The position numbers were made by a program, and so were the translations under genes. The notes under the pieces were generated by a model. That model had not been told where the DNA came from. It searched no databases and worked only from the letters and a program-made list of their open reading frames with translations. A stretch of 64,000 bases of DNA, from contig CM018051.1 of NCBI GenBank assembly GCA_008638375.1, forward strand, positions 33,515,740 through 33,579,739, written 5' to 3'. The stretch comes from Nyssa sinensis. Lineage: Eukaryota > Streptophyta > Magnoliopsida > Cornales > Nyssaceae. Of this stretch, positions 1-64,000 are shown one piece after another (the stretch's first letter is position 1; every line of letters starts with the position of its first letter).

Positions 1-1032
1 TCTTTGACATAAGGAAGACATACTATATGTTGTTTCCTATGCCAAAAGGCTGTGGGGAGATCAGAACAAACTTCTTGTTTGAGTAAAGACTCAAATTGAC
101 TGATTCTTAGTTGGAGGGAAGGATTGAGAAGTTGTTGTTCTATTTTTTTTTATACTGGATCTCTTCTAAGAGATAATTAATATGAGATTTTTTCTTAGAA
201 AGCAAGCTGACGGATCAACTGATAGAAAATTCCTGCAAAGATTGGATTTCTTTGGACTGAGGGTTTTGGACAAACTTAAACTTAACTTTTTGACCAAGAG
301 GTTGTGTGGTTATTCCTTCACTATCTGTGGTGAAAGGATATAGCAAACACATGAATGGGTTTCCTAGGATAACTCTGTTAAACATGTTTTAATTAGGACG
401 AATGGGGTTTTGAAACAAACATTATCCTAGCAAACATGTACATTGGATAGTTTGTACTGGATTTTCATCTTACTACCGTTAGTGGACTTAAGGCGTTCAT
501 GGGTTTTTTCAAAGTATTTAGTGGGGATGATTCCTTCCTAGATGCAGTTGAGGTCTGTTCTTGAATCAATAAGAGCAATAGTATCTAACTCAAATTCATC
601 ACAAATGGTGACTTTAACTAGGCAACGCCATTTTTGAAAATCAATTTTAGTAATTGCTTCCAAAAATCCTGTTGCCTATTTGTTAGAAGGAGGAAGATCG
701 GGAAGATCAGTGATGTCATTGATTGGTTTAATTTCGTCATCTGTGGTTGGATGAATAGGAGTAAGAGGAGGAAGGATGAGATGACTATCAACTTTAGTTT
801 CTAAAGATTGATGTTGGAGTCGTAAAGTATGATGACTGAGTTGTAAAGATTGGACTAACTGGTTTAACTTGGTGATATCCTACTTGGTTTGATTTACTTC
901 ACGTTGCAAATCTTGGATAGTTACCGGTTTAGGTTGGCTAAACCTATCAAAGATTTTGCTAAATTGAACTAGAGCATTCCTAGGAATTGTAGGAGGAGAT
1001 TTACTGGGTTTTACTCCTAGAGTGGTTTTAAA
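1..1032 (-). pseudogene. Pararetrovirus aspartic protease region leading toward RT, broken
   Basis: The minus strand at 541-576 reads ALIDSRTDLNCI, which matches the active-site neighbourhood of caulimovirid and retroviral aspartic proteases (Asp-Ser/Thr-Gly). The Gly is replaced by Arg, so the catalytic triad is lost. Downstream (lower coordinates) the frame continues in pieces with several stops. The upstream stretch at about 660-1030 is a linker with degenerate coiled-coil-like residues. The RT core is not reached before position 1. The call rests on the motif and on its place after the coat protein. Confidence 0.7.
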
Positions 1033-1893
1033 CTAATTTAAGTATTGGGATTTAACTATGGGGTCTTCTACGTTATTGATTAATTCGAGTAGAAGTTCTT
1101 CCTGTTTTGTTAAAACACTAACTGTTTTGCACCAATTGCGATTGCAACTATCAGAGCATCCTATTTTTACTGGAGGACTAGCTGGTTGTGAAGAGGATTG
1201 AGAATCAGAAGAAAGATCTAACTGGTCTATTTCATTTTCACTGTCATATGAACTATAGGATGAAGAACTAGAAGGTTCACTATCTGTGTTTCTAAGTTCT
1301 AAAATCCTAAATAACTCTTGTTTTTTATCCTGGTTAATCTGAAGAGAGTTAACTAACTTCTTAATTTTGCAATTTGATTGGAAGTGACCTAGTTTTCCGT
1401 ATCTAAAGCAAACATCAGTTGATGTAGCTTTGTGGGTTGTATGCTTACTGGTAGAATTTTTCTTTCTACGATTGGTTTTGTAGTACTTGCGAGTATGTTT
1501 ATTACTATGCTCACCTTGGTGGTGGCTTTTTCTATGTTTGCGACTATGGGAATGTTTGTAAGTTGAACTGGGATGACTATCTTGGTGGTGCTTATGTGAC
1601 CGTCGTTTGGAAGGGGCAACTGAGTGTAAACCGTACTGAACATAGAAATTTCCTAACTCGTATTTGGCTCTTTTCTTATTCCTAGAAGCTTCGTTATGGA
1701 TCTTCATGTCTATGCACATCCATATTCCTTCTTTGTGAACTAAGCATATGACGTCTCCGTAAGTCAAACTGGGGTAATCTTTGATGCCAGTGTCCTTACT
1801 GAGGATTTCCCTAATCTTATGGGCAAAGAGATTGGGAAGGCCATTAATGAACTTTTCTTTCCAAAATGGGGAGTTACTATCATCTCTAAGCAT
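1033..1893 (-). pseudogene. Pararetrovirus coat protein, zinc-knuckle end (286 codons open)
   Basis: This is the longest open stretch of the viral remnant. It has an alpha-helical N-terminal part, a very basic His/Lys/Arg-rich middle (about residues 95-150), then a CCHC knuckle at residues 162-175 (CFRYGKLGHFQSNC). The second Cys has become Tyr, so the zinc site is damaged. A Ser/Asp/Glu-rich tail follows. A basic stretch followed by a CCHC knuckle and an acidic tail is typical of caulimovirid coat proteins, where it binds nucleic acid during particle assembly. The first Met is only where the open frame begins; the real protein was part of a longer polyprotein. Confidence 0.75.
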
Positions 1894-3640
1894 GACTCTA
1901 GAGCAGAAGATGTTTGCATACCATTTGAAATCACTTAGAGTGGGGCATCTGAGATTGCTTAACTGGTCGTGGATCCTAGCTGTTATGTGACTGGGAGTTC
2001 CTACAAAATGTTTAGTGATGGTGTAGATGAGGGTGTTGACTCCATTAAGTTATGCGCGACCTATGGCTTTGTAAAAAACTGGGTTTTCTTCTAGGTCTCA
2101 TTTGACTGCGTAGATTATGGAATCCCTGGTTTCTTGGGTAAGTTGTTTTTCCCACCAAGTGAGAAGTTTACCGGTGAATCCTAAAACTAGTAGCTTGACT
2201 ACATCACTGTGAGGAGTGTTATTTTTCTCGATGTAAAAATTAGCGGTCATAGCCATGTGGCTGAGTTTGTTTAAGATTTCTTGTTCTGAATGACCATCTA
2301 TGTTCCATTCATAGAGGCGATCAGAAGTAACTGAGAATTGACTATAGAGTAGTCATTCCTCATACTAAAGATCTGGAGGAGTAAGACGACTATACCTATT
2401 GTTGGTGATGCTAGTAAGATTGAACCTAGGGCGATGGAATTTGTTAACTGTGAGACCCTGGAGTTGGTCTTGTAACTGGTTTAATTTTTGGTGTTGGGTT
2501 TGCAAAGCTGTATCACTATCGTCATCAGATGATTCGGGGGATGACTCAGAACTGGATGATGTTTTTGTTTGAGCTATAACTGTTTTAGAAGAATAAGGTT
2601 GTTTTTCTTCCTTAACTGGGATAGCTAACTCTTGGAGCATCTTACTAACTTGTTCTAAGGCTATTGTAGCTTTGGGAAGAGGTTTGGAAAGTTTGACTTC
2701 TAGTAATTAATTAAAGGTTTTTCTAACTGACAAAAAGAAGGGGTTTGAGAAGAAGTGAATGGTTTTTCAACTAATTTCTCAATTTTGTCTAGATGGTTGC
2801 CTAAGGTGATTAGGCACTAATTGGCATAGTTGTTCTGTTTAATTATCTTCCTAGATGTGTCATCATCTTTGGGAGGTTATTTGAAAGGAGAAGCAACTAC
2901 TTCTGTTCCTTTATACTGGACTAGAATGTTTCCTATTGGGGGATGACTAGGTTGAACTGAGGTCTTGTCTTCCTTAATCCATCTAGTTTTTGTGAGAGTG
3001 TAGCTATTGGAAGGTTTGTTTTAATGATTTTCTACATAACTGAAAAATGGAATGTTTTTACGCTGAACTGGCATAAATTCTTGCCATTTTGTATAGATTT
3101 CTAACTTTTGTTTTTTGGTGTGACCGGCCCTATACTATTCGCATTTGACCCTATTGTCTTCAAATTCAAACTCGGCTATTAGGGTAGTCATGTCAATGTT
3201 GAACTCTTTACTTAGTGTATTGAGTTCATGGTGGACTTCCTGAGTCTCGAAGTCTGTGGGACTAGGAGATGTTACTGAGGATTCTTTTTCTAAAATGTGA
3301 GACTGGGAAGTATAACAAAGAGTGTTAACTTGAGATTTTATCTTTAAACCTTGGAGGTCTAAGTGCAAATCTTGTCACTGTCTGGGTACTAACTTTTCAG
3401 ACCTAGGGGTTAAAAGTTCAGATCTGGGCCTACTAATAGAAGAACTGGGGTTGAGGGGTCGGAACCTCTGTTCATCAAAACTAATCCTAACAGATCCATC
3501 ATGGAATTGCTGGATAAGATCGACGTTGGTTTCTGTGTGTCGAGGTTTGGGATGGTTTTCATTTTCAATGATCCAGTCAAAAGGAAGACTGACTTCGGAC
3601 CATTGAATAGACTTTGGAACCTAGATGTTGGCTCCTTCAA
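1894..3640 (-). pseudogene. Pararetrovirus polyprotein, region between movement and coat proteins
   Basis: Several short minus-strand open pieces lie between the movement protein and the zinc-knuckle part of the coat protein. One (2365-2640) has a dense Ser/Asp/Glu stretch followed by a Gln/Leu-rich helix, like the acidic N-terminal part of caulimovirid coat proteins. Another (3135-3368) is acidic and helix-rich. Stops and frameshifts separate them. I assign them by position between recognisable neighbours and not by motif. Confidence 0.5.
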
Positions 3641-3647
3641 AATACGA

Positions 3648-4290
3648 CTAGATGAGGATGGTTTTATCCTTTGGACTTCTGTTTATTGCAAGAGCATTTA
3701 GATTGGTTCTAAAACACTTGTAATAGATGTGGTAGACTAAGGTTAACTGGCGTGTTCCTTCTAGCATATTGGTGCTAAAGGTTTGGATATTGAGAGTAAG
3801 AGTTTTCAAGATATGAGGGTCTTGAAGGCTAACTGTAAAATCTAGATAGCAGTCAAAGTGGACTGGACCTTGATGCAGTGGTGATTCCATTAGTCCTAAG
3901 AGATTGTCATGCCAACTAATGTGCCGAGCATCTCTAAGGGCTAAAAGAACTGAAGCGTTCAATCCTCGTCCGACTAGAGGGTTGATGCCTACTTGGACTA
4001 ATCTTATATGAAGAAAATGGTAACCTTTCTGAATATGGTCTCTTATGGTTGACTGGGTAAGCAACTGGAATTTGACTTAATCCTTGTCAAGGGCGTAGGT
4101 TTGTTCTGCGGTCTTAACATTGAGATTACTTGCGAAGGCATTACTACCTAACCAAGAGGATACTTGGTAGATCTTACTGATAGGTACCTTTGGCGTGTTC
4201 CAGTTTCTGAGTGGCTGACTATCTAAACTGACTTAATAATCTTCACTGTTAACTATGTCTGGGACAGAAGAAAGAGAAGAAGAGGAAGTT
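3648..4290 (-). pseudogene. Pararetrovirus movement protein, broken
   Basis: An open stretch of 138 codons (3648-4064) carries the conserved core of the caulimovirid (30K-type) movement protein, seen as GLNASVLLALRDARH and, further on, HILKTLTLNIQT. This protein modifies plasmodesmata to let virus pass between cells. The N-terminal part (4065-4290) is still recognisable in other frames but has several stops. It is the first cistron of the remnant and lies next to the (TA)n junction. Confidence 0.75.
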
Positions 4291-4307
4291 TAGCAGAATA
4301 GGGTACT

Positions 4308-4310
<3 letters not shown>

Positions 4311-4344
<34 letters not shown>
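4311..4344. repeat. (TA)17 microsatellite at the viral junction
   Basis: A perfect TA run separates the pararetrovirus remnant (left) from LTR sequence (right). More TA-rich DNA continues to about 4530. TA dinucleotide repeats at the ends of endogenous pararetroviruses have been described in rice and other plants. Confidence 0.9.
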
Positions 4345-4345
<1 letters not shown>

Positions 4346-4871
4346 CAGCCGTATATCTATATACATGCTTACCCATGTGTATTTGTATATAAATATATAT
4401 ATGTATATTTATCTTGATAGATACTTATTTGCCACCAATTTAATCATATTAAATCATATGTATATATATATATGTCTATATTTAATTAATTCATATATAT
4501 ACACATATATATATATATTTATACTTATTTACATATTTTGGTTATACTTACTCATATCACAAAATTAATGTGTGTCTTTAACATGTATTCATATGGGCAA
4601 GTTACTATTATTTCGCTTCGTTAATCAACTTCATATTTATGTTTCATGTGTTGACTTTATAATTGTGATTGACGTGTAAGTATATAATTACAACGGAACT
4701 AACAAAAATAGGTTGGAAATTTCAATGAGAGTGATGGACTCGTCTTGGGTTCTCGGGACTTTTACTGAAAGTTCACATGTTGGGGTTCGAAATTGACCTC
4801 ATTACTTAAGGTCTTGGTCACTAATTAATATTTAGTGATTTAATGATTTTTAGTCAGGTCGGGGTTTTATA
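4345..4871 (-). mobile_element. LTR 5' part, minus strand (relative of the 9243-38524 LTR)
   Basis: TA-rich DNA is followed by a block (about 4680-4871) that matches the start of the LTR ending at 38524. Shared strings include the 'ctcgggacttttactgaaa' region and a terminal GTCAGGTCGGGGTTTTATA. Read on the minus strand the LTR start is TATAAAACCCCGACC, a TG-to-TA change of the usual TGTAA start. The other half would lie beyond the viral insertion, left of the window. Confidence 0.6.
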
Positions 4872-5448
4872 GATTCCAAGGCTAGAGATGAGTTTTGGAA
4901 TGTAGAAAGTTGAAAAACCTAGGTTTTCTTCATGGTTTCTCTCCAAGCTCGAGTTGCAGCAATTTCTCCAGAAATTTTTTGAAGATTTTAACTTCTAAGT
5001 GTTCTATTGATACTAAAGGGCCAAGGGGTGAAAAAACCCTTTTGCTCTTAATGAGCCGCGAGACCCCGTTACACTACAGCCCGTCCTGAAATGCCTTAAA
5101 TTGATATTATGCTTTAACCAAAGTTCTTTAAACTATTTTAAATGATATTGTCCCAAAAAACATATTTTTGCCTGTTGGGGGCTGCGGCCGGGCCCACCTG
5201 GGTTGTCATTTTGGGCCCATTTTTTAAATTATCTCCAATTTCATTCAAATTTCTCACAGGATGTGTATTTTAACATTATAAGCATATTTTCCTTCTATGT
5301 CATACTCAAATTAAGCTTTTAAACATGACTTATATCTAAATGATGCATGTATAGTGCCCTATTAGCAAATAATGCATGAATAGTGTCCTATTGGCAAAAC
5401 AAAAAATTCACCCTGATTTTTCAGATCTTTATAAAAAAGGTCTTTATA
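4872..5448 (-). mobile_element. LTR F fragment, minus strand
   Basis: This region matches the right-hand end of solo LTR F (about 41140-41705) throughout, including 'gtattttaacattataagc' and the run 'ggcaaaacaaaaaatt' near the LTR edge. The edge (5430-5448) carries a short extra copy of a 'tctttata' string. It abuts gypsy pol sequence at 5449, so F probably inserted into that element; its other half is outside the window. Confidence 0.65.
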
Positions 5449-7847
5449 CAAAACCCAGGATGGCCGAGCATCGATTTTGAAGGGACGGGAGTAGCTTCTC
5501 CACCCTATTTCATTTCTTCTATCTAAGCTAGACGTCTACTTCGTAAGGAATGTCATGGTTTCTTTTGTAGTGTCCTAGACACTCGCTCATAACAGCCCAC
5601 ATTAGATCAGATCCCTATTGCCAGAGAATTTTTTGAGGTATTTCTAGAGGATCTGCTGGGAATGCCTATAGATAGGGAAATTTAGTTCAATATTGATGTA
5701 CTACCAGGTACTTCACTCATATTTAAAACCTCGTACCGAATGACACTAATAGAGCTGAAAGAATTAAAATTTCAGCTACAAGAATTGCTAGACAAGGGTT
5801 TTATACGACCCAATTCTTCATTATGGGGTGACTTGTATTGTTTGTTAAGAAGAAAAATGGGACTATACGATTATGTATTGACTATGCGAGTTAAACAAAG
5901 TCACCATTAAGAACAGACACCCACTACTAAGGGTAGATGATCTTTTTGATCAGTTAAAAGGGGCATAGGTATTCTCAAAGATCGACTTGAGGTCAGTGTA
6001 CCATCAGTTGAAAGTTAGGCCTGCTAATATAGAGAAAACGGCATTCAGAACCCAATATGGACAATATGAGTTCCTTGTGATGCCTTTTGGGGTGAAAAAT
6101 TGTCCAGCTGCATTCATGGACTTAATGAATAGGGTTTTCAAACCGTACTTAGATGACTTCGTGATTATGTTCATCGATGATATCTTGGTTTACTCTAAGA
6201 ACCCAGAGGAACACAAAGTGTACCTGAGGAAAGTTCTACAAAAGTTACAGGAGCAAAAAATGTATGTTAAGTTAAAGAAGTGTGAATTTTGGCTCCCTAG
6301 CATTTCATTTTTGGGACATGTGATCAGGAAAGAGGGGATCTCAGTGGATTCCCAAAAGATCGAAGCTATTATTAGTTGGCCCTGGCCAACTAGTGTTACG
6401 AAAATTGGCAGCTTCATGGGATTGGCTGGCTATTACAAAAGATTTGTCAAGGAATTTTCCAAGATAGCTACACTAATTACCTAGTTGACCCGGAAGAATG
6501 TTCCGTTTGTCTAGACTGAGGAAAGAGAAAAGAGCTTTCAAGAGCTGAAGAACTATCTGGTATTAGCTCCAATTTTGACAGTACCAGATGGAACAGAAGG
6601 TTTTGTGATCTATAGTGATGCCTCATACAAAGGCTTGGGATGCGTTCGAATGCAAAAAGAGAGGGTAGTGGCTTATGCCTCATGGCAACTAAGGCTACAC
6701 GAGAAAAACTACCTGACTCATAACCTCGAGCTGGCAGCCATTATAATTGCACTAAAGATTTGGAGGCATTATCTGTATCGAACAACATGTGAGATTTTCA
6801 CTGACCACAAAAGCCTTAAATACTTGTTCACACAGACGGAGCTCAATATGCGACAGCGTCGCTGGTTAGAGTTGATTAACGATTATGAGCTCAACATATA
6901 GTGACACCTGGGGAAGGCTAACGTGGTGGTACATGCTCTCAGCAGAAAGTAATCAAGGAGTCTAGTTTGCCTGTTGATAACACAACGAGAGCTACTGAAG
7001 GAGCTAGAGATGATGGAAATAAAAATAGTTTTTCCAAGCTCTAGAGTAGTGTGTGTTAATGTAATAATCGGTTTGACGATTGTAGAAAATATCAAAGAGC
7101 TGCAAACCCAAGATAAAAAGTTAGCCAAGCTCCGTAAAGATACCGAGACAAGAGAGAATTTGGATTTTGCTATCTGAGATAGGGTGTTATATTACCGAAG
7201 CAGAATCTACGTGTCGGATGTACCTGAGATTAGAAAGGAGATTCTTGATGAGGCACATAATTCGAGATTTATCATACACCTAGGAAACACCAAAATGTAC
7301 CACAATGTTTAGAATACTTATTGGTAGTTAGGAGTGAAAAGGGAAATAGCTGAGTACATTACACCTTGCGTCAAGTGGTAGTAGATTAAAGTCGAACATC
7401 AGAAGCCCAGTGGACTTCTACAACTGCTTCCAATCCCTGAGTGGAAATGACAGCATATCACAATGGACCTAATGTCAAGATTGCCTAAGACTTCTTAGGG
7501 GAGTGATGCTATATGGGTGATAGTGGACAGGCTGACAAAGACAGCTCACGTCCTTGCGATCAAGACAACGCAGACTTTGGAACGAATGGCAGCACTCTAT
7601 GTTAAGGAGATAGTTCGATTACATAGAGTCCCAGTATCCATTGTCTAATCGATATCCAAGGTTTGTGTCTCAATTTTGGAGGAGCCTACAAAAAGCAATG
7701 GGAACAGAACTAAGTTTTAGTACTACCTACCATCTAGAGATTGATGGATAGTTTTAGAGGACGATACAAACTCTAAAGGATATGCTACAATTCTGTGTCA
7801 TAGACTTCAAGGAAAATTGGGAGGATCAACTACCATTAATCGAATTA

Positions 7848-8152
7848 ATATACAATAACAGCTATTAATCCAGTATTGGCATGGCACCATATGAGGCACT
7901 TTACGGCAGGAAATGTAGATCTCTACTATGCTGGACAAAAGTGGGTGAAAGAAAGCTATTATCTCAATGAAGCTCATTTTCAAACATAGGGTTTCCTATA
8001 TATGTTGGTATAGGTTTTCCTTTATTTTTTATACTCCTCATATATAATAACGGCTATCAATCCAGTATTGGCATGGCACCATATGAGGCACTATACGGTA
8101 GGAAATGTAGATCTTCACTATGCTGGACAAAAGTGGGTGAAAGGAAGCTATT
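7848..8152 (+). repeat. 112 bp direct duplication around an 80 bp filler
   Basis: 7848-7960 and 8041-8152 are near-identical copies of the integrase segment around 'ggcatggcaccatatgaggc'. Between them, 7961-8040 is foreign DNA that matches about 44284-44365 of this window (shared 'ttggtataggttttccttta'). Confidence 0.85.
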
Positions 8153-8423
8153 TGGGCCAAAGATAGTGGAACAGACCACCGAAAAGATATAGTTGATCAG
8201 GCAATGCTTATTGGTAACTCAAAGTTGACAGAAGAGTTATACTAATGCTCGAAAAAGAGAGCTGGAGTTTGTAGTAGGTGATCATGTATTTCTAAAGGTA
8301 TCACTCATGAAAGGCATGGTGAGATTTGGCAAGAGAGGGAAGCTATAGCCCTGATACATTAGACCATTTGAGGTTATCAGGCGAGTCAGACCAGTAGCAT
8401 ACCGACTTGCCCTACCTTCAGAG

Positions 8424-8729
8424 TTGGCACATGTGCACAATGTCTTTCATGTCTCTATGTTGAGAAAATACTTGTATTACCCATACCAAGTGGTGGAGCA
8501 CGAGCCCTTGGATGTCCAAGAGAATCTGAGCTATGTTGAGCAACCAGTGCAAATTTTGGATCGTCGAAAGCAAGTTCTACAGAACAAAACTATTCCGTTA
8601 GTGAAGGTGTTATGGAGAAACCACCAGATTGAGGAAGCCACTTGGGAGCGAGAGGACAAAGTACGTGCCAAATACCCTCAACTCTTCGCACTACAAGCTA
8701 CGCCAAGTTTGGGGACCAAACTCTATTAA
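8424..8729 (+). pseudogene. Chromodomain end of gypsy polyprotein
   Basis: A 101-codon open stretch begins at the conserved HNVFHVSMLRKY of Ty3/gypsy integrase C-termini. It ends in the chromodomain-like IPLVKVLWRN...EEATWERE segment followed by YPQLF, the usual end of Tekay-lineage polyproteins. The chromodomain directs integration by reading histone marks. This stretch has no stop, unlike the rest of the copy. Confidence 0.8.
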
Positions 8730-8741
8730 GAGAGGGGAGGA
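8728..8741 (+). other. Polypurine tract of gypsy element A2
   Basis: AAGAGAGGGGAGGA directly precedes the 3' LTR start TGTCATATCCC at 8742. It is the primer for plus-strand DNA synthesis. Confidence 0.8.
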
Positions 8742-11289
8742 TGTCATATCCCAACGCAAATTAAACTGAGTAAATTGTTGTAATACTGAAATGTTAAGGT
8801 TCATTTTACGATGTTTGAAATTATAGTCCATTTTAAGTTTCGAAAACCCTGAATGTTCGAATAATACATATACGGAGTGATGGATGTATATAAACACATG
8901 TATAAATATGTATGTATATATATATATATATATATGATAAGTATGTATATAATAAGTATATGTATAAATGTAAATATATGAGTGTAAGTGTATAAGTGTG
9001 TGCAGCATATATATATAGTGTGTACAGTATATATATATGCATTAAGTTCATGTAGTGTGTGTGTGTGTGAAAGTAGTATATATATATATAATATATATAT
9101 GTATATGTATAAGGAAAGACAAAGGAAAAAAAAAAGAAAAGGAAAGAAAAGAGAAAATATCTGAAAATGAGAGAGAGAGAGGGAGAGAGAACCGTCAAAA
9201 AAAGAGAGAGAGAGAGAGAGAAGAGAGGAGGTGGGTGTGCTATGTCACGACCCGAAATCCGCCTCGCGCAGATCCCGGATCGGGACCGCTACCCCAAGAC
9301 CCGAAGACCTCGGGACAAGGCTCGCATACGCAGCGGTATCGAATAGATGTGCGACCTGTGGTTTGCGGAAGCGTGAAAAACTTTTTCGTTTCTTTTCTCA
9401 TTTTAAAATCTGCACATCCGTCCGGTACTGTTGCTCTTCACATTGTGGTACACATGATTATACATTCAAAGCATAACTAAAAACTTAAAGGCTTCATAAT
9501 TAATACATGTTTAACTATTCTACGGGACTTAATACACAATAGCGAAATACTTCCTAATACAAAATATTGCCAACTTCATAGTACATCCCAAAGAGAATTG
9601 CTAGTCCTATGATTAGTTTCCTAAATCTTCTTCCAAAATAGATAGGCTTATCATCATCGCCATCAAGATCAAGCTGCCATTATTTACCTGAAAAGGGGGT
9701 CTGAATAAAAATCTGGGTAAGCTAATCTAAGCTTGTGAGTAATTCCTGCATTCGTCATGGGGTTTTCAACTAGTAGTGGTTTAGCACATGAGAGTTTTAT
9801 AAAATACTCACTACCAATTGCTCGTACATTTTGGAACACAGAGTATATGCATTCTTGAAATAGATAGCTTTGAAACATTTAAAGTATTGAAGCTAAATAC
9901 ACATTTCTTCAAATAGAGCATATGCAATTTAAAAGCATATAAACATGTATGATAAAATGGGGGTAAAAACCTGCTTCCATTTCCAAAAAAATTTGTCATC
10001 TTTTCTCTTTAATTAGGTGGAATCTGTTTCGAACCAGACTCCCATTTTTTGCCAATACCGACGATCATATTTTCCTGGGGGATTAGATCCTGCTACCGGG
10101 CATTTACTGTTGAATCCTGAAAGATTTCAACCATCATAGGGGGTGCTTTGAACACCATTTATCTTACAAAACATTTATCACATGGCTACTTCAATAGATA
10201 CTTTTCATGAGTATTTAAAACATGAAACATATGATTTCTGCAATAGGACTTCAAATACTTGTAACAATCAAATTCAGAATATTTAAAGAAATTTGCATTT
10301 TAACCGGACATGCTAAATATTTCCAACAAAAGAATTGAATATAAAAACATTTAACCATCATGTCATAACAGAATATTTTAAAAACAGGAATTGTATAAAA
10401 ACTAGATTTGATATTTAAATACTTCATATAACTTGAACTTAAAACTTCATCAAATATATAGAGTTAAATCTCCATTTCAAACACAGGGTTACTCACCTTG
10501 GTCCTTAGGTCAGTGCTAATAATGGGCTTTCCCCACTTCTTCTGTAGTCCATAAGAACAATTCATATATAATCTCATTAACTTCACATCACTACAATATC
10601 ACATACTAATGCTTCTTATCTTATGCTTAGATCGTATTAATCCTAACCGATTTCATAAATTTCTTATGTACTTAATTCAACTCGTATTCTTATCCTACAA
10701 CACAATTTAATGTGTTAGGAATTAATTTCATCTTAAAATTATACTCTTTCGGTAGCTCCATTAACTTTAATTTAATTTTAATTACTTCACGTGTTTACGT
10801 GTCGGGTCTCTCCGTATTTCATTTCCTCGTTCTTGCCTCAGTTTAGTACTTCGACAATATTTTAATTTATAGTCATCTGACAGATGCTATTCATCAAATT
10901 TTATGTCTTTTTTAATTTAGACATCTCTTTTGATTGAATAGACTCTACCATTGAGTTTGGAGCGTCGAAGAAAGTCAGTTTAGGCTTTCTTAGAATTTAA
11001 TTCGGACTTTTGTATTAAAAGGGCAAAATGATCATTTTGACATTTTTACGGGTCCTTAATTTTTGGGACCTTGTCTCATGTCGTAGACCTCACCATTGAA
11101 CTCAGGAGGTCCGAGATAGTAAGAATACATATATAACTTGTTAATTTTGGACAACGGGCATTTCGTGACTATTTAATTTAATTAAATAATTTTATTTAAA
11201 TTAAATTTATCAAGTATGATATATATATATATATTGTTTGCAAGTATGACCGGATGAAATGGGTGGCACGCTGGCCAACGTGTCACCTC

Positions 11290-14200
11290 TGTGATATCCT
11301 GACCCAAGATACGACACGTATACCGAGATAGGTCGACTGAATAGTATAACCTGAACTGTTTTAAGCTCTGTCACAATATTTAAGAACAGTATTGATTTTG
11401 AAAGATGAATGTTTTGCTTAGTATGGCCAATGCCGGGCAACGCCCGAGCAACTCAAGATCTAGCATCGTAATACGTGCATGCACGTATTCCCATGCACGT
11501 GTACGTTTGTATGTACGCGTAATCCATGAAAAATAAGTGTATGCATACACTTATAGAAATTCGTAAAAATGTACATATGTAGATATATCTATAGATATAC
11601 AACCATATAAATATACGTGTATATATATACATGGTAAGGTATATAGTGTATATATATATATATATGTATATGTATTTTAAATACTTATGAGGCAAAGGAA
11701 AAAGTAAAGGAAAAGGAGAGGGAAAGTGAGTGGCAATGTGTGAATATGAGTATGTCACTATGTGTATATATGCATCACTGTGTGTGTGTGTTGTGCTGCC
11801 AAAAAGAGAGCAGCAAGGCTGCTCACAGCCATGGTGTAAGTGGGTGCATGTGTAGCCATGCATGGCTGTGTGTGTGTGTATGGAATTGAGACAGTAAGGC
11901 AGCCGACAGCCTTGATTTCGATGGTGGCAGTCCGAAATAGCTGCAGGAAAGGAGGAAAGAGAAAAAGAGAGGAGAGAGAAATGGCGGTGGAGTGTTGCAT
12001 TATATATATATATAGGGTCATATGAGTCAAGTTGAGAGGTTAGAAAGGAAAAGGGGAAAAATTGGAACAGAAGCAGAGAAGTTGAAGGGTCACCGTGAGC
12101 AAAACAAGAAAAAACCCAGGTGAGTGGCAAAGTTCTATTTTTTATTTTTAGTTCATGAAACTTAAATATAATTGTAGGGTCATGTAGTTGAATTCAAAAG
12201 GAATTGAATGCAAAAGAATTAGCTTAAATAGTACAAGAACGAGAGAGAAATAATCGGTTACAGGTTTGCATGATAATTAGGTTTTTAAGGTTTTTATGCT
12301 TAAAACTCAGTTTTTATAATGAGGAATTAATCCTCTTAGGTGCAGAAATGGATTAGGAAGGAAATAAAGTTAAAACAGATATGGAATAGGCAAGAAAATA
12401 CAAATATTCAGGTCGCCGGAAACTAGGAAAAACAGGGTGATGGAAACCATAATTCCTTAGGATTAAAACTGCCTAAATTAAAGCTTAAGACCGTGAGATT
12501 AAATTGGCATGAAAAGATCCAAAAATCAGAAAGAATGGGTGTAAAAATAGTTAAAACAGTGGCTAAGGTTTTTTGTTCTGGCGATTGTGGCCGGAAAAGC
12601 AATCAAGGAAGATGACCGGAATATCGGGGGGCATATCGGGTTAAGACGAAACTAGGTTTGGGTCGGATCGGGTCGGGACGCGACCAGAAACAAATGGGTA
12701 GTGAAACTGTGTCGTTTTGTATTTAGTTTTTAAATGGATTTTTGGTTGTTTGGTAATAGGGATAATAAATTGGAATTAGGTTAAGGATTTATCCAATACA
12801 TGGATAGGATAAGGGAGGGTTATTGAGTTCCGGTTCTCTAAATTTAACTAAACCGGTTGGTTCAGTGAAAGGTCAGACCGGTTTAGGGTTTTTCCTAGTG
12901 AACCCACTGGTTTAGACCAGAATTGTTGGAAATTACATTTGAACCCCAGAAGTTTTGAAAAATTATTCTAAGGCCCAACAGAAAATTTATAAAATATTAC
13001 TTTTATTTCAAAAATACCCTTAACTCAAAAGTGGGTCAAACGAAGTCCAAACAAGGCAAGTGAATAGTAAATTTTTATTATTTCGAGCATTCCGGACTCA
13101 ACCGTGGAGTCCAATTTTCAAAAAGATGTCTCAAGAAGTAAGAAACCGTAAAAGTGCAAAATGACCATTTTGCCCTTTTTAGTACAAAAGTCCAAACGGA
13201 ATTCCGCAAAAGCCTAAACCGACTTTCTTCGGAGTTCCGGACTCAATGGTAAGGTCTAAATTAGTATTAGAAATACTTATGATAGCAAGGCATAAAATTT
13301 GATGAATAGCATTTATTGTGAAACGTATTACTGATATATAGGAGACTCGACCGGGAAAGGCAACCTCACAGGATACTGATTTAAGAACGCATAATTTGAG
13401 GTAAGTAAATTCCCTTTCTCTTCCATGTGGTGTTTCTAAAGCCAAGTTTATTCTTTACTGCCAAACTTGTACTCTTGAAAGTACCTCATGCTATTGCTAT
13501 CGACAATGTGATATTGTTCTATCTTGTGGACCTTGATTGACTACTGTATCATTACTTTCATATTGAACCATGCCTAGAAAGGCCTACTGTTATGTCTCTA
13601 TTGAATATATGATATTCCATTTTATACTTCTATGGAATTACAAAATGATCATGACGTGTTATGAATACCGGATTTGTGCTCAGTCACAATATCCATCCGA
13701 TGCTTTCTGACTTGATTGGAGACCTAAGGGTTGAGTACATGAACGGACAACTGGCAGGAATAAATTCCTCGAAGGCTTTCCACCGGCATTTCCACTGGCA
13801 TTTTCATTGCATTTCCACTGGCATTTCATTTGCATTTCCATTGCCATTCTACTTAGGGAACAGAGTAAATGCATCTCTTAGGGATTGATATGATTACGTT
13901 ATTAATGGCACTATTCCTTGTAATTTATTCTACATTGAGAGGACATTCTTCATTGATTTAATTGTGATCAGTTTATTGTGGCCGTACATTCTTGTTGTAT
14001 TATATTGTTATTGAGAGATTCATGTTGATGTTGTATCCATTACTCCTAATTGTACATTGTGACCTATTGTTCACTAGCCCTCATGGCAACTGTTCTCATT
14101 GGCTATCACAGCATCTCTTTTCTTATGGTTGGCTATCATTATCTTATTCATGGATTCATATTTCAACGATACCAGTGTCGAAGATCTGTTTTTACTTGCT

Positions 14201-14583
14201 GAGCTCTCGTAGCTCATTCCACCCTACTTACTATTTTAGGTGATGATGCTGCAAGACCCCAGTAGGAGTCTGAAAGCGTAGGAGGACATTTTGAGAGACT
14301 GTACCAGTCTATGGTTAGTGCTCCCGTGTATTCACCACCCACGGGTGCTGGTTATGTCTGGTTCTTACTTTTGTTATTGTAGAACCATATCATGTATTGA
14401 ATAGACTTCCGCTGACATTGTGTACTGAAAGACTTCCGCTGATTATGGTCATTGATAAGACTTCCACTGTTATTGCTTTAAGATTTTGGTACTTTGCATA
14501 TTAGTACTATGATACAGGAATGAAAAAAGTAGGGACGGCCCTGCGACACGAGATCCGCATAGGGTGGGTTTCGGGTTGTGACA
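11290..14583 (+). mobile_element. Solo LTR A' (family A relative), TSD ACCTC
   Basis: It starts TGTGATATCCTGACCC and ends GGGTTTCGGGTTGTGACA. TSD ACCTC lies at 11285-11289 and 14584-14588. The start matches LTR A (50014) in 'gccgggcaa' and the following tract. Length is 3294 bp. No primer site or gag-pol follows, so one LTR remains after LTR-LTR recombination. It sits inside a tRNA-like module of the surrounding LTR. Confidence 0.9.
12120..13341 (+). other. Putative LTR intron (A')
   Basis: The donor is CCCAG|GTGAGTGG at 12120 and the acceptor GATATATAG|GAG at 13341. A 59 nt segment follows, then a second donor GAG|GTAAGTAAAT at 13401. Position, size and both donors agree with LTR A. Splicing is inferred from these sites and from family B. 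Confidence 0.5.
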
Positions 14584-14656
14584 ACCTCCCTCCCAAAAGA
14601 CATTGCGTTCGAGTCCCAACAAGTGCAATTGCACCTTTTTAATTTTTCTGATTTAT

Positions 14657-14660
<4 letters not shown>

Positions 14661-14701
<41 letters not shown>

Positions 14702-14832
14702 TTTGCCCCTTATACGTACACACGTGTGCGCGTGGCCAAGTGGAAAGAGGGGATGGTTGGGCGCGTGAGGTCAGGGGTTCGAACCCCACCGACCGAAATT
14801 TTCCTTCTTTCTTTTTAAAACTTAAACAGTGT

Positions 14833-14861
<29 letters not shown>
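14661..14861. repeat. Two (TA)n runs flanking tRNA-like module 2
   Basis: Runs of TA occupy 14661-14700 and about 14834-14861. The DNA between them is the tRNA-like module in the outer minus LTR. Confidence 0.85.
14725..14795 (+). other. tRNA-like module 2
   Basis: The A box TGGCCAAGTGG (14733-14743) and B box GGTTCGAACCC (14776-14786) are both close to the RNA polymerase III consensus. They are 32 nt apart. The flanking arms do not form a full acceptor stem. The module is antisense to the surrounding LTR, and a TA run lies on each side. Confidence 0.55.
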
Positions 14862-14864
<3 letters not shown>

Positions 14865-17203
14865 GCCCAAAACGACGTCGCTCCATTTATTCTGTGGCAG
14901 CTTTACGTGTTGCCACATGTACGAGTTGACCCACTCTTTTAAAACGAGTGGTGAGTCAACTCGGTCGTCTTCCCCATCGACTACCTACTGTTGCCCTAGT
15001 TACAGTTTTCCTTTCTCTTCAATTTCGTGAATTTTGGCCAACTTAAACCCTACTGTTTCGATATCAAATTGTCCTTAAAGTATCAAGAGTTTGTTTGGCA
15101 TTCATTTTGGAGTTCAAAAATGGACTCATCAGTTCGGTTTAAGCCTTGATAATCAGATCTGTAAGTCGATCGTAAATGCTCATTTTTGAGCCAAATCACA
15201 TAGGGTTTGTTCTGTTGTGCTTCTCTTTCCATAAGATTTCATTTCCCATTTATAAAGGTGAGTTTTAAATCGAGTTTGAGGGATTGGGTTTCAAACCCGA
15301 AACCTGCAACTCTTATTTCCATGGTCATTTCTCAAGCTTTTTTATCATGCATTAGGGTTTCTAACGTGCTTTTTGGGTCTACTTGATGTAATATCCCGAC
15401 CCGGGATACCGGGTCATATGGCACGCATTACGAGACAATGAAAAAGTTGTGTAAAGGTTTTCACACTAAAGAGAAAAATTGATTAATTAAATAATTAATT
15501 AATTTAAAATACTAGAATATATTTAATTGTTAAAATTAAATTTAAATAAACACACATATACACACATTATAGTGTATTGTGTGTATATATTATCAAATGT
15601 GTATAAATATGTATATATATAAATACATGTACATAAGGAAGAATATATATATATATATATATATAAAATATATGTAAAGTGTGAACTGTCACGACCCGAA
15701 ACCCACCCTCTGCGGATTACCGGATCGCGACCGCCGCCCCGAGACCCGAAGGCCCCGAGACAAGGCTCGCATCTGCAGCGGTATCGAATAGGTGTGCTAC
15801 ACATGATTGCGGAAGCGTGAAAATTTTTTTCTTTTCTTTTCTCATTTTTAAATTAGGCACATCCGTCCGATACTGCCGTTTCCATACATAGCATACATGG
15901 TTACACATTCAGAGTATAACTAAAACTTAAAGACTTCATACATTAATACAATACATATTCGGTTGCCTTGAGGGCTTATTACATATTCTTACTCTGTCTA
16001 TTAATACAAAACGTACTACTAATGTTCATAGGTTCTTCAAAAGAAACTACTTAAACACATCCTTCCAAAAACAGCTAGACTCATCGTCGTCGTCCTTAAG
16101 ACCCTGTCTGCTGCGTCACCTGAAAGGGGGGGTCCGAACAAAGTCCGGGTAAGCTAATCTAAGCTTGTGAGCAATTCCAGTATTTGTCATGGGGTTTTCA
16201 ATTAGCAGTGGTTTTTAGTACATAAGAGTTGTAAAACATTCACTGCCAATTGCTTATACAATTTAGAATACAAAGTACATGCATTCTTAAAACAAATAGC
16301 TTTGAAACATTTTAAGTATTCAAGCTATACTTATACTTGTCAAATGGAGTATATAACTCGAACATATGCATTTCATAAACAGATAGCTTTGAAACATTTA
16401 AAGTATTCAAGCTAAACTTGTACTTCGTCAAATAGAGTATATAACTCAAAACATATGCATTTCAAATAACTTGAAAACATTTAAGGTATCCAAGCAAAAC
16501 TCGTACTTTATCAGATAAAGTATATAAACTTTAAATCACATAAATATGTATTTGAAAATGAGGGTAAAACCTGCTTTCATTTTCAAAATCACTTGTCATC
16601 TTTTCTCTTTAATTAGGTGGAATCTGTTTCGAACCAGACTCCCATTTTACTGCCAATACTGTCGATCTCATTTGCCTGGGGGATTAGATCCTGCTACCGG
16701 GCATTTACTGTTGAATCCCGAAGGATTTCAACCTTCATAGGGGGTGGTACTTAGTACCATTTATCTTGTAAAACACTTATCACATATGTAACACCCCGAC
16801 TTAGTATAATTAATAATTAAATAATTATTAATTAATTAGTACCGGCTTAGGGAATAATTAAGGAAATTAACCTTAATCTCCCGGTGGTCACACTAGACCG
16901 ATAAAATAATTAAAACATGTTCGGGAATAGGGTATAATACCCGAACCTAATTACCAATTAATTAGGTGAAATAGTGTCAATTTAACACTGACGGAATTCG
17001 AATTAATTAACTACGGAAATTCCGAATGACTAATAAATGACACGGAACCTCTGACATTGAAGATAACGGAAATAGGAACTGACCGGAAGAAACTGCATCG
17101 AAAAAGGAGTTACGGAATGAAAGTTATGAGGCAAACATCAGAAACTGAATTAATGTGCAGCCAAACAGGGCCTTAGCCCAAAATGTGGAAAAATGGCCAA
17201 ATT

Positions 17204-17284
17204 GGTGGTCAAGGGGAATTGAACCCTTGACCTATGGTGAGAATGAATTCCATCCAAAAAATTTACCAGTTAGGCTACCCATTT
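17204..17284 (-). other. tRNA-like module in 5' LTR of B
   Basis: On the minus strand the A box TAGCCTAACTGG is at 17266-17277 and the B box GGTTCAATTCC at 17215-17225, 40 nt apart. The B box lies in a strong hairpin (GGTCAAGGG...CCCCTTGACC). Acceptor arms do not match, so it is tRNA-derived or tRNA-like, not a working tRNA gene. Confidence 0.55.
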
Positions 17285-18239
17285 CTTTGTGCATATATAT
17301 GCAACTTAATTGTATATATATACTCAAATTGCCCAAGGCTCCACCTCAAATTGGGCCAATGGGACTTCATGCAACCATATATGATATATAATATATGTTA
17401 TATATATATATATATATATATCTATATATATATATATATATATAATCTGATTGGGCCATTCTCTCCACCAATGGAGAAGCATGCACATCAAATCAACAAG
17501 CATATAAAAATGCATATGTGTCTATATGTATTATATACATATATGAGTTCTTGTGTGTCTCAGAATGGGAGAACAATTCTGTGTGTGTGGGTGCTCGGGT
17601 AGAAGAGAATGGGTTGAGAGAGAGAGTCCATGTGAGGCCATGAGGTGTGTTGACCATTGTGTGTGTCTTCATGTGATACACAAAGGAGGAGAGCTGTGCA
17701 CAATGTGGCTAGACTGAGGGGCACGACTGCACTGGAGCAGCATGCATGAAACCACAACCGAACCTAAGAGGGTCTGATTTTTGAAGGATATACATGGAGA
17801 TGCCTGACGTACCTGGAGGTTATCGGATTATTTATGCAAGGAAATAAGCGTAAAGTTTGTGAGTAACTTCTGACACTGTTTTGATACTGTCCCTTGATTT
17901 ATTGATCTGTTTTGAATGCAATTATTTAAGTGCAATTATTTAAATGCATACCTTTTCGTACTATATCACTTATGACATGGTTTTAGTCTTTTTACATAAT
18001 TGACTATATTCCTGACCCCTGTGCTAGCATCCCGTACTGTTTTGCCTGTTTTGAACTGTTGAGATAAATGGATGTATTGAACCATTATTCCCGAAATGAT
18101 TAAACTAACCATGTGATATAGGCAAAGAACGATATTTTGTCGTACCGTACTACTTGTATAGTATACTGTCTAAATACTATATTGTTTAAATGTACGTACT
18201 TAATGTAGGCCCCTTGCACTACATTTCACACGATGTGAT

Positions 18240-18800
18240 TGTGTCCTTTGAATTAGGAATTCCGTTCAGTTCGGTTATGTGTTATCCGTTAATGCTATGT
18301 CTATGTCCCTGATTGATACGTTCGATTCCGTTGTGTACCGCCGGCCGATAATAGGTCTGTTTGTATTGATGTATTGTTCAGTTCCGTTATGTTCTACCCG
18401 TGATGATATGCCCCTGCCTTGATTAAAACGTTGTTCAGTTCGGTCATGATTCGTTCCGCTAGTGATATGTCTCCGACTTGATTGTTATATCGTTTCTACT
18501 CAGCTCCGTTATGTTTCGTTCCGTTCATGATGTGCTTGTGTCTTGATTAGTATATTGTTTTTGTTCAGTTCCGTTATGTTCTAGCTATTGAAAGTATGCC
18601 TTCGTCTTGATTGATGTCTTGTTCAGATCCGCTATGTTTTAGCCGTCGAGGATATGCCTCTGTCTTGATTGACTTATTGTTCCCACTCAGTCTCAGCTGT
18701 GATTCGTTCCGTTAATGAAGAGTCTGTGTCTTGATCGATATATTGGCAATGGTTATTGTTTTGGTCCGATTGGTTATGTTATGTTCCGGTTCGTTTGTAC
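18240..18800 (+). repeat. Degenerate minisatellite in 5' LTR of B
   Basis: About eight imperfect units of roughly 60-75 bp repeat the theme 'ttcagttccgttatgtt...gatatg...cttgattgatatattg'. The same block is at 21660-22220 and, diverged, at 62395-63125. Confidence 0.8.
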
Positions 18801-19487
18801 TGTTTGTGCAATCTTGTCCCATTATACTAGACTGCTTATGAAATGGATTTAGAAAATTGTTATTTTGAAATGATTAAATTATCCACGTGCCTTGGAAGCA
18901 AGGACTGGTTTTGAAACCCATGATAGGGAATCTGTGTTACTCACTGGGCTTATTTAAGCTCACCCCATTATTCTGACATTTTTCAGGAATTACCTCCATT
19001 GGATTAGAAGGTACTATGATATGACGTGAATAGGCCAAGTGGCATTGCAAATAAGGATCAGATGGCACTGATTTGTAGAGACTTACATTCTTGTGAATCA
19101 AATCCGTATATCCAGGTAAGTGATATGATACGACTGACTTGATTGACATGCACTAGATATTGGAACATGGCTCATGGAACTAAATGGTACTCTAGAGATA
19201 TTAGATCTGCTATGTTGTTATATGCTTGATTTTAGATATGCTCTGAGATTAGAATTGTTGACTGACTGGATTTAGTCTTGCTCTGTGATACATATTCTTA
19301 TGATGGATAAGTGAGTTGCATTCTCGTGACACAAAGAAAAAGTTTTAAATTCCGCTGCATCTGACCCTACAGTTGGAGTGCAATTCGTCGGAAAGTTCAG
19401 AATTTGCCTTTGGTTGGTCGCGTCGCGACCGACTGGCAGTCACGTCCTCGACATCCGCGTAGGGTGGGGTTCGGGATGTGACAGAGG

Positions 19488-19499
19488 TGGTATCAGAGC
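19488..19499 (+). other. Primer-binding site (tRNA-iMet) of element B
   Basis: TGGTATCAGAGC, complementary to the 3' end of initiator methionine tRNA, starts five bases after the 5' LTR. It primes minus-strand DNA synthesis. Confidence 0.9.
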
Positions 19500-20202
19500 C
19501 AATGTTGAGAGATAATTGAGATTATCATAACTGAAGTTGGTAAAGTTTTGAAATCAACTAGTATCACAGAGCAATATCAGAGCATTAGGTTATGGATTAA
19601 GAACCACAGAGTACCTGAGCCATAGATATTAAGTTCCACTTTTGGAGACCTGACGTGAAATTGTGGAAGTCTTGATAGGAGATGATAGGCCTGTAATTCT
19701 AAGGCATCTGAGGACTGGGGATTTTCTGGGTTTGATATGAACTGGTGTAATTTAAGGTTGCAGACTCATGATACTTAAAGACATGTCCATACGAATAATT
19801 ATGGACGTAGCAACCGAAAGGAAATGACAGTAGGTCTGTTGACTCCGACATTGACACTTGTAATTATGGATAACAAGCGAATCACTTGAGGGATCACATG
19901 TGATTAAATGATCCTAGTGGAGGATTTCCACTTATTTGAGGATGACTACCCGATTGATCTGATAGGAGATAGGTTTGATAATTGAATCTTGAAGAGATTA
20001 TACGATTGTGACTGTAAAGTTTGACCGAATGGGAATATCTGTATTTGATATGGAGTCTGTATGGAACTGATACAAAATATCTTTTTGATAGGAAAATAGT
20101 ATCCCGAATGATACGGCGGTCCGAGAGACAAATGAAAAGGGAGGTTATGATGACAGAATCTCCTAGATATGACCAACCAAGTTTTGAGGACAAAACTTTT
20201 CT

Positions 20203-20216
20203 GAAGAGGGGTAGGA
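20203..20216 (+). other. Polypurine tract of element B
   Basis: GAAGAGGGGTAGGA directly precedes the 3' LTR at 20217. Confidence 0.8.
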
Positions 20217-22903
20217 TGTAACACCCCGACTTAGTATAATTAATAATTAAATAATTATTAATTAATTAGTACCGGCTTAGGGAATAATTAAGGAAATTAA
20301 CCTTAATCTCCCGGTGGTCACACTAGACCGATAAAATAATTAAAACATGTTCGGGAATAGGGTATAATACCCGAACCTAATTACCAATTAATTAGGTGAA
20401 ATAGTGTCAATTTAACACTGACGGAATTCGAATTAATTAACTACGGAAATTCCGAATGACTAATAAATGACACGGAACCTCTGACATTGAAGATAACGGA
20501 AATAGGAACTGACCGGAAGAAACTGCATCGAAAAAGGAGTTACGGAATGAAAGTTATGAGGCAAACATCAGAAACTGAATTAATGTGCAGCCAAACAGGG
20601 CCTTAGCCCAAAATGTGGAAAAATGGCCAAATTGGTGGTCAAGGGGAATTGAACCCTTGACCTATGGTGAGAATGAATTCCATCCAAAAAATTTACCAGT
20701 TAGGCTACCCATTTCTTTGTGCATATATATGCAACTTAATTGTATATATATACTCAAATTGCCCAAGGCTCCACCTCAAATTGGGCCAATGGGACTTCAT
20801 GCAACCATATATGATATATAATATATGTTATATATATATATATATATCTATATATATATATATAATCTGATTGGGCCATTCTCTCCACCAATGGAGAAGC
20901 ATGCACATCAAATCAACAAGCATATAAAAATGCATATGTGTCTATATGTATTATATACATATATGAGTTCTTGTGTGTCTCAGAATGGGAGAACAATTCT
21001 GTGTGTGTGGGTGCTCGGGTAGAAGAGAATGGGTTGAGAGAGAGAGTCCATGTGAGGCCATGAGGTGTGTTGACCATTGTGTGTGTCTTCATGTGATACA
21101 CAAAGGAGGAGAGCTGTGCACAATGTGGCTAGACTGAGGGGCACGACTGCACTGGAGCAGCATGCATGAAACCACAACCGAACCTAAGAGGGTCTGATTT
21201 TTGAAGGATATACATGGAGATGCCTGACGTACCTGGAGGTTATCGGATTATTTATGCAAGGAAATAAGCGTAAAGTTTGTGAGTAACTTCTGACACTGTT
21301 TTGATACTGTCCCTTGATTTATTGATCTGTTTTGAATGCAATTATTTAAGTGCAATTATTTAAATGCATACCTTTTCGTACTATATCACTTATGACATGG
21401 TTTTAGTCTTTTTACATAATTGACTATATTCCTGACCCCTGTGCTAGCATCCCGTACTGTTTTGCCTGTTTTGAACTGTTGAGATAAATGGATGTATTGA
21501 ACCATTATTCCCGAAATGATTAAACTAACCATGTGATATAGGCAAAGAACGATATTTTGTCGTACCGTACTACTTGTATAGTATACTGTCTAAATACTAT
21601 ATTGTTTAAATGTACGTACTTAATGTAGGCCCCTTGCACTACATTTCACACGATGTGATTGTGTCCTTTGAATTAGGAATTCCGTTCAGTTCGGTTATGT
21701 GTTATCCGTTAATGCTATGTCTATGTCCCTGATTGATACGTTCGATTCCGTTGTGTACCGCCGGCCGATAATAGGTCTGTTTGTATTGATGTATTGTTCA
21801 GTTCCGTTATGTTCTACCCGTGATGATATGCCCCTGCCTTGATTAAAACGTTGTTCAGTTCGGTCATGATTCGTTCCGCTAGTGATATGTCTCCGACTTG
21901 ATTGTTATATCGTTTCTACTCAGCTCCGTTATGTTTCGTTCCGTTCATGATGTGCTTGTGTCTTGATTAGTATATTGTTTTTGTTCAGTTCCGTTATGTT
22001 CTAGCTATTGAAAGTATGCCTTCGTCTTGATTGATGTCTTGTTCAGATCCGCTATGTTTTAGCCGTCGAGGATATGCCTCTGTCTTGATTGACTTATTGT
22101 TCCCACTCAGTCTCAGCTGTGATTCGTTCCGTTAATGAAGAGTCTGTGTCTTGATCGATATATTGGCAATGGTTATTGTTTTGGTCCGATTGGTTATGTT
22201 ATGTTCCGGTTCGTTTGTACTGTTTGTGCAATCTTGTCCCATTATACTAGACTGCTTATGAAATGGATTTAGAAAATTGTTATTTTGAAATGATTAAATT
22301 ATCCACGTGCCTTGGAAGCAAGGACTGGTTTTGAAACCCATGATAGGGAATCTGTGTTACTCACTGGGCTTATTTAAGCTCACCCCATTATTCTGACATT
22401 TTTCAGGAATTACCTCCATTGGATTAGAAGGTACTATGATATGACGTGAATAGGCCAAGTGGCATTGCAAATAAGGATCAGATGGCACTGATTTGTAGAG
22501 ACTTACATTCTTGTGAATCAAATCCGTATATCCAGGTAAGTGATATGATACGACTGACTTGATTGACATGCACTAGATATTGGAACATGGCTCATGGAAC
22601 TAAATGGTACTCTAGAGATATTAGATCTGCTATGTTGTTATATGCTTGATTTTAGATATGCTCTGAGATTAGAATTGTTGACTGACTGGATTTAGTCTTG
22701 CTCTGTGATACATATTCTTATGATGGATAAGTGAGTTGCATTCTCGTGACACAAAGAAAAAGTTTTAAATTCCGCTGCATCTGACCCTACAGTTGGAGTG
22801 CAATTCGTCGGAAAGTTCAGAATTTGCCTTTGGTTGGTCGCGTCGCGACCGACTGGCAGTCACGTCCTCGACATCCGCGTAGGGTGGGGTTCGGGATGTG
22901 ACA
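20217..22903 (+). repeat. 3' LTR of element B
   Basis: It is the same as the 5' LTR except for a TA run about 10 bp shorter (about 20828-20865). It contains the second copy of the tRNA-like module (20634-20714) and of the minisatellite (21660-22220). The 2484 nt block is absent here too. Confidence 0.93.
20634..20714 (-). other. tRNA-like module in 3' LTR of B
   Basis: Identical to the module at 17204-17284. Confidence 0.55.
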
Positions 22904-23254
22904 ACATAACTTCTTCAATAAATACTTTCATGAGTATTTAAAACATGAAATGTATAATTTCTACAATAGGACTTCAAATACTTGTAACTATCAAATTCTG
23001 GATATTTAACATAATTTGGCATTTAAAACTTTAGACATGCTGAAATATATTTTAAGAAAACTATGATAGATACTAATCACTGAGCATGTCATGATAGAGT
23101 TATAAAACAGTACAATTAAAAGCTGAATCATGTAAATACTGAATTTGAAACTTCAAATACTTCACATCTTTGAACTTAAAACTTTTTCAAATCCATGGAG
23201 TTAAATCTCCAATTCAAACACAGGGTTACTCACCTCGTACTTCTGGTTTTCGAT

Positions 23255-23539
23255 CTATTTAGTCGCCTTTCCTTTGGCTTCCTTCAACTTGTGAAGCCAT
23301 TCTTGCAGCGTTTCGGTGTCCTCCTGTTTCTTAATCTTTTTTGCTGCTAGTTGCTCCTTGGTTATAGTCTTGTAAATGAAGGGGCGAACGCTGCACACTT
23401 CATTTGTTTTGGCAATCCGGATATATTTCTGAACTACCTGGAGTTGTTTTTCTAGCTTCTCCCGGAAAACTTTCTGTTTCGGATCATTTGCTATTTGTGC
23501 CCTTGTCATCATTGGGGGAACTTCTCGTTCTTGGTTCAT
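23255..23539 (-). CDS. 94-codon open frame inside LTR C copy 2, origin unknown
   Basis: It is an intact frame from ATG to TAG, on the same strand as its LTR, encoding a Lys/Glu/Gln-rich, probably helical protein (MNQEREVPPMM at the start). It lies just upstream of the LTR's second splice-donor-like site and just after a possible acceptor ('tttaaacag' read on the minus strand). A copy with the same length is in LTR C copy 1, but LTR C copy 3 (29930-33950) lacks it. It looks like a host gene fragment or exon captured by a C subfamily. I do not recognise the protein, and it may not be translated. Confidence 0.35.
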   Translation of the reverse strand: MNQEREVPPMMTRAQIANDPKQKVFREKLEKQLQVVQKYIRIAKTNEVCSVRPFIYKTITKEQLAAKKIKKQEDTETLQEWLHKLKEAKGKATK

Positions 23540-24592
23540 TTTTGTGTCTATTTAATTCTCTGTTTAAAACACAATTTAACGTGTCAAGAAAACAGATTTC
23601 TACGATCATACTCTTCTAGGAGCTCCATTAACCTTAATGTAAAGTTATTTATTTGACATGTTTACGTGTCGTGTCTTTTCGCATTTCGTTTCTCGTACTT
23701 GCCTTAGTATTAGTACTTTGGCATTACTCTAATTTATAGTCATCTGACAGATGCTATTCATAAAATTTTATGTCTTTTTATTTTAGACATTTCTTTTGGT
23801 CGAATAGACTCTACCATTGAGTCCGGAGTGTCCAAGAAAGTCAGTTTAGGCTTTCCTAACATTTAATTCGGACTATTACATGTAAAAGGGCAAAATGGTC
23901 ATTTTATCGTTTTACGTGTCACATTTTTTCTGTACGTCGTTTCGTAATTTGGACTCCATTTTTGAGTCTGGGACGTCAAAGAAAGTTAATTTAGACCTTC
24001 TCTGATTTCATTTTGGCTTTAGAAGTACCAGGGGTATTTTGGTCTTTTTACCCCTTTACGTGTCTTTATTTTTCGGGACCCCATTTCGTGTTGTGGACCT
24101 CACCATTGGACTCAGAAGGTCCAAGATAGTAAGAATACACTAATAACTTGTTAATTTTGGTCAAAGGATATTTTGGTCATTTACCCCTTACGTGTTTTTA
24201 TTTTTCGGGCACCGTCTCGTAAAACGGACCCTACCATTAGTCTCAGAATATCCAAAATAGTAATGATACACTATTCATATGTTTAATTTGGACTTCATTT
24301 GCTCTATTTATGCCACAAGGGCAAAATAGTAATTTAACTTTATTTATTAAATAATTAAATTAATTATTTAATTATTTAATTATTTTTCCAGGGGTCTAAA
24401 TGCATAAATTTTCCTTCAGTTGGGCCTCAGTATAATTTTTCTGAAGCCCAGGGGTCAATCCGTAATAACCAAAAGTCTTGGTTTATTTTATTTTAAATAA
24501 AACAGAAAACCAGAGGGTTCAATTGAATCTTAAGTGAACCGGTCCGGTTCAGTTGCAAACCAACTGGTCTATCCGGTTTATTTACATGTGGC

Positions 24593-24611
24593 TGACGTCA
24601 TGATGACGTCA
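24593..24611. promoter_or_regulatory. Paired TGACGTCA palindromes (bZIP/TGA-type sites), copy 1
   Basis: TGACGTCA-TGA-TGACGTCA: two perfect C-box/CRE-like palindromes three bases apart, within LTR C copy 2. Plant bZIP factors bind this core. The same pair recurs in the other C LTRs. Function is inferred. Confidence 0.45.
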
Positions 24612-25973
24612 GCCCTAGCGTCCATTTATTTAAACCGACATTCAAAACGTCGCCGTTCCATTTAATCGGTGGCAAGCCCAGAGGCTGCCACCTGTCCGAG
24701 TTGACTCAGCCTCATTTTAAAAGCCGAGTCGACCCGTCTTCTGCTTCCCCACGAAACCGACTAAAAACCCTAGTTGCAATCTTCCATTTCTCTCTATTTC
24801 GTGGGTTTCTACTCAGCCAATCTCCACTGTTTCTAACCTAATCCATTTCTAGGACATTGGTTAAGTGTTTGGCATTCATTTTAGACTTTAAAATCTCTTT
24901 ATATGTTCGGTTTTAAGCTCGATAATCCGAACTGTTAAACCCATGGTTCATGCTTATTTCTTAACCAAAATTCATGGGGTTTCGTTTGTTATGATCCCCT
25001 CTTCATGGGGATTCATATCTCGTTCTTAAATATTGATTTAAACTGAGTTTTAAAGGGTTGGGTTTCAAACCCGTAACCTGTAACTAGACATTTGAGGGTC
25101 ATTTCTTGAGTTTTATGGTCGCGGTCATATGTTTTTAAAACACTCTTGGAGTCTAGTTGAGGTTCCAATAACCCAAACAATGTTTTGATCATGTGATTTC
25201 AGACCTGCTTCAAGCAAGGTCCATCAATGGTGGTTCTCATGGGTTTGGTGGTTTTTGGTGGTTTTTAATACTCCATTTCATGCTTGACATACTTATATAC
25301 ATATATTAAACATCATACGTGCATATCAAACTTAAAACAGTCCCTATCATGCTCAAATTTCTAGAGAGAGAAAAATACAAAAATTTGAAACTTTACCTGT
25401 TTACAGTGTTTTCTCTCTTGTTCTACTTCCAACTCTTCCTCTATTCTCCTTAGTTCTTCTTCTTTTGGTTTCTTTTGCAAGAAGAAAGCATGGTTTGCAT
25501 GCTTGGAATTTTATAGAAGAAGTGACCGACCCTTCTCTCTCCTCCATTCTCTCTCTACAGTTCTCTCTCTCTTCATTCTGATTTCGTAGCCCTACATAGC
25601 CCTCCCATCTCATAAATTTTGCTTTTCTTCTTTCAGCTTTGCATTAATTTGTTTTGAGATATTTATACATATAATATATACATATATATACATATACGCA
25701 TATAAGACAACACACACACACACACCAGCCGACACACACACACCCATTCCCACACTGTTCACACCTTTTTCATATATATATATACTTGCATACATACATG
25801 CTTCCATATACATACATATATATTTCACTTTATACCTATCTATATATATTATTTAATTAATATATATAACATTCCTTTACCTTAATTAATTAATAATTAA
25901 ATTAATTAATTATTTTTTATAAATTTTCGTAATACGTGTCATATGACCCGGTATCCCAGGTCGGGATATTACA

Positions 25974-26037
25974 TTCTTCCCTACTTAAAAGAGTTTTGTC
26001 CTCAAAACTCGACTACTCATATGACCCGGTATCCCCA
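25974..26037 (-). other. Internal remnant with polypurine tract next to LTR C copy 2
   Basis: The reverse complement contains 'gaggacaaaactctttt' then AAGTAGGGAAGAA directly before the LTR start, the standard end of a gypsy internal region. Beyond it (26013-26037) is a stray copy of LTR-start sequence, then LTR C copy 1 in the opposite direction. Confidence 0.65.
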
Positions 26038-26399
26038 AGGGTTTTGGCTCAGAAATGAGCATGTATGACCGAATTACAGTTCGGATTATCAAGGTTGAAA
26101 ACGATCAAACGGAACCCTTTTGAACTCCAAAATGAATGCCAATCGAATTGTTTATACCTTAGGAACATTTTGGAACGAAAACAGTAAGGATCCATGGATC
26201 CAAACTGCACGAAATAGGAAGAAATGGATTCGGAAATTAGGGTTTTCAGTCGGTCGACGTGAGGAAGACTAAGATGAGTTAACTCGGTTTTTAAAATAAG
26301 GCTGGGTCGACTCGGACAGGTGGCAGCCTCTGGGCTTGCCACCGAATTAATTGAACGACGAAGTTTTGGTCGTGGTTTAAATTGAATGAGACCTAGGGC

Positions 26400-26418
26400 T
26401 GACGTCATGATGACGTCA
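26400..26418. promoter_or_regulatory. Paired TGACGTCA palindromes, copy 2
   Basis: TGACGTCA-TGA-TGACGTCA in LTR C copy 1, the inverted counterpart of 24593-24611. Confidence 0.45.
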
Positions 26419-27472
26419 ACCACATGTAAATAAACCGACCGAACCGGTTGCTTTATGACTAGACCGGACCGGTTCACTTCCAATTTAACTGAACCCTTTG
26501 GTTTTTATAATTTAATTAAAAATCAAATAAACCAAGACTTTTGGTTATTACGGATTGACCCCTGGGCTTCAGAAAAATTATACTGAGGCCCAACTGAGGG
26601 AAAATTTATGCAATAAGGCCCCTGAAAAAATAATTAAATAATTAAATAATTAATTTAATTATTTAATGAATAAAGTTAAATTACTATTTTGCCCTTGTGG
26701 CATAAATAGAGCAAATGAAGTCCAAATTAAACATATGAATAGTGTATCTTTACTATTTTGGATATTCTGAGACTAATGGTAGGGTCCGTTTTACGAGACG
26801 GGGCCCAAAAAATAAAGACACGTAAAGGGGTAAATGACCAAAATACCCCTTGACCAAAATTAACAAGTTATTAGTGTATTCTTACTATCTTGGACCTTCT
26901 GAGTCCAATGGTGAGGTCCACGACATGAGACGGAGTCCCGAAAAATAAAGACACGTAAAGGGATAAAAAGACCAAAATATCCCTGGTACCCCTAAAGCCA
27001 AAATGAAATCAGAGAAGGTCTAAATCGACTTTCCTTGACATCCCGGACTCAAAAATGGAGTCCAAATTACGAAACGAAGTACAGAAAAATATGACACGTA
27101 AAACGATAAATGACCATTTTGTCCTTTTACATATAACAGTCCGAATAAAATGTTAGGAAAGCCTAAACCGACTTTCTTCGACACTCCGGACTCAATGGTA
27201 GAGTCTATTCGACCTAAAGAAATGTCTAAAATAAAAAGACATAAAATTTGATGAATAGCATCTGTCAGATGACTATAAATTAGAGTAATGCCAAAGTACT
27301 AATACTAAGGCAAGTACGAGAAACGAAATACGAAAAGACACGACACGTAAACATGTCAAATAAATAACTTTACATTAAGGTTAATGGAGCTACCAGAAGA
27401 GTATGATTGTAGAAATCTATTTTCTTGACACGTTAAATTATGTTTTAAACAGAGAATTAAATAGACACAAAA

Positions 27473-27757
27473 ATGAACCAAGAACGAGAAGTTCCCCCAA
27501 TGATGACAAGGGCATAAATAGCAAATGATCCGAAACAGAAAGTTTTTCGGGAGAAGCTAGAAAAACAGCTCCAGGTAGTTCAGAAATATATCCAAATTGC
27601 CAAAACAAATGAAGTGGCCTGCGTTCGCCCCTTCATTTACAAGACTATAACCAAGGAGCAACTAGCAGCGAAAAAGATTAAGAAATAGGAGGACACTGAA
27701 ACGCTACAAGAATGGCTTCACAGGTTGAAGGAAGCCAAAGGAAAGGCGACTAAATAG
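27473..27757 (+). pseudogene. Broken copy of the 94-codon LTR C frame
   Basis: It aligns end to end without indels with the frame at 23255-23539 but has two internal stops (a TAA and a TAG, both at Gln codons of the intact copy). Same position within the LTR, just before 'gaggtgagtaacc'. Confidence 0.7.
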
Positions 27758-30505
27758 ATCGAAAACCCGAAGTACGAGGTGAGTAACCTTGTGTTTGAAT
27801 TGAAGATTTAACTCCATGGATTTGAAAAAGTTTTAAGTTCAAAGATGTGAAGTATTTGAAGTTTCAAATTCAGTATTTACATGATTCAGCTTTTAATTGT
27901 ACTGTTTTATAACTCTATTATGACATGCTCAGTGATTGGTATCTATCATAGTTTTCTTCAAACATATTTCAGCATGTCTAAAGTTTTAAATGCCAAATTA
28001 TGTTAAATATCCTGAATTTGATAGTTACAAGTATTTGAAGTCCTATTGTAGAAATTATACATTTCATGTTTTTAAATACTCATGAAAGTATCTATTGAAG
28101 AAGTTATGTGATAAATGTTTTACAAGATAAACGGTACTAAGTACCACCCCCTATGATGGTTGAAATCCTTCGGGATTCAACAGTAAATGCCCGGTAGCAG
28201 GATCTAATCCCCCAGGCAAATGAGATCGACAGTATTGGCAGTAAAATGGGAGTCTGGTTCGAAACAAATTCCACCTAATTAAAGAGAAAAGTTGACAAAG
28301 TGATTTGGAAATGAAAGCATGTTTTACCCTCATTTTCAAATACATATTTATGTGATTTAAAGTTTATATACTTTATCTGATGAAGTACGAGTTTTGCTTG
28401 AATACTTTAAATGTTTCCAAGTTATTTGAAATGCATATGTTTTGAGTTATATACTCTATTTGACGAAGTACGAGTTTAGCTTGAATACTTTAAATGTTTC
28501 CAAGCTATCTGTTTATGAAATGCATATGTTCGAGTTATATACTCCATTTGACAAAGTATAAGTATAGCTTGAATACTTAAAATGTTTCAAAGCTATTTGT
28601 TTTAAGAATGCATGTACTCTGTATTCTAAATTGTATAAGCAATTGGTAGTGAATGTTTTACAACTCTTATGTACTAAAAACCACTGCTAATTGAAAACCC
28701 CATGACGAACACTGGAATTGCTCACAAGCTTAGACTAGCTTACCCGGACTTTGTTCGGACCCCTCTTTCAGGTGATGCAGCAGACAGGGTCTTAAGAACG
28801 ACGATGATGAGTCTAGCTATTTTTGGAAGGATGTGTTTAAGTAGTTTCTTTTGAAGAACCTATGAACATTAGTAGTACGTTTTGTATTAATAGACAGAGT
28901 AAGAATATGTAATAAGCCCTCAGGGCAACCGAATATGTATTGTATTAATGTATGAAGTCTTTAAGTTTTATTTATACTCTGAATGTGTAACCATGTATGT
29001 TAAGTATGGAGCAGCAGTATTGGACGGATGTGCATAATTTAAAAATGAGAAAAGAAAAGAAAGAAAAATTTTTTTTCACGCTTCCGTAATCATGTGTTGC
29101 ACATCTATTCCATACCGCTGCAGATGCGAGCCTTGTCTCGAGGCCTTCGGGTCTCGGGGCGGCAGTCGCGATCCGATAATCTGCAGAGGGTGGGTTTCGG
29201 GTCGTGACACTTGAGGTCTCTATAAACCAAATGGAGTTTGGATTCGATGGTTCCAGACCTGTTGTAAGCAAGGTCCTTCAATGGCGGTCTTCGTGGGTTT
29301 CGAGGTTTCAGGCAATTTTGAGACCAAATTTCATGCTTTTCTTAGTTTAAATATACTCTAAACATCATATATACATAGATCAAAGCCTAAACAGTTCATA
29401 TGTAAGTAAAATTCTAGAGAGAGAAAATCTGATGTTTTGTAGTTTTTACCTCCGAATGGTATTCTCCCTTATTCCTTCTGTTCCTTCTTCCTTCTTCTCA
29501 GAACTTCTTCCTTCTCTCTATTTCTATTTCTCTCCCTCTGTGTCACGACCCGAAACCCACCCTCTGCAGATTTCGCATCACGACTGCCACCCTCAGGCCC
29601 GAGGATGCTTGGGCGAAGGCTCGCATCTACAGCGGTATCGAATAGATGTGTTTCAAGTGGTTGCGGAAGCCCGAAAAACTTTTTTCTTTTCTTTCTTATT
29701 TAAAATTTGCACATCCGCCCGGTACTGCCGCTCTTCACATTTTGGTATACATGTATAATCATACATTCAGAGCATATCTAAAAGCTTAAAGACTTTATAA
29801 TATTATATATCACTGCCCTGAGGTCTTAATACATATTTTGTACTGTCTACTACTACAGGAGTTCGTACTAAAAATTCACATGGCTTCATAAGGAAACTAC
29901 TTAAGTACAACTTCCCAAAATGGCAGATCTGTAATATCCCGACTCGGGATACCGGGTCATATGACACGTATTACGAGAATTAACAAAAATAATTAATTAA
30001 TTTAATTATTAATTAATTAAAATAAAGGAATGTTATATATTAATTAAATAATATATGTATATGTATAAGGTAAAATATGTATGTATGTATATGGAAGCAT
30101 GTATGTATGCAAGTATGTATATGAAAAAGGTGTGAACAGTGTGTGAATGGTGTGTGTGTGTGTCGGCTGGTGTGTGTGTGTGTTGTCTTGTATATATGTG
30201 TATATGTATATATATGTATATATTATATGTATAAATATCATGTAAAATTTAATGCAAAGTAGAAAAGAGAAAAAGTAAAATTAATGAGAAGTGAGGGCTA
30301 TGTAGGGCTATGAAATCAGAAAGAAGAGAGAGAGAGAGAGAGAGAGAGGGAACACGAGAGAGAGAGAGAGAGGTCGGTTCTCTCTTTAAAAGCAAGGCAT
30401 GCAAAGCATGCTTTACTTCATACGAAAGAAATCAGAAAAAGAGGAACTGAGGAGGTAGAAGAAGAGATTTAGAGCAAGAAAGAAAGAGAAAAACAGTGGT
30501 GAAAG

Positions 30506-32471
30506 GTGAACCCATGAAAACTTTTAAAATTCTCTCTCTAGAATATTTTGCATGTGTTAAGAGATTTAGGTTACGTTATGTATATATGATGCTTAAGATA
30601 TGTCTAGAAGTGTATCAAGCACAAAAATTTGCTATGAAAATGACTGAAAATATGAAACCCACGAAAAATCTCCATTGAAGACCTTGCCCATGGCAGGTCT
30701 GAATCGACTTCCTTTAAGCTTGATTTGGCTTATCAAGACTTAAAGTAGATATTATGAGCATGCTAAAAACATATGACCGCGACCATAAAGCTCAAAAAAT
30801 GACCCTCAAATACCAAGTTGCAGGTTACGGGTTTACACCCCAAACCTTGCAACTCATGACTTAATCTATTTCTCTAAATGAAAACTGAAACCTCATGAAT
30901 AGAGGATCATTATGGAACAAACCGTAAGTGATTTGGCTCAGAAATGAGCATGTATGACCGAATTACAGTTCGGACTATCAAGGTTGAAAATGATCAAACG
31001 GGATCCTTTTGAACTCCAAAATGAATGCCAATTGAATTGGTTATACCTTAGGAACGTTTTGGGACAAAAACAATGAGGATCCATGGATCCAAACTGCACG
31101 AAATAGGAAGAAAAGAAATTCAGAAATTAGGGTTTTCAGTCGGTCGAAGTGGGGAAGAAGAAGGCGGGTCAACTCGGCCTTTAAATGAGGCTGAGTCAAC
31201 TCAGACAGGTGGCAGCCTCTGGGCTTGCCACCGAATTAGTAAGATGACGACGTTATGAATGTCGGTTTAAATAAATGGACGCTAGGGCTGACGTCATCAT
31301 GACGTCAGCCACATGTAAATAAACCGGATAGACCGGTTGGGTTGTAACTGAACCGGACCGGTTCACTTAAGATTCAATTGAACCCTCTGGTTTTCTATTT
31401 TATTCAAAATAAAATAAACCAAGACTTTTGGTTATTACGGATTGACCCCTGGGCTTCAGAAAAATTATACTGAGGCCCAACTGAGGGAAAATTTATGCAT
31501 TTAGACCCCTGGAAAAATAATTAAATAATTAATTTAATTATTTAATAAATAAAGTAAAATTACTATTATACCCTTGGGTAATAAATAGAGCAAATGAAGT
31601 CCAAATTAAGCATATGAATAGTGTATCCTTACTATTTTGGATATTCTGAGACTAATGGTAGGGTCCGTTTTATGAGACGGGGCCCGAAAAATAAAAACAC
31701 GTAAGGGATAAATGACCAAAATACCCCTTGACCAAAATTTAACAAGTTATTAGTGTATTCTTACTATCTCGAACCTTCTGAGTCCAATGGTGAGGTCCAC
31801 GACACAAGATGAGGTCCCGAACATAAAGACACGTAAGGGGGGTAAAATGACTAAATTACCCCTAGTACCTCAAAAGTCAAATTAAAAGCAGGGAAGGTCT
31901 AAATTGACTTTCTTTGACATTCCGGACTCAAAAATGGAGTCCAAATTACGAAACGAAGTACAGATAATATGACACGTAAAATGGTAAATGACCATTTTGC
32001 CCTTTTACATATAAAAGTCCAAATTAAATTCTTGGAAAGCCTAAACCGACTTTCTTCGACACTCCGGACTCAATGATAGAGTCTATTCGACCAAAAGAAA
32101 TGTCTAAAATAAAAAGACATAAAATTTGATGAATAGAATCTGTCAGATGACTATAAATTAAAGTAATGCCGAAGTATTAATCCTAAGGCGTATACGAAAA
32201 AATGAAATACGAAAAGACACGACACGTAAACATGTTAAATAAATAACTTTAAATTAAAGTTAATGGAGCTCCCAGAAGAGTATAAATTGAAATAAATTCA
32301 ATTTCTAACACATTAAATTGTGTCATAGGTTAAGAATACGAGTTACGTTAAGTACATATGAATTTATGAAATCATTGTAGGATCTAATACGATTTAAGCA
32401 TAAGTTAAGGAATATCGAGATGATATTACAATGAATGTGAAGTTGATGAGATATTTATGAATTGTTCTTAG
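30506..32471 (+). other. Putative LTR intron (C copy 3)
   Basis: Donor GAAAG|GTGAACC at 30506; acceptor GTTCTTAG|GAAC at 32471. A 55 nt segment and a second donor CAAG|GTGAGTAACC (32527) follow. Splicing is inferred. Confidence 0.45.
31289..31307. promoter_or_regulatory. Paired TGACGTCA palindromes, copy 3
   Basis: TGACGTCA-TCA-TGACGTCA in solo LTR C copy 3. A related single TGACGTCA-like palindrome (GCTGACGTCAGC) is near 45219-45232. Confidence 0.45.
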
Positions 32472-35400
32472 GAACTACAAGGAAAGTGGGAAAGCGCATT
32501 ATTAGCACTAACCCTAAAGAACCAAGGTGAGTAACCTTGTGTTTGAATTGGAGATTTAACTCCATGAATTTGAAAAAGTTTTAAGTTCAAAGATATGAAA
32601 TATTTGAAGTTTCAAATTCAGTATTTACATGATTCAGTTTTTAATTGTTCTATTTTATAACTCTATTATGACATACTCAATGATTAGTATCTATCATAGT
32701 TTTCTTAAAACATATTTCAGCATGTCTAAAGTTTTAAATGCCAAATTATGTTAAATATCCTGAATTTGATAGTTACAAGTATTTGAAGTCCTATTGTAGA
32801 AATTATACATTTCATGTTTTAAATACTCATGAAAGTATCTATTGAAGAAGTTATGTGATAAATGTTTTACAAGATAAACGGTACTAAGTACCACCCCCTA
32901 TGATGGTTGAAATCTTTCGGGATTCAACATTAAATGCCCGGTAGCAGGATCTAATCCCCCAGGCAAATGAGATCGACAGTATTGGAAGTAAAATGGGAGT
33001 CTGGTTCGAAACAGATTCCACCTAATTAAAGAGAAAAGATGACAAAGTGATTTTGGAAATGAAGCAGGTTTTACCCTCATTTTCAAATACATATGTGATT
33101 TAAAGTTTATATACTTTATCTGATGAAGTACGAGTTTCGCTTGGATACCTTAAATGTTTTCAAGCTATTTGAAATGCATGTGTTTTGAGTTATATACTCT
33201 ATTTGACGAAGTACGAGTTTAGCTTGAATACTTTAAATGTTTCAAAGCTATCTGTTTTATGAAATGCATATGTTTTGAGTTATATACTCTATTTGACGAA
33301 GTATGAGTTTAACTTGAATACTTTAAATGTTTCAAAGCTATCTATTTTAAGGAATGCATATATTTTGTATTCAAAGTATACGAACAATTGGCGGTGATTA
33401 TTTTACAACTCTTATGTACTAAAAACCACTGCTAATTGAAAACCCTATGACGAACACTGGAATTGCTCACAAGCTTAGATTAGCTTACCCGGAATTTGTT
33501 CGGACCCCCCTTTCAGGTGATGCAGCAGACAGGGTCTTAAGGACGACGACGATGAGTCTAGCTATTTTTTTGGAAGGATATGTTTAAGTAGTTTTCTTTG
33601 AAGAACCTATGAACACTAGTAGTACGTTTTGTATTAGTAGACAATGTAAGAATATGTAATAAGCCCTCAGGGCAACCGAATATGTATTGTATTAATGTAT
33701 GAAGTCTTTAAGTTTTAGTTATACTCTGAATGTGTAACCATGTATGTTAAGTATGGAGCAGCAGTATTGGACGGATGTGCATAATTTAAAAATGAGAAAA
33801 GAAAAGAAAAAGTTTTTCACGCTTCCGCAATCATGTGTAGCACATCTATTCGATACCGCTGCAGATGCGAGCCTTATCGCGAGGCCTTCGGGTCTCGGGG
33901 CGGCGGTGGCGATCCGGTAATCCGCACAGGATGGGTTTCGGGTCGTGACAAGATCCATCGTCTTCGTCTTCAAATCAAAAACTGCCTTTTGTCATTTACC
34001 TGAAAGAAGGATCCGAACAAAGTCCGAATAAGCTAATCTAAGCTTGTGAGTAATTCCTGCATTCGTCATGGGGTTTTCAACTGGTAGTGATTTATCACTT
34101 GAGAGTTTATAAAATACTCACTACCAATTGTTCGTACAATTTAGAACACAGAATATATGCATTCTCAAAACGGATGGCTTGAAACATTTAAAATGTTCAA
34201 GCTAAACTTATACTTATGAACTTCAAATCATATAACATAACATGTCATTCTTAAATAGAGTATATAAAACTCGAAACATATGCATTTCATAAAACAGATA
34301 TCTTTGAAACAATTAAAGTGTTCAAGCTAAACTCGTACTTCGTTAATAAAGTATATAAACTTTAAAACACATAAATATGTATTTTGAAAATGAGGGTAAA
34401 ACCTGCTTTCATTTTCAAAATCACTTGTCATCTTTTTTCTTTAATTAGGTGGAATTTGTTTCGAACCAGACTCCCGTTTTACTGCAATGCTACAATGGAG
34501 ATATCTCATTTGCCTGGGGGATTATATCCTGCTACCGGGCATGTACTGTTGAATCCCGAAGGATTTCAACCATCATAGGGGGTGGTACTTAGTACCGTTT
34601 ATCTTATAAAACATTTGTCACATGACTTCTTCAATAGATATTTTCATGAATATTTAAAATATGAAATATATAACTTCTGTAATGAAACTTCACTGTTGGG
34701 AATAATCAAATTCAAAATATTTAAAGAGATTTGCATTTGATTTAGACATGCTAAATATTTTCAAGAAAAGAGCTGAATATAAAACATTCATCAAGCATGT
34801 CATAACAGAAGATTTTAAAAGAACGGAATCATATGAAGACTGAATTTGATATTCAAAGGCTGTAATAACTTGAACTTAAAACTTCTTCAAATTCATGGAG
34901 TTAAATCTCCATTTCAAATACAGGGTTACTCACCTTAGTCCTTTTAGGTCACTGCTAAAGTGCGCTTTCCTACTTCCTCCGTAATTCTTAAGAACAATTC
35001 ATAAACAGTCTCATTAACTTCACATTCACTGCAATATCATCTATCGATGTTTCTTAACTTATGCTTCAAGCGTATTTCATCCTAACCGATTTAACTCATA
35101 CTCCTAACCAACGACACAATTTATTATGTTAGAAATTTAATTCATTTCAACCTATACTCTTCTGGTAGCTCCATTAACTTTAATTTAAAGTTATTTACTT
35201 CACATGTTAACGCGTTGTGTCTTTTCATACTTTATTTCTTCGTACTTGCCTTAGTTTAATACTTCGACAATACTTTAGCTTTAGTCATCAGACAGATGCT
35301 ATTCATAAAATTTTATGTCTTTTTATTTTAGACACTTCTTTTGGTCGAATAGACTCTATCATTGAGTCCAGAGCGTCGAAGGAAGTCGGTTTAGGCTTTC

Positions 35401-35789
35401 TTAGAATTTAATTCGGACTTTTATATGTAAAAGGGCAAAATGGTCATTTACCATTTTACGTGTCACATCTTTCGTACTTCGTTTCATAATTTGGACTCCA
35501 TTATTGAGTCCGGACGTCGAAGAAAGTCAATTTAGACCTTCTCGGCTTTTAATTTGGCTTTGGACATGTCAGGGGCAGTTTGATAATTTACATCTTAACA
35601 TGTCTTATTTTTTGGTGTCTCGTCTCGTGAAACGGACCGCACCGTTGGGTTCAGAGCATCCAAAATAGTCAAAATACACTATTTGTTTATTCTATTTGGA
35701 CTTCATTTGACCCGTTTTAGAACTTGGCAATTTCATAATTCTATTTGACTAATAATCCTTAAAGTCTAGCTAACTCGAAGTGCTTTATT

Positions 35790-36338
35790 TAAAAATAAAC
35801 ATTACCTCCGTAGGATGCCTATCTCCTTTTCAAATTTCATCCTCGTGACCTCAGTGAAGTCTCTCTTTTCAGTGAAACATTCTTGATGATCTCATTGAGA
35901 CTGTACACTTTCACTCCAACCGCCAACCTTTGGAGAATTTGCAGTTGAGTGTCATAAGCCCTAACCATGTGTCTTGCTCTTGCCTGAGTCCCCCAATGGC
36001 AATTCACTCTCGCTCGTCAGTTTTATTTCAACTATGCTTGTCTTGGGTATAACAGGCACTAACAAGAAATCAACAAGCAAAGCATCAAGCTTTGTAGCTA
36101 CTGCACCTCCCTTAGATATAGAGAGTAGTCAATCTGCGACAAGAACTCAAAAGCCCTCACTCTCATCTTCAAATCATTCTGTATTAGCATTGGCATCACA
36201 ATCACCAAACACCTTACCCATGAAGCGCCAGCTAAATTTTCATTTTGTGGCCACTGGATTAACCCGTTGACCTGCTGATTCTACTTCATGGCTGGACGGC
36301 AGCTTTACTGCATACGTCCCTCTTGCACCGTTGCACGA

Positions 36339-36373
<35 letters not shown>

Positions 36374-36560
36374 CATACATATATTGATCTCCTACATATT
36401 CTGCTCTAACACAACAGCAGTAATCACGGCCATAGATGAAAACCCCAACCCAAACACACAGCAACCTCATATATTGCCCATAAGGCCTCAAACCGCTCAA
36501 AGAAACTAACACTGCAACTATAGAAAATTTAACAAAACAGCCACACCAACACTGTAACAG
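35790..36560. other. Unexplained insert in minus LTR, possible captured sequence
   Basis: This stretch is not shared with the other C LTRs. The plus strand has a 98-codon Ser/Thr-rich frame (35974-36270), and the minus strand is open for about 50 codons near 35835-35990. I recognise neither. A CA/TA microsatellite (about 36340-36374) lies inside. Confidence 0.4.
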
Positions 36561-37039
36561 CCTAGATCTCATCGATTTTGAAACCTCAATGTCACAGATC
36601 GTGAAACCCAGTAGCTAATCCCAGCGGTAATATTTTCACTACTGTAGCAACATAAGGTCCACCCTCTTCTGTTAACTCAACCCGTGACCGCCGAATCATC
36701 AAAACCCATACAACCATGCCATCATCGACATCTTCCAACCTCGACCAGATCTTGCGATCCGACTGGTTGCCACAGCTCCTCTTTCTCTTTCTATTTTCTC
36801 TCAACTTTTTCTGGGCAAAACCCCATGTCTCTCTTTACCTCTGTTCCTGCTGCTCTCACCCAACCCACTCGACATCACTGTTACTTCTCCCCCACTACCT
36901 CATCTATCTCCCTTTCTCTCTGGCGCTACAACACGATACACACATAACACATATTATATGCCCGTATCCCTCTTGGCCGAAACTTCCTAGAAGTTTCCTT
37001 TCATCTTTTCTCTTTCCCACTTTCTGTTCTCACTTGATT

Positions 37040-37071
<32 letters not shown>

Positions 37072-39119
37072 TATACCATATACATGTCATGCCCACTGCC
37101 GACACATTTTCATTTCTTTCCATCTTTTCTTGTTTCTTTTTTTTTTCTTTTTGCTTGTTTGCTGCTTAAACATGAGATACTATATATATTATATTATAAT
37201 ATATATTAAACACACACCCCCCCCCCAACGCATGCACCATTTTCATTCCATATTATATTTATTTATTTTTATTTTTCTTATTATTCTATTATTATTATTA
37301 TTTATATTCTACAACGTACACTTGTACATATATGAATTTAGATATATCACTAAATTTGCACTCTACTCATAATTGCATTTTCGACGCTCATTTTGTATTG
37401 GATATTTTTATGTCATCAAATATCCATTTCTTAAAATATCGGCAAGTTTGGCATAAATTTGTGGCTCGATATCGTCATTATTTCTCTTACCAATTTTTGG
37501 TTCCCCTTTTGCTATTTTCTTCGCTTATGCCTTGTTTGACATTTAATTTATTTATTTTAACTCCTTGTGAGTGTAAATTTAATATTTACTCTTTTATGTA
37601 CCAATTTTACGAATCGTAATCGTATTTCATCTTCCCTCGGAGTCGACCTTGATTTTTAAGGTCTCAGAATTATTTTAAAATTGGCATCCATTTCTCGTTT
37701 AATTTCTTAATTATTCTTTTAAGGTCACAATTTAATAATTCGTGACTTACTCATTATTCAATCTGGTCGGAGGTATTACACGCTGTGTGGCTAAATAACT
37801 ATGTGTATCCAAAATGTATATAAGTGTATATAAGTATACACTTGATTATTTTTCTGATTTTCCCACCAAATAACTTAACTCGTGGCAACATCCTTGCTCA
37901 GGTTTTTACTGTTTTGGGGCAGGCTTTCAATCAGCCGTGTGTGTGTGGTGTTTTATGTATATATATATATATGTATATATATCTATGTATATATATTTAA
38001 TATTATAAACACATTAATACATTAGGGTACGCACACACCCCCTCTTACACACCAGTACACTATTATGCACACACACACACTCATATCCAAATGTGTGTGC
38101 ACATGTAAATTTACATACACATATATTTATATACACACATGTATATATATAAGGTAGGTTATAATATCATTATTATTATTTTTACTACTAATAATTAATT
38201 TCTTATGTTTAACAAATTAATTAAATTAAATAAATTAATTATTTTCTCAAGTGCATAATCTTTACATTAATCCTTTATATCCTCGTAATGCGTGCCCAAT
38301 TCTCATACTCGTATCGATGACCGGCGGTTGACATGAAAATATACTTATTACGAAACTGACAAGTTGATGATTGCAACGAAAGTGATGTACAGTCATCCTG
38401 AGTTTTCAGGACTATTACTAAAAATCCGCGCGTCGGGGTCGAAATCGACCCCGTCTCTCAAGGTCTTGATCACCTATTTGTAACCCACGACCCGACGATC
38501 TCCTATTCAGGTTGGGGTGTTACATGCTACCTATATATATGCATGGCAGTGCATGCCTTAGGAAAGAAAAAGGATAGAGAGAAGAAGAAAAAGGAAAGGA
38601 AGGAAGGGGAGAAGCTGAGCAACTATTGCATCTAAAAATCGAGAAGAAAGGTAATCCTTTCTCTATATACCTTCAAGTTTTGATTCAGTTTTAATAGCCT
38701 AAAATGTATGTCTAGACCTAGAAAATCATGAAAAACTGCCATTAGAGGATGTTACGCCCTGAATTTTCACAAACCCGGGGAATGAGTGAAATGAAATAAG
38801 AAAAGTAAAGGAAAGGTCATTAAAGCGAATTCAATTAATTATGCATTCCTTCCTCCATGTTTCCCCAAAATTTTTAAGTCAAGACTTGCCATTTAACTTA
38901 ACCAAAATGGTCTCCTAATGTCACTCAAATGTCCTTCCCAATTAATGTTCAAAATAGTTTAAGTTATATTCAAAAATAGCTCCCAAAACAACCCCAAAGT
39001 CTCTCTAAACAAGCCTTGAAATAATTACCCAAATGGGCCCCAAATGCCCTAGGACATAGGTCAAGAATGGCTCAAGAAGTCCATCAAAAATTGTCTAAGT
39101 AAGCGAGCCAAACATGACC

Positions 39120-39255
39120 CATGTAAGTGGCCAAACTTGGCCCAAAAAGGTTCCTAAAAACAACCCAAAAGGGTGGCCAAACATGGCCCAATATGGTGCC
39201 CAAACGTAGTCCAAAAAGGTGCCTAAACGTGGCTCAAAAAGGTGGCCAAAAGGGC
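39120..39255. repeat. Degenerate ~30 bp tandem repeat in LTR F
   Basis: Repeated units of the type 'gtggccaaacatggcccaaa'. They create a spurious 112-codon minus-strand frame. Confidence 0.7.
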
Positions 39256-40142
39256 AGGTGTCAGGCTGGCAGAATCCTGGGCGTGCAGGGGACGCCGTGG
39301 GCGCGCAGGAGCGCACTCCCAAGGGGGGCGTGGGCACGGTTGCTGGCGACTGGGGGCTGGGCATTGTTTTATTGTAGCGACTAAGAGCTAATTTTTTTAT
39401 TTCTGTATTTTTACTGTTCATGGCTGCGAGCAAATTTCTCTGTTTTCAAAAAAAAAATTCCTTAGTTTTTCAAGCCACTTTTCTTCCATTTTTAGCCCAT
39501 TTCTCCAAGATTTCTAACCCTCCATTTTGAGCACTTTTCTCACCTATTTAAATGATATTTGACACAATTTTTTTTTCCCTTAATTTCACTAAATTTTTGG
39601 ACATAACTTCCTTTGTTTTCTAAGCCTTTTTCCCACCTAATATTCATGATACTTAGTATGTATAAACATGTCATAACCCACCCTCACTCGGTGGCTACAA
39701 TTCATGTAAATTAAACATACATCCCTTGTTTTCAACATACACATCTATTTGTTTCAATATATACATATGATGCTCATTGAATAAAAACATCCTACATGTC
39801 ATTTGAGTTTAAACCCTTACACTTTAAAATGTCCCAAGGCCTATCATCCACTACTTTTTCAAACTGAAATACAAGTCATTTGGGCTTGTGCCCATACATA
39901 AAAAAATATGCCCCAAGGGCCAAATGTCCATTCAATTCCCTTTCCCCTCCTTCCTTTAAGACTTCATCAAGTCTGAAGTACCGGAAGCGTCATCTGTGAT
40001 ATGATATCCCACGAGGGGTCAGCACAATAACTGGTATGACACAATGCTAATGTTATGAACAAATTTTAAGGCGTGACATGTGCAAGTGTACATAAATAAT
40101 CTACATGCCTTCCAATTCATCAACATCATGCAATAGCAATAT

Positions 40143-40290
40143 GTGTGACACACCCATGCAAACTCTATGTCACGCCCATGTCAACTCTATGTCACACCCA
40201 TGTCTCTTTTCACGGATCACCCTCGTTGGATCAATCGAGTACCAATACTTGTTTCACAGATCACTCCCGTTGGGTCAATCAAGCACTAAT
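40143..40290. repeat. Short tandem repeats in LTR F
   Basis: Units of about 21 bp around 'tatgtcacacccatgt' (40143-40205) are followed by two imperfect ~50 bp copies around 'cacggatcac...gttggatcaatc' (40210-40290). Confidence 0.7.
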
Positions 40291-41271
40291 GCAATGGCCA
40301 ATTTTGGGTTTTTCATCACAAGATCTACACCCTCATAATGTATAACACCAAGTGCTCAACCCACACTATGTTTTTAAAGGATTCACCATATGCCAATATG
40401 CCTTGATTTCACCATGCAATAATGCAATCTCAATGAAACATTTCATCAACACATGGAGCATGACTTAAAATATACCTCATTCATAAGGAAAAACATAACT
40501 TCAAATTCACAACACTTTGTCTACATGAATGTAAGTCACAATTCAATAAATTAAACATATGATCAATTTCATGTTCATTACTTTAACAATTTCTCAAAGA
40601 AAATACAAATACACAAACTACCAACTCATGGAATAAATCATAATTCTCAAACCACAAGACTTTCTCTATATAAACAGAAGCTAGAATGCAATGAATCAAA
40701 CATATAAACAAGTTACATGTTCAGCACTTTGACAAATTCTCTAAGATTACAAAATACATAAATCATAACTTTCCAACTACAAGATTTTGTCTACATGAAC
40801 ATAAGTTAGAATACAATGGATTATACATATAGTCATGGTTCATGTTTATTATTTTACCAAATTCCCAAAGAACACATAAGTTCATAAACAACCAACTCTA
40901 AGTTTTCAAAGAGACTACCACCTAATTGATTTTCTAATATCAAGTAAACACCTAAATCATTCAATCATCACATAAAAAGACAAAGAAACTTAAATCTATT
41001 CCTAACTTAGCAAGGTATCATACCTAAAATGATTTTTCTCAAACTGAGGAAGTTGTGTTCGCTGTGCAGCCGAATCGATCGGTGAGAATATGGTCCTTGT
41101 TGAGAGGAACAACTTCCTAGAAGGAACCTTTGTGAAAATCCAAGCCTAAAAGTGTGTTTTGGAAGCTTGAAGATTGAAAAACCTAGTTTTTCTCTTCCCC
41201 TCTCTCTCTCTGCTCGTATTCTGCTCTTCTCCAAACCAGAATTTGATTTTTTTTTTTAACTCTAAGGGTTG

Positions 41272-41279
41272 TATTTATA
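41272..41279 (-). promoter_or_regulatory. TATA box of LTR F
   Basis: The minus strand reads CTATAAATAC. Downstream (lower coordinates) lie a CT/GA-rich leader and a possible donor TTTTAG|GTATGA near 41025. The fragment at 4872-5448 has a degenerate match at the same place. Confidence 0.5.
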
Positions 41280-42449
41280 GTCAAGGGGCAAAGGGGCAAA
41301 ATGACATTTTTGCCATTAATTAATCCAAGGCCCCGTTACATTACAACCCATACCGAAATGCCTCAATTTGACATTTTTCTTTAAGCAAAGTTCTTAATAT
41401 TATTTTAAATAAAAATTTTTCAAAAATAAATTTTCTCCTGTGGCCGGGTTTGGTCGGATCCACTCGGACCACCCAGATGCCTTTTTGGTCTAATTTTTGA
41501 AACTATCTCCGAATAGGCTTAAATTTTTACGAGAGGTGTATTTTAACATTATAAGCATGTTTGTCTTCTGTGACATACTCAAAATATGCTCTTAAATATG
41601 TCTCACATCTAAAAGTACATGTGTAGTGCCTTATCGGCAAACGGTGCATGAATAATGCCCTACCGGCAAAACAAAAAATTTATCCTCATTTTTTAGATCT
41701 CTACAGAGGACCTCAAACTATAGGTCTGAACCAAGTGTAATCAAACGAGTTTTGATGTTTAGGGGCTTAAACTAGACCTCATAAAGGTTCTAAAAACCCT
41801 AGATCGTGACCTAAAAGCCCAAAAGAAGGCCCCCAATTTTCAAGTTACAGCCATGGTACAAACAACCCAACATCATAAAATGAACACCAAAACTCATTTG
41901 GTGATCAAAGTTAAAACCTCCATGAAAAAATAAGAACAACAAGCCAAACCCCTTTGATTTTGGTCAAGAGATGGCCACTTACGAACCTAAAAATCATGGG
42001 GATGAAAAAGCTTCAACCAAGCTTTTGAGATCATCTCCATGCCCCAAACCAACACCAAATTAACCCCCATCATTTTCAGAGACCATAGGATTTAAAAACA
42101 GGCAAAATGGAGTTCTAAAACTCCATCAAATAGAAAGTGTTTGAAACCTGCAACTACGGCAACAAAACGGAGGTCGAGGGAGGAAGAAGATGAACAGGGT
42201 TGGGTGGGTCTCGGGTTGGATCGGGTTCGGGTCAGGAATTGACCCATCACACATACAATTTAAATAGAATGGTGCCGTATTGGGAAGTTTTGTTTTAAAT
42301 TAAGTCTGAATCATATTGTTTGGCAACTAGTTTAAGAAATCTAAATTGATAACTCTGTTTGGAACGGGAATAAGCTATCCGTGTTTTAAAACCTTGTCGA
42401 CCGTTTGGTTTTAGGAAAACTAGAAAAAAGGGAAGGGGCTGTTGCCCTT

Positions 42450-42521
42450 GAGGTTCGAAACCAGACCTGCATGCGTGTGGGAACTTATGCCCCATGTGTG
42501 GACCACTGTGCCACTGTGGCA
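42450..42521 (-). other. tRNA-like module in LTR A2
   Basis: On the minus strand the A box TGGCACAGTGG (42503-42513) and B-box region GGTTTCGAACCT (42451-42462) are 40 nt apart. A TA-rich tract follows. Antisense to the LTR. Confidence 0.5.
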
Positions 42522-45500
42522 CATGTGTTAATATTTATGGAATATAATATATAATATTATATTAAGTAATTAAATTTAATTAATTAATTTAATTATTGTA
42601 ATTAGTCCCGTTACCTAAATAAATTAAAATGATAGTGTAAATTTATTATTTTGGGCATTTTGGACCCAATGGAGGGGGTCTGTTTTATGAGACGGGGTTC
42701 CGAAAAATTAAGACATGTAAAAATATAAAAATTACCATTTTGCCCTTAGTAGTAACTAAGGCCAAATTGAAGTCCGTAAAGCCTAAATTGACTTTCTTCG
42801 ATATTCTGGACTCAATAGTGGAGTCTGTTTTAACAAATAAGATACTTAAAATGATGATATATGAAATTTACTAGTTCTAGAAAATTAAGTTATATGTAGC
42901 ATTGAACTAAGAAATGTTTCCTGATTAATAGGAACTTCGAAAGGGAAAGGAACAATGATCTAATTTCCTATTGAAAGAGAAGGAACTATTTTACAGGTTA
43001 GTGAAACCCGAACTGAGGGTATGCCGGGCCCTAAAAGACTGAGGGTATGCCAAGCCCTAAAAAAAAATGTGCATCAATTATGTTTTGATATCATATCTCT
43101 TATTAAAATCATAGGATGATCATATTTTTCCTATGAATGATCATATGTTTTGCAAGCTTATCAATTGGCTTACGATTGGTTATCTTATGATTTTGGTAGT
43201 ATGACTATTATTGGGCCAGATCCCTATTGATGATCTCACGTACCTTGAATCATTTGATACTCACTTATTCTTAATGTTATAGGATGTGCCTTTGACCTAA
43301 AGGTCATTTCTATTGTTTTACACTTTTGATGATTGGCTATTGTGGCATTCTATTTCTTGACTGGCTAATATGGCATTCTATTTTTTGACTGGCTATCATG
43401 TTATCATATCCTTGATTGTCTTGGATTATGCATTCTATTATATTTCTACACAATATTATTATTGAGAAAAAATGTAGGGACGGTCTGAGGGTAGGCCCCA
43501 CGATCCCAAATCCGTAAAGGGTGGGTTTTAGGTCATGACATCCTCGTTATTTTAATCAATAAATGGGTTACCGACTTTTATCTCCTGGCAGGGTTTATAT
43601 GGCAAGTAATACTAAAAACATGCTTACAAAACATTCTTAACTATCCATGCATCAAAACATTTAAGAATGATATTTATAAAGCATGTCATTCAAAACTTTA
43701 TCATGATAATAAAACATTTGCATAAAACTATAAAGCATAGCATGCAAATGTGAAAAGACAGTAAAAGAACAATAATCAAATGAAAAGCCTCAACTTTAGG
43801 ATTCAGGGCTACTCACCTATAGTCTAGTGTCCACAGTCATTTCCTTATTTGTTTACTAGATATGCCATGACACTTGCCTTATCCTTATTCTTTACTGGTG
43901 ATACGAAATCATGGTTAAAGATATATTAATACTATATCAGTATGCATCTCACTTTAATCATTTGCTTCTTGAGTGTTCATAGTCTCTTTTGGACTTAGTC
44001 TTACAATTTAGGATTCCCTCATGGTCTTTAACTAGGGTTCCTAAAATTTCTTAGTTCATCGTGTGCTTTACTTTAGCCTTTAGAGGCATTTTGATCATTT
44101 ACCTTTTTATGTCTTATATCATTTGGCTCGTCATTTGCCTAAACGAACTTCATTTTTGATTCCAGACAGTCTTTAACTATAAGGCAGTCCTTCTCTTAAT
44201 TTTTGTGTTCATTTGATTGTTTGCTTCAGCCTCAAGGGTAGTTTGGTAATTTTATTATTCATAAACCATGTTTTTGGCACTTAATTATCTCAACAATACT
44301 CATTTTCAAACATAGGGTCTCCTATATGCGTTGGTATAGGTTTTCCTTTATTTTCTACACTCCTCTAGTAGCTTCATTAAGTCTTAAGGACGTATTCATC
44401 ATTTTTTTAGTTTATTATCGGGTCTTATTTCCTTTAAAAGGACATCATCATCAAGTTTGAAATGTCGAAGACAATCAATTTAGCTTTTTTTGGATCTAAA
44501 TTAGCCTATATGTGGCTTATATTAAGTCTAGGGGCATTTTCATAATTTTACACTTTCATGTGGGACCACGTTCGGGTACCCAGATGCTCAGTTTGACCTC
44601 ACTATTGGGTTCAGAGCATCCAAAAAATGTAAAGTATGCCCCTTTTATATTTTCTCAATTTGTCTGGTAGCCCATATAACACTATAGGCAATTTGGGAAT
44701 TTCACATTTCTAGGTCTCTATATTTTGGTATCTCGTTTGACGAAATGGATTTCATTGTTGAGTCAAGAAAGTCAAAAAATGTTAAGGCAGGTACTTTCAT
44801 AATCATTGGAGTTCAATTGCTAGCTTAATCAATGCATTAGGACACAATTAAAATTATTTTAGTTTGTCTGCTCGTATTTTTTGGGCTCTAATTTCATAAA
44901 TCGGACTCTGCCATTGTCTAGAACATCCAAAAACATTGGGTTGGACTCTTCTTGCATTTTAATCAGCCTTCGTTTGGCTTATTTTTGGTTTAAGGGCATT
45001 TTAGTAATTTTTCTTCCTTAAAAAGATTTAAAAATAATTTTTAATTAAATTTCTAGGCAAATCCGAATTAACAAAAAAAATTTGGGGTTATTCTGTAATT
45101 CTTGTAAAAGTCTAAGGTTTCAGAAAACTTAGGAATAAACTGTCTGATATAGTCTTAAAGTAAATGAATCGGTCTCATTTGGTTGAAACCCAACCGATTC
45201 AATTGGACTACCGCGTCATGCTGACGTCAGCATGACCTTAGCTTCTCACCAATTTAAAACAACATCGTCTCTTTTAAATTGAGATCCATTTTAAGATGGG
45301 TCAGGACCCGACCCATATTCGACCTGACTGAACTTTCATCGTCTTCCTTCTGTAGCCCGTCACTATTGCTATAAAACCCTAATTTTTTTCAATTCAATTT
45401 CATGAAATTTTAGCAATGGATTCTCTCTGTTTTCCATACTAATCATCCAATAACATTTCAACAAGAATTTCCTATTTGTTTGAAAGCTTTAGAGCCATTG

Positions 45501-46620
45501 TAGAGCTTAAAATTGAGCTCTTTAATGGTGACTAAGATCATCCCAATCAGGTCCGTTTCTCCATCGTTTCATGCGTGGTTTCGCCTATTGTGCTCCTTTT
45601 GTCAAGGGGTTTCATTCTCTATTCTAAAAATTAAGTTTTGGGGTTGATTCATGTGGTTCAGTCTCAAAATCGAAACCTGCAACTTACATTTTGGGGCTCT
45701 TTTTTCTAGCTTCTTGATTGCGGGTTGGTGGTTTTGAAACCCTTATAAGTCCTAGTTTCATTCCTAAGAATTGAAAATAAATTCGGTTCGCTTTGATTCA
45801 GACCTAGCTTTTTCAAGGTCGGTAATGGTGGTTTCACTCTATTCCTATGGTTTTCCTCATGATTTTCTGCTCATTTATTCACTACTTCTTCATATTCTAA
45901 TTGAATAAGCTGAAATAAACGAAGAAGAATAAAGTAGTTACCTATTCTAGCCATCTTCATCATTTTCTCTCTCCTTGGTCTCCCTTCTTCCAACCCCTTT
46001 TCTTCTAATCTTGCATCCTCTTGGGCTCCTAGAAGCTGCATGCAAGTGTTCTGTTTCCCTTCCCTTCCCTCCCCTCTCTCTCTAGATCTCTAGCTAAACA
46101 CAATGCACATGCAAGGCTGATTTTTTCCTCTTTTGGGGCTCCTTCACATCATGAGATGTATATGAATCATGAGTGTAATACTCCAAAAAAATCTGACATA
46201 ACCGAGACTACACCCCGACTTAAGGAAAATAGACTATCTGACGTTAATAATTTGAAATAACTCAAATACAATAAACCATGATTGGATTAATTATTAGAAA
46301 ATATAAGAATTAATCCAGACCATTAAAATAATATAAGCTCGGGAATTAGATGACCCGGTTAACCAAGTGCCAAGATGGATAAATGGGACCGACGGGAAAA
46401 TTAATTATCCAGATAATATGACTATAAAATAAATTATTAATGGAGACTCAAAATTAATAAAATAAATAATAATGAACCGAGCCCCGACTTTATGGCAATT
46501 TTATCTGCTTATGATAATTTAATATATATATATATATATAAGATTATATATATATATATATATATTATTATAGAATATTATAATTTAGTAGCTTCTCATG
46601 GAAGCTGTTGGAATTAAAAG

Positions 46621-46622
<2 letters not shown>

Positions 46623-46666
<44 letters not shown>
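46623..46666. repeat. (TA)n microsatellite in LTR B'
   Basis: A perfect TA run of about 22 units. Shorter runs are at 46523-46563 and 47053-47076. Confidence 0.9.
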
Positions 46667-46668
<2 letters not shown>

Positions 46669-47549
46669 ATGTGTTTATATGGCAGCTTAGAGAAGCTGCT
46701 AGAAGCATGTGATAAAAAGGGGCTATATTATATAGATATATAAAGACATATAAAAGAAAAAGTAGGAGAAGCTTCTTGAAAAAGCTGGAAGTAGTGGAAG
46801 CACCTGATATGTATATGTGTATCTACGTAATCTCTTGTGGAAACATATGGAGAAACCCAGAAGCTTCCAGACAGTTACAGAAAAATGGAGAAAAGGTGAG
46901 ACAAAGAGGGAAACAGGAACTCCTGAAACGACGTACAGAGATACTGTCACTGTGCATGTCTTCCTCTTCCTGTTTTCTATTATGGCTGCTTTATTCGTAA
47001 TAGAGGTCGCTATTTCTGCAGTAAAGCGTCTCAATCGAAAGAGATGAGATCTATATATATATATATATATATATATTGTGTAAGTGTAGTGGTGCAGAGG
47101 GGACGGAAGTGAACAGGGAGAGAGTGGCGATAGCGGCAGTAACGGTGCAGCCGAGGGATGATAGGAAGTGAGGTGCTGTTCTATGATTGTTGTTGTGATT
47201 TGTTAGAGATTGATAGAGGTATGTATGTGTGTGTAGCGATGTGGCGATGCAGCAGAAGGACGGACGTGCAAAGAATACCCAGTGCGTGAATATTTCGGAT
47301 TTGTGGTTCGGAATTGCGTGTGGATGGGTTCTATGATGTATATGGGTGGCCATGGATTTTGCAATTCAAGGAAAGAAACCAACAACAGCAGAAATGTTTC
47401 GGCAGCAAGAAAAGAAGCAGCGGAGGAAGCCACGGCAATAGATGATGAGACGCTGAACAGATTATATTTTAGATGGTCTCGGATTCAGGTGCGTCTGACT
47501 GGAACTTTGCCATCTCTGCTGATAACGATTGCTGTGAGAATGGAAAAAA

Positions 47550-47733
47550 AAATAAAGGTTTCAGACTTTGGATTGAGTGCTCTTGCTAAATCTAAACATC
47601 AAGATGGGCTGCTCCACACAACCTGTGGGACCCCTGCTTATGTTGCTCTAGAAGTGAATCATAGAAAAGGCTATGAAGAATCCAAAGCTGATATCTGGTC
47701 ATGTGAGGTGATCTTATATGTTTTATTGGTTGA
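47550..47733 (+). pseudogene. Captured protein kinase fragment, CIPK/SnRK3-like
   Basis: The frame reads [20 protein letters not shown], then [12 protein letters not shown], then [15 protein letters not shown]. This is the segment from the DFG metal-binding motif through the APE motif to subdomain IX, and the SALA...[16 protein letters not shown] wording is characteristic of CBL-interacting protein kinases. APE has become ALE, and the usual Gly after WSC is Glu, so the piece is decaying. The nucleotide-binding lobe and the C-terminal NAF domain are missing. It is on the LTR's strand. A host origin is clear; which CIPK gene is not. Confidence 0.8.
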
Positions 47734-47906
47734 CAAATCAGCTCCGACCAGAGCAGCTTGTTGTGAAAGGGAGAGGGCTTTTGTTTGCGGATCAACAATT
47801 AATGGCTAACGAGAATGGCTAACAAGAAGACAGCTGATTTGGTAACAGAATATGTCTTGGATGAAGGGCAGGATCATGCATCTAATGTTGAGAAAGCAGA
47901 TTTTTG

Positions 47907-48057
47907 GGAGGCAGTTTCATACTTGTGATTTTGTGCTAGATCATCAATCTGTTTCACGGCAGCAGGCTATTGTCGTTCATCACAAGAATGAGAGCATTTA
48001 TGTAATTGATTTGGGATCTGCACATGGAACATTTGTTGCAAATGAGCGAATGCTTTG
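47907..48057 (+). pseudogene. Captured FHA-domain fragment, NIPP1-like
   Basis: The frame reads GRQFHTCDFVLDHQSVSRQQ and then IYVIDLGSAHGTFVANER, followed by a stop. This is an FHA (phosphothreonine-binding) domain core with the GR, SxxH and HGT landmarks. The His of SRQH is Gln here. The wording is that of the plant homologue of nuclear inhibitor of protein phosphatase 1. Only about 50 residues are present, with no introns inside. It follows the kinase piece by about 170 bp on the same strand. Confidence 0.75.
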
Positions 48058-48475
48058 AAGCGAGCGTAAATACTAGGTGTTGGGCAAGTTCACAGGGGAA
48101 GCTTATTGTGTTTGGGTATCCTTTTCAAGTTGATTTGGCCCTTCAGAGGAACAGGCAAGTTGTTGGCAGGAGATTATTGAGGGCAATTTAAGAGATAGCT
48201 GCTTCAAGATAAAGGCAATTCCTGAAGAGAGTGCCAACATAGCTGCAATCAATTAGCTTGATGCTATGGGAATCTGCTCGGTTGAGGACTGCTGTCCTTG
48301 CAAGGAATCCAAGTATTGTTGCAGGGAATTTCAGAAGGGGAAGAAGTAGCAGCAAGCGGAGCTACTGTTGTAGCAGCAATCGGAGCTGTTATTGCAGCAC
48401 CTGCTGCGGCAGTTATGGAAGCAGCAGATGAGTCTAATGATGCAAATTCAGGTGGAGATGGCTCACTCAATTTCA
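48058..48475 (+). other. Unassigned, probably captured sequence between FHA and polymerase fragments
   Basis: The stretch is CAG/GCA-rich with open pieces such as QVDLALQRNRQVVGRRLLRA (near 48130-48187) and an Ala-rich run (near 48360-48425). It differs in composition from the AT-rich LTR. I do not recognise these pieces. Confidence 0.35.
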
Positions 48476-48606
48476 AGCAGAGAAGTTATTATCCGTTCAT
48501 CTAGAGTGTTGACTAAGCTTGAAACTTTATTCAAAAACTTAATGGCCATCCTTCGGGATGATGTTATCTGTTATGATGGCACAATGAGGAATGTATGTAG
48601 TAATTC
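48476..48606 (+). pseudogene. NRPE1: Captured RNA polymerase V (or IV) largest-subunit fragment
   Basis: The frame reads REVIIRSSRVLTKLETLFKN, then LMAILRDDVICYDGTMRNVC and SNS. The YDGTVRN block is conserved in RPB1-type largest subunits. The 'TLFKNLMAILRD' and 'RNVCSNS' wording is that of the plant-specific Pol V subunit NRPE1 and not of Pol II or Pol IV, as far as I recall. Similarity stops abruptly after VCSNS, as if at an exon end. About 43 codons are kept, with substitutions. Pol V acts in RNA-directed DNA methylation. The piece cannot make a working polymerase. Confidence 0.7.
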
Positions 48607-49221
48607 GAACCCAATGGTACCAACATCAGGCTGATGATTATTGAGGTTATGCATGGAAGTACCTAACGCGTTTGAAGGATATCTGTGAATGGAGATAAGC
48701 ATAAATTGTGAGTAACTCGGACTCCTGACTTAGTGTATATTTTCTGCTCTATCTAGATTCATATACTATACTGCTCTATATGCTGAACTGTTTTTATGCA
48801 CAGTACTGTTTTAATGCATATGCTTTCATGCATACTTGTTGTACTACATTACTTGTGGCATGATTCTGTTCTGTCTTGCCTTCTGATATATCTTGTTGAT
48901 TTTGTTCGAGTTTGTTGTTTTGTTACCCGTCCTTGGAGTGCAATCCATTGTACGGTTTAGAAAGTTGCCTTTGGTTGGTCGCATTGTCAGTCGGGAGATC
49001 GGCAAAGCAGCTAATTGGCATTACATCTTTGGCATCCGAGTAGGGTGGGGTGCGGGATGTGACAATGAGGCTTGGTGCATGTGTTTTTATTGGCTAACAT
49101 GTTGGTGCAATAGGGTGATGACACCTCACTTTTTGCAAGAAAACCCCATCATATTTTATGGTTTATATATATATATATATCTATATATATATATATATGA
49201 CGTGGCTATTATAGCACAAAA

Positions 49222-49290
49222 GTGTTGATAGCCTAGTGGTAACTTTTTGGATAAAGTCTTTTGGGTCCATGGTTCAAGACTTGGTAAGAG
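49222..49290 (+). other. tRNA-like module in minus LTR 43541-49688
   Basis: The A box TAGCCTAGTGG (49229-49239) and B box GGTTCAAGACT (49271-49281) are 31 nt apart, followed by a T run (about 49292). A TA run precedes it. The acceptor arms do not pair. Antisense to its LTR. Confidence 0.5.
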
Positions 49291-49688
49291 AATTTTTTGG
49301 GTCTATTCTATTTTTTTTTTTTTTTGTTACTGTATTATATTGTATTTTAATGATCCCAAAACTTTCATTTTAATCTCCCAAAAGTCTTATAATTTTTATA
49401 ATAATCTTGATTAAGCAAACATTATTCATGTATCACTAGTCTTATCTAAGTACATTTCATGCACCAATTTTTCAAAATTACTCAAGTGTTAATCCTCGAT
49501 TAACACCAATCATAATTTTTTATCAAGTTATGACCTTTGACATTAAGTCACATTCTTAAAATTGATTGTCTCCAATTCATAGCTAATTGTTCTCATTTAT
49601 ACATTTGCTTGTTATTTATTTAAGTTTACTCTTGTTAATAACCACTGTTAACCACAATTATCCAATAATTAAGGTTCGGGGTGTTATA

Positions 49689-50013
49689 TTCTTTTCTCCT
49701 TTTGAAGAGTTTTGTCCGTAAAACTCAACTAATCTTATGGGAACTATTTGTATACTTCTGCCATTAGCATGCCTCCGTTGTATATTCCGATAACACTTGT
49801 TGTTTTCGGATTAAGAATGGTCTTGAAAGTCAAGTGTGTGGTCAGATAATTTTATTCTAACCATTAAGGTACATTGAATTTCTTTTATTCAAGTACTTGA
49901 TTAGTTTGCTTAATTTTGTCTTTTTATCGTATTCTCCTCTAACTGTAATTCCTCGACTCAAACTGGTCTAGTTTCATTGAGAATTAAGTTTCTTCTTAGT
50001 TTACGTGGTCCAT
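49689..50013 (-). other. Internal remnant of a minus-strand LTR element
   Basis: The reverse complement ends 'gacaaaactcttcaaaagg' then AGAAAAGAA, a polypurine tract adjoining the LTR start at 49688. The rest (to 50013) has stops in all frames; I see no recognisable domain. Element A inserted at 50014. Confidence 0.6.
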
Positions 50014-53000
50014 TGTAATACCCTGACCCGGGTTAGCACGTATATCGAGGTAGATCGGGTCGGGTAACATACAATCAGTTGTAAATCTGGTTGTTTAAGC
50101 TTTACATCATTATAACAAATGCACTATACGATTTTGGAATGTGAATATTATCAGTTATACGATCAGTGCCGGGCAATAGCCGGGTAACCCAGAAACAAGT
50201 ACCATAATGCGTGTAGGTATGTCGATGCATGCATGTGTACATGTACGTCAATGTATAGACAGTTAAAAATAAATGTATGTATATGTAGTTAAAACTAGTA
50301 TATACATATATATACGAGTATATATACATGTATAAAATGTGTACTTATATAGGTGTATATATATATATAGTATATTATACAACATGTATGCATGTATTAA
50401 AATATACCTATACAAGAAAACAAAGGAAGCTGCCAAGTGCATGCACTGTATGTTATGTGTGTAACAGTTTGTGTAATTGAGAGTGTGTTGGTATGTGTGA
50501 TATTTATATATATATATATACAAATATCTCAAGCCATAAATGCAAAGCTGGATTTGAAAAAGAAAATCAGAAAGTTAGGTCATGGAAAGGGGCTTTAGAA
50601 TCAGGAGAAACCGAAAGGAGAGAGAGAGAGAGAGAGATTGAGGCGGTGAGTGTGATCATGGTAGTGTATATATATATATATACACATCTTGTGTGGGATA
50701 AGAAAAATAGAGAGATTTAAAAGGCTGTGAATGCTTTCAAAGGTTGAGAAAATTGTTGAAAAGAGTCCGAAGTGAGCCAAGAGGAACACAGAAGTAGAAG
50801 AAGTGCACTGCACCAAAAAAATCAGAATTTAAAAGGTGAGTAGTTGTTTCTGTTTTAAAATTTTCTAGCATGATTCGTTTGATTCTGAATATAAGTTCTA
50901 AACAAGCATGAAACATAGATTCAGTAGCAAAAAGAATCATCTAAAATGATTCAAAAACCAGTGAGCAATCCCCAGTTACAGGTTTTAGGGTGTTTGAATT
51001 TCATTTTATATTTTATGCAGAAAATGTTAATTTAATGACCTAGAGGTGATCCTATAAGGTACAGAAATCAAACTGAAACCAAATTAAAGTGAACCAGTAG
51101 GATAAAGGGGTTGAAAACGGTAGAAACCAGGTCATCAGAGTTTTGGATTTTTCCATATTCGTGGAAAGTTAGTGATCTAAATGGAAAACTAAATTTAGAT
51201 TCATGATCTCCATAAAAAGATAAAGAAAACTGCATTGAACTAGGTAAAAAAACCCATCGGAAAACATTGGCCGTCACCGGAAGTGGTGACGGGGAACCAT
51301 CGGAACCCTACCGGCGTATTGCTAGGGAAGAAGGAGATTGTCTGAGCTTGGGTTCGGGTCATGGGTCAGATCCGGGTCAGGACCCAACCGAAACAGAAAC
51401 GGGTATGTCAAAACGGCGTAGTATTACTTAAGTTTAAAAGAATTTTAAATTGAATTGGGAGTGTTTGGTGACACAGATAAGAAATAGAAATTGAGACTGA
51501 AACACGAATAAGGATATTCTATCCCTGTTCCGTGGATATCTACTGTTTGGCTATCCTTAGTTAGGATAGGGTTTTCCAAAATTATAAATGAACCCAGAAG
51601 TTATGGAAATTGTAATTTGACCCTAAACTTTTAGTTATTATGATTTGACCCCAGAATAAAATATTAATTTAATTAAAAATAATGAAAAATTACAAAAATA
51701 TCACTAAGTCAAAAAGTAGTCAAACGGACTCCGATTAAAATAAAAGAATAGTGAAATTTTCTTATTTTGAGCATTTCGAAATCAACCGTGGAGTCCAATT
51801 TTTGAAAAGAGGTCTCGAGAAATGAGAACCTGTAAGAGTGCAAAATGACCATTTTATCATTTTTAGCACAGAAATACAAATTGAATTTCGCGAAAGCCTA
51901 AACTGACTTTCTTCGATATTCCGGACTCAATGGTTGCGTTTATTTTTGTAACAGAGGAACTTAAGATATAAAGGCATAAAATTTGATGAATAGCAAAATT
52001 CAAGTAGCGATAGACTGAAACGTGTTTCATGGATTTTAGGAACACGGAAGGGTAAAGAGAAGGCAGTCTAAATCCTTCAAGTTCATAGACGGTAAGAGGT
52101 AAGTAAAATTCGATTTCTGCATATGTTACATTCCAAGCCATGTCATAGTTCCTTGTATATATATTCTCTATTGTACTCTATATACACATACCAGTATTTA
52201 TTAGTCACATTGATATTGCCCTATCATGTGGGAACCAATTGTTGATTTCTACATATATCTCAATCATGATTGTACACTTGTGCATGAATTTTTTTTGTAC
52301 AGATGTATCTAGGGCCCTGAGAGCCAGACAATTTTATTCGAAGTAGTCTAGTAACCGTAGTTTAGCTAACTATCGTTACGTAAGATTTTCCTAGAACCAG
52401 TTATGATTCCATTATACTCTTCGTGGAAGATAGCATGATCTTGATATATTATTAGTACCGGATTTATGCCTAGTCACATCTCCATCTTATGTTATTTATG
52501 ACCTTCGGGTCCAGGTTCTGAGTGGAGCTGAATACGAGCTCAGGGGAGAGCAGTATATATACAGCCAAGTGGAACATTTACTACGTTGTTATGTGAGGCA
52601 TGGAACGTAGACTTACATTTTTAGATTGGTGCATTAGGCAACCAGGGGGTAGCCGGGCCCCACCAGTACCAGTGCATCTCAAATTTAATTGATATCACTA
52701 TCATTTATTGTTGATATTCATAGCTTGATCATGTTATATTATTATTCAATGATCATGAGATTTTTACAACTTTCAATACAATGCTTACATTTCATACTTG
52801 ATATAGCTTATGATTGTAGCAGTATGACATTGTTAGCATAACAGATTGATTTTCTTATCATTTGACTTATATCATCTGATATTGAATATATGTATTCGTT
52901 GATTGGCTAGCATTCTTTTATAACTTGTGCACATGGCAGAGTAAATGACTACTTACTGAGTTTTTATAGCTTATCAGATACTACACAACATTTGACTTGT

Positions 53001-53339
53001 AGGCACAGATATCGAGGACAGACCCTAGAGTCTGATAGCTAGGAGGTGGACATTTGCTTTTGAAGTTGCAGTGTAATACTTAGTACAGATAGGCTTATAG
53101 CTCTCCCACGTTATCTACGTCTTAGGGATGAACAGTTGTATTAAGAAATTTTGTATTTTGCATTTTGTAAACATTATATAAATCACATGCAACTTCTATA
53201 ATTTTTTTTTTTTACATTTTAGTTGTTGCATGTTAGTAGCACTGATTGTGTAGCAAGTTGAGACCCTTGGTTCGACAAGCAGCGTCGGACCGGGCGTCGC
53301 GACACGAGATCTGTATAGGGTGGGTCTCGGGTCATGACA
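50014..53339 (+). repeat. 5' LTR of element A
   Basis: TGTAATACCCTGACCCGGG to GGGTCTCGGGTCATGACA, 3326 bp. It has TA-rich and GA-rich (50617-50638) stretches in the first 700 bp, a GT-AG block (50836-52039), a 59 nt segment, and a second donor AGAG|GTAAGTAAAA at 52099. Confidence 0.92.
50836..52039 (+). other. Putative LTR intron (A)
   Basis: Donor AAAAG|GTGAGTAG; acceptor GGATTTTAG|GAAC; 1204 nt. The same layout is in A', A2, C and B. Splicing is inferred from sites and from the spliced-looking B copy. Confidence 0.5.
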
Positions 53340-53342
53340 GCT

Positions 53343-53354
53343 TGGTATCAGAGC
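53343..53354 (+). other. Primer-binding site (tRNA-iMet) of element A
   Basis: TGGTATCAGAGC, three bases after the 5' LTR end. Confidence 0.93.
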
Positions 53355-53495
53355 ATCCTAGGTAACACAGTGGTTCATGGGAGATAGACTAAGGTACTAG
53401 TATTATAGATGCCCAAGTAGAGTCAGTAGATAGAAACTGACATACAATATTAGACTCTTAAATATATGAAACTGATCTCTAACCAACTGCTGAAA

Positions 53496-54620
53496 ATGGT
53501 GCACACCCGTATTACCACACCACTAGATGAGGCTAATGCCCACATAGCACGTTTAGAGCAACTAATGGACAGGCTTATACAAAATACGCCTCAAAACCAG
53601 GCGGGTCCCAACACTTCAGCCCAACAAGAGCGACAGGCACCACCTGTGGCACACATAGTACGTGAGGAGAACGAGAGGGGTTAGGCACATCTTTACAAAC
53701 AGTTCCAAGCACTACGACCCTCTACGTTCGACGGTACCAGGGGCCTTACTTCAGCAGAAGAGTGGAGGCTTGAAATGGAAATGATCTTTGAGATAATGGA
53801 TTGTACCAGGGTACAGAGGGTAGCCTCTTCTACTTTCACTTTCAGAGGGATGGCTCACGAGTGGTGGCTACTACAGAAAGCCAGGGAGCCTCAGATGACA
53901 TGGGACCGATTCGTAGTGGTCTTCAATCAGAAGTACTTTCCCAGGGACGCCAAAGATTAAAGAGTCGCAAATTTCTTTGTCTTACAACAAGGGAACTTGA
54001 CGGTGGAAGAATATGAGGCCAGATTTACACAGTTAGTTAGATTTGCTCCTACTGTCTTAGAAGACGAGCACGAGAAAGCCCGTAAGTTTGAGGGCAGTCT
54101 TCGGTGGAATATTAGGGACAGGGTTAAACCCCTACAGTTAGCCACTTATGATAAAGTGGTGAGCATTGAAAAGATCATAGAGCAGAGTGGTGAGGAGTTT
54201 TCTAAAAGAAGGGCAAACCCAGTACCAAGGCCACCAGGAAGTCAGAATAAGGGGTCGATTGGGAGCCAGGGCAGAGGAATAGGACCTACCTTTACTTGGC
54301 CAGAAGTAGGATCAACACCTTGGAGTTCTGGACCCAGACCATCAAGGGTCAATTCCACTAGTGGGAGTGTAGTTCAATGCTCCACCTGCCACAGATGACA
54401 TAAGGGGCCGTGTCAGGTTAACTCTCGTGCTTGCTATTTGTGTGGTTAGGAAGGGCATTTCAAGAATAACTGCCCTCAGAAGACCCAGTCAATCGGGAGT
54501 ACAGCTGGTACCCCATTTACCTCAGCAGCCACGACTGCAGCTGCAGCACAGCCTCGAGGTAGTAGACAGAGAGCTGAGCCGCAGCGCTCAGAGAGGGTTT
54601 TTGCACTAACACTTAAAGAT
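53496..54620 (+). pseudogene. gag: gag of element A, broken by stops
   Basis: The start MVHTRITTPLDEANAHIARL fits Tekay gag; an in-frame ATG at 53466 is a less likely alternative. The retrotransposon gag domain follows (STFDGTRG...AEEWRLEMEM, then FRGMAHEWW and FNQKYFPRDAKD). The CCHC knuckle CYLCG...GHFKNNC is at 54432-54473, with a stop inside it. Stops near 53683, 53958, 54396 and 54447 are all in one frame, with no frameshift. Gag forms the virus-like particle and its knuckle binds the RNA. Confidence 0.85.
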
Positions 54621-56500
54621 ACACAGGCCACCACTTCAGTAGTCATAGGTACTCTTCATATTTGCTCCTAGCATGCTAGAGTACTCTTTGACACTGGCTC
54701 TACACATTCATTCATATCACCAGTATTTGTTGCTAGACTGAATATAGAAATAGCACCCTTAGGTTACATGTTAATCATTTTTATGCCTTCAAGAGAGTCA
54801 TTATGTAGCAATAATATATATCGAGCATGTAAGGCTCAGATCGGAGACTCACCTTTATTAGCCGATCTGATACCGTTAGATATTTGTAGCTTTGATGCTA
54901 TACTCGGTATGGACTGGCTAGTTGTGAATCATGTATCTATAAATTTCGTGGCCAAGACAGTCAGTACACATAAACCCGGATGTCCGAGCATCCAGTTTGA
55001 TGGGACAGGTGTAGCTACCCCACCCTATTTTGTATCTTCTATCCAAGCTAGACGTTTATTACATAAGGGCTGTCATGGGTTCTTATGTAGCGTTCTGGAC
55101 ACTCACTCACAACAGCCACCCTTAGATCAGATCCCCACTGTTAGAGAATTTCTCGAAGTCTTCCTAAATGACTTGCCAGGAATGCTTGTGGATAAAGAGA
55201 TAAAGTTTACTATTGACGTGCAGCTAGGTACCTCCTCGATATCCAGAAATCCTTACCGTATGGCACCAGTAGAGTTGAAGGAGTTGAAACTCCAGTTACA
55301 GGACCTATTAGAAAAAGGATTCATCAAACCTAGTTCTTCACCGTGGGGTGCCTCGGTGCTGTTTGTAAAGAAGAATGATGGGACCATGCGGTTATGTGTT
55401 GACTACCATGAGTTGAATAAAGTCACCATAAAAAAAAAAAATACCCTTTGTCAAGGGTAGATGATTTCTTCGACCAGTTGAAGGGAGCATAGGTCTTTTC
55501 TAAGATTGATTTGAGGTTCGGGTACCACCAACTGAAGGTACGATCGGCAGATATTGAAAAGATGGCTTTCAGAACCCGTTACGGTCATTATGAGTTCTTA
55601 GTAATGCCATTTGGGCTCACAAATGCCCCTGCTGCATTCATGGACCTGATGAATAGGGTTTTCAAGCCACATCTGGATGACTTCGTGATCGTGTTCATAG
55701 ACGACATCTTGGTTTATTCCAAGAGTCATGAGGAACATGAAATGCATCTGAGAAAGGTTCTACTGAAGTTGAGGGAGCAGAAACTTTACGCTAAATTTAA
55801 GAAGTGTGAGTTCTGGCTCCCTAACATAGCATTTCTAGGACATGTGATTAGTAAGGAGGGAATCTCTGTGGATTCCCAGAAGATCGAGGCAATTATAGAT
55901 TGGCCTCGGCCTACCAATGTCACGGAAGTGCGAAGTTTCATGGGATTGGCTGGCTATTACAGAAGGTTTGTCAAAGATTTCTCGAAAATAGCTATGCTAA
56001 TTATACAACTGACTAGGAAGGATGTTCCATTTATCTGGATATAGGAGTGAGAGAAGAGCTTCCAAGAGCTCAAGGACAGACTAGTCACAACTCCGATCTT
56101 GACAGTGCCAGATGGAACCGAGGGGTTCGTTATTTATAGTGATGCCTCACTGAAGGGCTTGGGATGTGTTTTGATACAGAGTGGAAGGGTAGTAGCATAT
56201 GCTTCATGTTAGTTGAGGCCACATGAGAGAAACTACCCGACACACGATCTTGAGTTAGTAGCCATTGTTTTTGCCTTGAAGATTTGGAGGCATTACTTAT
56301 ACGGAACGACGTGTGAACTTTTCACTGATCATAAAAGCCTCAAGTATCTGTTCACACAGAAGGAACTCAATATGAGACAGTGTCGTTGGTTAGAACTAAT
56401 CAAGGACTACGGGCTCAGCATTCAGTACCACCCAAGGAAAGCAAACGTAGTAGCTGACGCTCTTAGTAGGAAGTCATTATGGAGTTTGGCTTGCTTGTTG
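54621..56500 (+). pseudogene. pol: Protease, reverse transcriptase and RNase H of element A, broken
   Basis: The protease active site [13 protein letters not shown] is at about 54681-54719, intact. The RT starts near 55160 ([20 protein letters not shown]) and continues with [27 protein letters not shown] and the catalytic FIDDILVYS (near 55693). RNase H shows [24 protein letters not shown] and TDHKSLKYL and ends in [10 protein letters not shown]. Damage: a frameshift in the A run at 55429-55441, and stops near 54669, 55490, 56042, 56048, 56210 and 56507. All catalytic Asp residues that I can see are kept. Confidence 0.88.
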
Positions 56501-56527
56501 ACTACCTAGATAGAGATACTAAGAGAC

Positions 56528-57650
56528 TTGGTGGATATGGAGATAGAGGTAGTTCTGCCCAGCTCTGAGGCATTGTGTGCCAACGTCACAGTCAATTTAT
56601 CGATTTTGGATAGGATTAGAGAGCTGCAGGCCCAGGATGAGAAGCTTTCCAAACTTTGTCAAGAAGTTGAGTCAGGCATAGACTTAGAGTTTTCAGTAAA
56701 AGATGAGACGTTATGCTACCAAAGCAGGATCTGTATACCTAATGTGCCAGAGCTGAGAAGGGAGATTCTTCAAGAGGCACACAGTTCGAGATTTTCCCTA
56801 CATCTAGGAAGCACCAAGATGTATCACAATGTTAGAAGTACATATTGGTGGACTGCGATAAAGCGTGACATAACGGAGTACATAGCACAATGCACCAAGT
56901 GCCAGCAGATCAAGGTAGAGCACTAGAAGCCTGGTGGACTTCTATAGTCTCTACCTATTCCCAAGTGGAAGTGGGAACACATTACGATGGACTTTGTGTT
57001 AGGATTGCCAAAGACACCTAGAGGAAGTGATTCTATCTGGGTCATTGTTGATAGACTGACCAAGACAGCTCATTTCTTAGCAACAAAAATGGCACAGACC
57101 TTGGAAAAACTAGCGGAGTTGTATATCCGGGAAATAGTCAGACTCCATGGAGTCCCGGTATCAATCGTATCCGATAGGGATCCACGGTTTGTATCACAAT
57201 TTTGGAGATGCCTACAGCAAGCTATGGGCACAGAACTGAGTTTTAGTACAACATATCATCTCGAGACTGAGGGTCAGTCAGAGAGGACGATACAGACTCT
57301 AGAGGACTTACTGCAATTCTGTGTCATGGATTTCAAGGGGAGTTGGGAAGATTAGTTGCCACTGGTAGAGTTCACTTACAATAATAGCTTCCAAGCTAGT
57401 ATTGGTATGGCTCCATATGAAGCATTGTATGGCAGGAAATGCCGATCACCCTTATGCTGGGCAGAGGTGGGAGAGAAGAAGGTTTATGGGTCAGAGATAG
57501 TGGAACAAACTACAGGGAAGATACAGCTGATCAAACAACGACTACTAACGACTCAGAACTGATAGAAGAGCTATACTAGTGCTCACAGACGAGAGTTAGA
57601 GTTCGCAGTAGGTGACTACGTATTCTTGAAGGTATCACCCATTAGGGGTG
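56528..57650 (+). pseudogene. pol: Integrase of element A, broken
   Basis: The N-terminal zinc-binding HHCC part ends in CTKCQQIK (near 56900). The catalytic core has Asp in MDFVLGLPKT (56990-56992), Asp in SDRDPRF (57173-57175) and Glu in GQSERT (57281-57283), a complete DDE triad. The stops near 56924, 56945, 57353 and 57560 (two adjacent) prevent translation. The GPY-type region continues to about 57650, where small indels disturb the sequence. Confidence 0.87.
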
Positions 57651-57751
57651 TAGTGGCAAGAAGGGAAAGCTAGGGCCAAGATATATTGGACCCTTTAGGA
57701 TAAAAAAAAAAGGTCGGGCCAATAGCTTACCAACTTGCCTTACTTTCAGAG

Positions 57752-58025
57752 TTGTCACATGTACACAGTGTGTTTCACGTTTTGATGTTGAGGAAGTATG
57801 TACAGAGTGCAGATCAGATAGTAGAGCACGAGCCATTAGACGTCCAAGAGAATCTGAGTGACATAGAGCACTCAATGCAGATTCTGGACCGTCGAGACCA
57901 AGTTCTACGAAACAAGACTATCCCTTTAGTCAAAGTTCTGTGGAAGCATCATCAGATAGAGGAGGCTACTTAGGAGCGAGAAGATGATATACGCGCCAAG
58001 TATCCTCAGTTAATTTCATCTTAGT
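57752..58025 (+). pseudogene. pol: Chromodomain end of element A polyprotein
   Basis: It runs from VHSVFHVLMLRKY through VEHEPLDVQENLSDIEHSMQ and RNKTIPLVKVLW to EREDDIRAKYPQL. The Trp of the EEATWERE motif is a TAG stop (57971). It matches 8424-8729 of the A2 remnant closely. Confidence 0.82.
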
Positions 58026-58075
58026 AGATATGTTTTCCAACCAAGTGTGTACTAAGTTTGGGGACAAACTTATTT

Positions 58076-58089
58076 TAAGGGGGAAAGAA
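58076..58089 (+). other. Polypurine tract of element A
   Basis: The purine run AAGGGGGAAAGAA, ending at 58089, directly precedes the 3' LTR. Confidence 0.88.
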
Positions 58090-58485
58090 TGTAATACCCT
58101 GACTCGGGTTAACACGTATATCGAGGTAAACCAGGTAGGGTAGCATACAATCAGTTGTAAACTGAGCTATTTAAGCTCTACATCATTATACCAAATGCAC
58201 TGTACGATTTTAGAATGTGAACAATGTCAATTATACGATTAGTGCCGAGCAATAGCTGGGTGACCCAGAAACAAGCACCGTAATACGTGTAGCTATGTCA
58301 ATGCATGCATATGTACATGTACGTGAATGTATAGATAGTTAAAAATAAGTGTATGTATATGTAGTTAAAAACTAGTATATACGTATATATACAAGTATAT
58401 AAACATGGGTAAAATATGTACTTATATAGGTGTGTGTGTGTGTATGTATATATATATATATATACAGAGTATATTATACAACATG
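58090..58485 (+). repeat. 3' LTR of element A, first part
   Basis: It matches 50014-50390 of the 5' LTR with substitutions. It stops where solo LTR B inserts, after ACATG. Confidence 0.9.
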
Positions 58486-58901
58486 TGTAACACCCCGACT
58501 CTGTATAATTAATAATTAAATAATTAATTATTAATTAGTACCGGCTTAGGGAATAATTAAGGAAATTAACCTTAATCTCCCGGTGGTCACACTAGACCAA
58601 TAGAATGACAAAACATGTCCGAGAATAGGGTATAATACCCGAACCTAATTATCAATTAATTAGGTGAAATAATGTCAATTTAACACTGACGGAATTCGAA
58701 TTAGTTAATCCCGAAAATATCGAATGACTAATAAATGACACGGAACCTCTGACACTGAAGATAACGGAAATAGAAACTGACCGGAAGAAACCGCACCGAA
58801 AAAGGAGTTACGGAATGAAAGTTATGAGGCAAACATCAGAAACTGAATTAATGCGCAGCCAAACAGGGCCTTAGCCCAAATTGTGGAAAAATGACCAAAT
58901 T

Positions 58902-58982
58902 GGTGGTCAAGGGGAATTGAACCCTTGACCTATGGTGAGAATGAATTCCATCCAAAAAATTTACCAGTTAGGCTACCCATTA
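58902..58982 (-). other. tRNA-like module in solo LTR B
   Basis: The same A box and B box as at 17204-17284, diverged only outside the boxes. Antisense to the LTR. Confidence 0.55.
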
Positions 58983-59455
58983 CTTTGTGCATATGTATGC
59001 AACTTATTTGTATATAACACTGAATTGCCCCAACTTGCCACCCAAATGGACCAATGGGGTTTCATGCAGCCATATATGATATATATAATATGTAATATAT
59101 ATATATATATAGGCAGACTAAATCTGATTGGACCACCCTTTCCTCCAATGGGAGGCCATGCAACAAATTGATGTATAAATATATGCATATGTGTCTATAT
59201 GTATTATATACATATATGAGTGCTTGTGTCTCAGAATTGGAGAACAATTTTCTATGTGTGTGGGTGCTCGGGTAGAAGAGAATGGGTTGAGAGAGAGTCC
59301 ATATGAGGCCATGATGTGTGTTGACCATTGTGTGTCTTCATGTGATACACAAAGGAGGAGAGCTGTGCACAATGTGGCTAGACTGAGGGGCACAACTGCA
59401 CTGGAACAACATGCATGAAACCACAACCGAACCTAAGAGGGTCTGATTTTTAAAG

Positions 59456-61939
59456 GTAAAAATTCGAAAATTTGTAATTTTCTGTTAAGAAATTCTGTTG
59501 CTATTTTCAGTCAATATAAACTACATATTTGAGTTACTGTGAGCTTGGGATGGTTATAGAATTAACTGGGAGGGTCGAATAGGGTAGGAAACACCAAACC
59601 GAGCCCAGGCAGCCATTGATGAAGCTTCCCTGTAGCAGGTCTGAAACGACCGAGACCAAACCAAGTTTGGCCAATCTAGACCTGAACTAGACCCCATTAG
59701 GTGTTTAAAAATCACCATCCGCGACTGAAACTCGCATGAGTAGACCCTCAAAACCGAAGCTATTGCTTTCGGCCAACGAACCCAAACTCGAAAATAGGCC
59801 TCTAAACCGAAATTTATAAATGAGATGTGACAGAGGCTTCTAAACCACGATTTTGGAATGGGAAATTGATCCCCATGGATACACGGTCACAACGAGCCAA
59901 GCCACGTGAGATTTGGTGGAGAAATGAGGCCCCACGACCGAACTGAAACTCTGTGCGATAATCGACTATACAGAGCTTTATCCGTGGATTCGAAGCATGA
60001 AAATGATGCTATGTTGTTGTAATCACTTCCAGAAACCGTTTGGAACCAATAACTGTTGAAAACCGTGCTTGAAATAGCACGAAATTGAGAAAAAACCGAA
60101 CCTGCAAATTAGGGCAACAGTGGGGCATTCGATGGAGAAGACGGAGTCGACTCGGTCGAGTTGACCGAGTCATGCCGAGTTGAGGAACGGCCACTGTGTT
60201 GATGCTACGCCGTTTTGGGTTTGGAAGGTTTTAAATTTAAAATCGAATTCTGGCTGTTTGGCTACGGAAATAATAAATTAAAATCGGGATTTGGGGGCAA
60301 CTGAAACACGGATAGGGGGGCTAATTAAGATTAACTGGAATATTAAATTCCGGTTTACTGAGGGTCAGTGAACCGGTTGGTTCACAATGCATTTGGACCG
60401 GTTCAGCTAGTGAACCCTAAAACCAAAAGGTCTGAACCCCTATTTTCTGAATTTACATTTAAACCCCCAACTGTTTTGTGTAATTGTACTCTGGCCCAGA
60501 TTTTGGATAAAATATACATTTAAGCCCCTGGTAATTAATTAAATAATAAAATAATTATTTTATTATTTTATTAAATAGGTAAAATTACAATTTTACCCCT
60601 GGACATTAAATATGTCAAACGGAGTCCAAATAAATTAAATGAACAGTGTATTTTCACTATTTCAAGCATTCTGGACTCAATGGTACAGTCCGATTTTTGA
60701 AATACAGTCCCGAAAAATACAGACCCGTAAGTGATAAATGACCGAACTACCCCTGATGGTACCCAGACCCAAATAAAAATATCAGATAGCCTATTTTGAC
60801 TATCTCGGGCATTCTGAACTCAGCGGTGAGGTCCGTTTAATGAACTGAGGTCCCGAAAAATACAGACACGTAGGTGTACATGACTGAATTGCCCTTAATG
60901 ATACTCAGGGTCGATTAAACATAACAGACAGTCCAATTTCACTATGTTGGACACTCTGGACCCAATGGTGAGGTCCATTTTATGAACTGACGTGCCGAAA
61001 AATACGACACACGAAATTACCAAATTACCCCTGATACCGTACGAGACCTAAACAAAGTCCGATTGGGACGAAACTGATACCGGTAGGAGCCCAGACACTG
61101 GTGAGACTGTATACTTGATTAGATGACGAATCGGGGTCAGAATTACACAAAACGTAAAATGACCAAAATACCCCTGAGCACTATAAGTGCAAAGTAGAGG
61201 TCGAATAAAGGTCAAACTGATCTGATAAATTATCATAGGGATAATTATGAACACTGAAGGGCTAAATAAGACTCTGAGACAGTCAACGCGTAAAACGAGA
61301 AATGACCGATGTGTCCCGACGATCTAAAGCAAATACCAAATGAAGTCCAAGGGACTTACAAATTTATACATGAGATATATAGGACGTTCTGAGGACCATG
61401 ATAGGGTCCGGGGCAAAAATGACAAAATTATCATTTTGCCCCTAAGACTAAATAAGTACCCAACTGATACCGATTAAAGTCTAAAAGATTTAAAACTTCA
61501 TATATACGATATATGGGATATTCTGAGGACCATGACAGGGTCCGGGATAAGAATGGCAAAATTACTATTTTGCCCCTATGGTTAAAATAAGGACCTAACT
61601 GATACCGATTGGAGTCCAAAGGACGTAGAACTTTGTACTTAAGATATAAAGACTATTCCGAAGACCACGACAGGGTCCGGGACAAGAATGGTAAAATTAC
61701 CATTTTGCCCCTAAGGTTGAATGAGTGCCTGACTGATAACAATTGAAGTCTAAATAACTTAGGATATAATCCTAATAACTGCTAAGCCTAATTAAAGAAT
61801 GAAATAGCCTCGGGTGAGACCCAATGGAAGGGCGGTAGGCTACTAGGCTATCTTAGGTAATCCGATAGATACCTAAGATGACGAATGAGACCTGAATGGA
61901 TGAGTTCTGATCTGTCTGTGATTGATGATTATTATTCAG
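59456..61939 (+). other. LTR intron of family B, retained here and absent from both LTRs of element B
   Basis: The block begins AAAG|GTAAAAATT and ends TTATTATTCAG|GATATAC, so it obeys the GT-AG rule. In element B the two flanks are joined directly (TTTTTGAAG|GATATAC at 17786/17787 and again in its 3' LTR). Inside are blocks shared with the GT-AG regions of the other families: a 'gtcgactcgg' stretch, 'gaaccggttggttcac', an A/T tract, then repeated 'ctcaatggt...gtcc...cccgaaaaatacagac' units (about 60660-61020) and a ~180 bp repeated unit at 61370-61700. Confidence 0.7.
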
Positions 61940-62394
61940 GATATACATGGAGATGCCTGACGTACCTGGAGGTTATCGGATTATTTATGCAAGGAAATAA
62001 GCGTAAAGTTTGTGAGTAACTTCTGACACTGTTTTGATACTGTCCCTTGATTTACTGATCTGTTTTGAATGCAATTAATTAAGTGCAATTATTTAAATGC
62101 ATGCCTTTCCGTACTATATCACTTATGACATGGTTTTAGTCTTTTTAAATAATTGACTATATTCCTGATCCCTGTGCTAGCATTCCGTACTGTTTTGCCC
62201 ATTTTGAACTGTTGAGATAAAATGGATATATTGAACCATTATTTCTGAAATGATTAAATAAACCATGTGATATAGGCAAAGAACAACATTTTTGTTGTAT
62301 CGTACAGCTTTGTATAGTATACTGTCTGAATGCTATATTGTTTAAATGTATGTACTTAATGTACGCCCTTTGTACCACATTCCACGTGATGTGC

Positions 62395-63125
62395 TTGTGT
62401 CCTTCGAATTAGGAATTCCGTTCAGTTCGGTTATGTGCTGTCCGTTAATGATATGTCTGCCTCGATTGATATGTTCCGTCCGGTTCTGACATGTTCCGTC
62501 CGTTAATGATGTTAAGTCCGCCTTGATTGATATATGGTCCAGTTCCGTTATGATCTGTCCGTTGATGATATGTCTTTGCTTTGACTAATGTTTTGTTCTA
62601 TTCGATTCTGTTATGTTCCGTTCATTGATAATGTGTCTGCCTTGATTGATATATGGTCCAGTTCCGTTGTGTATTGTCCGTTGATGATACGTCTGTCTTG
62701 ATTGAAATATTGTTCAGTCCAGTTATGATTAGTTCCGACAGTGATGTGTCCCTGACTTGATTGTTATATTGTTTCTACCCAGTTCCGTTATGTTGTGTCC
62801 TGTTCATGATTTGCCTGTGTCCTGATTAGTGTATTGTTTCCGTTTAGTTCCGTTATAATTTTATCCGTTCGCGATATGCCTTTGCTTGACTGATGTATTG
62901 TTTCCGTTCGATTCCGTTATATTCCGTCCGTTGATGATATGTCCGGCCTGATTGATAGATGGTCTAGTTCCGTTATGTTTCCGTCCTGTTATTAATATGC
63001 CCCTGTCTTGACTGACTTATTGTTCCCACTCAGTCCCGATTGTGATTCGTTCCGTTAATGAAAAGTCTGTGTCTTGACCGATATATTAGCAATAGTTATT
63101 GTTTTGACCGATTGGTTATGTCATG
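62395..63125 (+). repeat. Degenerate minisatellite in solo LTR B
   Basis: Imperfect units on the theme 'ccagttccgttatgttctgt' and 'gatatgtctgccttgattga'. Longer by about 170 bp than the same block in element B. Confidence 0.8.
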
Positions 63126-63823
63126 TTCCGATCCGTTTGTATTGTTTGTTCAATTCTGTTTTATTGTACTAGACTGCTTATGAAATGGACTTATAAAAAT
63201 AGTTATTTTTGAAATGACTAAATTATCCATGTGCCTCGGAAGCACAAAACTGGTTTTGAAACCCATGATAGGGAATCTGTGTTACTCACTGGGCTTATTT
63301 AAGCTCACCCCATTATTCTGACATTTTTTCAGGAATTACCTCCATTGGATTAGAAGGTACTATGACATGACGTGAATAGGCTAAGTGGCATCGCAAGTAA
63401 GGATCTGACGGCACTGAATTGTAGAGACTGGTTTATTGTAGATTGAACCTGGTTATTCCGGTGAGTGGTATGTTTTGACTGACTTGATTGATATATACTA
63501 GATAGACATGGCTCATGGAACTAATGGTACTCTAGAGATATTAGATCTGCTCTGTTGTTATATGCTTGATTTTAGATATGCTCTGAGATTAGAATTATTG
63601 ACTGACTGGATTTAGTCTTGCTCTGTGATACATATTCTTATGATGGATAAGTGAGTTGCATTCCCGTGACACAAAGAAAAAGTTTTAAATTCCGCTGCAT
63701 CTGACCCTACAGTCGGAATGCAATTCGTCGGAAAGTTCAGAATTTGCCTTTGGTTGGTCGCGTCGTGACCGACTGGCAGTCACGTCCTCGACATCCGCGT
63801 AGGGTGGGGTTCGGGATGTGACA

Positions 63824-64000
63824 ACATGTATGCATGTATTAAAATATACCTATACAAGAAAAGAGAAGAAACTGCCAAGTGCATGCACTGTGTGTTGTGT
63901 GTGTAACAGTTTATGTAACTGATAGTGTATTTATATGTGTGATATATATATATATATACACACAAATATCTCAAGCCATAAATGCAAAGCTACATTTGAA
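63824..64000 (+). repeat. 3' LTR of element A, second part, cut by window end
   Basis: It resumes ACATGTATGCATGTATTAAA exactly as at 50382 of the 5' LTR and continues to the window end. Confidence 0.9.

Follow-up and report, generated by a model that had tools for sequence, protein, structure and literature searches.

Does the 64,000-nt stretch of DNA analysed here (the window) record a retrotransposon RNA that was spliced within its own LTR and then copied back into the genome? The question is raised by two insertions of one LTR family, B. A solo LTR of this family contains a block of 2484 nt with intron-like ends, and a second insertion, element B, lacks this block from both of its LTRs. 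The block could have been removed from an RNA by splicing, deleted from the DNA, inserted into the solo LTR or exchanged by recombination between LTRs. The features of family B are the following (here and below, a slash within a sequence marks an exon-intron boundary or the corresponding junction):

58486 to 63823, + strand: solo LTR B, containing the block; 5338 nt, TGTAACACCCC...GGGATGTGACA, TSD ACATG
59240 to 59455, + strand: predicted exon 1, ending in TTTAAAG; its start was placed from one of several TATA-like matches, 251 nt 5' of the donor
59456 to 61939, + strand: putative LTR intron 1, which is the block, GTAAAA...TTATTATTCAG; 2484 nt
61940 to 62011, + strand: predicted exon 2, from the acceptor at 61939 to the weak donor TTT/GTGAGTAAC
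62012 to 63332, + strand: putative intron 2, 41% T, kept in element B; acceptor TTTTTTCAG/GAATTACC
63333 to 63460, + strand: predicted exon 3, followed by the donor TCCG/GTGAGT at 63461
16787 to 19483, + strand: element B 5' LTR without the block; 2697 nt, junction at 17786/17787
19484 to 20216, + strand: element B internal region; 733 nt, with TGGTATCAGAGC at 19488 and a purine-rich tract 5' of the 3' LTR
20217 to 22903, + strand: element B 3' LTR without the block; 2687 nt, junction at 21206/21207, TSD ACATA

The block lies, to the base, where the original prediction had placed it, and its absence from both LTRs of element B, with the flanks directly joined, was confirmed. Its left edge reads TTTAAAG/GTAAAAATT and its right edge TTATTATTCAG/GATATACAT; the junction reads ...TTTTTGAAG/GATATACATGG in both LTRs of element B. 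The trinucleotide AGG is indeed common to both edges, and this 3-nt microhomology makes four placements of the junction equivalent, one of which gives the GT start and AG end that had been proposed. A single substitution (AAAG versus GAAG) is found four bases 5' of the junction. MAFFT sets the gap 8 nt farther left, where five of eight bases match, while the GT-AG placement, which is the one chosen by BLAST, matches at seven of eight. Given the microhomology, the junction could also result from a deletion.

The identity between solo LTR B and the element B LTRs differs on the two sides of the block, being 89-90% overall in the left flank and 81-83% in the right one (BLAST). This asymmetry would fit an exchange by recombination or template switching, in which the lineage of element B took its block-less LTR from a different LTR and the splicing took place in another element. 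Nevertheless, the seven 60-column bins that surround the junction (59238-62129 minus the block) are 94-100% identical on either side of it, with no switch in similarity at that point, which makes such an exchange very improbable. Identity drops to 67-78% in AT-rich and repeat-rich parts of the LTR. The solo LTR and the element B LTR differ by 28 gap runs, five of them of at least 10 nt, and other deletions of 58, 61 and 66 nt are found in the repeat-rich part. The block itself includes tandem repeats, degenerate and about 134 and 142 nt long.

The direction of the change depends on whether the block is older than its absence. If a mobile element, an introner-like element or a reverse-spliced intron had been inserted into solo LTR B, element B would represent the ancestral state; the block is present in one of the two B-family insertions of the window, and AGG may be read as a 3-bp target duplication. 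Yet when the block was searched sensitively against all other parts of the window, homologues emerged in other LTR families, with strand and order preserved. The relevant features of these families are:

29930 to 33950, + strand: LTR A1 with an intron 1 homologue; candidate donors at 30506 and 32527, acceptors at 32471 and 33516, TSD AGATC
22904 to 25973, - strand: 5' part of LTR A2 with an intron 1 homologue; candidate donors at 25396 and 23233, the remainder of the LTR being at 15687-16786
15687 to 16786, - strand: 3' part of LTR A2; candidate acceptor at 16120
29210 to 29540, - strand: fragment A6b of an LTR A; exon 1/intron 1 candidate donor CGGAG/GTAAAA at 29449
50014 to 53339, + strand: element D 5' LTR, with Ty3/gypsy domains behind it; candidate donors at 50836 and 52099, acceptors at 52039 and 53002, PBS at 53343
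48646 to 49064, + strand: fragment of LTR C; exon 2 homologue GTTATGCATGG behind GATGATTATTGAG, candidate donor GTGAGTAAC, LTR end GGGTGCGGGATGTGACA

Within the block, 60482-61010 is 70.3% identical to LTR A1 over 553 columns (E = 1.8e-55), and 59589-59752 and 60482-61016 respectively match offsets 720-883 and 1537-2063 of A2. When the full solo LTR B was compared with A1, A2 (its 5' part, 25973 down to 22904), A3 and A4, all the matches at E <= 0.001 fell inside the block. Shorter stretches of the block have matches in the element D LTR (51655-51850, E = 2.5e-19). The count covered ten LTR copies or fragments (solo B, element B, A1, A2, A3, A4, A5, A6b, C and D), which are not necessarily independent insertions. 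At least part of the block is present in nine of them, and its exact absence is seen in one, element B, where it concerns both LTRs. Both original edges are visible in three of the nine block-bearing copies (solo B, A1 and D); in LTR C the evidence is a short match in which acceptor-side sequence is joined to exon 2. Fragments near 13.0, 14.9-15.3, 42.5-42.8 and 44.9-45.0 kb also match the block or intron 1 of A1 and were left out of the count, and the 3' LTR of element D lies mostly outside the window. A search for mobile-element ends revealed no inverted repeat of at least 16 nt at the borders of the block. Because the block is homologous to and colinear with LTR A, it must be ancestral: judging from sequence comparison, it is an old piece of LTR in its original place that was lost in the lineage of element B. 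An insertion into solo LTR B was rejected on account of this homology and is hardly credible.

There remains the possibility that the DNA of an ancestor of element B underwent a deletion between the two AGG, mediated by microhomology or by replication slippage, and that the fit to GT-AG is fortuitous. The shared AGG and the 58-, 61- and 66-nt deletions between the same two LTRs speak for it. Its weight depends on how unusual the edges are as splice sites, which were scored with plant-like matrices. According to these matrices, the block has the GT...AG ends and consensus flanks of a U2-type intron: the donor at 59456 ranks in the top 1.0% of the 3657 GTs on the + strand of the window. The acceptor at 61939 belongs to the best 0.24% of the 3701 AGs on that strand and is the second-best AG of solo LTR B. 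As a null, 4 million deletions of 200-4000 nt were placed at random in the window, and 167,571 of them had exactly 3 nt of microhomology. Both site scores were reached by only 2 of these 167,571 deletions and the summed score by 5, which argues against a fortuitous fit. Inside solo LTR B four site pairs are as good (p ~ 1.2e-6), and even allowing for the five gap runs of at least 10 nt among the 28, the chance of finding such good sites stays below 1e-4.

A deletion is more easily reconciled with another test, in which the best four-site chain of each LTR was compared with Markov sequence and was not significant, as the null reached it in 73/300 cases for B, 133/300 for A1 and 49/300 for D. 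The top unconstrained chain uses a different donor 1 in B and A1; it agrees with the sites deduced from homology at four of four positions in D, three of four in A1 and two of four in B, where donor 2 is 4 nt off. Intron 1 is A-rich and not U-rich in B, A1 and D (26-29% T). Since the chain test is not significant, the argument is carried by the exact loss, the homology and the recurrence of the sites, and not by their strength in isolation.

This recurrence was evaluated in the related LTRs. AG/GTRA is aligned at the start of the block in all five LTRs compared (B, A1, A2, A6b and D), in an alignment of stretches cut around sites picked beforehand: donor 1 reads AAAG/GTGAAC in A1, ACAG/GTAAAG in A2, GGAG/GTAAAA in A6b and AAAG/GTGAGT in D. 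Exon 1 aligns poorly upstream of this donor, and GGTRA and the TTCT-rich tract behind it do align. A TATA-like match (TATAAA or TTTAAAA) is located 5' of donor 1 at 121 nt in A1, 119 nt in A2, 120 nt in D and 251 nt in B, with additional matches farther off in A1, A2, B and D and also nearer in D. At the other end, the acceptors of A1, D and B read TTCTTAG/GAACTACAAGG, ATTTTAG/GAACACGGAAGG and TTATTCAG/GATATACATGG, respectively. The acceptor-side boundary of exon 2 is aligned in B, C and A1, and the AG of D is one column off. Acceptor 1 scores weakly in A1 and D, within the top 4-6% of AGs, and is poor in C; its AG has been lost in A4, where there is an AG one base on, and in A5, and other sequence occupies the position in A2 and A3. 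The sites of a U2-type intron are thus kept in homologues, the donor in five of five and the acceptor AG in B, A1, D and, in a poor form, C. The presence of GT and AG at these two edges in A1 and D as well counts further against a deletion with a chance fit, which we consider unlikely. The preferred reading is the loss of the block by splicing, its edges being both splice-like and recurrent.

The block appears to be followed by a second intron. Predicted exon 2 is 55-72 nt long and continues into GTGAGTAAC in B, C and A1 and into GTAAGTAAA in D. The next 0.90-1.32 kb are 36-41% T in A1, D and B, and acceptor 2 is preceded by a conserved motif like CTCACTGGGCTTA...AGCTCACC; in solo LTR B this acceptor (TTTTTTCAG/GAATTACC) is the top-scoring AG. 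Donor 2 is the best or second-best donor in A1, A2, A3, A4, A5 and D, and its score is -2.42 in family B (TTT/GTGAGTAAC) versus 4.97 in A1 and 6.85 in D. The original prediction of an intron in the LTR therefore stands but has to be widened, from one to at least two putative LTR introns that are probably located 3' of the transcription start, as suggested by the TATA-like matches. These putative leader introns seem to be common to several related LTR families of the window.

In A2 (23568-23236, - strand) and A3 (27444-27776, + strand), unrelated sequence stands in place of the exon 2 region, and this replacement ends exactly at the donor AG/GTGAGTAACC common to A1, A4 and A5. In A2 it holds a 94-aa ORF (23539-23255, - strand, MNQEREVPP...), for which there was no Pfam hit and no homologue at E <= 0.001; the same frame contains two stops in A3. 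The replacement looks like a captured or swapped exon.

Element B has the structure expected of an LTR retrotransposon, with TG...CA ends, a 5-bp TSD (ACATA) and TGGTATCAGAGC at 19488, 4 nt past the 5' LTR, in the position of a PBS; we take it to be of the initiator-Met type. Its two LTRs differ by 1 substitution and 10 gap columns, and these near-identical LTRs and the intact TSD bear out its proposed youth. The 733-nt internal region has no gag or pol of its own, the longest stop-free stretch being 106 aa, with no ORF of 150 aa or more; in the absence of an ORF of gag/pol size, element B would be non-autonomous. A strong donor is found near the LTR end in both B copies (CCAG/GTAAGT at 19116 and TCCG/GTGAGT at 63461), and splicing from it into the internal region would take out the PBS. 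LTR B also contains a tRNA-like stretch (58898-58985, - strand), present in both element B LTRs and 100% identical between the solo LTR and element B over 58905-58964, with what we presume to be A-box- and B-box-like motifs (GGTTCAATTCC). ARAGORN found no tRNA, this stretch included, and the 13 Rfam matches up to E = 1 were all under the gathering score, none of them inside solo LTR B.

The LTRs are nested at 9243-36000 and 50014-64000: element B lies in LTR A2, solo LTR B lies in the 3' LTR of element D, and A1 (TSD AGATC) seems to lie inside another LTR A. Element D (50014-58485) is an old Ty3/gypsy relative whose domains extend across broken reading frames and whose LTRs are 85-90% alike in the visible part. 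Its Pfam domains follow the Ty3/gypsy order gag, protease, RT, RNase H and integrase within 53685-57973, with rve under the curated cut-off and no Chromo hit; we presume, as a guess, that it belongs to a Tekay-like lineage.

How would splicing remove the block from both LTRs? When LTR retroelements replicate, the R and U5 of each new LTR are copied from the RNA 5' end. If transcription started at the TATA-like box, intron 1 would lie in R/U5. In an ancestor of element B, an RNA would then have been spliced at intron 1 only and would have kept its PBS, which lies behind the LTR. Its intron-less 5' end would have been copied into strong-stop DNA and transferred to the 3' end, leaving both LTRs of the new copy in the spliced form. 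Since R and U5 come from the RNA 5' end, one splicing event in the leader would be enough for both LTRs. That an RNA was spliced in its LTR-derived part before reverse transcription and strand transfer, as first suggested, is the reading best supported by the sequence, short of proof. We give a probability of about 0.8 to the block being a U2-type intron in transcribed R/U5, the first in a series of two or more putative leader introns, whose exact loss came about through spliced RNA being copied back. We infer the transcription start, the splicing, the reverse transcription of spliced RNA and its timing within the ancestry of element B; the loss may date to any ancestor of element B after its split from solo LTR B, and not necessarily to the last replication.

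As in a processed retrocopy, an ancestral intron has been exactly lost from element B and its flanks joined, an event known from this one insertion within the window. Not all introns were removed, putative intron 2 having been retained. Such partial splicing would be expected, because donor 2 of family B is weak. In element D, assuming the start and the splice sites, the leader before gag, of about 2.75 kb and 48 ATGs, would shrink to 0.64 kb and 7 ATGs once both introns are removed, and a shorter leader with fewer upstream ATGs is a plausible reason for the retention of the introns in this element. A wider scenario, to which we would grant about even odds, is that of a plant-type Ty3/gypsy lineage with a conserved two-intron leader wholly contained in its LTRs. 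In that case, splicing would provide a short leader for translation and unspliced RNA would be the usual template, but partly spliced, PBS-bearing RNA could also be copied, and LTRs could shed 2.5 kb in one replication cycle, leaving two clean LTRs.

LTRs are regarded as the source of promoter, start and poly(A) signals. In deltaretroviruses and foamy viruses the major splice donor is in R, inside the LTR-derived leader; their acceptors are far downstream and splicing removes the PBS, whereas the block does not extend beyond the LTR and the PBS is retained. Ogre, of the Tat lineage of Ty3/gypsy elements of legumes, is similar in being a Ty3/gypsy-like element with an intron and spliced transcripts. 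Nevertheless, Ogre splicing occurs between ORFs (PMC3735527); the block is inside the LTR and not, as in Ogre-type elements, in the internal region, and a spliced copy was seemingly integrated. The barley Ty1/copia element BARE1 also undergoes alternative splicing of its RNA, with a facultative 104-nt intron; this intron is in gag, while in element B a spliced form was apparently copied. It has been argued from the BARE work that retrotransposons must avoid copying spliced RNA (PMC3735527).

The host of the elements described here is probably a flowering plant. Introns are generally absent from plant LTR elements, Ogre and EVADE being among the exceptions (PMC12786077), and in sunflower spliced isoforms were found, with no Tekay elements in the expressed set (PMC7730604). 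Among insect endogenous retroviruses (ZAM, Beagle), splicing in some cases joins env to an exon 5' of gag (PMC12992720), and in the ta-TRIM solo LTRs of Echinococcus, LTR-started transcripts are spliced to downstream exons (PMC4558846). Both differ from the present case in that splicing joins the leader or LTR to downstream sequence, and does not concern an intron wholly in the LTR. The intron-marked reporters (Ty, ONSEN SAKE) lose their intron by splicing and reverse transcription (PMC12786077), but these introns are artificial ones placed in the element and not natural ones inside an LTR. A search of the mostly open-access literature on introns in or near LTRs turned up no intron wholly inside an LTR.

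Closest to the present question is Diaspora, a soybean Ty3/gypsy element with five potential donors predicted in its LTR; its two predicted acceptors flank the start codon, so that none of its predicted introns was confined to the LTR, and a spliced copy was not demonstrated (PMC1142308). According to the same source, an intron 5' of gag had not been described as of 2005, and its authors proposed the copying of an anomalously spliced RNA as a route to one-step change and a way to lose env. If the reading favored here is true, a natural intron wholly in an LTR and its exact loss in both LTRs would indicate that spliced retrotransposon RNA can be a replication template. This would offer a one-step route to changes in LTR length, would make the LTR pair a natural splicing record, and bears on the question asked for Diaspora, the change of retroelements by the copying of spliced RNA (PMC1142308).
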